NCBI GenBank assembly: GCA_002917075.1
Contig: NTMA01000003.1
Coordinates: 186,001 to 250,000, forward strand
From: Hawksworthiomyces lignivorus
Lineage: Eukaryota; Ascomycota; Sordariomycetes; Ophiostomatales; Ophiostomataceae
Direction: 5' to 3'
DNA: 64,000 nucleotides
In this document: positions 1-64,000 of the stretch, in pieces
Numbering within the stretch: the stretch's first letter is position 1
Layout of the letters: each line of letters opens with the position of its first letter
Made by a program: the position numbers and the translations under genes
Notes under the pieces: model-generated
The model's input: the letters and a program-made list of their open reading frames with translations, nothing else
Databases searched by the model: none
Told to the model about the DNA's origin: nothing

Positions 1-1771
1 GGTCGACGTTGCGGACGACCTTGTTGGCCCAGTCGCGGCCCTGGAGGGCGAGGCGCTCGGCCTCGTTCTTGCCGAGGGCGCCGTCGCCGAAGAAGCGGAC
101 GGCCTCGAGCCAGTCGTCGCCGCGAAGGCTGAGGGGGATGAAGTGGACCCAGGGGCGCAGCCAGTCGTAGTGCCACTCGCGGAAGACGGCCTGCTTGTAG
201 ACGAGGCTGCGGCTCTTGAGGAAGGCGTAGAAGCGGCCGGAGAAGGCGTTGCCGTCGAGGTCGACGAGGTACTTGTACTTCCAGGCGTCCTGCTGGTCGG
301 CGTGGCCCTGGATGGTGAAGAACTGGCGCTGGGCGTCGCAGTCGCCGTCGTCGCACTGGCCGACGTGGGAGAAGTAGACGTTGAAGAGGTCGCGGTAGTC
401 GCTGCGGGCGACTTCGCGCGGCTGCCAGTCCTGGGCGCCGCCCTCGGCGTCGGCGGCGCGGTTCTCGAGCACCTTGGCGCGGTCGGCGGCGTTGATCTTC
501 TGGACGAAGCGCTGGCGGTGCTGGCGGCGCCAGCCGCCGTCGCGGCTGAAGCCGCCGGTGGTGGACCCGCGCCAGTACAGCTGGTCGATCTTGTCGGCCC
601 AGGGGCGGTCGCGCGCCTCGTCGTACGTGACCTTGTTGAACCAGTACCACGGCGACGGGTACAGGATGTCGGCGTAGGACGAGACCTTGGACTGCGAGAA
701 GATGGGGAACAGGTCGTGCACGATGTTGTAGGCGTTGGGCCGGTCAAAGAAGCCGAACGTCGCGCTCAGCGACGGCGTGTTGCAGATGTCCGACAGCGCC
801 GTGGTGTTGTAGACGAAGCCCAGCTCGCCCAGCGCGTAGCGGCCGACGTCGTCGCGGCGCTCGTCCTCCTCGAGCGCGCGCGCGGGGCTCTCGGGCGGGC
901 ACGACATGCGCGAGTGCGTCCAGGTGGGCTGGTGCGCGAAGACATTGAAGCGCGTGACGGGCGCGGCGTCGAAGCGCGTGCCGCTGCCCAGCCCCTTGAC
1001 GGGCTTGGAGAAGCCGTTGCGCAGCGCCTTGGCGTCGCCGTTGGCGCTCGCCCGCGGCAGGTTTGTGCCCGTGGCCGTGGCCACCAGCCGCGCCATGTCC
1101 TCGTGCGGCACGACGACGCGCGGCTCGTCATGGATGTTGAAGCACAGGTCCATGTCCGGCAGGTGCGCCACAAACGGCTGCAGCATGCCCACGGTGGCGT
1201 CGCGCTGCCACTCGCCGCCGCCCTCCACCAGCGACACGTTGCCGTCGCGCACGGCCAGCCCCAGCAGCCCGTTGCCAAAGCCCAGCGCCTCGCGCGCACG
1301 CGCCCGGATCGTCGCCGGCCGCAGCCCCCAGAACGGTGTCAGCAGCGAGTGGATCGTGTCGAACTCGTCCACCAGCTGCACGCCGTTGTCCTTGGCAAAA
1401 GCAAACCACTTGTCAAAGTGCGGCGGCGGCGCGATGCCGTACCGCCGCCGGTACTCGGCCACGGCCTCGGCCAGCGTCTTGGACTGCCGCGCCTTGACCT
1501 TTTCCATCTCGTTCTCGGCGTCCTTGATCAGCGACCACATCGGGTGCGACGTCTTGGACGCCGGCTTCGGGTCGGACAGCGGCGGCAGCAGCGCGTCCAG
1601 CGGGGGGGTGGCCTGGCCGGGCGTGAAGCCGGCGTCCGCGTCGTCGGCTAGCTGGCTGTTGACATTCTTGATGGCGTCGGGAAGAGAGGTGCCGCTGAGG
1701 TGGGAGATGGAGTACATGCATACGATGAGGAACACGATACCGCCCAGGACGGTGAACTGTCTGGCCCGCAT
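1..1771 (-). CDS. GT90-family glycosyltransferase (CAP1/CAP10-like), 3' end outside window
   Basis: One uninterrupted frame of 590 codons runs from an ATG at 1771 off the left edge, so the C-terminus is missing. The N-terminus has a short basic start and a hydrophobic segment (about residues 6-24), as in type II Golgi membrane proteins with a lumenal catalytic domain. GT90 hallmarks are visible: LYWRGSTTGG at about residues 396-405, KYKYLVDLDGNAFSGRFYAF at about 498-517, then a REWHYDWLRPWVHFIPLSL-type block. GT90 members add xylose or glucose to glycans in the secretory pathway; the acceptor here is unknown. An overlapping opposite-strand frame is a GC-rich shadow. Family call is strong; exact activity is not assignable. 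Confidence 0.9.
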   Translation of the reverse strand, partial: MRARQFTVLGGIVFLIVCMYSISHLSGTSLPDAIKNVNSQLADDADAGFTPGQATPPLDALLPPLSDPKPASKTSHPMWSLIKDAENEMEKVKARQSKTLAEAVAEYRRRYGIAPPPHFDKWFAFAKDNGVQLVDEFDTIHSLLTPFWGLRPATIRARAREALGFGNGLLGLAVRDGNVSLVEGGGEWQRDATVGMLQPFVAHLPDMDLCFNIHDEPRVVVPHEDMARLVATATGTNLPRASANGDAKALRNGFSKPVKGLGSGTRFDAAPVTRFNVFAHQPTWTHSRMSCPPESPARALEEDERRDDVGRYALGELGFVYNTTALSDICNTPSLSATFGFFDRPNAYNIVHDLFPIFSQSKVSSYADILYPSPWYWFNKVTYDEARDRPWADKIDQLYWRGSTTGGFSRDGGWRRQHRQRFVQKINAADRAKVLENRAADAEGGAQDWQPREVARSDYRDLFNVYFSHVGQCDDGDCDAQRQFFTIQGHADQQDAWKYKYLVDLDGNAFSGRFYAFLKSRSLVYKQAVFREWHYDWLRPWVHFIPLSLRGDDWLEAVRFFGDGALGKNEAERLALQGRDWANKVVRNVD

Positions 1772-3233
1772 TGTGGTGTCCTTGCAGGCGGCCCTTTAAG
1801 GCACTTGGTCTCGTGAGGGAAACAATACTGGAGGAGCAAGCTCGATGAGGAGCGGTCGAGCGATGGCTAAGAGGAAGATGCACGGACTAAAAAGGAGGCT
1901 AATCATGTAACTGTAGATGGATTTAACAAAAAAAAAGGGGTGAGTTGGAAAAGGTCTCTTAGAGGGGGGAGGGGTCACTCTCTACCTCTCTATGCATGAA
2001 AGGCTGCAATCGATGGCGAGAGACACCATGCCAAGAGGCAGTCACGAAATTAGAGGACAAGATGGGGGTTTCACTCGGCGTGAGGAGGAGAAGAGCCGAC
2101 GAGAAAGTCGTGATGAAAAGCCAGCCAGGGGCGAAGCATGGGGGATGGATGGAAGGGAAAAGGCCAGGATTTGCGTAATCCAAGCAGGGAATAGGAGAAT
2201 CTTGAAAATGCAACCCGCCCACTATCACAAGCTAAAAAGTAAAATAAAAATAAAATACAGGGCCAGCAGGCTACCAGAGCAGCAGAGCTGCAGGGCTGCA
2301 GACTAATCAATTCTAGCGGGAGGAGGCAAGAACAATCAATGCACCAACGGCAAGGAACAGCGGGATCCTTCCTGCACCACGCAATATATTACTAGTATTT
2401 TAGCGTGTCTAGCTTGAGCTGCAAGCACCAACTCTGCTGTAATTAACTTGCTAAATTGCACGAACTGCACTAAACTACACCAACTGTAATACGAGGTAAT
2501 TTGTTCCATCTGCTACAGATGGGAACAGCTGAACTACACGTACGGAACGGAGTAGCTGCAAGCAACAGGGCCGCTCTCCTGCCCAGGTCCAGCAATTATT
2601 AATACGTGAGATGAGAGACAGAAAGTAGGGAGAGATGACGAAAGCAAGACAGCCCATTATCGTATTGCATATAAGATGCCCCTTTGTTCGAAGACTTGTC
2701 CCTTGTGGCGTTCATTGCAGGAGGCTGAGCAGCTGTCGCAGATGAATGTGCCTCGGAACCTGCCTCATCTAGCTCCATAGGTACAAATCTGGCCCAAATT
2801 CTCGGGCGTCCAACAAGTAAGCCTGGCCATGGCAATCCACTTAAAGATTCACTTCAAGCACAAGCACCACCACCAGCATGCCGAAAAGGGGACCACTGGC
2901 AAGCTCGCTACCTTACAATATCATACGGTCTCAGTCTACAGTGAACACAAAAAAAAAAAAGACGGAGAAAAGCACTGGCATTGGCAGTCGGCAGACGCTC
3001 GTAGCGAGCTCTTTATGCAAGAAATATTTCGTTCTTTTTAAGATTGAAAGTCGTCTCGTGAGACGTTTCGTTGTCATTCCTTTTCCAGTCCAAAAACGCC
3101 GTAAATGCCCTTCCTCCCCCCCAATCCAATTGCAGGCAGGAAATACCACGCTCGCTTTCTCGTCACATCGTCTCCCGTTTTCTACCAGCCCATGCACGTA
3201 CACAGACGAACACATGCACACACGCAAGCGCGT
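1772..3233. other. gene-free spacer between GT90 promoter and uS8 3' end
   Basis: It holds the promoter and leader of the GT90 gene on the left and the 3' flank of the uS8 gene on the right. Short frames in it have no recognisable domain or coding composition. I see no RNA gene or repeat. Confidence 0.6.
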
Positions 3234-4017
<784 letters not shown>

Positions 4018-4905
4018 GGTTGCGGTTGGGAAGTGAAAAAAGAGATGTTCTTTTTGCGACTTGTTAGTTTCCTAGAGGCTCTGGAGCGTGGAGAGTGCCC
4101 TTTGACGGAAAAGAAATCCAAGGATTTTTTCAACAAGGGTTCTGCCTGCTCTGTGCCGAAGGAGACCAGCGTATCAAGACAAGCAGTGTTTCCATTGCTG
4201 CCTTGATTGCTGTCTCCAGCCTCTCGCATGAGATGCGCCGATGTTCTTCAACTACGTTTCCTCCATCGAGCTCGCCGCTAGGACGGCTCGTCTCGCCAAC
4301 ATCATCTCGGCATTGCCTCTTGCTTCTTTTTTTCCTTTAATCCTTTGTCTTTCTTTTCGCGTCTCGAGGCCCAATCCAATCGATCGTATCGCGTTGTGGT
4401 AAACGGAAAAGAGGTATAACCTACCTTGAAGAGAAGAGTGGTCGAGATGGACTGTCGTCGTTTGGTGATGATGTTCCGCTGGGTGCTGGGTGGTAAGAAG
4501 GACGAATTCTGTTCCAAGCTCCTTATTATCATTATTATTTTTTCTCCCTCGTGGAATTTTTCTTAGCGACTCCACCAGCAATTTTCGCTTCGTGCGAGGA
4601 AAATGGGACCCGGACAATCAATTTCCCATCTCCGGCCACACAATTTTGCTGGTGGACCCTAACCCAAGCGGACAATAATTGGTCAATGAGGATGGCAAAT
4701 TTTGCATTACATAATCTAGAAAGGCGGCGTCGAAAAAGCTCGTCCACACAAAATATTCCTCTGCCAGGGACCGCCGCCTTCTTTCTCGATCTCGGCGAAA
4801 AAAATTCCCCCATCTACATGTTTCTTTTCCCCTACCAAAACCACTTTATTTCATAGAACTCTTCGAGGATCGCACCGACAACTTCAAGACAACTTCATAT
4901 CAAAG
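4018..4905. promoter_or_regulatory. divergent promoter region of uS8 and eS12
   Basis: The start codons of two small-subunit ribosomal protein genes face away from each other across 888 bp. The stretch is AT-richer than its surroundings and has T-rich runs near both starts, as expected for fungal ribosomal protein promoters. I did not identify a defined factor site, and 5' leader introns are possible. Confidence 0.6.
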
Positions 4906-5679
4906 ATGGTGAGTTGATTTTTTTTGGGGGCGATTTATGTTTACTTTCCCCGCGGTTTTGGATGCTCGCGAGAGTGCGGCAGAGCTCGACGAAGGTGGTG
5001 GGCTTCGTTATGGGGAGTTTGCGGCTCTGGCTCGGTTGCTTTGCCTGCAACCAGGACAGCGAGCTGGGAAGAAAATGGAATGGAGAAAAAAAAGATCAAA
5101 CAGAACTTCGCAAACGGGAACAGCTCTGCTAACGTTTTCTTTTCTCTTCTTAGTCGGACGTAGAAGATAACAAGCCCGAGGCCACCGAGGAGGTCGAGGT
5201 TTCCGCGGATGCCGCCTCCAAGGGCCAAATGTCTGTCCTGGACGCGCTCAAGGGCGTGCTCCGCCTTGCCCTGATCCACGACGGTCTCGCCCGCGGCCTC
5301 CGCGAAGCCTCCAAGGCTCTCGACCGCCGCCAGGCGCACATGTGCGTCCTGAACGAGGCCTGCGAGGAGGATGCCTACAAGAAGCTCGTCATTGCCCTGT
5401 GCTCCGAGCACAAGATCCCCCTGATCAAGGTCCCTGACGGCAAGCAGCTCGGCGAGTGGGCCGGCCTGTGTATGTTTTTCTCTCTCTCTCTCCACTGCTG
5501 CTGGAACAGCCTCGATACATACGAGAGAATCGATTGCTAACATTTATTGAATAGGCGTCCTCGACCGTGAGGGCAACGCCCGCAAGGTCGTCAACTGCTC
5601 TTGCGTTGTCGTCAAGGACTGGGGTGAGGAGTCTCAGGAGCGCTCGATCCTGCTCAACTACTTCCAGACCGAGCAGTAA
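4906..5679 (+). CDS. RPS12: 40S ribosomal protein eS12
   Basis: Exon 1 is only the start codon (4906-4908), followed by a GTGAGT donor; exons 2 and 3 are 5154-5469 and 5555-5679. The product is 147 residues. An acidic N-terminus ([16 protein letters not shown]) precedes the eS12 domain: [60 protein letters not shown] and the end NYFQTEQ. A start codon alone in the first exon is common in fungal ribosomal protein genes. The L7Ae-fold protein sits in the 40S beak. It is transcribed divergently from uS8. Confidence 0.97.
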
Positions 5680-6686
5680 ACTGTTTCGTGGGAGGCAGCT
5701 AGTGAGCGAGGACGAGCTTGGGGCAAAATAAAAAAAAATCGAAAATCTAAAATCAAAAATGGACAATACGCATAAAATGAAAATAGCTTTCTTCCTTTGA
5801 ACCTTGTTCCGAGGAAATTTCGAAAGCCGGTGGGACACTGGATATGGATACCAGATAGACAAAATGGTCACAGCCGCATTTCAAATGTTCGTCATTGTGT
5901 CTTCGTTGATCGTGGACTCGACGTGTGTACTTGGTGTAAGATAACGAATGTTTTGATGACCGCCTCTCCTGTGCTACAGTAGCGCCGACGTGTTGCAAAT
6001 AGAGAGACCACTTTTCCCATCAATCCAGGCCAAGGAATCTTGATTTTTGTCTCACTTTGTTGTAAAACTGTACTCCGTAACGCTGTAGCATGAGAGACTA
6101 AGGTACTTGTACTCTGTAATTACACCTCGTCAGACTCTCTCATATTGCTGTAGACTTATTGGTTGGCAATGGTACTGTGTTATGTAAGCCAAGTACCACC
6201 CACGAGACTGTTTCACAGACGACAAAAGTCACACGTGACCGATGTGGCTGCGTCCCGCGCTAGTGCAAACCTCTGCCTGCAGTGCACGGACTATCATTTT
6301 TACCCGATGGGCATTGGAACAGCCAGTCGCCACTCCTCTCTAACCTCAAAGAAAAAGGGCAAAAAAAAAAGAGAAGAGAGATCTCTTCTGGTTCTCAGAT
6401 CACGGCGACGACGCGATTTCGGCCCCCAATATCAACATATTCTTCGCTCTTCTCGGTAATTTTGTTTTTCGCAGAAGGCAAGACTGTGCTCTGATTCGAG
6501 AAGGCCGGCGCGAAGAACTGCTTTTTTTTCCTGTTTTCTCGATCTGATTTTACCATTCGACGCGCCTTTTCTTCACATCCCTCCCGTCCCCCCATCTCCC
6601 CTCCTTTCCCTACAATCCTCATGGAACGCCCCTTATAGAAGCCATCGATAACCTCCACCTCTTAATTTCGCGTTGCCTTTCTGGCG
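5680..6686. other. spacer: eS12 3' flank and RING-gene promoter
   Basis: No frame here resembles a protein. The last 350 bp before the ATG at 6687 is rich in pyrimidine runs (tttttttcctg, cctcccgtccccccatctcccctcc), typical of the leader of an expressed fungal gene. Confidence 0.5.
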
Positions 6687-9600
6687 ATGGCGGCCAAGGC
6701 CCTCTCTCCCGCCGAGGCGGAGCTCGTTAGGTGAGCAGGCTGTGGGATCCTCGCCCGCGCCTCGAGCAGCATATTCATAACTGACCACGTGCTTCTTGCT
6801 GCAGCTCCTTGACGGAGGACGACATTCCTGCCAAACTGCGCTGCGCCATCTGCAGCAAATTGGCCGTAAATGCCTTCAAGCTGCCCTGCTGCGAGCAGCT
6901 CATCTGCGAAAACTGTACGTCTGGTCCTACTCTCTAAAAAAAGGGTCCCGAATTTTGCAACGTGTTGCTGACCAAGGGAACCTCCTCAAAACTAGGCCAA
7001 GCCACTCTCCCGTCGACATGCCCCGTCTGCGAGCACACGCCGCTCTCGGCGGCTGACTGCAACCCGAACAAGGTGATGCGGTCGACGATCCGCGTCTTCA
7101 TCAAGACCGAGCTCAAGAAGCGCGAGACGAACCGTGCAAAGGCGCAGAGCAAGGATGCCGCAGCAGCTGCTGCAGCGGCGCCGCCTGCCACGCCGGTCAC
7201 GCCGGTGGAAGCGCTGGCCCCCTCTGCGAGCACCGAGAACACGCAGCCTGCGGGCGCGGCGGACGGTGCGGCGGCGGCGACGGTCGTGGCAATGGTTGGA
7301 GACAAGGCACAGGGCGGAGCGGGCACGGCGTCTTCTTCTTTTACTTCTTCCCATCAGGCGGGTGGCGTGGAGCATCATGCCGCGTCTCTGGCGGACGGCG
7401 CGCAGAGCGGGCTGGAGGGTGGAGAGGCAGGGCGAGACGAAGCAGCAGCAGCTCCAGACAACCACAGTGGCGGCGGCGGCGCATCTGCCGGCCCAGCTGA
7501 CAACTCTGTTCGTAATTCTCATCTCTTGCGCGCTACTTTGACGTCGCCGCAGCCGACAGGCTTAAATGGATCCATCGTGGAGAGTACTGTGCTAACGTGT
7601 CGTAATTGTCCCCCTGAAAAGGTAGCTGAAATGGGCAACCCTGGAGCAGACAAGGCTCTGCCCGCAGACGGCGCGATGGTCTTCGAGCCCGGCGCCGACG
7701 AGCCCGCCGGCGACGGCGAGGCTGAAGGCGAGGGCGAGGGCGACGAAGCTGGCGCCGACGGCGCGGAGCAGGACGGCGCCATGCAGGCGCAGAACGGCTT
7801 CATGGGCGGCGTCAACCAGAACAGCGGCTTCAACTTCGACCCCAGCGCCTTTGCCAACATGAATGGCAACAACAGCAACGGATTCGGCGGGGACTTCTCG
7901 CAGATGCAGATGATGATGGCCATGCAGAACGGGATGATGCCCAACGGCTTCAGCTTTCCCATGATGGGTGAGTTTGCTATCTTCTGAGGTTCTAAAATTT
8001 TTTCTCTTTCAAAAAAGGTACGCTGACAAAGTCATCTCCTCCTAGGCATGCCGGGCATGAATATGGAACCGTCGATGTTCATGAATGGTGGATTCGGACC
8101 GCAAGGCATGGGCATGAATGGCATGAACAACATGAACATGATGGGGAACGGATTTGGTGGCGGCGGCAGCGGCGGCGGCGGTGGCTCAGGGTCCAATAAC
8201 TGGAATGGGCAGCAGTCATGGAATGGCGGCCAAGATAATTTCAATCATCCAAATGCGTCCGGCATGGGTAATGGTGAATTTGGGTCGTATAACGCAAACT
8301 TCCAAGCAGGATACAATCAGCAAGGTAACTTTGGCTACCAGAACCAATTCAATAATTACCGCGGGTTTGGACGCGGCAGAGGCCGTGGTCGAGGTTTCTT
8401 CAACGGATACGGTCGTGGGGGGTACTACAACAACAACTACAACAACAACAACAGCAACTTCAATAACTTTAACAACGGCTTCGGGCCGAACAACTTCCAG
8501 TCCCAAGGCCCAGCAGGCTTCGGAGGCCCGCAGGCCCTAAACGCAGGCGGTAACGGCCTGCACGACCAAGACGGCTCCCAGGGTCAAGGCGTCGGCGACG
8601 ACGGCGCTGAGACGGACGAGTATGGCCGCACGATTCCACAGCCACAGAAGGATGCCGACACAAGCGAAGATGCCCAAGGTGAACACCCAGCCGCAGCAGC
8701 GGGAGAAGGTGGCAACGACAAGGAGGCAAGCCAGGGAACCGATGCAAAGGATGTTGTAGGCCATGAACCGATACCAGCCCAGACCACAACCCAGGCCGAT
8801 GCGCCTCAGGCAGGAGCAGCAGGCGCACCCATCCCCGTGTTTGAGTCTCGTGACCGTAGCCACTTTATGCAGAATGGCCGCGGTATGGGCGGCGGCAGCG
8901 GCGAGTTTGGCCCTGCGGCCCAGTTTGGTGCCGGAGTGCAGTCGCCCAATGTGCCGTTCGACCCGGCCCAGGCGCGTATGAACCGCGGCGTCGGCGTCGT
9001 GCCGATACCAGCTGCGGCGCCAGACGTTCCTCTGAACGCGCCGTCCGGCCCCAAGGCGATGCGCCAGGGCCTGCCCAACACCAGCCTGTTGCACCTGCGC
9101 GCGCGCGGCTACCTTCCTGATAGCCGCCCGACGAACGGAACCGCCAGCAGCGTCGCGAACGAATCAGGCCAGGCGAGCCCCGTCACAGAGCACAGCGGGC
9201 ACGGGCGGTCCCGCAGTAACTCGGTCAGCACGACCAAGCGGCGCGAGCACGATCGGTACCGAGAGCGGAGCCGGGACTACGAGCGCAGCAATGGTCGCGA
9301 TCGTGACCGCGATCATGACCGCGACCGCGAGCGAGGCGGCGACGGCGGAGAAGAAGACAAACGTGAGCGGGATTCTGCGCCGGGCTCCGAGCGGAAGCGC
9401 ACAGACGCCGACCAGGAGGCTCTCGACTACGAGCGGCACGACGACGAACAGTACAACGGCGACGAGCAAGATGCCGAGGCGGGCGGGCCAGACTGGGACC
9501 GTGACGACGACGGCGACAAGGCCGACGACGCCCGCGGGCGGTCTGCGTCTCGATCCAGCCGCAGCCGCAGCCGCGGCGCAGGCGCCGAAGATGAGGCGCC

Positions 9601-10747
9601 AGCCGGAGAAGAGGCCAGCGCTGCGCCAGCGCGGCGGAGCCGGCACCGTGGCGGGCGCAAGCGGCGGCGGCGTGGAGCAGGCGGTGGAGGAGGTGGCGGC
9701 GGTGGTGCTCCTGGAGACAAGCGTGAGGACGAGCCGCCGCGGTCCGCCCGGCTGGCCGACCACGGCGACGTTGGCCGCCGCACGCCGCGGTCTCGCTCGC
9801 GGTCGCCGCCCGCAGACGACGGCAACCGGTCGAGCGGCCACCGCAGCCGCCGCGAACGCGAGCGCGAGCGCGACCGCGACCGTGAGCGGGACCGCGATAG
9901 AGATAGGGACCGGGGCCGGGACAGAGACAGGGAGCGCGAGCGCGATCGAGACAGAGATCGTGATCGTGATCGTGACCGTGACCGCGACCGGGACCGGGAC
10001 CGGGACGAATATCGTCGACGCTCACACAGAGATGGTGATCGCGAAAAAGACCGCGATCACCGTGACCGCGACCGAGACCGCGACAGAGATCGGGATCGAG
10101 ACGATCGCGACTGGGACCGCGAGCGGGAGCGTGACGGCGATCGCAGCGGCCGCGGTAAGGACCGGGGCCGCGGCAAAGACCGCGAGCGCAACCGTGACCG
10201 CGACCGCGACCGTGACCGTGACCATGATCGGGACAGAGACCGAGAGCGTGACCGCGACCGGGACAGCAGACGGGACAAGGACAGCAACAGCCGCCCCCTC
10301 GAGATCCGGGGCGCCGCAGACGCGTCGGGTGCCGGGTCCCAAGCGCAGACGCAGGCGCCGCCGCAGACCAACGGCAATTCTAATGGTGCGTCTGGTGGTG
10401 GTGGTGGCGGCGGTGGTGGCAGCAGTGACCCATATGCTGCAGAGCGCGAACGGCGGACGCGCGAACGGCTCGCGGCCGAGGCGCAGAAGCGTGCGGGCAT
10501 CTCCAGCCTGGCGGGGACCAAGCGCGGCCGCGACGACTTTGAGGAAGGCGGCGGTGCTGCGGCAGCCGGTGCCGGCAACGGCGGCAGTGGTGGTGGCGGC
10601 GGCAGTGGTGGTGGCGGCGGAGGAGGCGGTGGAGGTGGAGGGCGCCGGAGCCGCCGCAAGGGCCGTCGAGGCGAGGCCGTCTCCATGGACGACGCCGGCG
10701 AGCGGCTACGGCGCGGCGAGGCCGAGCGGGAAAGCAGCCGCCGGTAG
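6687..10747 (+). CDS. RBBP6/Mpe1-type C4C4 RING protein with Met/Asn/Gly-rich middle and long Arg-Asp tail
   Basis: Exons are 6687-6730, 6805-6914, 6996-7967 and 8046-10747, giving about 1275 residues. The N-terminal RING is assembled only after splicing: C28-x2-C31-x11-C43-C44-x4-C49-x2-C52-x7-C60-x2-C63, then a PNKVMRSTIRVFI helix. This spacing and the all-cysteine ligands match the RBBP6/Mpe1 type of E3 RING, but no DWNN ubiquitin-like domain or zinc knuckle precedes it. The middle is acidic, then Met/Asn/Gly-rich with an RGRGRGRG patch. The end is an RS/RD-rich tail including about 145 residues of near-pure Arg-Asp/Glu (about 975-1119), as in nuclear pre-mRNA processing factors. A ubiquitin-ligase role in mRNA 3' processing or splicing is inference. 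An alternative intron 7512-7625 (114 bp, multiple of three) would remove 38 residues. Confidence 0.82.
9843..10277 (+). repeat. Arg-Asp codon repeat (coding)
   Basis: A degenerate hexamer repeat of CGNGAC/CGNGAT type encodes alternating Arg-Asp/Glu in the last exon of the RING protein. Codons vary between CGC, CGT, CGG and AGA, so the pattern is kept at protein level rather than being a recent DNA slippage product. Confidence 0.85.
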
Positions 10748-11990
10748 ATCGATCGTTTTGGTCAGAGCCTGTCACGGCGACTGGACCTGGCGTGATTAAG
10801 CCGCCATCACTCGAGATCAGGGTCAGGATCATATAGCAACCCAGACACTACGATACCCAATTATGCTGGTACTTCTGATGGTACACCAGCCATCCTGGCC
10901 GTATCCTGCCTATCACCATACTGTGCTCCCTTGATCTTCTATTTCTTACTGTCACTCTAGATCTTTCTTTTCTCATTCCTTTGTTTTACTACCTTGTCTT
11001 CTACAGACAGCTCTTTTATTCATTCGGACTGGTGGGAAAAAAAGGACGAAAAGGGGGTTTCGGCATCAAAAAGATTTTCAAAAATCAGGTTCATAAAAGT
11101 CAAATGGTCCTCTTTTTTTGTCCTCGTCTCTTTTTTTCAAATATTTACTTCGGTTATATCCACCCTAATATAAACAAATACAAATACAGACAATCAGACA
11201 GGCAGACAGACAGTTGAATTATTGCTTGTTCTCTCACTGTGTTGCTCCACCCGCGTGATATAAGTTCCCAGTAAGCCAGCAAAGTGACACGATGCTTCGT
11301 AAGAATGACTTCACATGGGCAGAATACGCCACCAGATGGCACTATAGCGTTATGCTTAGTGCTGTTATAGCGTCTCTCACAGCGGAAGTCCATTACAGGC
11401 TCCCGGTGTAGAAAAGCGGGGCATGAACCTAAGGGAAATAGCGCGTTGACCAGTGATAAGGCTGCTCTGACGCGTTGCTTGCTCCTTCCCCTCCTCATCG
11501 ACCTTCCTCAGCTCCTTCCTCCATCCCTCCCAGCTGTACAAGTAGCGAAAGGCGGGGTTCCTTCCCTTATTGTACTACACGCTGTCACACTTCCGTATTG
11601 CCTCTAATAATTCTCTCTCGTAGGCTGCACTGATGCAATTAAGCAGTAATCATCCCGTGCGCCTTATCTCGGAGACACGAAAGCTGGCTCTTTTGGCTCT
11701 TTTGGCCCTCATTCTCCGCTATCTCTCTCACACACACCATCACGCATAGTGACTCGCACTCTTACATGCTCTCACTCCCACAGTCTCTTCTCTAGGTCTT
11801 ACTCCTCATTAGCTGCTTCAGTCGTCAAAACTCAAAATACTAAACTCCGTAACCTTCTCCAACTCTTCTGCTTCCTCCGTTGCGTCTGTGATCCCTCTTC
11901 TCCTTTTGTCTGCTTTGTCTTTGTGCATATCTCTATTCGTTCCATGTGACCTTCTCCACTCGCCCATCTTCTTGATCTTCTGAATCAGCC
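10748..11990. other. spacer: RING-gene 3' flank and septin-like gene promoter
   Basis: No convincing gene. AT-rich 3' flank with T runs near 10960-11150, then a pyrimidine-rich leader close to the ATG at 11991. A CAGA-type short tandem (cagacagacagacag) lies near 11200. Confidence 0.5.
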
Positions 11991-14900
11991 ATGCGTCCGC
12001 CCGAAGCCTTTGGGCGTCCTCGACCCGTCAGCGCCGCCGAGGACGAGACGGCATCGACGCCGCTTGCTGGCGCTGGCGTGGCTGGTGGTGTTTCGGCTTG
12101 CGTCGGCAGCAGCGTGGCTACCTCTGGCGTGGGCGGCGGCAGTGGCATTACTACGGCGCCCATGATGACTTACTTTCTGGCCGAGGAGGCCGATGTGGAT
12201 GCGGCCATCGATAGCAGCTGTGGGGCTTCCGGGGCAAATACTCACCTGCGAGACCTAGAGAGCCTAAAACCAGCTCCACCGCATCCGCAGCGGCACGTGC
12301 ACAAACCCGACGTCGGTGGGACCGTTGCGGACACCACAGCCAGCATAACTCCGCCGGCGTCGAGCATCAGTGGCAGCGGCATCAGCACCACCCACAGCAG
12401 TGATGATACCAGCCGGAGGCGGCCGGATCGGCAGGACCGCTTTGACGACGACGATCATGCCAGAAACGACAACGACCACAGCAACGACAGCGGCCTCGAC
12501 GACTTCGACCACAACCCCCACGCCGTCCTGTCCCCGCGGCCGAGCACGCCTCCTTATGCCACGGCCCAACACGCCCACCACGCTACCTACCACCCCCACG
12601 CGCACACCCACGGCTTCGCAGCAACCTCCTCCCATGCTCCGCTGCCGCCCAACTTTTCTCCCCTCTTCTCCCAGTCGACGACGCCCAGCTTTCCCGGCAC
12701 GTCCGGCCCCGCATCCCTGTCCGCGCTGAGCAGCCCGTCGTCGCGGCGCAACTCCCTCGGCAGCTCCCTGATGGACGACAACATTAGCAGCGAAGCCATC
12801 CTGACGCGGGACCCAAGCTTCGAGATGGATCGGGGCCCAGCCGGCGGCGGTGGTGAGCTGCGCTTCGGCCCCAGCATCAGTGCTGCTAGTGCTGCTGGCA
12901 GTGCTCCGTCATCGGCCGTAAACTCGTCGGCTGCTGCGGCCGCCGTGGCTGCCTCTCTTCTTCTCGCCTCCTCTCCCTCCGGCACGTCGACGGCAAACAA
13001 CAGCATGATGCTGGACAGCGGCAGCGCCCCGCAGCTCATCATGCCCAGCATCAAGATGCCCAGCCGCCGGCCCTTTACGGAGACGGGCAAGAACATGGGC
13101 CGACTCAAGGTTCTGATTGCCGGCGACTCGGGTATGGGATGCCTCATCTTTTCTAAACGCTTCTTGCTGCTAAACCACTGACTCCTGTATTGTAGGTCTG
13201 GGCAAAACGTCACTCATCAAAGCTATCGTGCAGTCTTGCCAGCACATTGTGCACGTCGATCACATCACGCCGCAGTCCTTTTCTCTTACGGGGGGAAGCC
13301 GCAGATCGTCGGCAGCCGCGGTGCCTCTGTCGTCCAAAGACGGACAGGGGACGATCCGCGCCCGGCGGAAATCGTCTCGATCGTCGCGGCCCGACCAGTC
13401 CACGAGCCAGATCACCGAGGTCTATGCGAGCACCAAGCCGTATCCGGCATGGTGGAACGAGCTGTCCGATGTCAGCGGCCCTCAAAGACGGAAGAGCCTG
13501 GGAGACAATGTGCTCGATCGGAATATCTGCTTTGTCGACACCCCGGGCTACAGCGGAAATTCATCAGTACGCGCTATTTCTAGTATATCTCTACCATGTC
13601 CAAGAGAGCTGCTGACCCTTTACTTTTTTCATAGACCATGGATGCCATAATGCCTGTCGTGCAGTATGTGGAGACGTATTTGCAGCGGCTGTGCTCCAAC
13701 TCCTTGAGCGATGCCGACTTGATTAGCCTTGTCAGCGGCGACGGTGGATCATCTGTCGACGTTGTGTTCTACCTCATATCCGGTAGTATGCATACACCCC
13801 TTAGGCCTCCTACTGTACTTTCATCGAATTGTATTACTGACATGCACTCTCTCCATAGATCTCAAGCCATCCGATATTGAGTATCTGCGTCTATTGACAC
13901 CAATGACCAACGTCATTCCGCTTTTGGCACGAGCAGACACTCTGAGGACGGAGAGAGACGTGGCTGATGCCAAAGACCGGATCGCCCGGCAGCTGCACGA
14001 AGCCCACATCAAGCCGTTTGTATTCACTACGCCGACAACGTCCCACGACCTGGCCGTCTTTCTTGCATCGACATCCGGGCTGGCCCAGCCATATGCAATA
14101 TCAAGCGCCAACGGCTCCGACCACGACATCATGGATGCCAGCCTGCTCATGAGCCCAGACTACGTCCAGCCGCTGGTGGCAACCGAACTGAAGACCTTGG
14201 TGGAGCAGGTGTTCTGTCCGGATGGCGTGTCACGTCTGCGGCACTCGGCCGCCCGGAAATGTGCCCAGTGGAGGAAATCCGAGGCCACTACAGATGAGCC
14301 CAGCATCGGAGGCATCGGTGGCAGCAACAGCCACTCGCCACGGCCGCAGTCCCTGTACCGCCCGCTCAGCCTCGGTGGCCACGGCATCCTGACCCCAAGC
14401 CGAGCTACTGCTGCGGCGACGGCAGCGTCCCCGGCAGGCGTCTTGACTGCACCGCTAGGCGCACCCTCGTCGTTCGCCCTGGCCCGACTCGCCGACCACG
14501 CGCAGCGCGAAGAGCACTTGGCCCAGATCCGCCTGGCCAGCTGGGCCGCCGAGCTGCAGCGCAGCCTGGAGAGCGAGCGCGCCCGCTACGCCAGCCTGGC
14601 TCGCAGCGAGCGTGCCGTCTGGCTGACCGAGCGCCTCAGCGAGTGCGTCCAGGACGGCACGCTGGTCGCCGTACCTGCCGGGACAGCAGCAGCAGCAGCA
14701 GCAGCAGCATCGGCGCCAAGTGGGCAGCCGCTGCAGCTGGCCAGAGCGGCGAACCACAACAGCAGCGGCAGCAACAGCAGCAACAATAACAAGAAAGTGT
14801 CAAGCGCAGTTATCAGCCGGTCAGCATCGTCAGCGCGCCTGGCACAGCAGAAGCAGCAGCAGGTGCTGAAGAAGGAGAAGAGGATAAAGAAGAGCCGGGC

Positions 14901-15138
14901 CTGGTCCATATCGTCGTCGGCCTCGTCGGCCAGCCGCTCCTTCTCCCACGAGGACCCGCTCGGTCTCCTGGAGGTCACCGCTGGCCTGCGGGCGCGGGGC
15001 CTGCTCGTCCTCGAGGTCCTGGGCAGCCTGAGTGTCCTAGGGGGCGTCGCCCTCTGGCTGGCTAAGCACAACTATCACATGCAGGCCCACGCGTGGGCCA
15101 TGAGCGAATGGTCGAAGCTGTGGAACGGGGAGCGCTGA
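11991..15138 (+). CDS. septin-like GTPase with long disordered N-terminus and C-terminal membrane segment
   Basis: Exons 11991-13131, 13196-13566, 13635-13782 and 13859-15138 give 979 residues. The first 370 residues are low-complexity (Ala, Ser, His, Pro). The P-loop GDSGLGKTS (about 378-386) is created by joining exons 1 and 2, which supports the model. A G3-type DTPGYS lies at about 495-500, then VVFYLISD and LLARAD (a G4 AKAD variant, about 575-580), in the order seen in the septin/TRAFAC GTPase fold. A basic and Ala/Ser-rich linker follows, ending in a hydrophobic helix (LLVLEVLGSLSVLGGVALWLA, given here only as a position, near residue 950). Canonical septins lack such a helix. Likely a membrane-anchored, septin-related scaffold GTPase; function unknown. 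Confidence 0.8.
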
Positions 15139-15589
15139 GAGACAGCAGCATCGGCAGCGGCACCAGCAGCAATGAAAAGCCGCTTGGGATGCTGTGGGAC
15201 AGTTCCCAGTTATACGATCTTTTTTTCATGCGCAGCTTCATTCATTCATTGATTTTTTCATTTTACTTTTCGAGGGGGTTCTTGGATCGTACGCATATCT
15301 TGCTTTTAGTTTTGCCATAATCATCATACCACAGGGAGAGGGCATATCGAGGCGTTTTGACATTTGGACGCGCTTTCTTCACTTACTTCACTGCTGTACT
15401 TCTTCCAAGACAAACTCCTTTTTATCTAAAGTCTTAACATCAATTCCACATCTTTATATTACGATATTTACGTGCTAATTGGCGAGGTGGTTGAGTGGTT
15501 AAGGATAGTTTCTTCTGAGCTACAATGGTCGGTGAGTTCTCCCACGGATATATACAAGAGCGCGACCATAAATTCATTCCTGCTCTCCT
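15139..15589. other. spacer with tRNA-Ser-like fragment
   Basis: This is the 3' flank shared by two converging genes. Apart from the tRNA-like 5' half at 15481-15504 it holds only AT-rich sequence. Confidence 0.5.
15481..15504 (+). pseudogene. 5' half of a tRNA-Ser-like gene (relic)
   Basis: The 24 bases GGCGAGGTGG-TTGAGTGGTTAAGG match the acceptor strand, D arm and A box of fungal tRNA-Ser, except that the usual GGCCGAG reads GGTTGAG. No T-loop GTTCGANNC and no CTCGCC partner follows in the next 150 bases, so this is a fragment and not a working gene. Two C-to-T changes would fit repeat-induced point mutation; that is inference. Confidence 0.55.
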
Positions 15590-16864
15590 CTATGCTTCAA
15601 CAGCCCGCAGAATCTCCATAACATGCTCCGCCTTGTGAATCGGCCGCGGATTGAGCGCTACTGAAAAATCATGCAGACTGTTCTCCGCTAGGTGCTGAAG
15701 CTTCTCATCCCCCTCTATGCCAACTTCTCGCAGCGTTCTAGGCATACCGAGTTCGCGGATGATAGCATCCAGCAGATCAGCAAGGTCGGCCGTGTCAGGT
15801 GCCAGGCCTTTGGATGTGAACAGCGCTGCGCAAGTGGGCTCATCCCAGAGTCCCGCGGCTAGGATGGCCTGTTTGTCGCCGTTCACGCCTTGATTGTACC
15901 GACACACCGCCGGCAGCAGCACGCAGCTTGTCTCGCCGTGCTTGACGCCCATAGGGCCCAGCATGTGACCGATGCCATGCGACGCCCCGGGAAAGCAGCC
16001 TCCCCACATGAACGGCGTGACCGTCAGTGCGACGCCGAGCTGCGCATGTAGACGGGCCGCGGCGCCTTTGCCGTCGTTGTCCCGGCTTGCCGCTAGCAAG
16101 CCAGGGACAAGCAGCCGCAGCCCGCGCAGACAGGTTTCGAAAACCTCGTCGCGCGAACCATGGCCGACCGCAATCTCAACGCCGTGGTCGATACCCCGCA
16201 CACCCGTCTCCAGCCAGATCGTGCTAGGTGTCGCCAGACACAGCCACGGGTCGAGAATCGTAACCGTCGAGCCGCCGGACGCAATCTGGTACTTGCGATG
16301 GGTTTTTTGGTCTGTGACGCCCGCTATAAAAGTGTGCTCGCCGCCAGAGAGGGATGTAGGGATCATAATGAGATTCTGCTTGTGGGGCACGATGGCAGGA
16401 AAGACGAGCTTCTTCTCCTCCGGGTGGCGGCGGATCTCGCACTTTGAAAGCGCTTCTACCGTGTCCAGCTCGTTGGCTGTCATTGCGCATATCATTTTTG
16501 CAGCATCAGCAAGCGAGCCGGCGCCTAGGCTGATCACCGTGTCGGCCTGCACAGCCTGCATGGCGTGGAACACCTGCACGCACTCCTCCAGCATCGTGTG
16601 CTGTGCCATGCCCATCTGAACGCCCTTTACGCGGTCTCCCAGAGCCGCTTTCAGTCGGTCGAGGGCATCCGTGTTCTTGCACAGGCTAGGACTAGCGAGC
16701 ACGAACACCTTCGCATCAGCACCAACGTGACGTGTGATGGCCTGGTCAAATGGCAGACCATAGCTAATTGTCGGACTGAATAGACCTGTGTTGTCTATCA
16801 ACTTGCCAAAGACCTCTTCGGTTGGCAGAGGAGTCGATGAGCTGACTTGCTGCAGAACTGACAT
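15590..16864 (-). CDS. iron-ADH superfamily dehydrogenase, maleylacetate-reductase-like
   Basis: A single exon of 424 residues. GAGSLADAAK (about 114-123) is the dinucleotide-binding turn of the Fe-ADH fold, and GASHGIGHMLGP (about 293-304) with KHGE (308-311) aligns with the conserved H-x3-H-x9-H segment. The first metal ligand of classic Fe-ADHs (Asp in GxDALTHAIE) is Arg223 here (TGVRGIDHGVE), while His227 stays. Loss of that Asp is also known in metal-independent maleylacetate reductases, which reduce maleylacetate to 3-oxoadipate in the hydroxyquinol branch of aromatic catabolism. It is the left flank of the metabolic island, but its promoter has no CGG-N7-CCG site, so joint regulation is unproven. 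Confidence 0.85.
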   Translation of the reverse strand: MSVLQQVSSSTPLPTEEVFGKLIDNTGLFSPTISYGLPFDQAITRHVGADAKVFVLASPSLCKNTDALDRLKAALGDRVKGVQMGMAQHTMLEECVQVFHAMQAVQADTVISLGAGSLADAAKMICAMTANELDTVEALSKCEIRRHPEEKKLVFPAIVPHKQNLIMIPTSLSGGEHTFIAGVTDQKTHRKYQIASGGSTVTILDPWLCLATPSTIWLETGVRGIDHGVEIAVGHGSRDEVFETCLRGLRLLVPGLLAASRDNDGKGAAARLHAQLGVALTVTPFMWGGCFPGASHGIGHMLGPMGVKHGETSCVLLPAVCRYNQGVNGDKQAILAAGLWDEPTCAALFTSKGLAPDTADLADLLDAIIRELGMPRTLREVGIEGDEKLQHLAENSLHDFSVALNPRPIHKAEHVMEILRAVEA

Positions 16865-18434
16865 TGCGTTATCGTATGTGTTGCTTTGAATTTTCCTTAT
16901 AAACCGTTATTGCTCGTTGAACACAAAACGGGTTTCTATGATCACAATTCTGAGCGACTTTAGCAGTGGCCAAGAGCGTATGGGAGTTGAGCAAATTTGT
17001 ACTCAACATTGTGCCTATGTTCTGCTCATTCACTCCGTTACCGACTCTACGCTCCTTGCCATGCTTCATCGAATTCATAGAACATGCCATTGTCTTGACA
17101 CAAGCATTTCAGATATTACATGAGACGGAAATGCAACCTCGGAATAAGGTATATGGCCACAGAAAACGGAGATAAAGCAATTGAAATCCGAAAACAAGAA
17201 TACAGAAATTGAAACCTCAAGGAGCCAACCAAAGCTCTGACATTTGGCATGTACAGTACGTGTTCGCTGGCTAGGCACGGGCCGCATCGGCGCCGACGGC
17301 TGCATTAGCTCCTTAGCAAGAATGATACAGCAGTTAACAGACAGTGCATAACTGCTATAGTCTCTGTCTTGTACTCTATCTCACAGTTTATAAGCTAGGC
17401 TCGAAAAGGTGAGCCTTGTGAATTAATCTGGAAGCTCAAATACCGAGGACACCGTTCCTTTCAGAGCCCATACATTGTCGTTCTATGTCCTACACCACTA
17501 CGGTCTGCCGATTTGCGATCAGATCGAGATTGTTCAAGAAAAAGTCCGGACTTAGGCGAATTCATTACTACATCCGTGGTGCATCAAGGATCTTACGTAT
17601 TAATCGACGCGCGTGGCAAGGTCAGGGTGTCTTTGTAGGGTCGTCTTCGGATGGAGAGTCCTGAAAAACCCGGCGCCGATGTCAGGCGAACAGCGAGGGT
17701 AACCATATAGTTCAAGTATGAAAAAGCATGATTTAACTTGGAAATTTGAATCTATGCTCTGAACCTTAATGCCCCCATGATGTGTCGAGACCCACTACCA
17801 GTTGGTTATATCAGACATCAGCTAATAGTCAAGACGCAGCAAGCTATCTCCGTCGAGAATTCCTATGAATCGAAACTTTCTGCTAACAGGAGTCCATTTA
17901 AATGTAGTCTAGGATCATATAGCTGAAATTAAAAATACAGAATATCGGTTGCTTCGGACCCACTGTTCACAGAATACAAAAATAGTTTTCGAAATCCGTA
18001 TCTTGTTGTGTTTAACTAATCTCGCGGCAGAAACAATGGCGACCCTCGAGGTAAGCATAATACTAGCTCATATTAACTATTTGCTGAATTCTCAACCCAT
18101 GGCATCAATAGAATTTTAAGCGAACAATCTCTGATATTACAAAGTCCGTGCCTAGGAAGCGTTTTGTTTACGCAGTTAACATAGCCCCGTCCCGTACGCT
18201 AATATGGGCGTCTTAATCGCACTGCATTCTATCCTAGAGTTTGGGTTGTCACTGCTGTCACGTATTTATAGTTTATGCTCATTCTTCAACATCTGACGAG
18301 TCACAGAATCATCTGCTGTTTTCAGACCGTAGTCGCTAGCTTGCTCGGTAACATAAAATTTGAATAAATATCTGCTACAAAAATTGCTTTAAGCCAATGG
18401 CGGATCTCAAAGAGAAGAATGGATGCTTTGCTAT

Positions 18435-18451
18435 CCGATTGCATCAATCGG
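18435..18451. promoter_or_regulatory. 17-bp palindrome upstream of amidohydrolase
   Basis: CCGATTG-CAT-CAATCGG is a perfect 7-bp inverted repeat with a 3-bp spacer, about 225 bp upstream of the ATG at 18676. An everted CCG...CGG arrangement is another known Zn2Cys6 site form. No second copy was noticed. Confidence 0.35.
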
Positions 18452-18519
18452 TGCCTTGCATTATTCTCCGAGTGCACTAATATATCAAAGCTGATATTCT
18501 ACGAGTGCTCCGCAATGTT

Positions 18520-18586
18520 CGGGTTTAGGCCGCTAAAAAGGTTTCTAGCGTCACGAACGTCCATATCGCGAGTCGGGAAATGCCCG
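18520..18586. promoter_or_regulatory. two CGG-N7-CCG sites in amidohydrolase promoter
   Basis: CGGGTTTAGGCCG at 18520-18532 and CGGGAAATGCCCG at 18574-18586, 144 and 90 bp upstream of the ATG. Their starts are 54 bp apart, three times the 18-bp spacing seen in two other promoters. CGG triplets in inverted orientation at fixed spacing are the standard target of Zn2Cys6 dimers; the gene at 27109-29364 is the obvious candidate. Confidence 0.65.
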
Positions 18587-18675
18587 TTGAATGCTAACCG
18601 ATAAATAAAAGCTAATAGTCATACACAGCCAAGCATACCAGTCTGTCACAGACAACCCCGAAGCGTGGAAGAGTA

Positions 18676-19702
18676 ATGTCTGCCAATACAGACGCCAATA
18701 TGGACACTGAATCTCTCTTCCCCGGGGGAGGCTGGGATACTCATCATCATATTTTTGAACGTAAGTGTGTGGCCATCCTGGACAGTTCGACCCATCTCTT
18801 CAACCACTATTTCTAACGACGTCCATATAGCCGAATTATTCCCATACAGCCCGAATCGACACTTGACTCCACCCGCAGCCACCATCAAGCAATATGAGGC
18901 GTTCAGAAAGCGTTTAGGTTTAACAAAATCTGTCCTAACTCAGGGCTTGTCTTATGGAAGTGACACGGCCTCCCTCAAGGCATTTATCTCTAGGCTGGGA
19001 GACGCGGTAGCTTCTGGTGTTGGTGTCATTGACCCAGAGTCGACCAGCGACGATGAAATTAAAGACTTGCATGCCAGCGGAGTTCGTGGTCTTCGCGTTA
19101 ATCTATATCGATATGGCGCCATGGAGGATGTCGACTTGCAGAAGAAAGCACTGTTGGCACATATGAAGAGGATTACAGATCTGTCGTTGCCGTGGAGTTT
19201 AACTATGACGACGACGCAGACCAAATTCTGGGATACACTAGAGCCCTTCATCCGCGATCATGTCGCGAGAGAGGGCAAGTCTTTGGTCACGGACCACCTC
19301 GCCTTGCTTAAAGCGCCGAGTATGCTTCCACCCGAATACCAGCAGGATCCCACCAGCCAGCCCGGGTTTGCGGCAATTATGCGGCTGGTACGCGACGGCC
19401 ATCTGTTCGTTAAGCTTAGTGCACCATACCGAGTGAGCAAGCTAGCTCCACATTACGAAGATCTGAAGTTCCTTGTGCGGACATTCATCGATGCAAATAA
19501 GCATCAAGTTCTCTGGGGAAGCGATTGGCCACATACACCACATATTAAAGTTCGGAGTCGTGAAGAGGCGCTCAAAGAACAGCCTTACCTAGAAATCGAC
19601 GACGAAGCGTGGCTTCGGAGTCTGAAAGCGTGGCTGTCCGATGAAGAATGGCACTTGCTCATGGTGGAAAATCCCAGTAAGCTTTTTGGACAATCATACT
19701 AG
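18676..19702 (+). CDS. amidohydrolase-2 family protein (lactonase-like TIM barrel)
   Basis: Two exons, 18676-18760 and 18831-19702, 318 residues. Splicing creates GWDTHHHIFEPELFPYSP, the N-terminal H-x-H barrel strand of the family. The C-terminal part has HLFVKLSAPYR and VLWGSDWPHTPH, whose Asp is the catalytic acid/base in the 2-pyrone-4,6-dicarboxylate lactonase (LigI) and sugar-lactonase branch. Length is typical. The likely reaction is hydrolysis of a lactone to a hydroxy acid in the cytosol. Two CGG-N7-CCG sites lie within 160 bp upstream. Substrate cannot be stated; decarboxylase members of the superfamily are the main alternative. Confidence 0.88.
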
Positions 19703-19921
19703 CAAATACGCACAAACTGTAAGCCTGAGAAGGCATCTCTTTACTTAACCCTCCATAGCCACGACTGCTTTCCTTTCCAGTGTTCTTTGCTACGATTAGT
19801 TCGACAAGCACACAAATATAGGCTCAGTACACTAGATTTTATCTAGGCTAGTTTTTCTGTATATTTCATATTATCTATTGATAGTGTACAGAAGCGATCA
19901 CAACCTCTTTTCATTTTCACT

Positions 19922-20364
19922 TTATTCCAGGGGGCTCGAGTCAATGGGCATGTCGTAGACGATAGTATCGGTGCAGAGAGACAGACGAATTTCCTGAACG
20001 GTTTTGTGCAAGGGATTAGGTCCATACGCGAGCACCGATTCCTCGTTGTCCATAACCGTCACAATTGCCATATCATATCCCTGTGCTCGGTGAGCTGTGC
20101 TGGGAAGGACACCACCCAATCTCCAGGATCGAAGGCCTTTGGGAATCAGTCAGTGTGAAATAAGTTGTCTTGCGAATCTCATTGGCAGCTAGTCATACCT
20201 GGCACCGGGCCAACCAGAGCCTCACCAGCTTTACGCAGCTCCGCAAGCTGGGCTTGAGTTACCCCTTGCTTGAGTTTGAAGAGAACTAGAACGTTTAATT
20301 AGCCTTTGTTAACGGCCGTCAATTTTTCATAACGAATACTCTTACCCATATGCAAGATTGCCAT
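19922..20364 (-). CDS. Dabb (stress-responsive A/B barrel) protein 1
   Basis: Three exons: 20364-20346, 20285-20199 and 20136-19922, 106 residues. The spliced start MAILHMVLFKLKQGVTQ is the signature first strand of the dimeric alpha+beta barrel (Dabb) fold, and YDMAIVTVMDNEESVLAY is the second half. The first exon is only 19 nt and stops after HMG-phase 1, exactly as in the second Dabb gene at 25980-26511. Dabb and related ferredoxin-like barrel proteins include small isomerases, cyclases and monooxygenases. Two CGG-N7-CCG sites lie 99-130 bp upstream. Role inferred from context only. Confidence 0.85.
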
Positions 20365-20462
20365 TTTGGATACGTTAGGTAGTCCTGTGTTTGTTTAGCG
20401 CACTATGCTTTATGTTTCCAAGCTAGATGGGAAGGCATAATATAAATATGAAAGTGCAGCTC

Positions 20463-20493
20463 CGGCGTTTCGCCGGATAGCGGCTTTAGGCCG
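20463..20493. promoter_or_regulatory. paired CGG-N7-CCG sites in Dabb-1 promoter
   Basis: CGGCGTTTCGCCG (20463-20475) and CGGCTTTAGGCCG (20481-20493), starts 18 bp apart, 99-130 bp before the ATG at 20364. Each is almost perfectly palindromic, so they look like hairpins, but spacing and recurrence in neighbouring promoters favour regulator binding. Confidence 0.7.
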
Positions 20494-20778
20494 CCTAAAG
20501 TACACACTAATAAAAAAGGCCAGGTAAATCTCTTCGAGATAACGACCTTATCTTGGTGGCCAACTATTTACGATATATCGAGAGTATGAGATTAGCTATA
20601 TTCTGTGTCTACTACGGCAGCTGAATTGTATTATTAGTCTCTCTGCAGCTATTTCTATCTTAGATTATGGCTAACTTTCGTGGTTGGTTTGGGACTAATT
20701 TGCAGGAGCCAAAGTCTTACCGTATTATAATGCCCAGAGACATAACTATAGCATTGTAAAATAGTACTTTTATTTATC

Positions 20779-20799
20779 TTTTTTTTTTTTTTTTTTTTT
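20779..20799 (+). repeat. T21 homopolymer
   Basis: A run of 21 T lies about 150 bp downstream of the Ldh2 gene end, which faces it. It may be the degraded tail of a retroposed element or just a slippage tract. Confidence 0.7.
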
Positions 20800-20945
20800 G
20801 CTGGAGTAAGCAGTGTTATTTTGCGGGCTTCGCAGGCGAAACTAAAATCTTCAAACTACAGAGTGAGATGAAAATAAACTAGTTTGTTAGGGTTTAAAAT
20901 ACAGCTTCGAAGTCTGGTGATGTTCCTATGGCAGTGATTGAATTC

Positions 20946-22028
20946 TCAATTCGAGTTCTTAGTACCAATCGCATCTGCGCCAACCCGCTTGGCTTCTTCA
21001 TTCAAAGTCTGAATTTCCGCTTCTACATACGGAATTCCAGTCTTGAGCCTCGCTTCCTCATTTAACTGCTCAATCTCCCCAGGCATATAGATTCGTTCGA
21101 CGCCAGGGGCCTTCTCCGACCCTGTAACTCTCTGATATAAATAGGCCATGCGTTCCTTGAATTCGTCGATGCTCATAAATAGGTCAGGCTTGATCGCAAT
21201 AAAGAAGTGGCCGACATCTGAGGGCTTCGACGGATCGTATGGGCCGGTTACATGGCCAGCAAAGGCGGAACCGGATAGCACGCCAGAGAATACGTCCATC
21301 ATTATGGCGAGCGCGCTTCCCTTTGGCCCGCCCATTGGAAGCATCACGCCTTTCAAGGCTTTCGCAGGGTCGTCCGTGGGATAGCCTTCTGCGTCCAATG
21401 ACCAGTCTTTTGGAATCTTCTCGTCTCTTCTCAACGCCTTGTAAATCTTTCCTCTGGCAGCCACGGATGGAGCCATGTCCAGTATGAATGGCCTCTCCTT
21501 GCCCGGGGCGCCGCAGGCCATCGGCGAGACGCCGATAAGTTTCTGCTTGCCTCCCCACACGGTCATCGCTGGGCTGGAGTTTGTGAACACGAGGCTCATC
21601 ATCCCTGCGTCGGCCGCTTGCTGAGCAATCCAGGCGCTCATGCCAAAGTGGTTTGAATGCTTTATGCTGACCATGCCGATGCCGAATGTCCGCGCCATCT
21701 CAACCGCCTTGTCTATGCCTTTGCTCGCGGCGAGAAAACCAAATCCGTTTTTGCCGTCCACCTGCGCCACAACGGGAGTGACTTCTTGGACGGTCGGAGT
21801 TGCAGCGGGGTCCAACACCCCCTCCCTGATGCGTGCCATGTACGAGGGGATGCGGTTGATGCCATGCGTGTCTACGCCGCGGAGGTCCGCAGCAACCAGG
21901 CACCTGGCAACAATGGCGGCATTCTCCGCAGGCACACCGTTCCCTTTGAGCACGCCTTCCGCAAAAGCTCTTGCCGCTGCGGCATCGACATAGTACTTTT
22001 TCGATTCTGAAGTCTGCTCGCCAGCCAT
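20946..22028 (-). CDS. Ldh2/MDH2-type 2-hydroxyacid (malate/lactate-like) dehydrogenase
   Basis: Single exon, 360 residues, the normal length of the family. AADLRGVDTHGINRIP places the conserved proton-donor His at residue 55, and IKHSNHFGM (about 122-130) is the second signature block; GGPKGSALAIMMDVFSGVLSG near residue 230-250 is the nicotinamide-binding part. Members use NAD(P) with 2-hydroxy/2-keto acids such as malate, ureidoglycolate, sulfolactate or 2,3-diketogulonate. No targeting peptide is obvious, so a cytosolic enzyme is likely. Three CGG-N7-CCG sites upstream tie it to the cluster regulator. Exact substrate unknown. Confidence 0.92.
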   Translation of the reverse strand: MAGEQTSESKKYYVDAAAARAFAEGVLKGNGVPAENAAIVARCLVAADLRGVDTHGINRIPSYMARIREGVLDPAATPTVQEVTPVVAQVDGKNGFGFLAASKGIDKAVEMARTFGIGMVSIKHSNHFGMSAWIAQQAADAGMMSLVFTNSSPAMTVWGGKQKLIGVSPMACGAPGKERPFILDMAPSVAARGKIYKALRRDEKIPKDWSLDAEGYPTDDPAKALKGVMLPMGGPKGSALAIMMDVFSGVLSGSAFAGHVTGPYDPSKPSDVGHFFIAIKPDLFMSIDEFKERMAYLYQRVTGSEKAPGVERIYMPGEIEQLNEEARLKTGIPYVEAEIQTLNEEAKRVGADAIGTKNSN

Positions 22029-22159
22029 GGTAATTTCTATTGGCGGTGCTTCTGTTTGCTGTTTCTGCCTCGTCGGCGAGACTAAGAAGTTGAATTACAA
22101 ACAGCTGCTGCACGAAATTATATTTTCCCAAAAGTGGCAGAATTATGACGTGCCATTAT

Positions 22160-22190
22160 CGGTGAGTCTCCGTAGTACGGGTCAAAGCCG
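22160..22190. promoter_or_regulatory. paired CGG-N7-CCG sites in Ldh2 promoter
   Basis: CGGTGAGTCTCCG (22160-22172) and CGGGTCAAAGCCG (22178-22190), starts exactly 18 bp apart as in the Dabb-1 promoter, about 130-160 bp upstream of the ATG at 22028. Confidence 0.7.
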
Positions 22191-22415
22191 AGGATCTCAT
22201 CGTGAGCACCACACGTTCACATTAGGGGCTAGCATGTCACATAGAAAACTCGAGTCAAGTCAAGAAATTTCTGAGAATGGCTGCTTCACGTGCGTAAATA
22301 ATATCAAAACGTATTTTTGTCAGATTCATTAAACAAAATCCCTGCTTGGTTTTCTTTGTCTTGACTACCCCGAAAAGTATCTGGAAATATCTCTACTGTT
22401 CAATAGGCTTGGCAT

Positions 22416-22428
22416 CGGGCAAAACCCG
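22416..22428. promoter_or_regulatory. CGG-N7-CCG site, distal Ldh2 promoter
   Basis: CGGGCAAAACCCG lies 388 bp upstream of the Ldh2 ATG and about 110 bp before the tRNA-Phe gene. Third site in this promoter. Confidence 0.5.
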
Positions 22429-22534
22429 AGTGCGGTAGGCCATGTGGGCCGAACTGTACTGACGGTCGTGACGGTGTAGCAGCATGTTCATGGGGAATTG
22501 ACCGGAATTAACTGCGCCGTACATCACAACAGCA

Positions 22535-22550
22535 GCGGGGATAGCTCAGC

Positions 22551-22582
<32 letters not shown>

Positions 22583-22607
22583 GGGTGTTCGATCCACCCT
22601 CACCGCA
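22535..22607 (+). tRNA. tRNA-Phe (GAA)
   Basis: A 73-base cloverleaf without intron. Acceptor GCGGGGA pairs with TCACCGC (one G-A mismatch at the fifth pair), D arm TAGCTCAGCTGGGAGAGC, anticodon stem TCAGA/TCTGA around CTGAAGA (anticodon GAA), T arm GGGTG-TTCGATC-CACCC, discriminator A. CCA is absent, as in eukaryotic genes. T7 at 22653-22659 is the first plausible Pol III stop. It sits between two cluster genes and could act as an insulator; that is inference. Confidence 0.93.
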
Positions 22608-23098
22608 CAAAATTTCAAAACTTGTGTATCTCATACATACAGGACGTCTTCATTTTTTTCTGATTTTTTTTTTTTTGGACCTAGGGGGTTCCACCTATTT
22701 AGGTGGAGATGACCCGGATTGTCTCGCAAGTACGGTCAAACTCTAACCTATTTCTTGACTGTCTTGCTCTTTAGGTAGAGTGCACTTGTACTTAGCTGAT
22801 CATGATCCATGGAAAAGAGCTTTTCTAGTTGTGCGTCTCTATGGAGCAGGGAGCAAATCTGGACGGTATTTAATAAGCCTTTTGAAAGGTGGACACGGCA
22901 TTGATGGTATATTCGCAGTTGCTATTCTAAATACATCTGCTCCTGACTCCTGTTTCTTCACCTCCAGCTGCTCACGAAGCCCACACCACTCTGTCCCGAA
23001 ATGAATTGATTGCTCCCAAGCTTTGTCTCTGTTCCATATTGTAGAATCCGTTGCCATACCGATTAGGAAATCTTCTGTAGAGTACTTGGCCTCTTTAT

Positions 23099-24834
23099 TT
23101 ATGCGGTGTAGCGGAAAGCTGCCTTCCTCTCCTCTCTTTCATCAGATGAGATACCCTCTACTTCAGCCTGAGACTGGCCCCGCATGACACTGCCAACGCT
23201 GGCGCCTGAATCAAGCTTCTTGTTGGCACGAAGAAGAGTGATACGCATGAATAGAGCAAGAAGAATGGTCGCTAGGGCGAAACCAGAGTTGACGGAAAAT
23301 GCAAGCACATAACGAGGCTTAGCAGAATCAGGATAGAGATAAGATGTCCAGGTCTAGTAGTTGCAGAATAGCAACGTCAGTATTACAGCTAGAATTCCTT
23401 AAGAGCTGGAGAGAGCTTACCTGTGATGCCGTGCCAATCGCGTTAACAAAGGCAACGGCCGCTGCTCTCTTGATCCGGGGCCTGAGCATGGTCTTTTGCG
23501 TCCATGCCAAGACGACCGAGTTGGCGCCATGGCCTCCTCCTATCATGATCATCATGGCAAAGTACCTGCTGCCTGTGGCTTTCGTGGCCGCAGCGAGCAC
23601 AAAGCCGAGAATAGCAAGGGCCATTGGCCACATGACGTGAAATGAGGCGTTGTTGTGCCGATCAGCGGACCAGTTGTTGCAGACAGAAATAATGAGAGCC
23701 AGGCAGTACGGCGGCACTGTCAGGAGAAGCGTAATAACCGGGTCATAACCGAGAGTTTGAACAACTGTTGGGAAGAAGTTTTGAGTAGCAGAGGACACCT
23801 GAAGACAGAAGAACATGAGCGCAAAGACATAGACGCGCCAGTCTGAAAAGCTCAGCTTGAAGCCTTCGCTCCATTTCCCGCCGTCTTCGTCAACTTGGCC
23901 AGCATCTTTAATCAGCCTCCACTCTGCGACGGCTTTTTCTGTGGGGTCGAGCCAGCGAGTTGTCGTAGGCCAATCCGGAAGAGTAAAGGCAGCGACTATG
24001 GCAATAACGATCGTGATAGAGCCTTCGATAATGAACAGCCATCTCCATGACTCGAGGCCACGAGCTCCATTTAGGCCGGACTGAATTCCAGCACCTACCA
24101 ATCCGGAGAAGGCGCTTCCAATCTGGGTTCCGGTAAACAGCAGCGCGCTTCGGAAACTCAGCTCAGATCGTGTATACCACGAAGAGATGAGAAACAGAGC
24201 GCCGGCTGTGATTTGATGAATGTATGGTTAACAGTGTCTGTGAGACTAGAGCGGTCATCAGTATCTTTATACTCACGAAAGTAGGCGGCTTCAGCAATGC
24301 CAATAAAAAATCGAACAACAACGAGGCCAGCATAGTTCTGAACGATCCCGGTTAGAGCTGACATCAAGCCCCAGGCTCCCATACAAAGTGGGAGATAGAC
24401 AGAAGGACGCAGTTGAGCGAGGAAGACGTTGGATGGTATCTGGACGACGACGTAACTGGCGAAAAGAACTGCAACAGCTGTAGAATATTCTTTAGACGAC
24501 AGGTGCAATGTAGACGAGATGCCCGCAACTTTCGCTGCAGCAATGTTGTTCTGTGTAGAATTGTCTATTGTCAGTACATTGACAACTTGATGGGAGCACA
24601 GCGTTCCCTTACCCTGTCAAGAAAATTCATAATGTACATAAGCCACATGATCATCAGAAGCCGTACATCAAGCTTCTTCTTGAGCTTTTTCTCCGTGTCC
24701 AAGAATTCCTCCTCGGACATCGCACGCGCTGGAGTCAGTCTGTTTGCAGTCTGCTTCATGTCAGACGCATCAGCATCCCCGTGGGAGGCCATCTCCCGCA
24801 ACTCAGCCTCGACCGAATTCTTTTGAGCGGCCAT
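23099..24834 (-). CDS. MFS carrier, Dal5-type anion:cation symporter
   Basis: Four exons: 24834-24613, 24550-24277, 24205-23421 and 23353-23099, 511 residues. Joining exons 1 and 2 creates MNFLDRNNIAAAKVAGI, the family's LDRxNI-xA-xxxG signature at the first transmembrane helix; about 12 hydrophobic segments follow with a central cytoplasmic loop (residues about 240-290). The start is the ATG giving MAAQKNSVEAEL, followed by a hydrophilic cytosolic tail. This family (allantoate, tartrate, nicotinate, pantothenate carriers) imports organic anions across the plasma membrane. Three CGG-N7-CCG sites and a GC palindrome lie upstream. It is likely the uptake step for the cluster substrate. Confidence 0.9.
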
Positions 24835-25033
24835 ATTAGCAGTAAACTTAAAGAACAAGAAGGTTCTTAATTCGGTGAGGGATAGTATTGCAAAGTAAAT
24901 CTCCGCTTCCTCTCGGGGGGAGCAACGTGCACGAAGCTAGGTCATATAAATACTGATCATTGCTGTTCACCGTAGTGTTGCATAGTTGCAACGAGGCTAG
25001 TGAAACTTTCATGCACCCTTTTTTTTGCCTTTC

Positions 25034-25047
25034 TGCGGGGCCCCGCA
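25034..25047. promoter_or_regulatory. TGCGGGGCCCCGCA palindrome
   Basis: A perfect 14-bp palindrome about 200 bp upstream of the carrier ATG, 28 bp from the nearest CGG-N7-CCG site. It could bind a different dimeric factor, for example a GC-box or stress-element protein. Confidence 0.4.
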
Positions 25048-25074
25048 TGGGGAAAAGGACGTTGTAGACTCGGT

Positions 25075-25118
25075 CGGATCAAAACCGGTCGTGTTGTGGT
25101 GTAGCCGGGTTCTCACCG
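25075..25118. promoter_or_regulatory. two CGG-N7-CCG sites in carrier promoter
   Basis: CGGATCAAAACCG (25075-25087) and CGGGTTCTCACCG (25106-25118), starts 31 bp apart, 241-284 bp upstream of the ATG at 24834. Confidence 0.65.
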
Positions 25119-25557
25119 AGAGGGCCAATTAGAGGCGTATCCCAGCCAGTTGGACAAAGAAAGCCATTTTAGACAGTCAGGCTTCCCTGACTTGTGCTTA
25201 TGCTTTGATCTAGCCAATACACAACTTCAAAACAGTACAACTTGAGGACCTGCCGTTTTTCCGAATATGATCGGGTGTCTGCATCCTCTAGGGCAATACT
25301 CAGAATATTTTGAATATGTCTCTGCTGGCAGCTGCAGTTGTATCCATATTTGCTTTGTTCTATTTTCCTTTCACTGTCACTCAACGTCATCTTTTCAGGT
25401 TGCTTCTTCCTGGAAAGAAAAATTTGACTAAAGGTACAGGACGTATACGTTCAAGTATGTGAGTATTGCCGAGATACTCATGATACTACCCGTCCATATT
25501 CATTGCGCCACTGTGGTCATATTCTCAAGGCTATGAGCCCATGAGAGCTGTTGGTTT

Positions 25558-25570
25558 CGGCCAAATCCCG
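25558..25570. promoter_or_regulatory. CGG-N7-CCG site between carrier and Dabb-2
   Basis: CGGCCAAATCCCG, 724 bp upstream of the carrier ATG and 410 bp beyond the 3' end of Dabb-2. Read on the minus strand it is CGGGATTTGGCCG, sharing the CGGGATT start with the sites at 26736 and 29571. Confidence 0.5.
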
Positions 25571-25979
25571 ACCTTGGTCACAAGATACGACATATCTGAC
25601 TCGTATTCTGGTTGCTCTTGGCGTCTTATGTTCATCCCATCTCCAGAAATAAGATTAGCTCTGGTTATCTGCATTGTTTCATGTAATAATTTAATCACTG
25701 ATGACTAGCCCTCGTCCCGAAATTATACCACTCTTTTTCAGTAAAATATTCACAAAAAGACAAATAACAACGAGTACTAGCAGGTTTAATGTCTGGGATA
25801 ATCCGCTTAAAACAGTTGCTACCTTATTCAGCGCTTGGGAGAAAGTCTGAGGTCTACAAAAGCAGTTTTAATAATGCTTAATGCTTGCGCAAGTTCGCGC
25901 AAGTCTCCGAAGTCAAGGAGACCTTGCATCTACCCAGAGCTACTCTATTATATAATTTGGTGGCTGTGGCTATCTATGT

Positions 25980-26511
25980 TCAGTCGCTCTCACTGGGAGT
26001 TTTTATTCCGTTGGCCTTCGCTAATTGCCCAAATATGCACATGTACTCATCCTCTTCAGCGACCTCGAAATCGAATCGGCAAAGGTCCTCCTTGAAAGGG
26101 AACATGTAAGTCTGGGTTACCCTACAGATAAATGTCGAGTTATTAGATAAATGCCACCGCACCTAGACATTGAAGTTTTTGAAGATAACTTACCAGTGGT
26201 GCTCCTTGCTTGCCTGATATTCGTCAAGCGCGGCACGGTTCTCATGGAAGCTAAGCAATGCATACTCGAATCCTTTGCTTCTTTCAATCGGATCCGTCAC
26301 TGATGGCCCACCCACAATAAGCCTATTATCTTTAACACATGACAGATTCTTCAGCTTCTTCAGCTCGCGGACGAAGGTGTCTTTATGTTCCTGGGTAACG
26401 CTCGCTTTGAAGCGGAAGAAAACTGAAAAGGTAAGTACAGGATACTTGGTGTGTCTCCGGAATTCAGATGTCGCCTTGCTGTATTTACTTACCCATGTGG
26501 ACGATCGTCAT
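25980..26511 (-). CDS. Dabb (stress-responsive A/B barrel) protein 2
   Basis: Three exons: 26511-26493, 26422-26194 and 26121-25980, 129 residues. It begins MTIVHMVFFRFKASVTQEHK and includes FEYALLSFHENRAALDEYQ, the two strand-helix halves of a Dabb barrel, followed by a C-terminal extension rich in acidic residues. Its 19-nt first exon and phase-1 intron position match the first Dabb gene, so the two are probably old duplicates although their sequences have diverged. One CGG-N7-CCG site lies 225 bp upstream. Function is unknown; an isomerase or cyclase acting on a pathway intermediate is plausible. Confidence 0.85.
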
Positions 26512-27108
26512 TTTTCTTGTAGATAAAGATTGGCTTTGTTGAATAGATGATCTTGTTAAGCAGATAATCCTGCAAGTCCATATGCAGATGACAATGGCAG
26601 CTAATTATAACTATTAATGCGATCTAAGATACAACAGCATCAAGAGACGAGAAGGGGAAGAATAAAGGGGAAGACATGAATGGAGTATAAACTCATACCT
26701 TTAAGGAGACAAATTACTTAGCGCCATCACTGCACCGGGATTCTACCGATGATAATGGCTTCGGTCATCTCGGAACTTGGCCTGTTTATTTTGTGGACAG
26801 GCCAGTGTGGACCCTCCTTAATATCATTATTTCTTTCATTTTTTACATTTCCCTAGTGGCCCTGGGTACGATAACCAGCTTCAATTCTTCCGTAAATTGC
26901 GCCTCAACGACTGCTGTAAGTTGACAAAAAGCAGAGACCTGATACTAGTTCCAAGACGGTAGTTCCCCTCTCAAATCGCCGAGAAAGTTTCGTTTCTATA
27001 CTCGCACAGCTTTTGACAGTAAGTATTTAGAATTAGGAAGCCACCCGACCGTAAACTGTTACCGATTTGGCTTTAATCAGAAACGAATTGTTTAATAGAT
27101 CTTGTAGT
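26512..27108. other. Dabb-2 promoter and regulator 3' flank
   Basis: The spacer holds one CGG-N7-CCG site and no gene. Confidence 0.5.
26736..26748. promoter_or_regulatory. CGG-N7-CCG site in Dabb-2 promoter
   Basis: CGGGATTCTACCG, about 225 bp upstream of the ATG at 26511. It shares the left seven bases CGGGATT with the site in the regulator/aldolase promoter. Confidence 0.6.
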
Positions 27109-29364
27109 TCAAGATGGTTCATAGCCAGCCAGTTCTCCACGTTCCGTATTGATCATCCAGTCAAGATCGAACCATCCACTAATATCTTCGAGTTCGTTAT
27201 AAAAGAACTGAGAGTTATTTACATCACTCCCGTCAACTCCAAAGAAATCCAAGCCTCCTATGATTTGGGCCGAAGGAAGCGCTGGACAATCAGGAGGCCG
27301 TTGCATGTTTAACAGAGAATGGCTCGCAGCAACTTCGTCGCTGCCGCACTCATTTAGACTTGATTTCCACGCGCTGATAGTCAGCTTGGCAAGGCGGTCG
27401 AATCGAGTCAGAGCGTCTGCAGCGACAGTCCAAGTCTTGCCTAGGTAATTCAGTAGGCCAATGCAGGCAGAGGTGTGGCTCTCCAGTGACTGCAGGGAGG
27501 TCTCCTTCTTGATTTCGGGTTTTGTCCAGACGCAGTAGATGAACGTGATTCCGCTGATGAAGATTTTATGCGCCATCAGCCAGCTGTTCTCCAGCTTGGA
27601 GAAGCGATTCAGCTCGGCGGCAATCAAAACCGTCTTCACGGCGCTGGCATAGCATATTTTCCAAGATTCGAGACCGGGTCGTGGCGTAGCTGGCGACGGC
27701 CTGTGCAGCAGCATGACGCACTGGTGGTACTTGATTTCAAGATGCTGAAGCGTCCCATCTGCTACACCTCTCGGGCTCCATTTCAGATCCCTGAGCATCT
27801 CTTCCAGCAGCTTCTCACATCGGCTGTGAGCATCTTTTTGCCATTCCGCCGTGACAGGCAGCCACGGGAAATAGCCTGGTTTGTTAACAACGCGGTAGAG
27901 CATAAGTTTCATTTCCGCAGCCAGCTGATCGAGGCGGAAGGAATAATATGCCATAGTGTAAGGAGAATCCGTCATTCGCCTCCGCTTTGCCAGGCGGTCG
28001 GATATGAGCTGATCCGCATCTGACTGGGTTCTGTCTTCAAGCTGCTCGATTCCGGGGAACTCAATGTCTGTAGCCTCGTCGCGCAGTGTTAATGGTCTGC
28101 CGAGAACGACGGCCAGCGTCCGTTCTAGAGAATAAGCAGACCAGAAGATGCCTCTCCTCACATTTTTGTATGCTTGCAAAGATTCTCCCTCAATGTGTCT
28201 ATTTGATGGAACATCGACCAGTTTTCTCTGCAGACCAAGATCAAGGACGGCAGCTATAATGTTGGAGGTCAAAAACCAAGCATTTGGGCCATCAATGAAG
28301 CACAGGCTACAGAGAGTGAGCAGGAGCAAAATCTGTAGTCCGTCCATGGTATCGTGCAACAGTATGTTGTCAATTCCGGCCATTGCTGTAGCTAAGTACC
28401 TCTCGGATGAGAAGTCTGCCGACAGCCTCGGTTCGAGTGTGCGTGCTCCAATAGCGATAACAAGTAAAATCTGGCCGCAGTGAACCGGCGACAAGGCTTT
28501 GGTAAAGTCTTCCAGTCTAGGCCTGCGAATAGCATGTGAGTCATGAGGCTGTTGCGAGAAAACACTGCTGACGCGTGTGAGAATTGTTTCCTCGTCTAGA
28601 AAAGGATACAGCGGCTGATAGGTATCGAAGTAAGCGCTGACGAAATGCTTCAAGTCTGCATCAAAAGTCCAGTTTTGTGGAAATGGTTCTGGGCGTGGGT
28701 GTTGCTTGTCGAACGAGTCATCGCCTGGTGTTGCCAGGCTTGTAGGGAGACCCTGGGACTGGGGAATGGCATTGAGGATCAGCCGGGCGAAGGGCACGCC
28801 CGATGAAGGCCCAAGGTACTTGGGCTCATTTGTGCTAGTGAGAGAAAGAAGCCCTACTTCATGAGCCAGAGGCTCTGAGGGCTTGATCTGGCTGGTTGAT
28901 GCGGCCGTGCTTCTGGGAGTGGTTGCGTCGTCGTGAGGGGTATGTCGCTCTTGGTGGCCGATGTCGAGAATCGTCGGGTCGTATGTATTTGAGGAATCTG
29001 TCCCCCAATGCCTATGGACGGGGAGAGTGTTGGTGGAATCAGAAGAGCTTTGCGGGCTGAGGATGGGTCCAAGTCTCGAAGTCTCGATTGGGGAGGCTGG
29101 CTTTGGAATCTCCACCACGGTTTCCTGCCGGGACTCTGCTCGGCGAAGGGCTTCCTCGAGCAGCCAGACGCGCGCCTCTAGCTGGTGGATGTATCCTGCC
29201 GTCTCTTGGTCGGCAGCATGGTTCAGTCGCACACACGGCTGGCCTGCCTTGCTGCAGTTCTTGCATGCGGGTTGGGTGTCGTCGCACCGGATCTTTTGGG
29301 TCCGGCAGCGGACACAAGCCGTGCCTTTCTTTCGGCCTGCCGTCTGTAGTTTATCAGCCACCAT
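27109..29364 (-). CDS. Zn2Cys6 (Gal4-type) transcription factor
   Basis: Single exon, 751 residues. The zinc cluster is complete: C17-x2-C20-x6-C27-x6-C34-x2-C37-x6-C44, preceded by basic residues, then a predicted coiled-coil dimerisation helix (YIHQLEARVWLLEEALRRAE, about 58-77). A fungal-specific middle-homology domain begins near HFVSAYFDTYQPLYPFLDEE (about 235-255) and runs to about residue 500. A nuclear, DNA-binding dimer is expected. It is divergent from the aldolase; the 349-bp intergenic region carries two CGG-N7-CCG sites, one 97 bp from its own start, suggesting autoregulation. It is the natural reader of the 13 sites across the cluster. Confidence 0.95.
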   Translation of the reverse strand: MVADKLQTAGRKKGTACVRCRTQKIRCDDTQPACKNCSKAGQPCVRLNHAADQETAGYIHQLEARVWLLEEALRRAESRQETVVEIPKPASPIETSRLGPILSPQSSSDSTNTLPVHRHWGTDSSNTYDPTILDIGHQERHTPHDDATTPRSTAASTSQIKPSEPLAHEVGLLSLTSTNEPKYLGPSSGVPFARLILNAIPQSQGLPTSLATPGDDSFDKQHPRPEPFPQNWTFDADLKHFVSAYFDTYQPLYPFLDEETILTRVSSVFSQQPHDSHAIRRPRLEDFTKALSPVHCGQILLVIAIGARTLEPRLSADFSSERYLATAMAGIDNILLHDTMDGLQILLLLTLCSLCFIDGPNAWFLTSNIIAAVLDLGLQRKLVDVPSNRHIEGESLQAYKNVRRGIFWSAYSLERTLAVVLGRPLTLRDEATDIEFPGIEQLEDRTQSDADQLISDRLAKRRRMTDSPYTMAYYSFRLDQLAAEMKLMLYRVVNKPGYFPWLPVTAEWQKDAHSRCEKLLEEMLRDLKWSPRGVADGTLQHLEIKYHQCVMLLHRPSPATPRPGLESWKICYASAVKTVLIAAELNRFSKLENSWLMAHKIFISGITFIYCVWTKPEIKKETSLQSLESHTSACIGLLNYLGKTWTVAADALTRFDRLAKLTISAWKSSLNECGSDEVAASHSLLNMQRPPDCPALPSAQIIGGLDFFGVDGSDVNNSQFFYNELEDISGWFDLDWMINTERGELAGYEPS

Positions 29365-29713
29365 GATCCGGGATTACCAATTGGAGAGCAGACACGATAT
29401 CTAATATCGGGGCATCTGCGAGGTTCGCGTCGGCAATGAAGAGGCGGGGCTTCAGACAAGCGGCAATCCGCCGATTTATACAGTAAAGAGCTTTCTCAGC
29501 TAGCCAGCATTTTGCTCCGCAACTGTACATTGACAATGCCGATTTAGCGTATAAAGGTCTCACACCTGACCGGGATTGCTCCGGGACCAGAGAATTTGCC
29601 AAGCCCACTAAAACAAGGTAGCTTTGCTTTTTAAAGGATTCTGTCTGCGAAAGCAAGGTCGACTTCCAATTAGTTAGTCTTCTTGAGCATGATCTTCGAG
29701 CCAATACGCAACT
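29365..29713. promoter_or_regulatory. divergent regulator/aldolase promoter with two CGG-N7-CCG sites
   Basis: CGGCAATCCGCCG at 29461-29473 (97 bp from the regulator ATG) and CGGGATTGCTCCG at 29571-29583 (131 bp from the aldolase ATG). One site sits near each start, fitting bidirectional control by the encoded regulator. Confidence 0.7.
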
Positions 29714-30705
29714 ATGGCGACCTTTCCACAGAACAACCGAACCTTTAAAATTCTGGAGGCAGCTAGAAATGGTAACTACGCTGTTGGCGCATTCAACTGG
29801 TACATTGCTGACTCGTGATAATGTTTCATGTGCAAATCAAAAGAGGATGCTGACTTTGTCACAGTTACAACGAAGATGGTGTTATTGCAGTCATCCGGGC
29901 CGCCGAAAGCTGCCGCTCGCCAGCCATAATACAGCTATTTCCATGGACCATGGAGTTCCAGGGACTCGCATTCATCAAATATGTTGTTGAGGCAGCGCAT
30001 TCCGCCATGGTCCCTATTGCGGTGCACCTCGACCACTGTATTCAGCCTGAGCATGTCGCATTGGCACTCAATTATCCATTCGACTCGATCATGATTGATG
30101 CGTCTGTCAAAGATCCTGAAGAGAATATTGCCCAGTGTAAACAAATCGTCGAGACTGCGAACTCAAAAGGCATAGCCTTAGAGGCTGAGATGGGTCGAAT
30201 CGAGGGCGGCGAGGACGGCCTCCCAATCGTGAACTTGGAATCCATTCTGACGGAACCAAGTGCCGCAAGACGCTTTATGCAAGAAACGGGTGTTCAGTTT
30301 CTGGCTCCATCATTTGGCAACATCCATGGGTCTTACGGGCCTGGAGGACCGGAAAAATACTGGAAACTTTCCTTGTGAGTCAAGAGGCTGGACCAACGTG
30401 ACAGGACCATATCAGCTTATCATAAATCTCGTAGGCTGAGGGAAGTCCATGATGCAATTCCTGATATTCCGCTGGTGCTGCACGGTACACACCCAGTTTC
30501 CGATGAGCTCTTTGTAGAAGCACGCAAAGCCGGCATTACCAAGATTAACTTGAACCGGACAGTGCGCGATGAATATTCTAAATTTGTCGCTGAAAATGCC
30601 GGCAAGCTAGAACTTACAGTTCTTAAAATGAAGGCTGTTGAGATATATGCCAAGTCAATCTCCAGGGTCATGAATGGATTCTTAGATTCAGCAGGTAAAG
30701 CTTGA
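29714..30705 (+). CDS. class II (zinc) aldolase-like protein
   Basis: Three exons, 29714-29799, 29865-30374 and 30435-30705, 288 residues, the length of fructose/tagatose-bisphosphate aldolases. Family blocks visible are GAFNCYNEDGVIAVIRAAE (built across intron 1), VHLDHC (metal-binding His and neighbouring Asp), LEAEMGRIEGGEDG, and VLHGTHPVSDELF. The usual phosphate-binding GGSG after LHG reads GTHPVSD, and the usual NIDTD reads NLNRTVR, so the second phosphate pocket is altered. It may therefore cleave a non-bisphosphate hydroxy-keto acid. It is co-located with, and shares a promoter with, the Zn2Cys6 regulator. Confidence 0.9.
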
Positions 30706-31178
30706 ATTAAGAGAACAGACTACCAGGCGTTAGTCTTTGCAGGCAAACTATTATCATCGTCTCAATAATTCGTTGCATCCAGAGCTTTCTCACGTATACG
30801 TCTTAAGACATCTAGGCTTCTCCACTACATAGTCCAGATTTTTCCTGAGAATCTTGGGCCACCTTTGAAAGCACGGTATGACTATTCAAGCTGTATTGAC
30901 ATGGCGATATGGTGGTAAAATTTGTTCGGAGCCGTCACTGGGCTGTGAAGAAGGCTGTTCGAAGAGTCTCATAACTCCGCTTGGGTTGCAGAGAAGTGGG
31001 AACCGAGGAAGCCTAGAAACGCTCGTGTTCACGATTTAATGATTAATAAACCCCCGCATATAGGTCTGTTGTCTTTCACTTTGGAGTGTGCGCTATGTTC
31101 ATCTTGATCCTGTAGTCATCGAATCTGAATCATCCCAGCCCATGGTAAGAGCCGCTACCCTGTATCGCTCTGTTCGTC
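30706..31178. other. spacer aldolase to tautomerase
   Basis: No gene and, by eye, no CGG-N7-CCG site, so the tautomerase may not belong to the regulon. Confidence 0.5.
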
Positions 31179-31768
31179 ATGCCTTTGTATGAAATCACCC
31201 ACATTGCGCCTCTCTGCTCAGACCAGAGAGACCATCTCGCATCCTCCATCACAGACATCCATTGCCGAACCTTTAATGTACCTCGCCTTTATGTAAATGT
31301 CATTTTCACAGATGCATCCAGCCAGCCGGCATATGTCGGCGGGCGACTGGTTAGTCCCCTCTCCTTCATCCCCTGTTTCCGAATGCATTTTTCTTACGAT
31401 GGCAGCATCTCACAAATCGAATAACGGCTCGAGTACGCAACGGACCGACTCGCAATCGAGAGCTTTTCAATGGCCTGTGCCGCGACCTCGACGCCACCTG
31501 GCGCTATATTGTGCACCCAATCTTTTCAGGTGAAAAGCTCCCCCCGCCGGAATTGGAACTGGGGGCCATATTTATCACTGGCGAGCTGCTAGCAGGTATG
31601 AAGTTCGGGTTCCCTGTTCCAGCTGCTGGGGAGGAAGCAGCTTGGGCAAAGGAGCATTATGTTGAATTCAAGAGGAGGGCAGCTCTTGGTGACGAAGACT
31701 TTGTCGATTTCGTCGCAGAGCTGGATCGGAAACCGGGATTTAGTCAGCCTGTAAATAAATCAATTTAA
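31179..31768 (+). CDS. tautomerase-superfamily protein (cis-CAAD-like)
   Basis: Two exons, 31179-31349 and 31406-31768, 177 residues. The N-terminus MPLYEITHIAPL puts Pro2 next to the initiator Met; after Met removal this is the catalytic proline of 4-oxalocrotonate-tautomerase-type enzymes. Joining the exons restores NRITARVRNGPTRNRELFNGL and LDATWRYIVHP, conserved in the long fungal tautomerase-3 group, followed by EAAWAKEHYVEFKRRAALGDEDF. The donor is GTTAGT (weak) and the acceptor CAG. Probable cytosolic keto-enol tautomerase or hydratase on an unsaturated acid, which would suit a ring-cleavage pathway; substrate unknown. Confidence 0.85.
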
Positions 31769-32147
31769 AGAGAAATCATGGAGGTTTAGTGTCATAGTAT
31801 TGTTGACTTGAGAGTTGTCTCGTGTGTTATTAATTTTATTTTAATCTATGTCTAATATTATTATTCAACCTCGCGTAGCCTCCATAAATTCACCCATTTT
31901 CCGTCTCTATCCGTCTATACCCAAAACCAAATAATTAAGTCAGTCTATCTATAATAGTAGTAGCAAAAGAAAACCCATGAAGCAAGCCATTCTGTATCTG
32001 ATCCCCAAACTAAAAATGCGACACGTAAAATGCATTAAAACTTTTTTTGTTTTGCTGCCCTTCGACTGCTTGTGACCAGTTCCCATGTAGCAGAATTCGT
32101 AAAGGGCATAAAAGGCAGCCGTCATAAGAAGAAGCCAAGACGGCTGC
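31769..32147. other. convergent 3' flanks
   Basis: An AT-rich spacer between converging tautomerase and MFS genes; nothing else seen. Confidence 0.5.
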
Positions 32148-34159
32148 TCAAACATTACTTTTCTCCGTCACGGGCGTCACAACGTCGCTTGAGATGGGAA
32201 CATCCACGATGGTGTCATCTTCTTCGTCCAGCCAGCCCTCGCGGTCATCCTTGGGCACCCGCACAAAGGCAAAGTCAAGCACCAAGGCGGCGACCGCCAG
32301 GGCGGCGGCGAAGTAGAGCGCGGCCCGGTAGCCGTAGACGGAGGCATCGACGCCCGGGCCGCGGTTCTTGGTCAGCTGCGTCTCGATGGTGGCGGCGAAG
32401 CCGAGGCCCAGCGAGCCGCCGTAGAGGTTCAGCGTGCCGATGAGGCTGCCGGCGACGCCCTGTTGGCGGCGGGTGACGCTGTTGCTGGCGATGATCTGGG
32501 CGGCGACGTAGACAAAGTCGGGGCAGATGCTGCTGATGGCAATGGCCGGGAAGGTCTGGGCCCAGTAGGTCTGCTGGGCGGGCTGCGTGGCCAGCAGCAG
32601 GTTGCCGGCCAGCACGGCGGCGAGACCCAAAGCCATGATCCACTGGGCGGGCAGCCGGGGGATGAGCCAGGCGGCCAGGCCGACGGAGAAGGTGGCGCCG
32701 ATGGGGAAGGGGATCCAGCTGACGGCGAAGTCGACGAGGCCCCAGCCGCGCACATTCTGCTGCCAGGCGGTCACGTACCACAGGGAGATAGCAAAGGACA
32801 TAAAGTTGAGCAGGACCACGGCGATGAGCGCCGAGAACGTCGGAGCGCGGAAGACGCTCAGGGGCATGATGGGGTCGGCGGCGCCGCGCCACTCCCACAG
32901 CACAAAGGCTGTGTACATGACCACGGCGCCGACCAACGTCCCGATGGCCGAGGAGCTGTTCCAGCCCGACGAAGGAGCGTCACTGGCAAACCGTTAGCAG
33001 CTGCCGCACACCGCGGACGAAGAGCGCCAGACTCACTTCCAGGCATAGCTAAAGAGCATCAGGCCGCCCATGCCGAGCACCGCACCCAGATAGTCGACCT
33101 TGCCATTTTTGTCGACGACAAGTCTTCCTGGGCTCAGAAGGCAGAGACCAACAAAAATGATGGCAGCAAGAATGGCCCTGGCATTTGAACCGTTAGCGGA
33201 TAACAAAAGAAAACTGTTTCTGAGGAAGGATATCCTTACAAGAAGAAAAAGGTCCACTTCCACGACGCATACTCGGTGAATACGCCACCGAGAATGATGC
33301 CGGTAAAGCCACCAATAGGCCCGGCGGCGCCAATGAAGCCGAGCGCAATGTTGCGCGACCGGCCAGGCCGCACCAAAATTGTGATGACGGCGATGGCATT
33401 CGGCATTCCCAGGCCACCACCGACGCCGCTCAGGGCACGCACGGCGACAAAGCTGTTGTACGACGTGCAGAACCCATTTGCGATTGAAAGGACGACACAG
33501 ATTGCGATGCCGATACGGACCATGAGATGGTGGCCGTAGATGGCGCCAAGCCGGCCGCTGACCAGTACGACGGCGCCTTGGGTGAGCCTAGAATGTGTTA
33601 GATTAAAGATGCCACAACATGGCGAGGAAGAACGTACGAGTATGCAGCAGGCATCCAGTTGGCCGTGCCTGGACTGCTGTCATGGCCCAGGAGGGCGCTC
33701 AGCTTCAGGCCTGCACCGATTGTGATTGCATTGGAGACAAACTATGATTATTATTGAACCCCTGTCAGTAAGGAATAAATTTGGAGTAGTTCAGATAATT
33801 AAGAGAATTTAGATTCATTTCGGTATTTTAATTTTTTAATTCTTTTTTAAGTTTAATTTTTACTGAGCTTCTCCTCATTTGGTGGCTAAAAAATTTCCTA
33901 TTTCGCAACCACTTACATGTACAAGATTCGCAAGTACAACCAGGACAATGATCATATTCTTCGAATGCCTAGACATCAAGGCCTGCGACAGCTGCGTCGG
34001 ATTTGGCGGTGGTTCATCGCGGGGCCTCAAGACAGGCGATGCTAGCGCCGTGGTGGCCTCGGACGAGGAGGGGAGGGGAGATCCATCTGGTGAAAGTGCA
34101 CCCGGCGGCAGGGCCACGATTGATACGTTAATGGTGTCTTTGGTGGTAGTGGTGCCCAT
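32148..34159 (-). CDS. MFS transporter, DHA2-like multidrug/export family
   Basis: Five exons: 34159-33917, 33741-33638, 33587-33240, 33177-33037 and 32982-32148, 556 residues. Motif A appears as VSGRLGAIYGHHLMVRIG after splicing; VRALSGVGGGLGMPNAIAVI and ALGFIGAAGPIGGFTGIILGG are typical of 14-helix drug:H+ antiporters. A cytosolic N-tail (MGTTTTKD...) and an acidic C-tail (DEEDDTIVDVPIS) flank the membrane domain. An upstream in-frame start at 34294 would add 45 residues but reads like leader. Role: plasma-membrane efflux of small molecules, substrate unknown. No cluster regulator site is in its promoter, so it is probably outside the catabolic regulon. Confidence 0.88.
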
Positions 34160-36827
34160 CTTTGACAGTGTTGTTTTTGCGTTGATGAAAGAAGAGATGG
34201 CCGAGAGAGAGTTGGAGGAAATGAGCAGAATAAAACCACGAGAGAAGCGCACACAAACGATCGTGGACGTGCCATTTTTTTTTTTGTTGGGCACCCGTAA
34301 GGTTCACGATAGTGCGTCGACCGAACACGACATCGCGGACTCTCCATATTGAGACATTCATTGTTCAAATTTTCTCCGTATTAAGATATCTAGTGTTCAA
34401 ATTTTCGCCAGATATTCCCGTGACGATACCGGACCGAAGGCGCCAGGTGACCGGCGGAGCATTTTGTCGGAGCTTCGCTTTTGGGTTCTAGGCCCATTTC
34501 TTCCTACAGTCTGGACTGCTCCACTGCAGGGTGGACCACACGCACAGATTGATAGCCGGAGCTGAGGTAACTCTGTGCCACACACTATTGTCGGTACCGC
34601 AACGTTTTCAAACCACGATACGGGACCGGTGTAAAGGAGTAAGGCTCTTCAGCTCCGATGGCGCAAATTCTAAACAGACGGTGAACAATTCCACAATCAC
34701 ACTGGAATTACTAATTTGATAGCCGACTCTGGTAAGTTGAAACGATATCAGAGCGGGCAAAGATAACCGAGCAGAATTCTCCTTATGCGCTTTGTCCACC
34801 AAATGATAAAATATAGAGCCACCCCGAGGTATCGTGAAGAGAAAGCAGCAAAAAGAAAAGAAAAATGCTCACATGCGGCATAACTACAGGCTTTTTCGTA
34901 TAGGTTGCCCTCATTTTGATTTTCTACGCAGGTGACCTCTTCTAATTTCGTTTCATCCAATGTCTTCAATTTAATGTTTTTGTAGAGGTCAAACATGTAT
35001 ATATGGTAAATTTAAGCACATAGCAAGTTGGCAGTTACACTTCTAGACTTTCTCCTCTCAGACTAAGTTGGCCCGCTGATCACTCCACACTTTCACTTGG
35101 CGGCATTCTGGCGCTTCCTATATCCAATTTGAGCCCCTTGCTCGAGCAATATTTCAACGTTTTTTATTTCCGTACATGGATGCGATGTCTTGGTGCATGA
35201 TTCTAGCTATGTTTATCTACGTCGATAGTGATTGGGTGTTCGAGATTGAACTCCGGGTCACTCTTAGCATATAGACGGTCCTAGTTTTCACGTCCGCGGA
35301 GTGATTCAACATGCACATCGGCCATGCCAAGTTGATTCCGAACACTACCATCAGCACCGTGGGCGAATATGTGCTCGTATCGTTTCTGTTACTATCATAA
35401 TTCCCGTCGCTGCTCAAATCCACCATGATTCTAGGTCTGCATGTAGCGGAATATCGCAATTGGGCCAGATCGTATTCGTATCTGCTCCGTTATCCAAGCG
35501 TGATTGAATAACGTCCGCGTTCGCCCTCGGTGCCGCTGTGTATACTTTTGTATTTAAGATTCGTACCGAGGTCACTGTGAACTAGCTAGAATATGAAGAC
35601 TTTTACCGTTCTTTCTAGTACCGACACAAGCCGTTGGCTTATTATGTGATGAACTTTCTGGCGGCAACAACAAATTAATTTAAAGCTATTTTTCAACTGG
35701 GCACCGTATGGTTTTGTATAACGCGTACTCCGCTGCGAGTAGTTGACAGTGTGACACAGAAAATAAACTTGAGAGACAATCCCATCCGTCTGCAAAGCCC
35801 CTTTTCAATACTTGGCAGCTAGCAAACGAAATCTATTCTACGTATCACCAAAGCTCAAGCACTTGCTATAAATAGATCACAACTCCTCCCCGGGCAAGGT
35901 GAAGCGAGAAAGTGCTGATATGGCCATCGCTTTTTATGACCTTTTGCAGTTAGAGGTTTTATCTCTTTATAGATGTTCTCGCACTTTACTCTTTGGACAT
36001 GCAGTCGCATTCTAGGACTTTGTCAAGTGCCTGTGCGCCAGTGCATCACGCTAATATCGAGCACTAGCGTGGGCCTTGCTGGGATTCTCCTGTTCCTTGC
36101 TGAACAAGGGTGTTGACTGTCTAGGTAGCATATTCCACCACCCTAGGAAGTCCAAGACACGATTGTGAAAAGAATTAAACACATTTATCAGCACTTGTCC
36201 TACAATTCCCTCCCGTGTATCTTTGCTTATTTAAGGATTAATTTGAACAGCTGCTAAAGCTGGAAGACAATGTCATCCAAATATTCACGCAATTATCGAA
36301 TGTAGAACACAACTATTGTACCCAGATACCCGGCGACTGTGCGCTGCCTCCGGCCGCTGTTTCCGGACCCTTACCATCAAGCACGACCGTGTCAGATTTT
36401 TTTATAAGTATAGGCGTAATTTAGCTTTGCTAGATCAGCTTCAATTAAGTAGAGAAGATCTATGTAGTGTTGGCAAGCTCTTAAAGACTGGTGAATTCAC
36501 ATTCAACGGCCTGTTGGCATATGTGCTAAACGTAGTGTTGATTAATTTCTGGGGGAACCATAAGTTCATAGTTGACTAGATTTCATCAAAACTTATCGGT
36601 CCAAAAGGTTTAGACGTAAGGCTTGCTGCAGAAATAATACCGGACCGCTATTACGGCAGAATTTGAACTGCAGCTTTTTTAGGGCTATGTTCAGGTTCTT
36701 TACAAGGGGGACAAATGCAACATTTTAAGTTTTCCAAACAGAAGAACGGATTTTATCTTGTCAGCGAGCCGATATAACCAGAACAGTATGAAAGATTTGA
36801 AACTCGGCAAGTCGTTGGGCTTGTCTC
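34160..36827. other. 2.7-kb gene-free region with dispersed short repeats
   Basis: No protein gene or RNA gene was recognised. It holds the DHA2 promoter with a two-copy tandem repeat, and short sequences (ATACCGGACCG, TTCAAATT-Y-rich, GATACCCGG) that recur at 36.6 and 39.5 kb. It is probably decayed mobile DNA. A by-eye scan found no CGG-N7-CCG here. Confidence 0.5.
34347..34409 (+). repeat. two-copy 31-bp tandem repeat upstream of DHA2 MFS gene
   Basis: Copies at 34347-34378 and 34379-34409 both read TATT-purine-AGA...GTTCAAATTTTC, with changes in between. It lies about 190 bp upstream of the MFS ATG. Confidence 0.6.
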
Positions 36828-38641
36828 TCATGCTACTTCTGCTTCCATCACTTGAGGTTTTCCATCTGTCATCTTCCCTTCGTTTTCGAGGGTCGTGAGA
36901 AGATGGCTTGTTCCATGTGTCTCGTACTTCTCAAATTCCCATGCCTTTAAGCCAGCGGCGAAGAGCTGATCGACTTCTTCCAGCGACCGACCCTATTCGT
37001 TCGTTAGCAGTGGCTGAGGGGAAAAGACCAGAAAGGAGACTCACCTTCAGTTCTGGGAAAAAGAAGAAGCCCCAGACGACGGAAAATGCAGCCACAGAGC
37101 CGAAGATCCAGCCGATATTAACACCCATACTAGGGAGCAGATAGGGCGTCACAAAGGTGACGAGGAAGGCCGCAAGGACGTCGCAGGCGGTACCAAAAGC
37201 CTGCATTTGATAAGCATGGTCAGCTAAGCCATAGTTTGAGAGAGCAAGCGCTGCCGGCTATTCCTAGCCTGACGCACTCACCATTGTCTTCTTTCGCATC
37301 CGTATCCCACCAATCTCTGCACCGGTAAGGAAGGCGTTGTTGGAAGCCGATATTCTCGTGAATGCCGGGAGCAGCATGAAACAAGCGAGGATCGTGTGGG
37401 ACATGCTGCTATTCAGGTGAGTCTTGGTGCCGAGGCCAGAGGCAAGGTACAACAGGAAAGTGCAGACGACACTGCCGTAGATAAACAGCGGCCGACGCCC
37501 CGCCACGTCGAACAAGAGGACGCCGATGGCGCACCCGACAACGCCGACTACCTGCCCGATCGTGGTATATGTGAACGACATGGCGCCCCAGCCCTGCTGG
37601 ACATAAAATGTGGCACCGTAGGACTGGACGAACTGGTTTCCGTTTGTCTGCTCGAGGACGAAGAGGGTGGCCGTGATCCACGTGCGGCGAAGATAATTGC
37701 CCCGGAAGAGATCCAGCCACGAGCTCTGGTGCTCGGTCGCCCGGGACTCCTCAATCAGCTGCTCGATGGCGTCGATCTCGGCTACGGTGACACCGCTTTC
37801 GACATAGCGCTTCGGTCGGATCTTGTCAAGCGTCTCTTTGGCGGCGTTGCGCTTCCCTTTGAAAAGGAGCCACCGAGGCGATTCTGGCGTGAAAGGGACA
37901 AGTGCAAGCAGGCCAATAGCCGGGATAAACTGCATGGCCGTCGGGACCATCCAGCCTTCTTTCCCTATGGTTGTCGAGTAGGCACGGGACATGCCTGCGC
38001 CCCAGAGGTTGCCCAAGGAAGCGACGAGGATGATGGATCCCGACAGCAATCCTCGCGCAGCAGGTGGCGACGTCTCAGCGTTGTAAGTCGGCGCCGCATT
38101 TTCAGCTATGCCGGTCGCAAGATACGTGATGATGCGGCCAACAGTAAACTGGGCCCAGTGGGAGGCTGTCAACTCCACTGCATGCGATATCAGCATCCCT
38201 TTCCACAGATCTCCTTTTCGCCAGGACGCGAATCGCACTTACAGATCAGCCCGACGATCTGAATGGCTGCCGTGATGTACATGGTTTTCTTGAACCCGAT
38301 CCGTTCGATCAACGAATCTGACCCAAGGCAGCCCGTAGCTTTGCCGATCCAAGGCAGGGAATTCATCAGAGATTTTCTCGTTGCCGGCAGCGTAAAGACG
38401 CCATGGCCATTGTTGACCCCGAAACGTCGAAGAAAGGAGGGAAGGGCTTGCAGCGAGCCGAAAGAGCCTGTGTCACTGAGCCACGCTGTTAGCCAAAGAC
38501 CGAAGCCAAAACACCGCGGTGCAGCAGCTCGACAGCTACTTACATCCCAAATAAGAGAGCGCCCTGAAGGAAAACAATGCTGTTGAAAGCGAGATAGGGC
38601 GTCATATGACGCCAAACGTTTGAGAACTCCATTGAAGCCAT
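36828..38641 (-). CDS. MFS sugar transporter
   Basis: Five exons: 38641-38544, 38475-38243, 38177-37282, 37200-37045 and 36992-36828, 515 residues. Family signatures are LLFGIDTGSFGSLQALPSFL at helix 1 (built across intron 1), PESPRWLLFKGK before the central loop, FDVAGRRPLFIYG (the D-x2-GRR motif) and FPELKGRSLEEVDQLF near the end, created by the last intron. About 12 transmembrane helices. It belongs to the sugar porter family of plasma-membrane H+ symporters; hexose, disaccharide or polyol cannot be told apart. No neighbouring pathway genes except the decayed GH43-like gene downstream of its promoter. Confidence 0.92.
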
Positions 38642-40407
38642 TTTGAATATCTCCCACCATGTAATCAAGATATGACAACGAAAGACATACCACGTCAAGA
38701 TGCAGTCGTGTCATGAGGGAGAAGACTCCTTAAAATACATGGTAGACCAGCCTAGGAGATGCATGTGCCTGGCATGAAGGATGTACGTGCATACCCCAAC
38801 TTGCAAACTAATTCTGTGTGGAGAAGAAGACCCACCCCGATAAGCCGTGAGTGGCAGTTTTACAAGTCAGCAGTCGACTAACAGTTTCTCTCCAACGACA
38901 ACCCGCACCCCGGCGACCCGCCCCCAGAACTCAGAATAATCTTTTTTTTTTACTAGAAAGAAATAAATAAACGAGGGGATATGTTCGTAGGATCAGCTTG
39001 TGGTGGCTCGTTTGATTCCAAAAAGCATGTGCTGACGGTCGCCTTTTTCAGTGGATGGCCACTTCCGCCATTTCCTACACATTGTATCTAAAAGCCAAAT
39101 GCGTATAGGGCTTACGGGATACAGAGAAGTAGCACCACTATTAAATCAATTAGACATTCAAAAAGATCGCAACGCGAACAGTGGCGAACAATGAGTCAAA
39201 TACCCTTATGGTTAAATTCAGTCATGTGGAGATTGCGCCGACGTAGCTTGGCTGCTCGAAGCATTGAAGCAGACCTCTACCCGATAGAAAATAATACAGC
39301 TACTTACACCCCGAGCAGAATGACGCTCCGAAGAAAGATACGGCAGCAAAATACAAAACATGGCTGGAGAGCAGAAAGCAGTGACGGCACGATGCAGAAT
39401 ATATATTGTTGTAGCTGCTGAAGGCAGGCATTGGATCATCTTTAAGATTAGCAGCAATTGCTCTCCCGTTAACATATGCATAACTGGTTGGTTCAACGCG
39501 GAATTTGAAAATATCATGTCTCACTGCGTACAACAAGCTACCTAGATAGCGTAACCCCGATACCCGGGTAGTACCCTGTCTCCATGTGCGCGACGAGCTA
39601 GATAATTGTGACCCCGATACCCGGCTGTGGAGGTCATTCCGTCCTAAATTAAATTTTGACCAGACATATTCCATTGTCAGCTTGAAATAGTAAAGGAAAT
39701 CCAGCGATGGTCCGTCGGGATGGCAGGTCACTTGCCCCGGTCTCACGGAAATCGGAAGAAGCGTACAAGAATCAACTTTTTTTTTTGCTCGCCACTGGGG
39801 TAGTAGTGGCGGGGACAACCTTTGCCAGGCTCCACACCAAAATCAGAGCCAGGTACGAGGTGCGAAGCCGTGGGGAACTGGCGATGTAGTGTCCAAAAAA
39901 AGAACTAGAGTTAATTGACACTGTCAGTGGCTCTTCGTGCAATATACAATGTAGTCCGGATTTCCAACTCAGTCGGCACTCCACTCTCGTGCAATTTCAT
40001 CAAACTTGTCTATAACCAGATATGCTTAACCCCCAGTCTCTTTCAAACCGACGAAAGGAAACTCATTTTCAGTGCTATACTTACTACATTTTGCTCCAAA
40101 CCATGTCCGCTATGTACAAAACCAAAAACATAGGTGAATTGTTACGATGCATCTTGTCACCGATGTTCCGGTTCCCGGATGCTACAGTTCATTTTTTCTG
40201 CTCAGACCCCAGATCCGTTGATACATAGTGTTATTTCAAATGCGGAGAAATCAAGCACTCGTGGGAGCCGTAAGATGAATGTAGCAGGAGGTTTGTCTCG
40301 GTACATAAATATACGGCTTCGATGGTACTGTATGCCATCTGTGTGTAGACTTACATCTCTATCAGATCATAAGACATTCATGGATATTCGGCCAATTGTT
40401 ATAAGAC
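38642..40407. other. gene-free region upstream of sugar transporter
   Basis: No gene recognised. It contains a direct repeat (39551-39624) and a TTCAAATT-type repeat copy (39497-39509). It separates the sugar transporter promoter from the GH43-like pseudogene promoter. Confidence 0.5.
39551..39624 (+). repeat. direct repeat GTRACCCCGATACCCGG
   Basis: Copies at 39551-39567 and 39608-39624 differ at one base, each preceded by AGCT...AGATA. A related CCAGATACCCGGC lies near 36320. Likely a remnant of a repetitive element. Confidence 0.6.
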
Positions 40408-42062
40408 ATGATGCGAAGTTTATGTTTTTGTAGCATCGCTGCTACGGCCTTTGTGTCATTTGCTACAGCGTCAGCGCCTCAACCTTATGCTACCAAGATC
40501 AACTTCGCTCCTGCGGACATTCTTGAAGGCCAGGATGGATTACCTCCGCATCCTCTACAACCGCTGAAGTATGGCAAACCTGTTTATCCAGTCACGGTGG
40601 ATGGTGATGGCCAAGAGATGGTCGAAGCGCACCTCAGCTACTTTGAAGGCAAATACTACATGTACTCGGCAACATGGGGCTGTGGAGGTAGTATCTTTGT
40701 TTATGCAAATCCGCCAGACAAAAAACTACCCTGTGAGTCCCGTATATCCCCCCGGGGACTACGGAGCGGACGGCAATTGTGGTATCAGACATTCAGCTCT
40801 ACAGACTTGACCAGCTAGAAACTCGAAGACTTCTTCCAGACGGCAATCACCGTGGCCAATATCACCAAGCCACTTGTGCGCTATACCAGAGCAGACAACC
40901 GATATGTCATGTTCTTGGGCGGCGGTCCGCGCATATCCTATACAACGTCTGATTCGCCGAGGTCCGTGGAACAGTTCCCTTTCCCTTGTTCAGGGAGACA
41001 AACTCTCCCATGATTTCGACGTCTTCGAAGGGCCAGACGGCACTCATTACATCGCCACCGATCCCCTCAATGGAATTGTCAGTGCCCCCGACACGACGCC
41101 TGTATGGCCTATATGGGTTCAGCAGCTCACGCCTGGTCTGACGGCTACTGTGAACACGTCTGCTACCAAGGTCCTTGTACGAAATTCCACTGAGCTCCTG
41201 CGCCATGGTCTTTCATTGGAGGCTTCGGGAGCATTCTACAAAGATGGCTGCTATTATCTCGTTTTTGGCATGACCTGCTAGAACTGTGCCCGCTACATCT
41301 ATTACTACTACTCGGACAAGGCCATGGGGCCACACAAGGACGGAGGCTACGTCAGTATGGACGGCTGTGGCGGACAGAACAAAGGCGCCAATGTCCTCCC
41401 TACGCCAGGTGGTGGCACCGTCGTCGTAGCAGGGAACCTCGGCTACCGGACCAGCCCGAACAACTACGTCTTTCCCCCCGAGGGGATACATCTGGCACGC
41501 AGACAACCACCAGGCGGCGAGTAGTACCTACTTCTTTCCGCTCGAGTTCAATAGCGACCACACCATCAAGGCGTTCACCTGCCCTGCTCAGGCGAATATT
41601 CCCCTGATGGGCGGGAGCCGATCTCCGCCGCCGCCGCCGGCCTACCAGCTCGACTGCCGCGTCCGGGCCTTTCGAAATATCGAGGCGTCATACTCGCCCC
41701 CCAAGACCGACTCGACGCTTCAATTTCCCGTCTGGCAGCGAACCGACAACTTGGGCCCATCGACGAATGCCGGGCCTGTGCTGGACGGGCCGCTGAATGT
41801 GTCGCTCACCTATTCCAACGCGCAGACGGAGACCTTCTTGTGGGCCCCTAGCAACATCTCCTGGGCACCTGCGCGAATCTCCATGGACATCTCCGGAAGG
41901 CGAGTATCTAGGGTTACTTTGAGCACGAATGCAACGAATGGCTGCTATGGGACCATTGCACAGCCCAAGTCGGATCCGTCTTCCAGCTATGGTTCACGAA
42001 TGGTGGAGGGGAGCAAGTTTGAAGAACAAAGCAAAGCAGAACTTTTCATTCACCAGTGGTAA
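40408..42062 (+). pseudogene. decayed secreted glycosidase, GH43-like
   Basis: The reading starts with a good signal peptide (MMRSLCFCSIAATAFVSFATA) and MVEAHLSYFEGKYYMYSATW, followed by LSHDFDVFEGPDGTHYIATD and FLWAPSNISWAPARIS, matching five-bladed-propeller glycosidases of the GH43 type. The frame is broken: shifts near 40728, 40790, 40975 and 41475, and TAG stops at 40816-40818 and 41279-41281 within otherwise coding sequence. Both stops sit where Trp (TGG) would be plausible, consistent with G-to-A mutation. The gene would have made a secreted arabinan/xylan-type hydrolase; no intact product is possible. Family assignment is moderate. Confidence 0.7.
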
Positions 42063-43224
42063 ATACGCTGGCCTTCTGTCTTTGATTAAATATATATCGA
42101 ACAATTTGCGAGAAGCTTTGAAAAGGAGCATCTGTCAAGGCTAAAAAAGGAAAAGAGATGCATTACTGCATACATGATGTAGTGGTAAAGCTTATGCTCG
42201 AAAGTAGACTTCTACACCGAGGCTTAATAGTTGATGAGAGCCACCAGAGCTATAATGTGCGTACGGTTGTAGACAGTGGTAAATACAGTGTAATTGACTG
42301 TTCTGGCACAGTTACGTTGTCACGGCGTTTCGGCGTTCCGTTCTGCATAAATGCACCTCTGAATAAAATGCACGTATGCACGTAGTTATATGCCGCAGAG
42401 AGCAATAATATTCTCTTATGCGGTGCAAAAAACACACTTCGTACGCCAAGGCTCTGGGCGCTATCGTCCTGCTGTACTCCATGGCCATCGCTGCAGTTGG
42501 CCCCTGAACTTCCATTATATTTTTGCTTCTGCATCGGCGCCAACTACATGATTCGGAACCATCTGCGACCTTTACATTCCTCTCCTCTTTCATCGCCACA
42601 TCCTCGTCTCCAAATCTCTTCCTCATTTGTTTTCCCTCAGTTCCATTTCCCCTTCTCTCTTCTTCCTTTCTCTATCCCCCCTCCCCTTTTCCCCACTCCT
42701 CACTCTCTCTCTATTCCCTTTGTCGCTGTGGCCCTTTTGCGTGTCTTCTCATCCAAGAAACTTCATCGAGTTTCATCGAGTCTTCGTCTTTAGCGATCTG
42801 AAAATTTTGCTTGGCTTCTGTCCGCTGCCTTCGTTTCTCTTTTCTCTCTTTTCTCTCTCGCTCTCTCTCTTCCTCGGTCTCTTCTCGTGGTTTTTATTCC
42901 CCTCGGCTTCTCGTTATTCGACTGCATTTGACGCGTTTCCAATATCGAATCCCTCCAGTCTGGCCACTCATCGCGTCTTCTCCCGCGTCGCCGTTAAGAC
43001 TATTCCGATCCGCCAACACAACATCTCCGATCTTTATCGTGTGCGACCTTTTTTTTTCCACGCGACGCCGATATTGACCTCATACATAGCTCTCCACGCG
43101 AATTACGATAAACATAGACGACTTGTGTAGTCCGAAGTGCCCACACTCTTACCTCAGATGATAACGCCATAGATTTTATCTCTTGCAGTAAAATAGAAGG
43201 AGGAGGATCACCGAAGGCAGCGTC
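42063..43224. promoter_or_regulatory. pyrimidine-rich promoter/leader of poly(A) polymerase gene
   Basis: From about 42550 to 43100 the plus strand is dominated by C/T runs (ctctcttctctttt types), a mark of fungal housekeeping promoters and leaders. No gene is seen before 43225. Confidence 0.55.
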
Positions 43225-43414
43225 ATGAGTTTCGAAAAGCAATATGGCGTCACGCCGCCGCTCTCGACGGAAATGCCCACTGAGGAGCAGCGCCTACAGA
43301 CCGATGCGCTTCTTGAAGAGCTGCGGCAGCAGGGAACCTTCGAAAGCACGGCCGAGACGCAGAAACGGTAGGAATTTTTCCTAGCGAAGGACGACTTGGA
43401 ATTGCTGCCCCAAT

Positions 43415-43449
<35 letters not shown>

Positions 43450-45440
43450 ATTTTGCTGACATTCGCTTGTCCTTCAGATTCGACGTACTCGATTCGCTGC
43501 GGACCGTGGCCAATGCTTTTGTGAAACGTGTGGCCCGAGAAAAAGCGCCAGACAACCCGACGCTCTCCAAGGACGCCGTCGCCAAGATCTTCACCTACGG
43601 CAGCTTCCGCCTCGGCGTCTACATGCCCGGCTCCGATATCGACACGCTAGTGTTGGCGCCCAAGTATGTGACGCGCGAAGACTACTTTCGCTACTTTCCC
43701 GAGATGCTGCAGTCCATGACGCCGCCGGGCTCCATCACCGACCTAGTCGCCGTCGAGGACGCCTTCGTGCCCATCATCACCTTTGAGTACTCGGGCATCA
43801 GCATCGACCTCATCTTCTCCCGCGTGCTGCTCACCCAGCTGCCGGCCGACGACAAGTGGGGGCTCAAGGACTCGAACCTGCTGCGGGGCCTCGACGAGGC
43901 CGAGCTGCGGTCCGTCAACGGCACGCGCGTCACCGACGAGATCCTCAGCCTGGTGCCCGAGCAGCGCACCTTCCGCGACGCCCTGCGCGCCGTCAAGCTG
44001 TGGGCCCAGCGCCGCGCCATCTACGCCAACATCATGGGCTTCCCGGGCGGCGTGGCCTGGGCCATGATGGTGGCGCGCGTGTGCCAGCTGTACCCCAAGG
44101 CGACGGGCGCCGTCATCGTGTCCAAGTTTTTCGGCATCATCCTGCGCTGGCCCTGGCCCAACCCGGTCCTGCTCAAGCCCATCGAGGACGGCCCGCTGCC
44201 GGTGCGCGTGTGGAACCCCAAGGTCTACCGCGGCGACCAGTTCCACATCATGCCCATCATCACCCCCGCCTACCCGTCCATGTGCGCCACCTACAACATC
44301 TCGCAGTCGTCGCTGACCATTATCAAGCGCGAGCTCGAGCGCGCCTCCGACCTCGCCCAGACCATCATCGGCGGGCGCCGCCCCTGGAAGGACCTCTTTA
44401 CAAAGCACAGCTTCTTCACCACCGACTACAAGTATTACATCTCCGTCATCTCCGCCAGCACCGACAAGGAGGCCCAGAACGCCTGGTCCGGCTTCGTCGA
44501 GTCCAAAGTCCGCGTCCTCGTCCAGGGCCTCGAGCGCCACGAGTCCATCGCCCTCGCCCGCCCCTTCAACAAGGGCTACGAGCGTACCCACCTCTGCCGC
44601 TCAAAGGCCGAGATCGACGCCGTCCAGAACGGCAGCCTCGACTACCTCGTCAAGAAGCCCGACGCCGACAAGACCGAAAACGGCGACGCCGCCGCCGCTG
44701 CTGCGGTAGACGCCGCCAAGGCGGACGGTGCCGTCGAGGTGTTCACGCTCACCCACTACATCGGCATCGAGCTCGTCGAAGGTACAGTGGTCTCTTTTAT
44801 TCTGCTTTCCGGGTTCTGCCCCAGCATGCGCTAACTTTGCCACCGCAGGAGCCAAGTCTCTCGATCTCTCGTTCCAGGTCGATGAGTTTAAGGAGCTGTG
44901 CTTCGGCTGGGAAAAGTACAAGGAGAAGCTGGTCGACATCTGCACCCTCAGCATCCAGCACGTCCGCAAGTATGTGATGAAGCTGCTCCCCTCCCCTCCC
45001 TTACCAGCGAGAAAAGGCTCTACTAACACCGAGGAAAAGCTTTGCTCTTCCTGACGATGTCTTCGAAGCAGGCGAGACAAGACCTGTTAAGCCAGTCCGT
45101 GGTCCTCGGCCAGGCCGCCGAAATCCCGCCGCCGCCGCCAACGGCACCAAGAAGCGGAACGCCCCAGAAGTAGGTCTTGTTGCACGACATCCAAAGGACG
45201 GCTCAACGAGCAATTCCGCCTCCGAGTCAAAAAAAATTGCCACCATACTACCAGTTTCCAATTCCCCCTGTCTCCCCTCACTTCTCCGTCTCCGTGTCAG
45301 AAAGCTTACAGTATTCTTGTTAGGAAAATGCCTCTCACCCACCACCAACAAAACGACAACAGTCGCAGACAAATTCGCAGACAACGCAAAACTCCCAGCA
45401 GCAGCCATCAACAACGGTGACCGCCGCAGCCGCAGGCTGA
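43225..45440 (+). CDS. PAP1: poly(A) polymerase
   Basis: Exons 43225-43367, 43478-44781, 44849-44969, 45040-45169 and 45324-45440 give 604 residues. The catalytic core is unmistakable: YGSFRLGVYMPGSDIDTLVLAPKYV (about 86-110) with the two catalytic Asp in GSDIDT and the third in ISIDLIFSRVLL (about 154). The central domain (AIYANIMGFPGGVAWAMMVARVCQLYP) and RNA-binding domain (RTHLCRSKAEIDAV, THYIGIELVEGAKSLDLS) follow. Intron 3 has a perfect TACTAAC branch point. The last exon (Gln/Thr/Ala tail) is the least certain. It adds poly(A) to nuclear pre-mRNA in the cleavage/polyadenylation complex. Confidence 0.95.
43416..43447 (+). repeat. C32 homopolymer in PAP1 intron 1
   Basis: 32 consecutive C inside the first intron, between donor at 43368 and acceptor at 43477. 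Length may be approximate because homopolymers are hard to sequence. Confidence 0.8.
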
Positions 45441-46399
45441 GCAACGAGCCACATCCAGCAAACACCACGACAACGAACTGCCATGTATATTTCTCTTTTG
45501 CCCGCGCCATGTCCCCAATATAAAATGCCGATGGCTCTAGAATGCCACTTTAGATAAGCTTCTCGGTTTGGATGGAATCAGGTCAGTGCATCCGAAGAGA
45601 TGAAGAACAAAGTTAATTGGTGACATCTCGGGAAACCCAGACAGTTTCATCGCAATGGCTCTTTTCTTCATTTTTGCCTCACATCCCAGGCTCTTTTCTT
45701 TTTTGGGGACTGCCGCGACTTCCAGCAGGATATCGGACATATTCGTCGACTCACAAAAGTGCTCAGATGGGCACCGCTATATTACCTCCCGAAGTACCTC
45801 ACCAAGAAACCTACTCGTCCCTTAACGGGACAACTGTACCAACAGGCTTACAAACATGACGACAACATGAAACTACTCAAAAAGAGAAAGATTGAAAATA
45901 GGAAAAAAAGAAGAGAAAAGTGAACGGTTAGCATGGTGGCCGATGAAAGAAAACGAAAGAAGAAAAAAAAGAAAAAGTTGATCTAACACAACGAGCAGCG
46001 ATCTTCAAGACCGCCTTGCCAGAAATGTATCTTCCCCATCCCCATATGAAAGCGACTAACATAGTAGTAATACCAGATTCATCATGCTGCAGCAGACTGG
46101 AATAGCTGCCGTAGAGAGGTGCCTACGCAGCAGGAGAGCACAAGGATGGTGAGGTTGATGCGAATATAGCATTTTCTTCCTTTTGTCGGGGCATTTTTCC
46201 GTGTTTTAATATATGTACATACATACGAGTATTTCGTAACACAAAAATAACAAAAACTCTTTTTTGAGGCATACGTGCCTCTCGAGCCTAAACATTGAGC
46301 CGTTCCAACGTTCTTCACATAAAATATCAAGAAGCTGTTTGTACCCAATGAGAAGTAGTTCACACAGAGTGAGAGAGTGAGAAGTCGCATCGTTTCTCA
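45441..46399. other. convergent spacer PAP1-DML1
   Basis: 3' flanks only; A-rich purine runs near 45890-45980. No gene seen. Confidence 0.5.
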
Positions 46400-48408
46400 T
46401 CAGTCGTCGTCGTCATCCTCGTCGCTCCCACTTGACCAGCCGTCGTGGTATGCGTCGGCTAAGTCCGCCAGCTCGCTGCCCAGGGCCTCGCGGTCTTCCA
46501 GACCGATGGCCCGCGGCGCGGCCACAATAGCGCGCAGGGCTTGGAGCCGAGCAGCTACGCCGCTGTCGGTGGCCAGGGCAGTGGTGACGGGCACCGACGC
46601 GGTGTTACGGGTTGTGTGCTGGTAGATGTATGGGAAGCTGTCGAGCAGGGGAAATTCTAGAGGCACAGAGTATCTGCAGATGTGGGCGAGGTTCCCGGTT
46701 AGCAGGAGAAACAGTATTCAGAGAAGCTAAACGCGATACAAGAAGTTGCAAGCAACCGTACCTCTGGCTGACTGGCTTCAGGGCAAAGCGGCGGCGGGCC
46801 ATTTCGCGGCGGTCGACTGTAGTGCCGCCAGCTCTCTTATCCTGTGCTTGATCATCGTCGTCTTTATGGTCATCGCCCTCCTCTTCGCCGCTGCTGTTCC
46901 GCGTGACCACGGCTTGGCCGAACATGCGCGTCTTCTTCGGCCGCCCCCGCTGGCGGCTGTTGAGGAGCGCCGAAGCCGTGGCAGGCTCGTCCTGTGGGGC
47001 AAAGTCGACGTCCAGCTGCAGGTCGGCGCTGGAGTCGTCCAAGTTGTCGTCGTCGTCGTCGCCGGCGGCCGCCCGCCGCGCCTTCTGCGTCCGCGCCACC
47101 TCCTTCCACGGCCGGCCCACGGCCATCTGCAGGTTGGCCACGGTCTGCTTGCCCGTGGCGTTGAGCAGCTCGGTCAGGTACGCCAGCGAGTCTCCGCCGT
47201 GGCCGCCGTGGCCGCTGGCTCCGGCGCCGGCCCCCGGGCGGAGGCGCGCCGGCAGCGTCGCCGTCTCCATGGCGGTGGCCAGCAGGGCGGCGGTGTGCCA
47301 GGGCGAGGTCGGGTCGAGCGTGGGCTGGACGGCGGCCCGCGACAGCACGGCAGGCACGGCCAGGGGAATGACGAGCGAGGCCTGGGTGTGGGCCTCGGCG
47401 AGCGTGCGGGCCTTGTTGGCTAGGCGGACAATGCGTTTATCCTGGGGGCCGGAGAAAAAGAACAGTGGGTCAGCATTCGATGAGAAAGGGCAAAAAAATA
47501 GATTCCCTTAAAACAAAGGGGAGCCCGAAATAGGAATACGCACCCGCGGCAGCCGCGATACCGGCTCCTGCAGCGCCCACAGCCAGACGGTGGCCTTGCC
47601 GTACTCGTCGCGCATGCGCTCCAGGTAGCGTGCGGCGAAGCCACCCCAGGCGTCGTCGACAGTGGCCAGCACCTGGAAGCCCTGCATGTGGTCGGCCTCT
47701 TCGACAAAGGGCCGCAGGTCGCGGTCCAGGAGGTCGTGCTCGCGGTCCAGGCCGGCGAAGAGCGCCTCGCCCTCGAACCAGCTGTACTCGCGCCGGCTGT
47801 TGCCGCCGGCCGCGCTTTCGCTCGCCTCCGGCTCGTCGCCGACCTCGACCAGCGACCGCGGGTGGAAATACACGCGGTTGTAGTCGGACCAATAGCGCAC
47901 GGCGGCCGGCGTCAGCGGCTCGGTCGGCGGCACGCCAGAGTCCAGGCTCTGCGTGTAGGCGCTCGGCAGGATGGGCGGCGCCCGGTGCACGACGGCGCGG
48001 CCTGCTGACCAGATGCCACCGGCGACGCTGCCTACGGCTGCGTTGAAGCCGTTGGGCCCGCCGCCGCCGGTCTCCTGCTGCTGCTGCTCCTGCACCTCGT
48101 ACAGCGCATTCACCTTGCGCAGCGACCCGAAGCCGCCTTTGCGGTCGTACACCACGGTCCGCGGCAGGTAGGTCTCGGTGCCGTCGGCGCCTATGCCGGC
48201 ACGCCAGTGGATATCGTGGTCGACAGGTGACGGTTCATCCTGGCCGTAGGTGAAGTAGGACTCCTGCGAGGGGGGGGGCCTGTCAGCAGCTCGCCGCGCC
48301 GGCAGAGAGGAACGCTCCTGGGGTTTGCTCGCGCACCTGCGCATTCCAAAAGTGGGTCGCCACGTAGTTGCTCAGGCGGCCCAGCTGCAGCGTGATGACC
48401 TCGTGCAT
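46400..48408 (-). CDS. DML1: Misato/DML1 tubulin-like protein
   Basis: Four exons: 48408-48337, 48263-47544, 47441-46762 and 46673-46400, 581 residues. The start [24 protein letters not shown] followed by [30 protein letters not shown] and [17 protein letters not shown] is the Misato segment I; the tubulin-like segment II follows ([22 protein letters not shown], ...[10 protein letters not shown]). A disordered acidic insertion (about 400-490) and an acidic tail are species-specific. DML1 proteins act in mitochondrial inheritance and cytoskeletal folding. It is essential in yeast, so an intact gene is expected. Splice phases all join in frame. Confidence 0.93.
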
Positions 48409-49014
48409 CGTGTCTGTCTACGGCTTCCGCCTAGAGAGGCAGAAGAGCAAGGGGAAGCTATTCAGATCAACTAAGAGGGGGCACCCAGCCCCGGAAAGTC
48501 AGCGGTTCACCAGAATATCTTCGACGATATTCAGTGTGGGTGGAAAGGTCAAAAGCTGCTACACTCTATACGACAAGATGAAAGGGTAGCACGGTATGAA
48601 GAAGACTCTACACTTTAAAGAGAGTCGTGAGTGAGAAGAGTGCTTTCAAAGCAGTTGGAGAAATGACGTTAGAATAGAATTTCATAGTGCCCGCGTCTTA
48701 GTATTAGCAGCCCGCCAGAAAAAAAAAAAAAAAAAAAAAAAAGGAAGCCTGGTCGCTGCCATGGAGGGGAAGCTTTATCTTATCAGGTGGCCAACAGCTC
48801 TTTTATTATGGAGCATAAAACTGCGTCTTTGCTGACTGTGAATTTCAGGCTCATGAAGCTTTAAAGCAGCTGAAAATCGTTCTTGGTATCCCTTGCCGTT
48901 CAGCCTTTTGCCGCTCCCGTTTCGCTGTTTTTTGTCTCATTCATCTACAAACATCAAGGACGGTTTCATCCAAACTGCACCCAAATATAATTTCGAATCA
49001 ACGGCAACGCCATA
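48409..49014. other. divergent promoter DML1 / thioredoxin-fold gene
   Basis: It contains a run of 24 A (48719-48742). Nothing else recognised. Confidence 0.5.
48719..48742 (+). repeat. A24 homopolymer
   Basis: 24 consecutive A in the divergent promoter between DML1 and the AhpC/TSA-like gene. Poly(dA:dT) tracts are nucleosome-excluding elements in fungal promoters, which fits this location. Confidence 0.75.
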
Positions 49015-49852
49015 ATGGCAAACCAAACAGACACATCTGACGCTGGTCAGCATGCTTCTGCCTCTGCTAAGCCAGCCATCGCCCCTGTGCCCGCTCTTGG
49101 TCAAACGGCACCCGAATCCCCAGAGTTCAGGCTGCCCCGAGGCAAGCCCACACTGGTTGTGTTTCTCCGTCAATGTGGTGACTCATGTACGTAATTCCCA
49201 AGCCCCTAGAGCAGGTAAACGGCAATGTTCGTGCATCTTTCGCTCATGTGCGCCTCGCTCATGCTGCTTCTCTCCTTCTCCAGTTGCTGAAAAGACCTTC
49301 CGGACTCTGGCTGAATTCTCGGCCGACCACGCTGGCGAGATCGCCTGCATCGCTGTATCTCAGGCTGCGTCGCGAGATGTGACCGACGAGTGGGTTGCCG
49401 AGATCGGTGGCGCCTGGGACACCGAGGTGGTCGTGGACCCGTCCAGGGCGCTGTATGCCCGCTGGGGCCTAGGTCTTAATACCTCCTGGCAGATGTGGAA
49501 CCCGCGTGCCCTCTATGCTACGTACGCCCTGGGCCGCGACGAGGGAATCTGGAGCCGGTGGACAACCAAGAAGGCAAAGGGAGGACCGGCAGGAACAGCA
49601 CCAGCATCTTCATCCGAGACGATGTCGCCGGAATCCTCCTCGTCGTCCGGTGGCAACCGCTGGCAGATGGGCGGAGCCTTTGCGCTAGACGCGGTGGGCA
49701 TCGTGCGCTGGGTACACGTGCCGCGGGCGGCCGACGACATTGTCGACTTCGAGCCGGTCCGGCAGTTGTTCAACCTGGCGCGCAAGAAGAACAATGCGGC
49801 ATCTCTGCCCACGCCCATCGAAGTGCCAGAGGGGTTCCGTGACCACCAGTAG
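49015..49852 (+). CDS. thioredoxin-fold AhpC/TSA-like protein (PRX-like)
   Basis: Two exons, 49015-49186 and 49284-49852, 246 residues. After an unstructured N-terminal 40 residues comes RGKPTLVVFLRQCGDSFAEKTFRTLAEF, a thioredoxin-fold strand with a single Cys at the place of the CxxC/peroxidatic loop, then IACIAVSQAASRDVTDEWV and VVVDPSRALYARWGLG, typical of the AhpC-TSA_2/PRX-like family. An acidic Ser-rich insertion breaks the C-terminal half before GGAFALDAVGIVRWVHV. Only one active-site Cys is present, so classic two-Cys peroxidase chemistry is unlikely. Possible cytosolic redox protein; role unproven. Confidence 0.85.
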
Positions 49853-51103
49853 AGAAAACACTGAGCGTATTTGGCTTCTGTTTTTATCCCGGTCTTTGCG
49901 CTTTCTGTCACGACTCATTGTTATTTGCATATTGCATTGTTTCTGTTGGATACCTAAAATTGTCTTTATCTGGCTCTCATAGTCATCTCTTTGTCATGGA
50001 TTTTCGCTTCTCAAAACAATTTATCACGGAGGAAAAGTAGCCTACGCAAAATATTCCACGCAATTGACGACGAATTCGAAACAGAGAAATGCCAGAGGCA
50101 TTCGTCGCCGAGTAAAATGGGTTGGAGCGGGTTTCGTTTATTGTCTCAGCCGGTCCAAGCAAGCTCATCTTCAGGTTAATATTTTGGTCTTCTTGCCAGG
50201 AAACAGCTGTCAGCATCTCTCAAGGCAGTATCTTCAATCTTCCTATTGCGAAGGTTAGGCTCTTAAGATCAACAAAAGCTAGCAATCCAGAAGTCACGAA
50301 AATACTGTACTAGTGAAGGCCGCTGTGAATAAGACAGGTTTTCAAATGCAACAAGGAGCATGCTCAGAGCGATGAAACAGTCGTATGTTGCTATGTTCGT
50401 AGACTCAAGGCTAGCGCAAATGTAAATCTGTTCCCATGGGAATCCAATATGTGGAGATTTATTACCCTACAATCTTTTCTGTTTAATGTGCCAGTCCCCT
50501 CTCGTTATCGTGTTTCTAAAATTTTAGAGAAGCTTTTTTTTTTTAGGGGGATTGATTCGGTTGCTTTGCCGGCCCTTGCATCAACGGTGTCAGTTTGGCA
50601 TGTAACAGCATACTTCTCTTATAGCTCACCAATGCCAATACTTGCTGGTCTCACATTTCAGTCCTTTCGGAGTCCTTTTTCTCTAGGCTATTACTATATT
50701 GAAATTAAATGGAGGATTGGTGAATTGATATGAAGAAAGATATCCAAATCCTCCAATTCGTACGAAACTCGCGCATCAGAGTTCACACGCCGGTCTACGA
50801 ACGTACAGCTTTTGGACGGAGTCATCTGACTACAGTGTCTTAGAATAAGGTTTAATTTCCATAATATGCCTTATGAAAATTACCAAAAAGGAAATATGCC
50901 TCTGAATATCCCAATATATGCCTCTCTTTCCAAAAAGGAGAAAAATAAACCCGACAAAATGGCACTTCGCCAAGCCACGTTAACATGAACAGAAAGCCTC
51001 CCTCGCGCCTGGGTTAGTTTGTGCCACCAGAACCCTTGGCTTCGCGTGTGGCATGTACGAGACGGGCCGCCTCCTCTCACGCTCTCCCCCGCTCGGCTGC
51101 TTC
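49853..51103. other. convergent spacer
   Basis: 3' flanks of the thioredoxin-fold gene and the eqolisin. AT-rich, no gene seen. Confidence 0.5.
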
Positions 51104-51937
51104 TTACACGTACGTGCACGAGACGGTGCTGCTGCCGGACGTGGAGCACTTGGTCAGGACCTGGTTGTTCTGGCGCAGGTCGATGATAGTGGCGTCGGAG
51201 ACGTCGGAGGCGCCGGAGGTGCCGGCCTGGGTGACGGCGGCGTCGGTGAAGGTGACAGTGCCAAAGTTGGCAAAGGGCACGAGGCCGCCGCCCTCCTCGT
51301 AGTCCTCGACGATCCACTCAGCGTTGGTCTCGCACAGCGCCTGGCTCTGGCCCGAGAAGGAGTGGCGCACCGTCTTGCCCGTGGACTTGTTCTCGATGAC
51401 GACGCTGCCGGCGCTGGGCGACGAGGCCGTGGCGGTCAGGGCGATGACGTCGCCGGCGTGGATGGCGAAGCCCGAGAACGTGTAGGCGTAGTCGGGGAAC
51501 CACTCGTACCAGGCGTCAAACGAGGTCGAGCCGCCCTGCACATTGAAGTCGATGCCCGTCTGCAGGATGGCCGTCTGGCAGGTGTCGCCGTCGAGGCCCA
51601 CCCACGCGGACGCTGAGTACTCGGTGTCGGAGTCGCCGCCGGACGGCACCTTGGGCGTCGGCACGGTAAAGGTGCCGGACACGGACGTGTAGCCGCTGCC
51701 GATCAGCACGGCGCCCGCCCAGTTGGTCGAGTAGTCGACGTGCGCCGTACCGTTGCCGTCGCCCAGTGCAGAATCAATGGTGACGCCGTTAGGTGCTGCC
51801 GCCGAGATGCGCGGCCGCGTACGCCGCGGCACGCCGCCCTTGGAGGTGCGGCGCGCACGGGGGACCAGCGTCACTGGGCTGGCCAGGACGGCGTCGGCGC
51901 CCAGGAGGGCAGTGGCGACAGCAGCGAAAAACTTCAT
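51104..51937 (-). CDS. eqolisin (glutamic peptidase G1)
   Basis: Single exon, 277 residues, starting MKFFAAVATALLGADAVLAS, a clear signal peptide; a basic pro-region (RARRTSKGGVPRRTRPR) follows, then the mature domain from about residue 60. WVGLDGDTCQTAILQTG carries the catalytic Gln (Gln121), and NAEWIVEDYEEGGG carries the catalytic-region Glu (about 207-211); YEWFPDYAY is also conserved. This is a secreted, acid-active endopeptidase with a beta-sandwich fold, as in Scytalidium and Aspergillus. A longer upstream in-frame start is rejected because the signal peptide starts at this Met. Expression is normally pH- and nitrogen-controlled. Confidence 0.95.
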   Translation of the reverse strand: MKFFAAVATALLGADAVLASPVTLVPRARRTSKGGVPRRTRPRISAAAPNGVTIDSALGDGNGTAHVDYSTNWAGAVLIGSGYTSVSGTFTVPTPKVPSGGDSDTEYSASAWVGLDGDTCQTAILQTGIDFNVQGGSTSFDAWYEWFPDYAYTFSGFAIHAGDVIALTATASSPSAGSVVIENKSTGKTVRHSFSGQSQALCETNAEWIVEDYEEGGGLVPFANFGTVTFTDAAVTQAGTSGASDVSDATIIDLRQNNQVLTKCSTSGSSTVSCTYV

Positions 51938-53000
51938 GTTGGGTGGTGGGGAAGAGATATTAAAAGTTGAGGAAGCTAAAGCGAAGAGAGAGGACAATGG
52001 GACCAGCGGGAGCCGGAAGCACTATAACAGCGAGGGCGGGAAGGGAGTTGGTGGCCTGAGGTGAAAGGGGAGAGAAACCGAAAGTCGAAAGACCAAGGTA
52101 TCGGAACTATCTCAGAGAGGACGGGCAAGAGGCAGCGAGACTTGGGGGGGTCTTTAAGTGTTGGATATCGAGATGAGGCTGGAAGAGGATGGGAGTGGAA
52201 AAGAAGTGAGGTTGGTGATGCAAGAAGACGCGGCAAGAGTCGAGATATATACTTTGTTTGGTCAACCATGGATGGAGTAAGACCCAAGTTTTCCTATCTT
52301 GTTGGCCCATCCATCTTCACAATCTCCCCCGTCGTATCTCGAAGAACGCCATGGGAAGGTGTCGGTCTGCGGCGGGCTTCTTTTTTTGGTCTGTTCGTCG
52401 TGACTCTGACCCCTGCTGGTGCAAGAGATGAAGCTCTCATCTACACTCCTGCCAGGAAGAGCAAGAGGCCAAAAGAAACATGAGAGAAAGGAACAAAAGG
52501 AATCATCGAGAGAACCAAGGACCAGGCTTGCCAGAACGACAAGTCAGCCACCTTCCTCATTCTTGTGTTAGTCCCGGTGGACGGACGTTACAGCAGACGA
52601 GCGCGCCCCCTGTCACTCGGCAGGAGTCGAAAGCATAAATTTGAGGATGACAGAAGTGGGTGGACGAGAGCCAGTCAAATGGAGGGAGGGAGAGGCGAAA
52701 GGGCTGCCGCGCAAGGGACGCAGCAGCACGGGGGGTGGTGGGAGAGCGATGTGACCAGGAGCGAAGGCGGCCGCACGCCGCATGGCGATCGCAGGTTGCA
52801 GCACCATACTATGCCAGATCATGGTGGCACATCTTTGTCAGGCCGGCTGCTGCGCGTCTCAACCTTCTTGGTGCCCAGGCCACATCACCTAACCAACTAA
52901 CAAGCCAACGAAGCGGGCATCGCTAGAGTAAATATTTGCGGAATGCATGCAAAATAAGATGGCCATGTTTGATTTAAGAACGGGCACGTTTCCTGCTGCA

Positions 53001-53026
53001 TGTGTGTGTGTTGTGTGTGTGTGTGT
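53001..53026 (+). repeat. TG dinucleotide microsatellite
   Basis: TG repeat over 26 bases with one interruption (TTG at 53011). Confidence 0.8.
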
Positions 53027-55819
53027 AAAAGCAAGCAGCAAACAAGGTTAAACCCGTCATCTGTCAGGCTCATTACTAGCCTAATGAAGGAGGTGTAGGA
53101 GAGGTGGCAGGTCCCATGTAGAAAAATCAATAAGAAGAACCAGGAAACGAAACAGTGGACAATGGCGGGCGATTTTTGCGCAAAGATCGTCTGAAACCTG
53201 TCTTCTGGTGGTTCCTCAATATGGCAGGGCTCGCCGCCGTTAGGGTGGGGTCATCTAACGATGCAGACGATGTACGAAGTAGAGAAACTGCTGCATGGAA
53301 TGCATAGACAATGTGGCAGAGCTCCTTGTGAGGTTGGGATAGTAGTAAGGCAGACACCGAAGGGATTAGGCACGCACGGCCAGCGGTGTGGCTGTCTCTA
53401 TCTGCCGCCCATCTTAGCTTATTGTTGCAGTCACCTTGCGAGATTTCGGAAGGTTGCAGTGTGGCCGGGACTGCCTCTCTTGTCCTAGGGGAATCGAAGA
53501 TGAGTGAGATTGGGAAGATGGCAGAAGAAAAGATATCGCTCTCGGCGGCTACGATAAAGACTATCACCAGAGTCTGGTATCAGTGGCACTCATGCGCCGG
53601 TCCTGCTTGGCGAGATACCAAGACAGGAAAGTGTGAGAAGAGCTGTGCATTGAAGAGAGTCGCCGCAGAAGGGGTAGGCGACCTAAAGGAGAGAGAGAAA
53701 GAGAGGCGATCACGGTCAGAGGACGTTGAGGATTTTAGGGGGCAGCCAAGGCGGTCATCGTCGTAAGATCCGTAGGCATGTGGCTGTGACGGTGACCAGC
53801 ATTCATTTTTGGAGGGAGCATGACGAGTGTAGGAATTGACAGGAATAGTCGAGTCACCACCTATTTCGGATATCAAGTCCCTTTGCATACCAAGAATTAA
53901 TATACAGGACCCGAGGCTGGGGGGGTTGCGTGGACAAACCGAGTTCTGGGTCTGTTTTGTTTCTATGCTATATCAGAATTAAGCGGTATTAAACGACCAC
54001 ACTTAACACTTTTTCGCGTAATCTTGCTTCTGCCCCTTTCTGCCACCAGGTGGCGCGTCACCCGCCAGCCACTATGCTGCGAGAAGGTAGAAGAAAAAGT
54101 AGAGGAGCAGCTCAGAAATAAAAAAATAAAAAAGAAATAGCAGCGCAACAAAACGAGCAGTAGAACATTCCCATACGTCGTTGAATGCAAAAGGCTCAGG
54201 AAGGGCGTAAATGAAAGGACCCCCATCTGCGGTGACGGATGACGAATGAGCACATGAGGATGGGGTGTTAGTGGTCAGGAACGTTCAAGCGTGGTCCGCG
54301 CCCACGCTTTTCGGCATTGCCCTTGAAGATGTTCTGGTGTACCCTGGACCTACGGCTCCGGGTAATATGATATGCCCCGTGGCTGTCCCTCGTACCTATG
54401 AGTGAGTGCTCATCGCGTTCACATCATATGTCGAACTGCCCCTATCTGCATCGTACAGAACAATGCCTAAAGTGGACAGTAGAAAAAGGATCGTCCAGGA
54501 AGAGAAGAGGCCCCTCGGCCGATGTGACTACAGAAACGTTGTCATAGCCTCTTTCAACCAGCTTCCCCTTTGTAGCAATTTCTCAAGCCTGCCTGTACGG
54601 GAGAGGAAGGCAGGGGAAGAGGGGCGACAGCTTGTTGTGACCATAGCGCAGATCGTCCCCGATTTCGAGCTGCACCCGCCACACCTATAGGTAATATCAG
54701 ACACTGAGAGGCTGCTGAACTATTGCTGTGCAAGTGCGCAGCTATACGTGCATGGTATGGGGATGCGTGCCTCGTGCGTCCCGAAAGGTCCTTATCTCTC
54801 TCAAAGTGGAGGGGCGGGTCTGCGATCTGCTCAGCAATGCATACGAGTACGACTGGCGGTGCACGGTGCATAAATACAGTTTTCTAAACATGCACGCACA
54901 GTAAATTTATCTGCCTAAGGCGGCAACATAGTTTTTGTCATGTGATAGACTAGCCGTTCCTGGAGAGGTTCTTAATAATAATCTTATCTTTACGTGAAGC
55001 TCGAAGAATCATGACACGCTGATGTGGCGCATCCCGTGCGTCTCTTCGCGTCAGCCAATTTAAACATGTAAATAGTGTTTGCTATGGCAGGGGCCAAAGC
55101 GTGTCGGCACACACGTACCTTCTGTGCAAAGAAAATGCAGCAGAATACCTGATGCCGGATTGCACAAGCGCTGTTTCTTTTTCTCTCGTCCTTTCTTTCC
55201 TTCTTGCCTTCTTTCATTTTTCTGTCTTTTATTAGCGTGACTTCTTCATCTCTTAATTTATCCCCTTAACAGAAAGACGAGCAATGCGTGCTCACTATTT
55301 ATTTAGTTATTCGGTATACAAGTGTCTGAGGCTTAGTACTCATACTGCAGCAGAGGGGCAAAGACAAAGAAGACCCAGTTCTATATGAATTTTTTTGCTT
55401 ATTACTGGTACGCCGTGGTCACTCATCATTCGCTAGTACTCCGCAAAAGAGACGTGAAGAAAACAAAGAGCCAGGCTAATTAAAAAAATAAAAAACTGGA
55501 GCGACGCGAACTGCATAGCAAAAGAGGAGGAAACCGCGATCAATCGCCCGTTCGCATTGTCATCAATTAAACTAAACAAAATAAAAAATCTTGCAAAATA
55601 GCAGGTACCACCAAAGGCCTCCTTCACTTTTTTTTTAAGCTTTTGTATTTTTGTCTATTCATTACGTATGAAGATTCCAAAGTAAATCTGTTCCTCTGTG
55701 GATTTGTCCTTTTGATAGAGCATCTTCTCTTTCTTCTCTTTCTGCTCTTTATCGTCGGCCGAAAAAAGAGGCAGAAAGAAAACAACAATCACCAACAGTA
55801 TCTCCTACCTACATTCATT

Positions 55820-55838
55820 CATACATACATACATACAC
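55820..55838 (+). repeat. CATA tetranucleotide repeat
   Basis: Four to five copies of CATA in the forkhead upstream region. Confidence 0.75.
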
Positions 55839-56630
55839 GTAGTTATACGCTGCAAACTATTAGTCTTCCTCTGCTCCGTATACACCCACAAATTACCCAC
55901 ATCATTAAAAAATTGTCCTCTTCTTTGCTTTTCTTTTCTCATTATCGTTGTTCCTCTGCTTTTGTTCTTGATTCTTCTTGATTCTTTCTTATGCCTTGCT
56001 TTTTCTCATTTCCTCTCTTCTCCCTCTCGTCATTCTTGAGTTCTTGGATGAATCGTAGCATTGAAACTAGCCTTTTTTCCCTTTTTGGTCTTTTTTCTGC
56101 TGGCTGCTGTTTTACGTATATTTTCTCCTCCCTGCTTATATATCCTCTCTTCTCTTTTCCACCCCCTGTCCTCCCGTTTCGCAAGGAACCAGCCAACCGA
56201 TTATTCGAATCCCAGAAAAAAAAATCACGGTTTATCAGCCCCGCGAGAGAAACTTGGAAAGCTTCACATATCATTTCTCGAATCCTTTCATCATCCCTCA
56301 CCCGCTGCGTTTGCGTCTTGATGGGACACAACGTGCCAGATCGATCCGCCGAGACGAGTGTGTCTTCAAATCAATATTGACTTTGACTCTCTTCTGTCGC
56401 CACTTTTTTTTTTTGGTTCGCCGAGCCTCCCTTCCCCCCTGCGACGAGCCCGCATTGCTCTCCCTGGATCCGCCCGCTTTTCTGCGTCGCGTCGCATCTC
56501 ATTGCTGCGTATTGCTGCTGCCCTCGCGGCTCTCTCATCATCCGACTTTACTTCAATTATCAACCCGCCTTCTCGACATCATCTCTTACGCCGGGTTCTC
56601 GTATGGTTTTGTCGTCCCTCAGCTTTCGCG

Positions 56631-59083
56631 ATGCCGACGCCCCGAAGATCGTCACAGCGGAATCGCCGCAATTCCTGGCGCAAGGACGCCGTTGCTGACC
56701 ACCCTGAAGAATCCTCGCCGTCACGGCCCGCCAAGCGTAGAAAGCAGGTGAGCATCATCATTGGTCTCATTCCGCCGACTTGGGTCTGTCTATCAGCTTG
56801 CATACTCACTTACCCTTTTGCTAGGTCGACGAATCGCCGCACGATATCCCCGAAGAAGAATCGTCCAGCTTGCTGGCCGACAGCTCCGCCGTCAACCCCA
56901 ACGATGAAACCCAGCTCGTCACGCGCGTCGCTCAGCACTTAACTTCGCCGCACGATGAGCCCGTCCGTGCCAGCAAAGACCATTCAAACGCGATACACGA
57001 GGCAAACAAAGAGGGCGTGCAGGCTTATGCCAAGATCGCCGCTCAAGACTGGACCTACTATGTCACCAAGCTAGCCGTCAACATCGGCCGCACATCCGAG
57101 CCACCACCAGAATACCCCGAGATGTACGATCCAGATACCGACCCAGATTTTGTCCACATCGACCTGGGCCCCAGCAAGATGGTTTCGCGCCAGCACGCCC
57201 AAATTGTATTCAACACCAAGAGCGAGCAGTGGTTCCTGAATGTCAAGGGCCGCAACGGCGTCAAGGTCAACACCGCTCCCTGGCGGCTCGGCCAGTCCAA
57301 GCCACTCGAGAGTGGTGATGTCATCGACATTGGCGGCGTGGAGATGATGTTTGTCCTTCCGCTCGAGACCAGTCCCCTGCACATCCACGACATCTACTTG
57401 CAGCGAGCTGGCCTCCCCAAGTCCGAGCTTGGCCACACACCATTCGACGACACCCCTGCACGGCGCAAGCTACGTGCCACTACGCCGATCGGCGCCGCGG
57501 ATTCCTCTCCACGCGGCTCTTCTCGCAGCACGCTCCCTCGGGGACAACCTACGCCGCAGGCCATCGCCCCGGCACCTCCAGATTACAAGCGACCAGGAAC
57601 GCCGCCCTCCGCTCGGAGCCGTGCTTCTGTTCCCGGTTCCCTTCTTAAGTCGCCCCACCTCCGTGATACTCCCACGATGGTTGTCCATCCGAACGATGTA
57701 GACCTCAGCCTCGACGAGAACAAGAACCTAAAGCCACAATACAGCTATGCGCAGATGATCACTCAGGCCATCATGCATACTCCCGATGGAAAGCTGAATC
57801 TAAACGGAATCTATACTTTTATCATGGACAACTACTCCTATTACAAGCATCAACAAGCAGCTGGTTGGCAGGTGAGTGATGCAGATACAAAACGAATTGC
57901 ACATCGTGCATATACGCAAAGCATATGGCACGGAAGCTAATGACGTGATGCAGAATTCCATCCGACACAACCTCTCTCTCAACAAGGCTTTTGAGAAAGT
58001 CGCTCGTTCCACTGAGGAGCCCGGCAAGGGAATGAAGTGGTACATTCTGCCAGAGTACAAGGACGAGATGATCCGCACGGCCTACCGCGGCGGCCGAGGC
58101 GGCCACCGCGGCTCTTCAAATCCGTCGTCTCCGAGCCAGCTCAACTATGTCAACCAAGGCCCGAGGGACATGGCCGCCAAAGACCACGGATCAGCACGGA
58201 AGCGCCGCGTATCGCCGTCAGGTTCCCCGCAGCCGCGGTCCACCTTGCGTGACCTGCACATGACGCCTGATCGGAGCTCTCGTCGCCTGTTGCCGGACGA
58301 AGCACCCGCTTCCTCGGATGGAAGCCCTCTGCCTCGATTCCGGCGGGGCGCCGCCGCTGCAGGAAAAGCGGCCAGCAACACCTCCAATGCCGCTGCAGCA
58401 TCTGCTGCAAGCGATGCAACAGCTAGTGGTGCGGCTTCCGAATCAGTGCCCCGGTCGCCAACGCTGACATCGGCATTTTTACAGGACGAAAACGGCTCAT
58501 CGTTCGTCACCCCAGCGCCGCACCGAGTGGAACTTAAGCTGAACCCGCCAAGCACTCTGCAACGGCCTAGCCAGCACATGCCCACCAGCTCCCCGGCGCC
58601 GTTCTGGAAATATGCCGATATCGGCAGCACACCACTCAAGCCAGCATCTTTTGATTTCAGCCCGTCCAAGGCGCTTGGCCTCAGCAGCGAGGGCGGAGGC
58701 GGCCTGCTGCCGGCGAGCAGCAGCCCGCCTCCGGTGAAGACGTCTGGGAACAAGTCCCCCGTCTCCAGCCCCACCAGGGCAGAGCCGAGCAGCACGCAAG
58801 AGACGGTCGTGGCAACAAGCAAAGGCACCGGCGCAGCGGCGACGATTGCTGCGCCGCCGCCGCCGCCACCGCCCTCTGCACCTCCTGAAGTCGAAGAGGA
58901 CCGTGGCTTCGATCTCACCAAGTATGCATCCCCTTTCTCGCCTCTCTGCCTATACATTCTATGGCATTCGACGCATAATCTGCTAACAACTTATCTTACA
59001 GGGGCTTTCAAAGTATCGGCTCATATCATGCTCCCGTTCGGCACGGGCTTCCTGTTGCAACGGCTATGAATGGTAACCCATAA
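56631..59083 (+). CDS. FKH2: FHA-forkhead transcription factor (Fkh1/2 type)
   Basis: Exons 56631-56747, 56825-57871, 57954-58921 and 59002-59083, 737 residues. The FHA domain spans about 110-215: VNIGRTS, SKMVSRQHAQIVF and NVKGRNGVKVN give the phospho-Thr-binding Gly-Arg, Ser-Arg-x-His and Asn residues. The forkhead domain lies at about 340-430, split by intron 2 between GWQ and NSIRHNLSLNKAFEKV, with WYILPEY closing it. The tail is Ser/Pro-rich with many SP/TP sites. FHA plus forkhead in this order marks the Fkh1/Fkh2 cell-cycle factors, nuclear and CDK-controlled. The start is in a strong context, after a long pyrimidine-rich leader. Confidence 0.95.
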
Positions 59084-59696
59084 AACCCCTTGCTGTCATG
59101 ACATTTCTCTTTAGTGATGTTTTCCGCTTGGGATTGGAGTTGCGTCTAAGGGGGTTATTCTTATTTTTTACTTTTTTCTTTTTCTCGGCTGAATCTACGT
59201 TTTGTACTATCATGAAGGCAGGGAGGGATTTTTGAATTGTGCCATTAGCAGCGCAGTGTATATCGGGACATTTCCCTCTAGGAAAAGTGGGTAATGTTTC
59301 AGGAACGGCGTCTTCCTTTGAATTGGAAGGCTTGTATGGGTCTTGGATTTGCCTGTTGCGAGCTACATATTATCTATGTTGGCTGTGCGTTCCTCTACTT
59401 GTCTTAGGGCATGTGGAGATATGGAACAGGCGTTTGGCTAGAGAGACGGATTCTTCAGAGAATAATACCAGTTGATGCGTCTAGCAGATGACTTATATAT
59501 CAAGATGTTGCTATCTCCTGTTTGTTGCAATCTCATTATGAAGACAGTTTGTGACATGTCGGCTTCTTGTAATACGTGCCTCTACTCCTCCATAGATTAT
59601 ACAGATAAGTGTCCACGCTGTCTAGCATTCCAGTTCGATTTTTGTCTCATTCGGCTAACTACTAGTTTTTGCACTCTTTTCCCAGTCTGTGCATCT
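59084..59696. other. convergent spacer forkhead-AtuA
   Basis: 3' flanks only. No gene seen. Confidence 0.5.
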
Positions 59697-61713
59697 TCAT
59701 ACCTTGCCGCGGGCCAGGAACTTGTTGGGAATGTCGACGTGGCGGCACCGCAGGAATTCGCACAGGTTTTTGCCCAGGCCGTCGAGCGAGCTGGTCGAGT
59801 TGAAGCCGCGGTCCAGGTGGTCCTTGAGCAGGAAGTGCACCGTGCGGGTGTGGGGCATCTCGAAGCGGTCCACGCCGTGGCCTAGGTACTCCTTGGCCAG
59901 CAGCTCGATGAACTTGTCCTTGGTGAGCAGGCTGCGCAGCCAGTCCCACTCGTCGTCGTGGCGCACAAACAGGCCCACGTTGGCGTCGCTGGCCTTGTCG
60001 CCCGAGCGGCCCAGCACGACCCAGCCCAGGGGGCCGCGCGTGGTGGGGCCGAAGGACGCCAGGTCCACGGGGTTGCTCGTCTCGTACGAGTTCTGGCGGC
60101 GGCCGTAGACCTGCGTCACCTTGGGCGGCGGGATGTCGATGATCTTGTTGTCCCACTCGAGCACCACACGGTGCTGCACCACCTCCTGCGGCAGCAGCGC
60201 CACCCAGTACTCGTAGATGCTCTTGGGCGCCGCCTGCCGCTGGTCCGGCACGATGGTGGCGCCGGGCGCGCTCTGCAGGAAGTTCTCCATGCACCAGCGG
60301 GTAAAGTTGGGGCCGGCCATGTTGCCGAGGCTAGAGGAGGGCAAAAATTATTGTTAGAAATAGGGGGCAAAAGAATGGAGAGAGAAAACAAATAAAAAGG
60401 ACCTACCCCAGAACGGACGGGTCGCGAGTCTGGACAAAGACGCGGAAGTCGACGGTGGCGGCATTCTGGTTGTCTGGGTTTTCGGGGACGGAGCCGATGG
60501 TCTGGAACTTGAGGCAGGAGAACTTCTTGATGTTGTCGCCCATGGCGTGGCGGATCTGCTTCTCAGTCCACTCGACCTTCTTCTCGATGTCGAGGCCGAC
60601 AAACAGGTAGTGGAACTCGGCCTGGAAGCCGCCCTGCGCCGTGATGCCGACCTTGGTGGTGGGTGGCGGCGGCAGGCCCTTGACGCCGGACATGCGCACC
60701 TCGTCCTTGCCGACCTGGGTGAACTTGATGCCCTCGATGTTGGCGGTCACGTCCGAGTTGAAGTAGAGGGGGCCCTGGATTTCGTAGACGAGCTGCGACG
60801 TGATGGTGCCGACGGACACCTCGCCGCCGGTGTTGGCCTCCTTGGTCAACACGGTCTCGCCGCTAGCCTCGATGGCGGCGATGGGGAAGCCGAGGTTCTC
60901 GCAGCCGTCGAAGAGGTCCTTAAAGGCCGAGTAGTAGCCGCCGGTGGCGTAGGCGGAGCACTCGATCAGGTGGCCGGCCATGAGCGAGCCGGCCAGGGCG
61001 TCCAGGTCGCTGCGGTCCCAGCCGTGCCACCAGGCGGCGGCGCCGATGGTGGGGGCGGCGTCGGCGACGCGGCCGCAGATGACAATGTCGGCGCCCTGGC
61101 GCAGGGCCTCGGCGATGCCCAAGCCGCCCAGGTAGCACTGGGCGGCGACGGGCTCGTAGCCCCAGCTGTCGAGGTCGCGGCCGGTGTCGAGGTTGGTGAA
61201 CTTCTCGCCCTTGGCGCGCAGCTCGTTGACCTGGCCGAGCACCTCGTCGCCCTCGACCCATGCTACCTTGAGGTCTAGCCCCAGCTCCTGGATCTTGGCC
61301 TTGACCTCGCGCACCAGCAGCTCGGCGTCGCTCGCGCCCGCGTTGACTGCCAGCTTGACGCCGTTCCTGGCCAGGTACGGCAGCCCGGGCGTCAGGCTGC
61401 CCATGAAGCACGGGTCGAACAGGCCCTGGCTGGTCTCGCCCTTGGCCTTGCGGGCCTCCTTGAGCGCGCCGTGGATGGTCATGGTGCACTCGGACATCCA
61501 GTCTGAAGGAGAAGTGGTGAGCTGTCAGCTACGGAACGTTCCTATGTTTTTATTCGGCTCATCTACCCATCATGCGTCGAATATATCCTTACCTCCCACG
61601 ATGACATCGACATTGCAATTCTTGGCCAGATCGTGGATGGCACGCTGGCGGTCCGTGAAACCGCCAGAGGCGCCGGCCACGCGGACAGGTCTCTTAGCCG
61701 TGCTGGAGGGCAT
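59697..61713 (-). CDS. AtuA-type (DUF1446) protein
   Basis: Exons 61713-61593, 61502-60407 and 60330-59697, 616 residues. MPSSTAKRPVRVAGASGGFTDR is the typical start; VGDWMSECTMT is built across intron 1, followed by DPCFMGSLTPGLPYLARNGVKLAVNAGAS and DIVICGRVADAAPTIGAAAW, all standard AtuA blocks. The C-terminal part (YGRRQNSYETSNPVDLASFGPTTRGPLGW...GDKASDANVGLFVR) is the fused AtuA-like small domain. In bacteria AtuA takes part in acyclic terpene (citronellol/geraniol) and leucine-like acyl-CoA catabolism; in fungi the role is not established. Cytosolic or peroxisomal location is not shown by the sequence. Confidence 0.92.
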
Positions 61714-63907
61714 GTTGACTCTGTGTGTTAGTGATGGAGCAAGGTTGAAGGTGTTTCACGCTGGTGGTCGTCTGGAGAAACAAGACACTCGGTCGAATCT
61801 GGAAAGAAGAAGAAAACAGCCAGAGAGAACGAGAAAAGAGACAAGGCTGGCTCCTCATGAAGGGCATATACATATATATACAATAGACACAACCAGTAGT
61901 ATTACAAATATCTACACATTACAGATACATATTTTGAAAGGAAAAGCCCCTCCTATCTGACTTTGTTTCTTTTCTCCTCTCTTGTTCCTCTCCTGTGCCT
62001 TTCCTATCTCTTCAGGATCTCCAAGTCCGTCTCAGCAACCGACCGGACCGGTAAGTGCATATGCTAATTTTGGTCTCAGGACACTTTTTTTATGGGCTTA
62101 GAGCTCCATAGGAGTACGTATCCCGTCCCAATCGTCTTCCTATGTGTGGATCTTGCTTGTTTGGCGTGTCTGGCTTCGATATTTGAAGGTAGGGGTGTAC
62201 GAGTGAAATCAGAAGGGTGGGGGGAGGGGATATGTTCGTGTTCTAGAGAAGTGAATATGTGAGCATGGAGAGGTGATTTGCATAGAGAATGCCATGCAAG
62301 GATGAACGGTTGAGGGTAGTGTGAGGCACAATGATACAACGCCAGAGCTGGTAGGCAAACGTTTCCCGCTAGCCAGCAATCTTGTGTCAAAGACTTTTTT
62401 CGGGTAATGCTTCTTGGTGGGCTCTCGGCCATAGTTCCGGTGTCTAAAGAAGCGTTGTGCTCTATTATCGTCCCTCACCAACCCCATTCTCTACTCCAAT
62501 TCCTCTCTTGTCCAACCCCAAGTAAACTACTCCAAAGGTCTAAGGAATTTCAAGAGTATAATGTACTCTTGTACCTTTGTACTTCTCAGGACCAAAATTC
62601 GGTGTCACAGGACGCTCAAAAACACATGGCGGAAAAGGTTTTACGCTCGACGTACTACCTTAATCCCATTTTGGTTTAAGCCGGACCTGGAGTTAACAAC
62701 CTGAGTTTGTTCCATGAATTGATTTGTTAATTATATATGTACGATGCTTAACCACAGAGACGTAAAGGAATAGTGTGCACAACTGCTGAATCATTTGTAC
62801 GAGAGGCGGGATAATAGTTCACGCTGTTCCTGGATGTCACCACTTTGGCTTGGTCTCATCTACCCACAAATCTTCTCTACATCCTTGGTTGAACGATAAC
62901 AATGCCAATGACTTTATGCGTGAACATATTCCTTGCCCACCTACATCTACCGTATCGTACTCTTTGTTCCCCATTGGCCACATTATCGTAGTCTCTTGAG
63001 AGTGGGATAGTCTCTTACCCCATATTTACCCCGGACTTTCACACCTTATGCCTTTTCTCTTAGCCATAAAGCAGCTTCTTTATACTTACACCTGTACCCA
63101 AGAGGCTCTCATTTGAGCTCATTTCCAATTGTAATTCTATCATAGCTCCTCCATCTCTGTCTCCGCTTCCCTTCTCCCAGAACTGAAGTTATACCTTCCT
63201 AGATTCTTGGTGAACGTGTGCTGAGTCCCTCAGTGTGCTGAGGAGCTGATCTCGTCATCTTACTGAGGAGGTGCACTCCTCTTTTTTTGTATCAGATGAA
63301 AGCCATGGGGTACAAAGACACGGCCTTTAGGCCACCGTATTCCCTTGTAATGCCCGTTTCAAAATACCAAATTCTATAGAGACACGCTTGTAAGATATCG
63401 AGTGACAATCTCTGCGTAGTTAGATAGCTCCTTTCTGCTTGTATGCAGCTAGCAAAGGCATGCCACAGAGCATGCCACAGATGATCTTCCGATCCCTGGT
63501 TCATCTTAAACTGATCGTAGCAAAAGGGAAAGGACGTGCAGATTAATCCAAAGGGGCGCGCAACTGCATATCCACCCCTTGGTGATTCTTCCCTCATATG
63601 ACTCGGTATTATCTGTACCTTCGCATCTTGTACATATTGATATTGATGAGTTTGGTTATTCTGCTTCAAACTATTAAGTCTTGGAGTAGTTATTTGGTCC
63701 AAATCGGATTTTGCTACTCCGGCGTGAAGCTCATAATTATGTACTCGCTTGTAGCTGAATTAGATCCGAGTGTGAAAACTCTAAGCCATGTTTTAAAGCT
63801 CAAGTCCTCCAGCATAAGTCGCAAGATGTTCAGGACATAACTACTTTTTATCATATTTGGTCTTTATAGCATAGTCCTGTTATCTGTGTTATCTTCGACG
63901 GAACGAT
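61714..63907. other. AtuA promoter and gene-free region
   Basis: 2.2 kb without a recognisable gene. A minus-strand frame at 63292-63702 (136 codons from an alternative start) shows no family resemblance and AT-biased codons. Confidence 0.5.
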
Positions 63908-64000
63908 ATGGCAAAGATCACAGCCTTCAACTTAGCCTCAGTTTTCTTTGCCGCTTCCGGCGGCTTTACTTACGGCTTTGGATTCGGCGTATTCGTATCT
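63908..64000 (+). CDS. MFS sugar transporter, 5' end only
   Basis: The ATG at 63908 opens 31 codons to the window edge. The residues MAKITAFNLASVFFAASGGF followed by TYGFGFGVFVS match helix 1 of fungal sugar porters, which often have ...FGGFxFGYDxG here. Everything downstream is outside the window, so family is likely but substrate is unknown. An early intron is common in these genes. Confidence 0.6.
   Translation, partial: MAKITAFNLASVFFAASGGFTYGFGFGVFVS

Follow-up and report, generated by a model that had tools for sequence, protein, structure and literature searches.

Seven neighbouring genes of Hawksworthiomyces lignivorus lie together in the 64,000-nucleotide stretch of DNA that we analysed (hereafter, the window). 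They encode an amidohydrolase, a first Dabb protein (Dabb-1), an Ldh2 dehydrogenase, a Dal5-type carrier, a second Dabb protein (Dabb-2), a regulator and an aldolase. The genes look like a pathway for the catabolism of a sugar-acid-like compound. The amidohydrolase gene (18676..19702, + strand) encodes an Amidohydro_2 protein (PF04909, E 9.5e-24) whose nearest solved structure is a 2-pyrone-4,6-dicarboxylate hydrolase; one intron was placed by eye at approximately 18.77–18.83 kb, and the query was the open frame at 18677-19702, in which the initial ~50 residues are wrong frame or intron. The Ldh_2 family dehydrogenase gene (20946..22028, − strand) matches PF02615 with an E of 1.8e-130. Both Dabb genes lie on the − strand and score above the cut-off for PF07876, Dabb-1 (19922..20364; stop and introns by eye) at 19946-20137 and Dabb-2 (25980..26511; stop by eye) at 26196-26423. 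The MFS carrier gene (23099..24834, − strand; stop by eye) and the class II (F_bP) aldolase gene (29714..30705, + strand; stop and introns by eye) contain introns, and one main exon of each was used as the query, giving matches to PF07690 (E 8.8e-21) and PF01116 (E 1.2e-51), respectively. The closest NCBIfam subfamily for the carrier is the D-galactonate transporter, with a score under the cut-off.

The regulator gene (27109..29364, − strand) encodes a Zn2Cys6 transcription factor of 751 aa, with a Cys6 zinc cluster at its N-terminus (PF00172, 35.3 bits; cut-off 21) and a Fungal_trans middle domain (PF04082, 77.4 bits; cut-off 23). Residues 1-71 best match PPR1 of Saccharomyces cerevisiae (PDB 1pyi; E 7.5e-11) in an alignment that spans the zinc cluster, linker and putative coiled-coil region and runs through an LE.R stretch. 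The recognition lysine (Gal4 K18) is present in RTQKIR, between Cys2 and Cys3, and the K17 position is occupied by Q. The linker is 17 residues long in the factor and 18 in PPR1. Using our own pattern, we found a complete zinc cluster in 33 of the 57 best homologs of the factor; the linker measured 17 residues in 27 of these, 18 in two and 21 in one, and was unscorable in three. Genera in which homologs occur include Thozetella, Xylaria, Hypoxylon, Fusarium, Diaporthe and Colletotrichum; the relatives noted with a 16-residue linker belonged to Aspergillus and Penicillium. PMC4245848 describes the residue roles in the Gal4-type zinc cluster and states that the linker sets half-site spacing.

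Sixty-one matches to the factor were found in the genome. Among 60 of 152 candidates scored there was no close whole-length paralog, the next best by score being 28% identical, and a scan of the factor against viral contigs gave no match. The DNA-binding regions of some other factors are 36-42% identical over 45-71 residues (42% for one on contig C21). Such factors could in principle read the sites described below, an observation that runs against the reading we prefer.

Inverted CGG repeats in the cluster

The original prediction listed thirteen CGG-N7-CCG sites and placed at least one in every cluster promoter. All thirteen read CGG, seven bases, CCG at the starts given here, and all seven genes have a site 90-241 bp upstream of the ATG, as expected of inverted CGG half-sites read by a Gal4-type Zn2Cys6 regulator. 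Two sites precede the amidohydrolase gene (18520..18532 and 18574..18586, at 144 and 90 bp from the ATG) and two precede Dabb-1 (20463..20475 and 20481..20493, at 99 and 117 bp). The Ldh2 promoter carries three, at 22160..22172 (132 bp), 22178..22190 (150 bp) and 22416..22428 (388 bp), the last approximately 0.1 kb before a tRNA-Phe gene. Sites at 25075..25087 and 25106..25118 lie in the carrier promoter (241 and 272 bp), while that at 25558..25570 lies 724 bp from the carrier start and has no gene assigned as its target. Dabb-2 has one site (26736..26748, 225 bp). The divergent promoter of the factor and aldolase genes holds two, 29461..29473 at 97 bp from the factor ATG and 29571..29583 at 131 bp from the aldolase ATG. 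Four closely spaced pairs are present, with gaps of 41, 5, 5 and 18. Five exonic sites, missing from the original prediction, start at 21522, 23739, 28110, 29118 and 29309. To either side, N7 sites are absent from 14252-18519 (upstream of an Fe-ADH gene) and from 29584-44188, and the three stretches that had been called empty (16,865-18,519, 34,160-36,827 and 38,642-40,407) do contain none.

The spacings were counted against one another and against the genomic background, and the clustering of CGG-N7-CCG was confirmed: N7 alone stands out in the cluster, at a density above the genome rate. In a scan of N0-N20 over the span 18450-29710, N7 occurred 18 times, 13 of them intergenic, whereas each of the other 20 spacings occurred at most five times in total and zero to two times in intergenic DNA (mean 0.5). 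N6 was found once and never in intergenic DNA. The 64-kb window holds 38 N7 sites compared to 19.6 (sd 4.45) in 100 shuffles, none of which reached 38. Genome-wide there are 12,738 N7 sites in 43.7 Mb, or one per 3.43 kb, a rate that predicts 3.28 in 11,261 bp (P for at least 18, 1.4e-8); taking the mean of the other spacings, the probability of at least 13 intergenic sites is 1.2e-14. Over the whole genome N7 is not enriched, the pattern read backwards occurring 19,238 times vs 12,738. Sites with one mismatch showed no excess in the span (9, compared to a range of 4-20 for N2-N15). An apparent second element, the direct repeat CGG-N8-CGG with eight intergenic copies, was rejected, as seven of the eight are N7 sites in which an extra C or G gives CCGG; the remaining copy is at 23048.

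An A or T occupies the centre of 11 of the 13 intergenic cluster sites but of only one of 20 in the rest of the window. In a 200 kb background the proportion is 23/50, or 16/29 among sites with no more than four G/C inside. The inner consensus of the cluster sites is weak (3.0 bits vs 1.8-2.9 in 12 random draws), and a long internal consensus was rejected on this comparison. A literature string search for the spacing (CGGN7CCG, CGG-N7-CCG, CGGNNNNNNNCCG and CGG N7 CCG) returned no match; bracketed spellings are not searchable, so the spacing may be published.

Site pairs at unlinked paralogs

Pairs of A/T-centred N7 sites with gaps of 1-45, a pattern picked after the sites at paralogs had been seen, are rare, occurring at 56 places in the genome (complete lists of 21 and 35). 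Read backwards, the pattern is more frequent (42 and 49 places), and the pairs are thus not enriched over the whole genome. Four of them adjoin unlinked paralogs of cluster enzymes: one in the promoter between divergent RraA-like and amidohydrolase genes, one at an Ldh2 gene, one at an IlvD/Edd gene and one, at a greater distance, at an amidohydrolase gene. Of the Ldh2, aldolase and amidohydrolase genes outside the cluster, 4 of 16 have a pair within 2 kb, compared to 0.10 expected (P 3e-6, for this post hoc pattern). With a pattern set beforehand, which allowed gaps of 0-30 and put no condition on the centre (290 matches genome-wide), at least two paralog loci were hit among the matches listed, 8 of the 16 loci having been read, compared to 0.51 expected (P 0.09). 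Nine loci totalling 34.9 kb, eight of them with enzyme paralogs and one with the factor's nearest relative, contain 21 N7 sites vs a mean of 12.6 for other spacings (P 0.018). Counting only sites with at least half A/T inside, the same loci contain 12 vs a mean of 3.5 (P 3e-4). The locus of the closest amidohydrolase paralog (contig C1, 51%) has no N7 site, and the closest aldolase paralog (also C1, 63%) has one. A multi-locus regulon is plausible, though the idea arose post hoc.

Proposed regulation and alternatives

We consider it probable that the factor encoded at 27109-29364 acts as an autoregulated homodimer on the N7 inverted repeats and switches on the cluster. Two molecules, paired via a coiled coil that directly follows the zinc cluster, would grip one CGG apiece, with the half-sites in opposite orientation seven bases apart and an A/T-rich middle preferred. 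The dimer would occupy sites mostly 90-390 bp upstream of start codons, often two close together. It would thereby activate the genes for the amidohydrolase, both Dabb proteins, the Ldh2 dehydrogenase, the carrier and the class II aldolase, together with its own gene in positive autoregulation. The inducer would most likely be a sugar-acid or lactone-like carbon source. On this reading, an uncharacterised fungal catabolic cluster gains a candidate regulator, a precise DNA code and a predicted list of targets that includes distant genes.

CGG and CCG are frequent words in this genome, and chance or composition could be suspected. Other spacings do reach 17-20 per 11,261 bp elsewhere, with 20 for N0 and N11 and 17 for N8 in 200 kb of C1, and N2 at 19 and N14 at 18 in the window left of the cluster. 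The total of 18 thus has equals elsewhere; the unusual feature is the prominence of a single spacing in noncoding sequence with a GC content of 43%. None of the background peaks is N7, for which the densest 11,261-bp stretch in the 200 kb holds 9. With the A/T centres and the probabilities given above, the spacing control and the 200 kb background make an origin by chance highly improbable. Alternatively, the sites might serve one or more Zn2Cys6 proteins encoded elsewhere, such as a broader sugar-acid regulator, the in-cluster factor being just one of the targets. The related DNA-binding regions among the 61 genome matches would allow this, and a global regulator could also explain similar pairs at unlinked loci. 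However, fungal catabolic clusters often carry their own regulator, the promoter of the in-cluster factor itself bears sites, and its next whole-length relative is distant. We regard this alternative as unlikely. An AcuK/AcuM-type gluconeogenic element likewise has two CGG triplets with seven bases between, its sites being given as CCG-N7-CCG in PMC12719309. Those are direct repeats at which two different proteins cooperate (PMC12719309), whereas direct N7 repeats number two in the span and none in its intergenic DNA, and an element of this type is very doubtful here.

The original prediction of a cluster-specific, autoregulated factor is supported in part. Every cluster gene has a site upstream, the divergent promoter of the factor and aldolase genes included, in line with autoregulation; one spacing alone is involved; and a PPR1-like Zn2Cys6 factor is encoded within the cluster. 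"Cluster-specific" is probably too narrow in light of the post hoc A/T-centred pairs at unlinked paralogs. In cis, a regulon bounded by its sites is supported, both flanks being free of N7. As originally worded, the claim that the sites delimit the regulon is not supported, since A/T-centred pairs lie at unlinked paralogs on C139, C68 and C108. There is perhaps an even chance that one regulator in the C115 cluster governs a regulon distributed across three or more unlinked loci, on C115, C139, C68 and possibly C108. Steps of the pathway that are paralogous to those of the cluster, or missing from it, would have scattered from an ancestral cluster and would still be tied together by the A/T-centred N7 repeat. 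The readers of this repeat would form a clade with 17-residue linkers, separate from the PPR1 class and its spacing of six. The regulon's members on C139 would be the RraA-like/amidohydrolase, carrier, Dak-like and Ldh2 genes, and on C68 the IlvD/Edd sugar-acid dehydratase gene. If the C139 and C68 genes are under the same factor, the regulatory code would show a pathway split or duplicated across the genome yet coordinated. A sugar-acid dehydratase and a second aldolase would then be candidates for missing steps, which would aid in finding the substrate.

Relation to known regulators

PPR1, the nearest relative with a solved structure, is a homodimer that reads CGG-N6-CCG, and UaY also has a spacing of six; their targets are pyrimidine and purine genes. 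The factor resembles PPR1 across the aligned region and in its predicted inverted CGG half-sites, and UaY-type homodimers are named here as a kin system, the sequence comparison having been made with PPR1 alone. It differs from both in its predicted spacing, seven instead of six, and from PPR1 in its linker, shorter by one residue. The 17-residue linker and the seven-base spacing offer a clean test case for linker-set spacing. As a side observation against the preferred reading, the N6 repeat that PPR1 reads is missing from the intergenic DNA of the cluster.

The L-rhamnose regulators RhaR and PDR-1 are Zn2Cys6 proteins of non-phosphorylating sugar-acid catabolism that, according to PMC4245848 and PMC5469009, use an inverted CGG repeat. 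Their spacing is 11, however, and N11 occurs three times in the span and twice in its intergenic DNA, compared to 13 for N7. FUR1, the L-fucose regulator of Trichoderma reesei (PMC12370193), is comparable as a fungal regulator that controls a dehydratase/aldolase sugar pathway and has many targets, but its motif is CCGACGG and the enzymes are others. TerR (PMC4360782) is likewise a Zn2Cys6 factor encoded in the cluster that it controls, the terrein cluster, where all promoters but those of terG, terH and terI carry its sites. In contrast to the sites here, TerR reads a direct CGG repeat with a five-base spacer; no coiled coil was found in it, and it did not recognise inverted half-sites.

Seven-base sites across the cluster

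The genome of Hawksworthiomyces lignivorus comprises 43.7 Mb in 191 contigs, one of which (C115) contains the window as its positions 186001-250000. Between 18.5 and 30.7 kb lie genes for an Amidohydro_2 protein, two Dabb proteins (of five Dabb matches returned by a genome search), an Ldh_2 dehydrogenase, an MFS carrier, a Zn2Cys6 factor (27109-29364, minus strand) and a class II aldolase. The 13 intergenic CGG-N7-CCG sites (N7 sites) named in the original prediction are all exact. Within 18450-29710 (the span), the inverted repeat has 18 occurrences at a seven-base spacing, and no other spacing between 0 and 20 exceeds 5. When the other spacings are counted as a control in intergenic span DNA, N7 alone stands out with 13 sites; N4 and N11 have 2 apiece, and every remaining spacing has 1 or none.

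Since there are 12,738 N7 sites genome-wide, 3.3 would be expected in the span; at this rate, the probability of at least 18 is 1.4e-8, and that of at least 13 intergenic sites is 1.2e-14 when the mean of the other spacings serves as baseline. The predicted local density is thus borne out, but the genome as a whole is not enriched, as the pattern read backwards occurs at 19,238 places. In 200 kb of another contig, C1, used as background, equal-length stretches reach maxima of 9 for N7, 20 for N0, 20 for N11 and 17 for N8, and the window left of the cluster reaches 19 for N2 and 18 for N14. Therefore, the raw N7 count is not unique by itself; the concentration of one spacing in promoters is. 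N7 sites whose inner seven bases are at least half A/T number 14 in the span, compared to 18 in the entire 200-kb background. No excess of imperfect N7 sites was seen.

The nearest N7 site lies 90 bp from the ATG of the amidohydrolase, 99 bp from that of Dabb-1, 132 bp for Ldh2, 241 bp for the Dal5-type carrier, 225 bp for Dabb-2, 97 bp for the factor and 131 bp for the aldolase. Sites are closely paired in four promoters (gaps of 41, 5, 5 and 18), and the divergent promoter common to the factor and the aldolase bears two. Of the 13 intergenic sites, 11 have A or T as the middle base, versus 23 of 50 in the background (16 of 29 for background sites with no more than four G/C inside) and 1 of 20 elsewhere in the window. 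Five more N7 sites, at 21522, 23739, 28110, 29118 and 29309, are exonic, lying within the Ldh2, carrier and factor genes; that at 23739 (CGGGTCATAACCG) is A/T-centred and resembles the promoter sites. A tRNA-Phe (GAA) gene lies within the cluster at 22535-22608, with the Ldh2 promoter on one side and the carrier gene on the other.

The sites were also proposed to mark the regulon boundaries. None occurs at 14252-18519 or at 29584-44188, a 14.6-kb stretch for which about 4.3 are expected at the genome rate. Hence the Fe-ADH family gene adjoining the cluster on the left (15590-16906), whose upstream DNA lacks N7 sites, lies outside the regulon in cis, as do the right-hand genes, which by eye resemble transporters. 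The Fe-ADH family gene may nonetheless belong to the pathway.

The Zn2Cys6 factor and its proposed spacing

Among solved structures, PPR1 is the best match to residues 1-71 of the factor (E 7.5e-11). The alignment spans the linker and continues into the coiled coil, lacking one residue: between the last Cys and the coil lie 17 residues in the factor and 18 in PPR1. PPR1 and UaY read a six-base spacing. Relatives of the factor were found in Thozetella, Xylaria, Hypoxylon, Fusarium and Colletotrichum; together with the introns and the factor itself, these relatives indicate a filamentous ascomycete. Scoring of linkers required a complete zinc cluster by pattern, which kept 33 of the 57 best homologs and dropped 24; the linker is 17 residues long in 27 of those kept, 18 in two and 21 in one, with three unscorable. 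A further 63 listed homologs included 33 with a complete zinc cluster, and here the linker measures 13 residues in nine, 16 in eight and other values in seven, with nine unscorable; a different, earlier zinc-cluster pattern scored more of the 16-residue-linker homologs. In the genome, no close full-length paralog of the factor was found (next best 28%), whereas several other factors are 36-42% identical in the DNA-binding region alone.

In one paper, the length separating the triplets is stated to be specified by the linker (PMC4245848). Taken with the 17-residue linker and the six-base reading of PPR1 and UaY, this makes the factor's clade a candidate seven-base class, and we infer that the one-residue difference could cause the seven-base spacing. 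Inverted CGG repeats are already known for Zn2Cys6 pathway regulators, to which the present case adds a well-supported example. RhaR and PDR-1 are described as reading such a repeat with a spacing of 11 instead of 7 (PMC4245848, PMC5469009); TerR resides in its cluster, like the factor here, but is described with a direct repeat (PMC4360782); and AcuK/AcuM are described with the same seven-base spacing, in direct orientation (PMC12719309). Spacing six, spacing eleven and a direct seven-base repeat were each tested on the span sites, and none fitted. A limited literature search found no description of a seven-base inverted spacing.

Unlinked loci and likely pathway

Elsewhere in the genome, the cluster enzymes have 16 paralogs (three Ldh2, seven aldolase, six amidohydrolase). 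Pairs of A/T-centred N7 sites with gaps of 1-45 number 56 genome-wide and lie within 2 kb of 4 of the 16 versus 0.10 expected (P 3e-6), this pattern having been fixed after some sites were seen; with a pair pattern fixed beforehand, at least two paralogs compare to 0.51 expected (P 0.09). On contig C108, an amidohydrolase gene is preceded by an N7 pair at a distance of 1.3 kb. On C68 (L038:3578-7359), an IlvD/Edd dehydratase gene stands beside an Ldh2 paralog 67% identical to that of the window, with N7 sites at L038 positions 5833 and 5885, between the two genes and just upstream of the dehydratase.

Contig C139 holds a second, unlinked group with N7 pairs. In its locus L043 (C139:234296-237913), two N7 sites separate divergent RraA-like and amidohydrolase genes. 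About 7 kb farther along, locus L039 (C139:243001-253000) carries the closest match in the genome to the window's carrier (a Dal5-like paralog, 68%), together with an Ldh2 gene that has two N7 sites upstream, a Dak2 domain and an ATP-grasp protein resembling D-Ala-D-Ala ligases. The C139 amidohydrolase and carrier have stops inside the matched stretches, which may be introns or decay. At L039:3335-4554, the Dak1 match ahead of the Dak2 domain is short and weak; the Dak kinase may be split by introns or decayed.

The nearest solved structure to the window's amidohydrolase is 2-pyrone-4,6-dicarboxylate hydrolase and the nearest NCBIfam model, far below cut-off, 4-sulfomuconolactone hydrolase; judged by these matches, it is likely lactone hydrolase-like. 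The Ldh_2 dehydrogenase is near L-sulfolactate, ureidoglycolate and 3-dehydro-L-gulonate dehydrogenases, none above cut-off, and the carrier is nearest the D-galactonate transporter subfamily, under cut-off. In the extended set, which also includes the RraA-like aldolase and the Dak2 domain, the IlvD/Edd dehydratase matches dihydroxy-acid and L-arabinonate dehydratase models under cut-off, a partial sequence having served as query. By homology, these proteins and the class II aldolase together look like a breakdown route for a sugar acid or lactone.

In Diaporthe ilicicola, a single gene model (P0040) comprises an aldolase, a Zn2Cys6 factor and a D-Ala-D-Ala-ligase-like ATP-grasp ligase, and factor and ligase are also fused in gene models of Diaporthe amygdali and Colletotrichum. 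These models probably result from the annotation joining neighbouring genes, and they suggest a former cluster that held both ligase and factor and has since split in H. lignivorus. In L039, the 1.5 kb at 7930-9403 contains five N7 sites but no clear gene.
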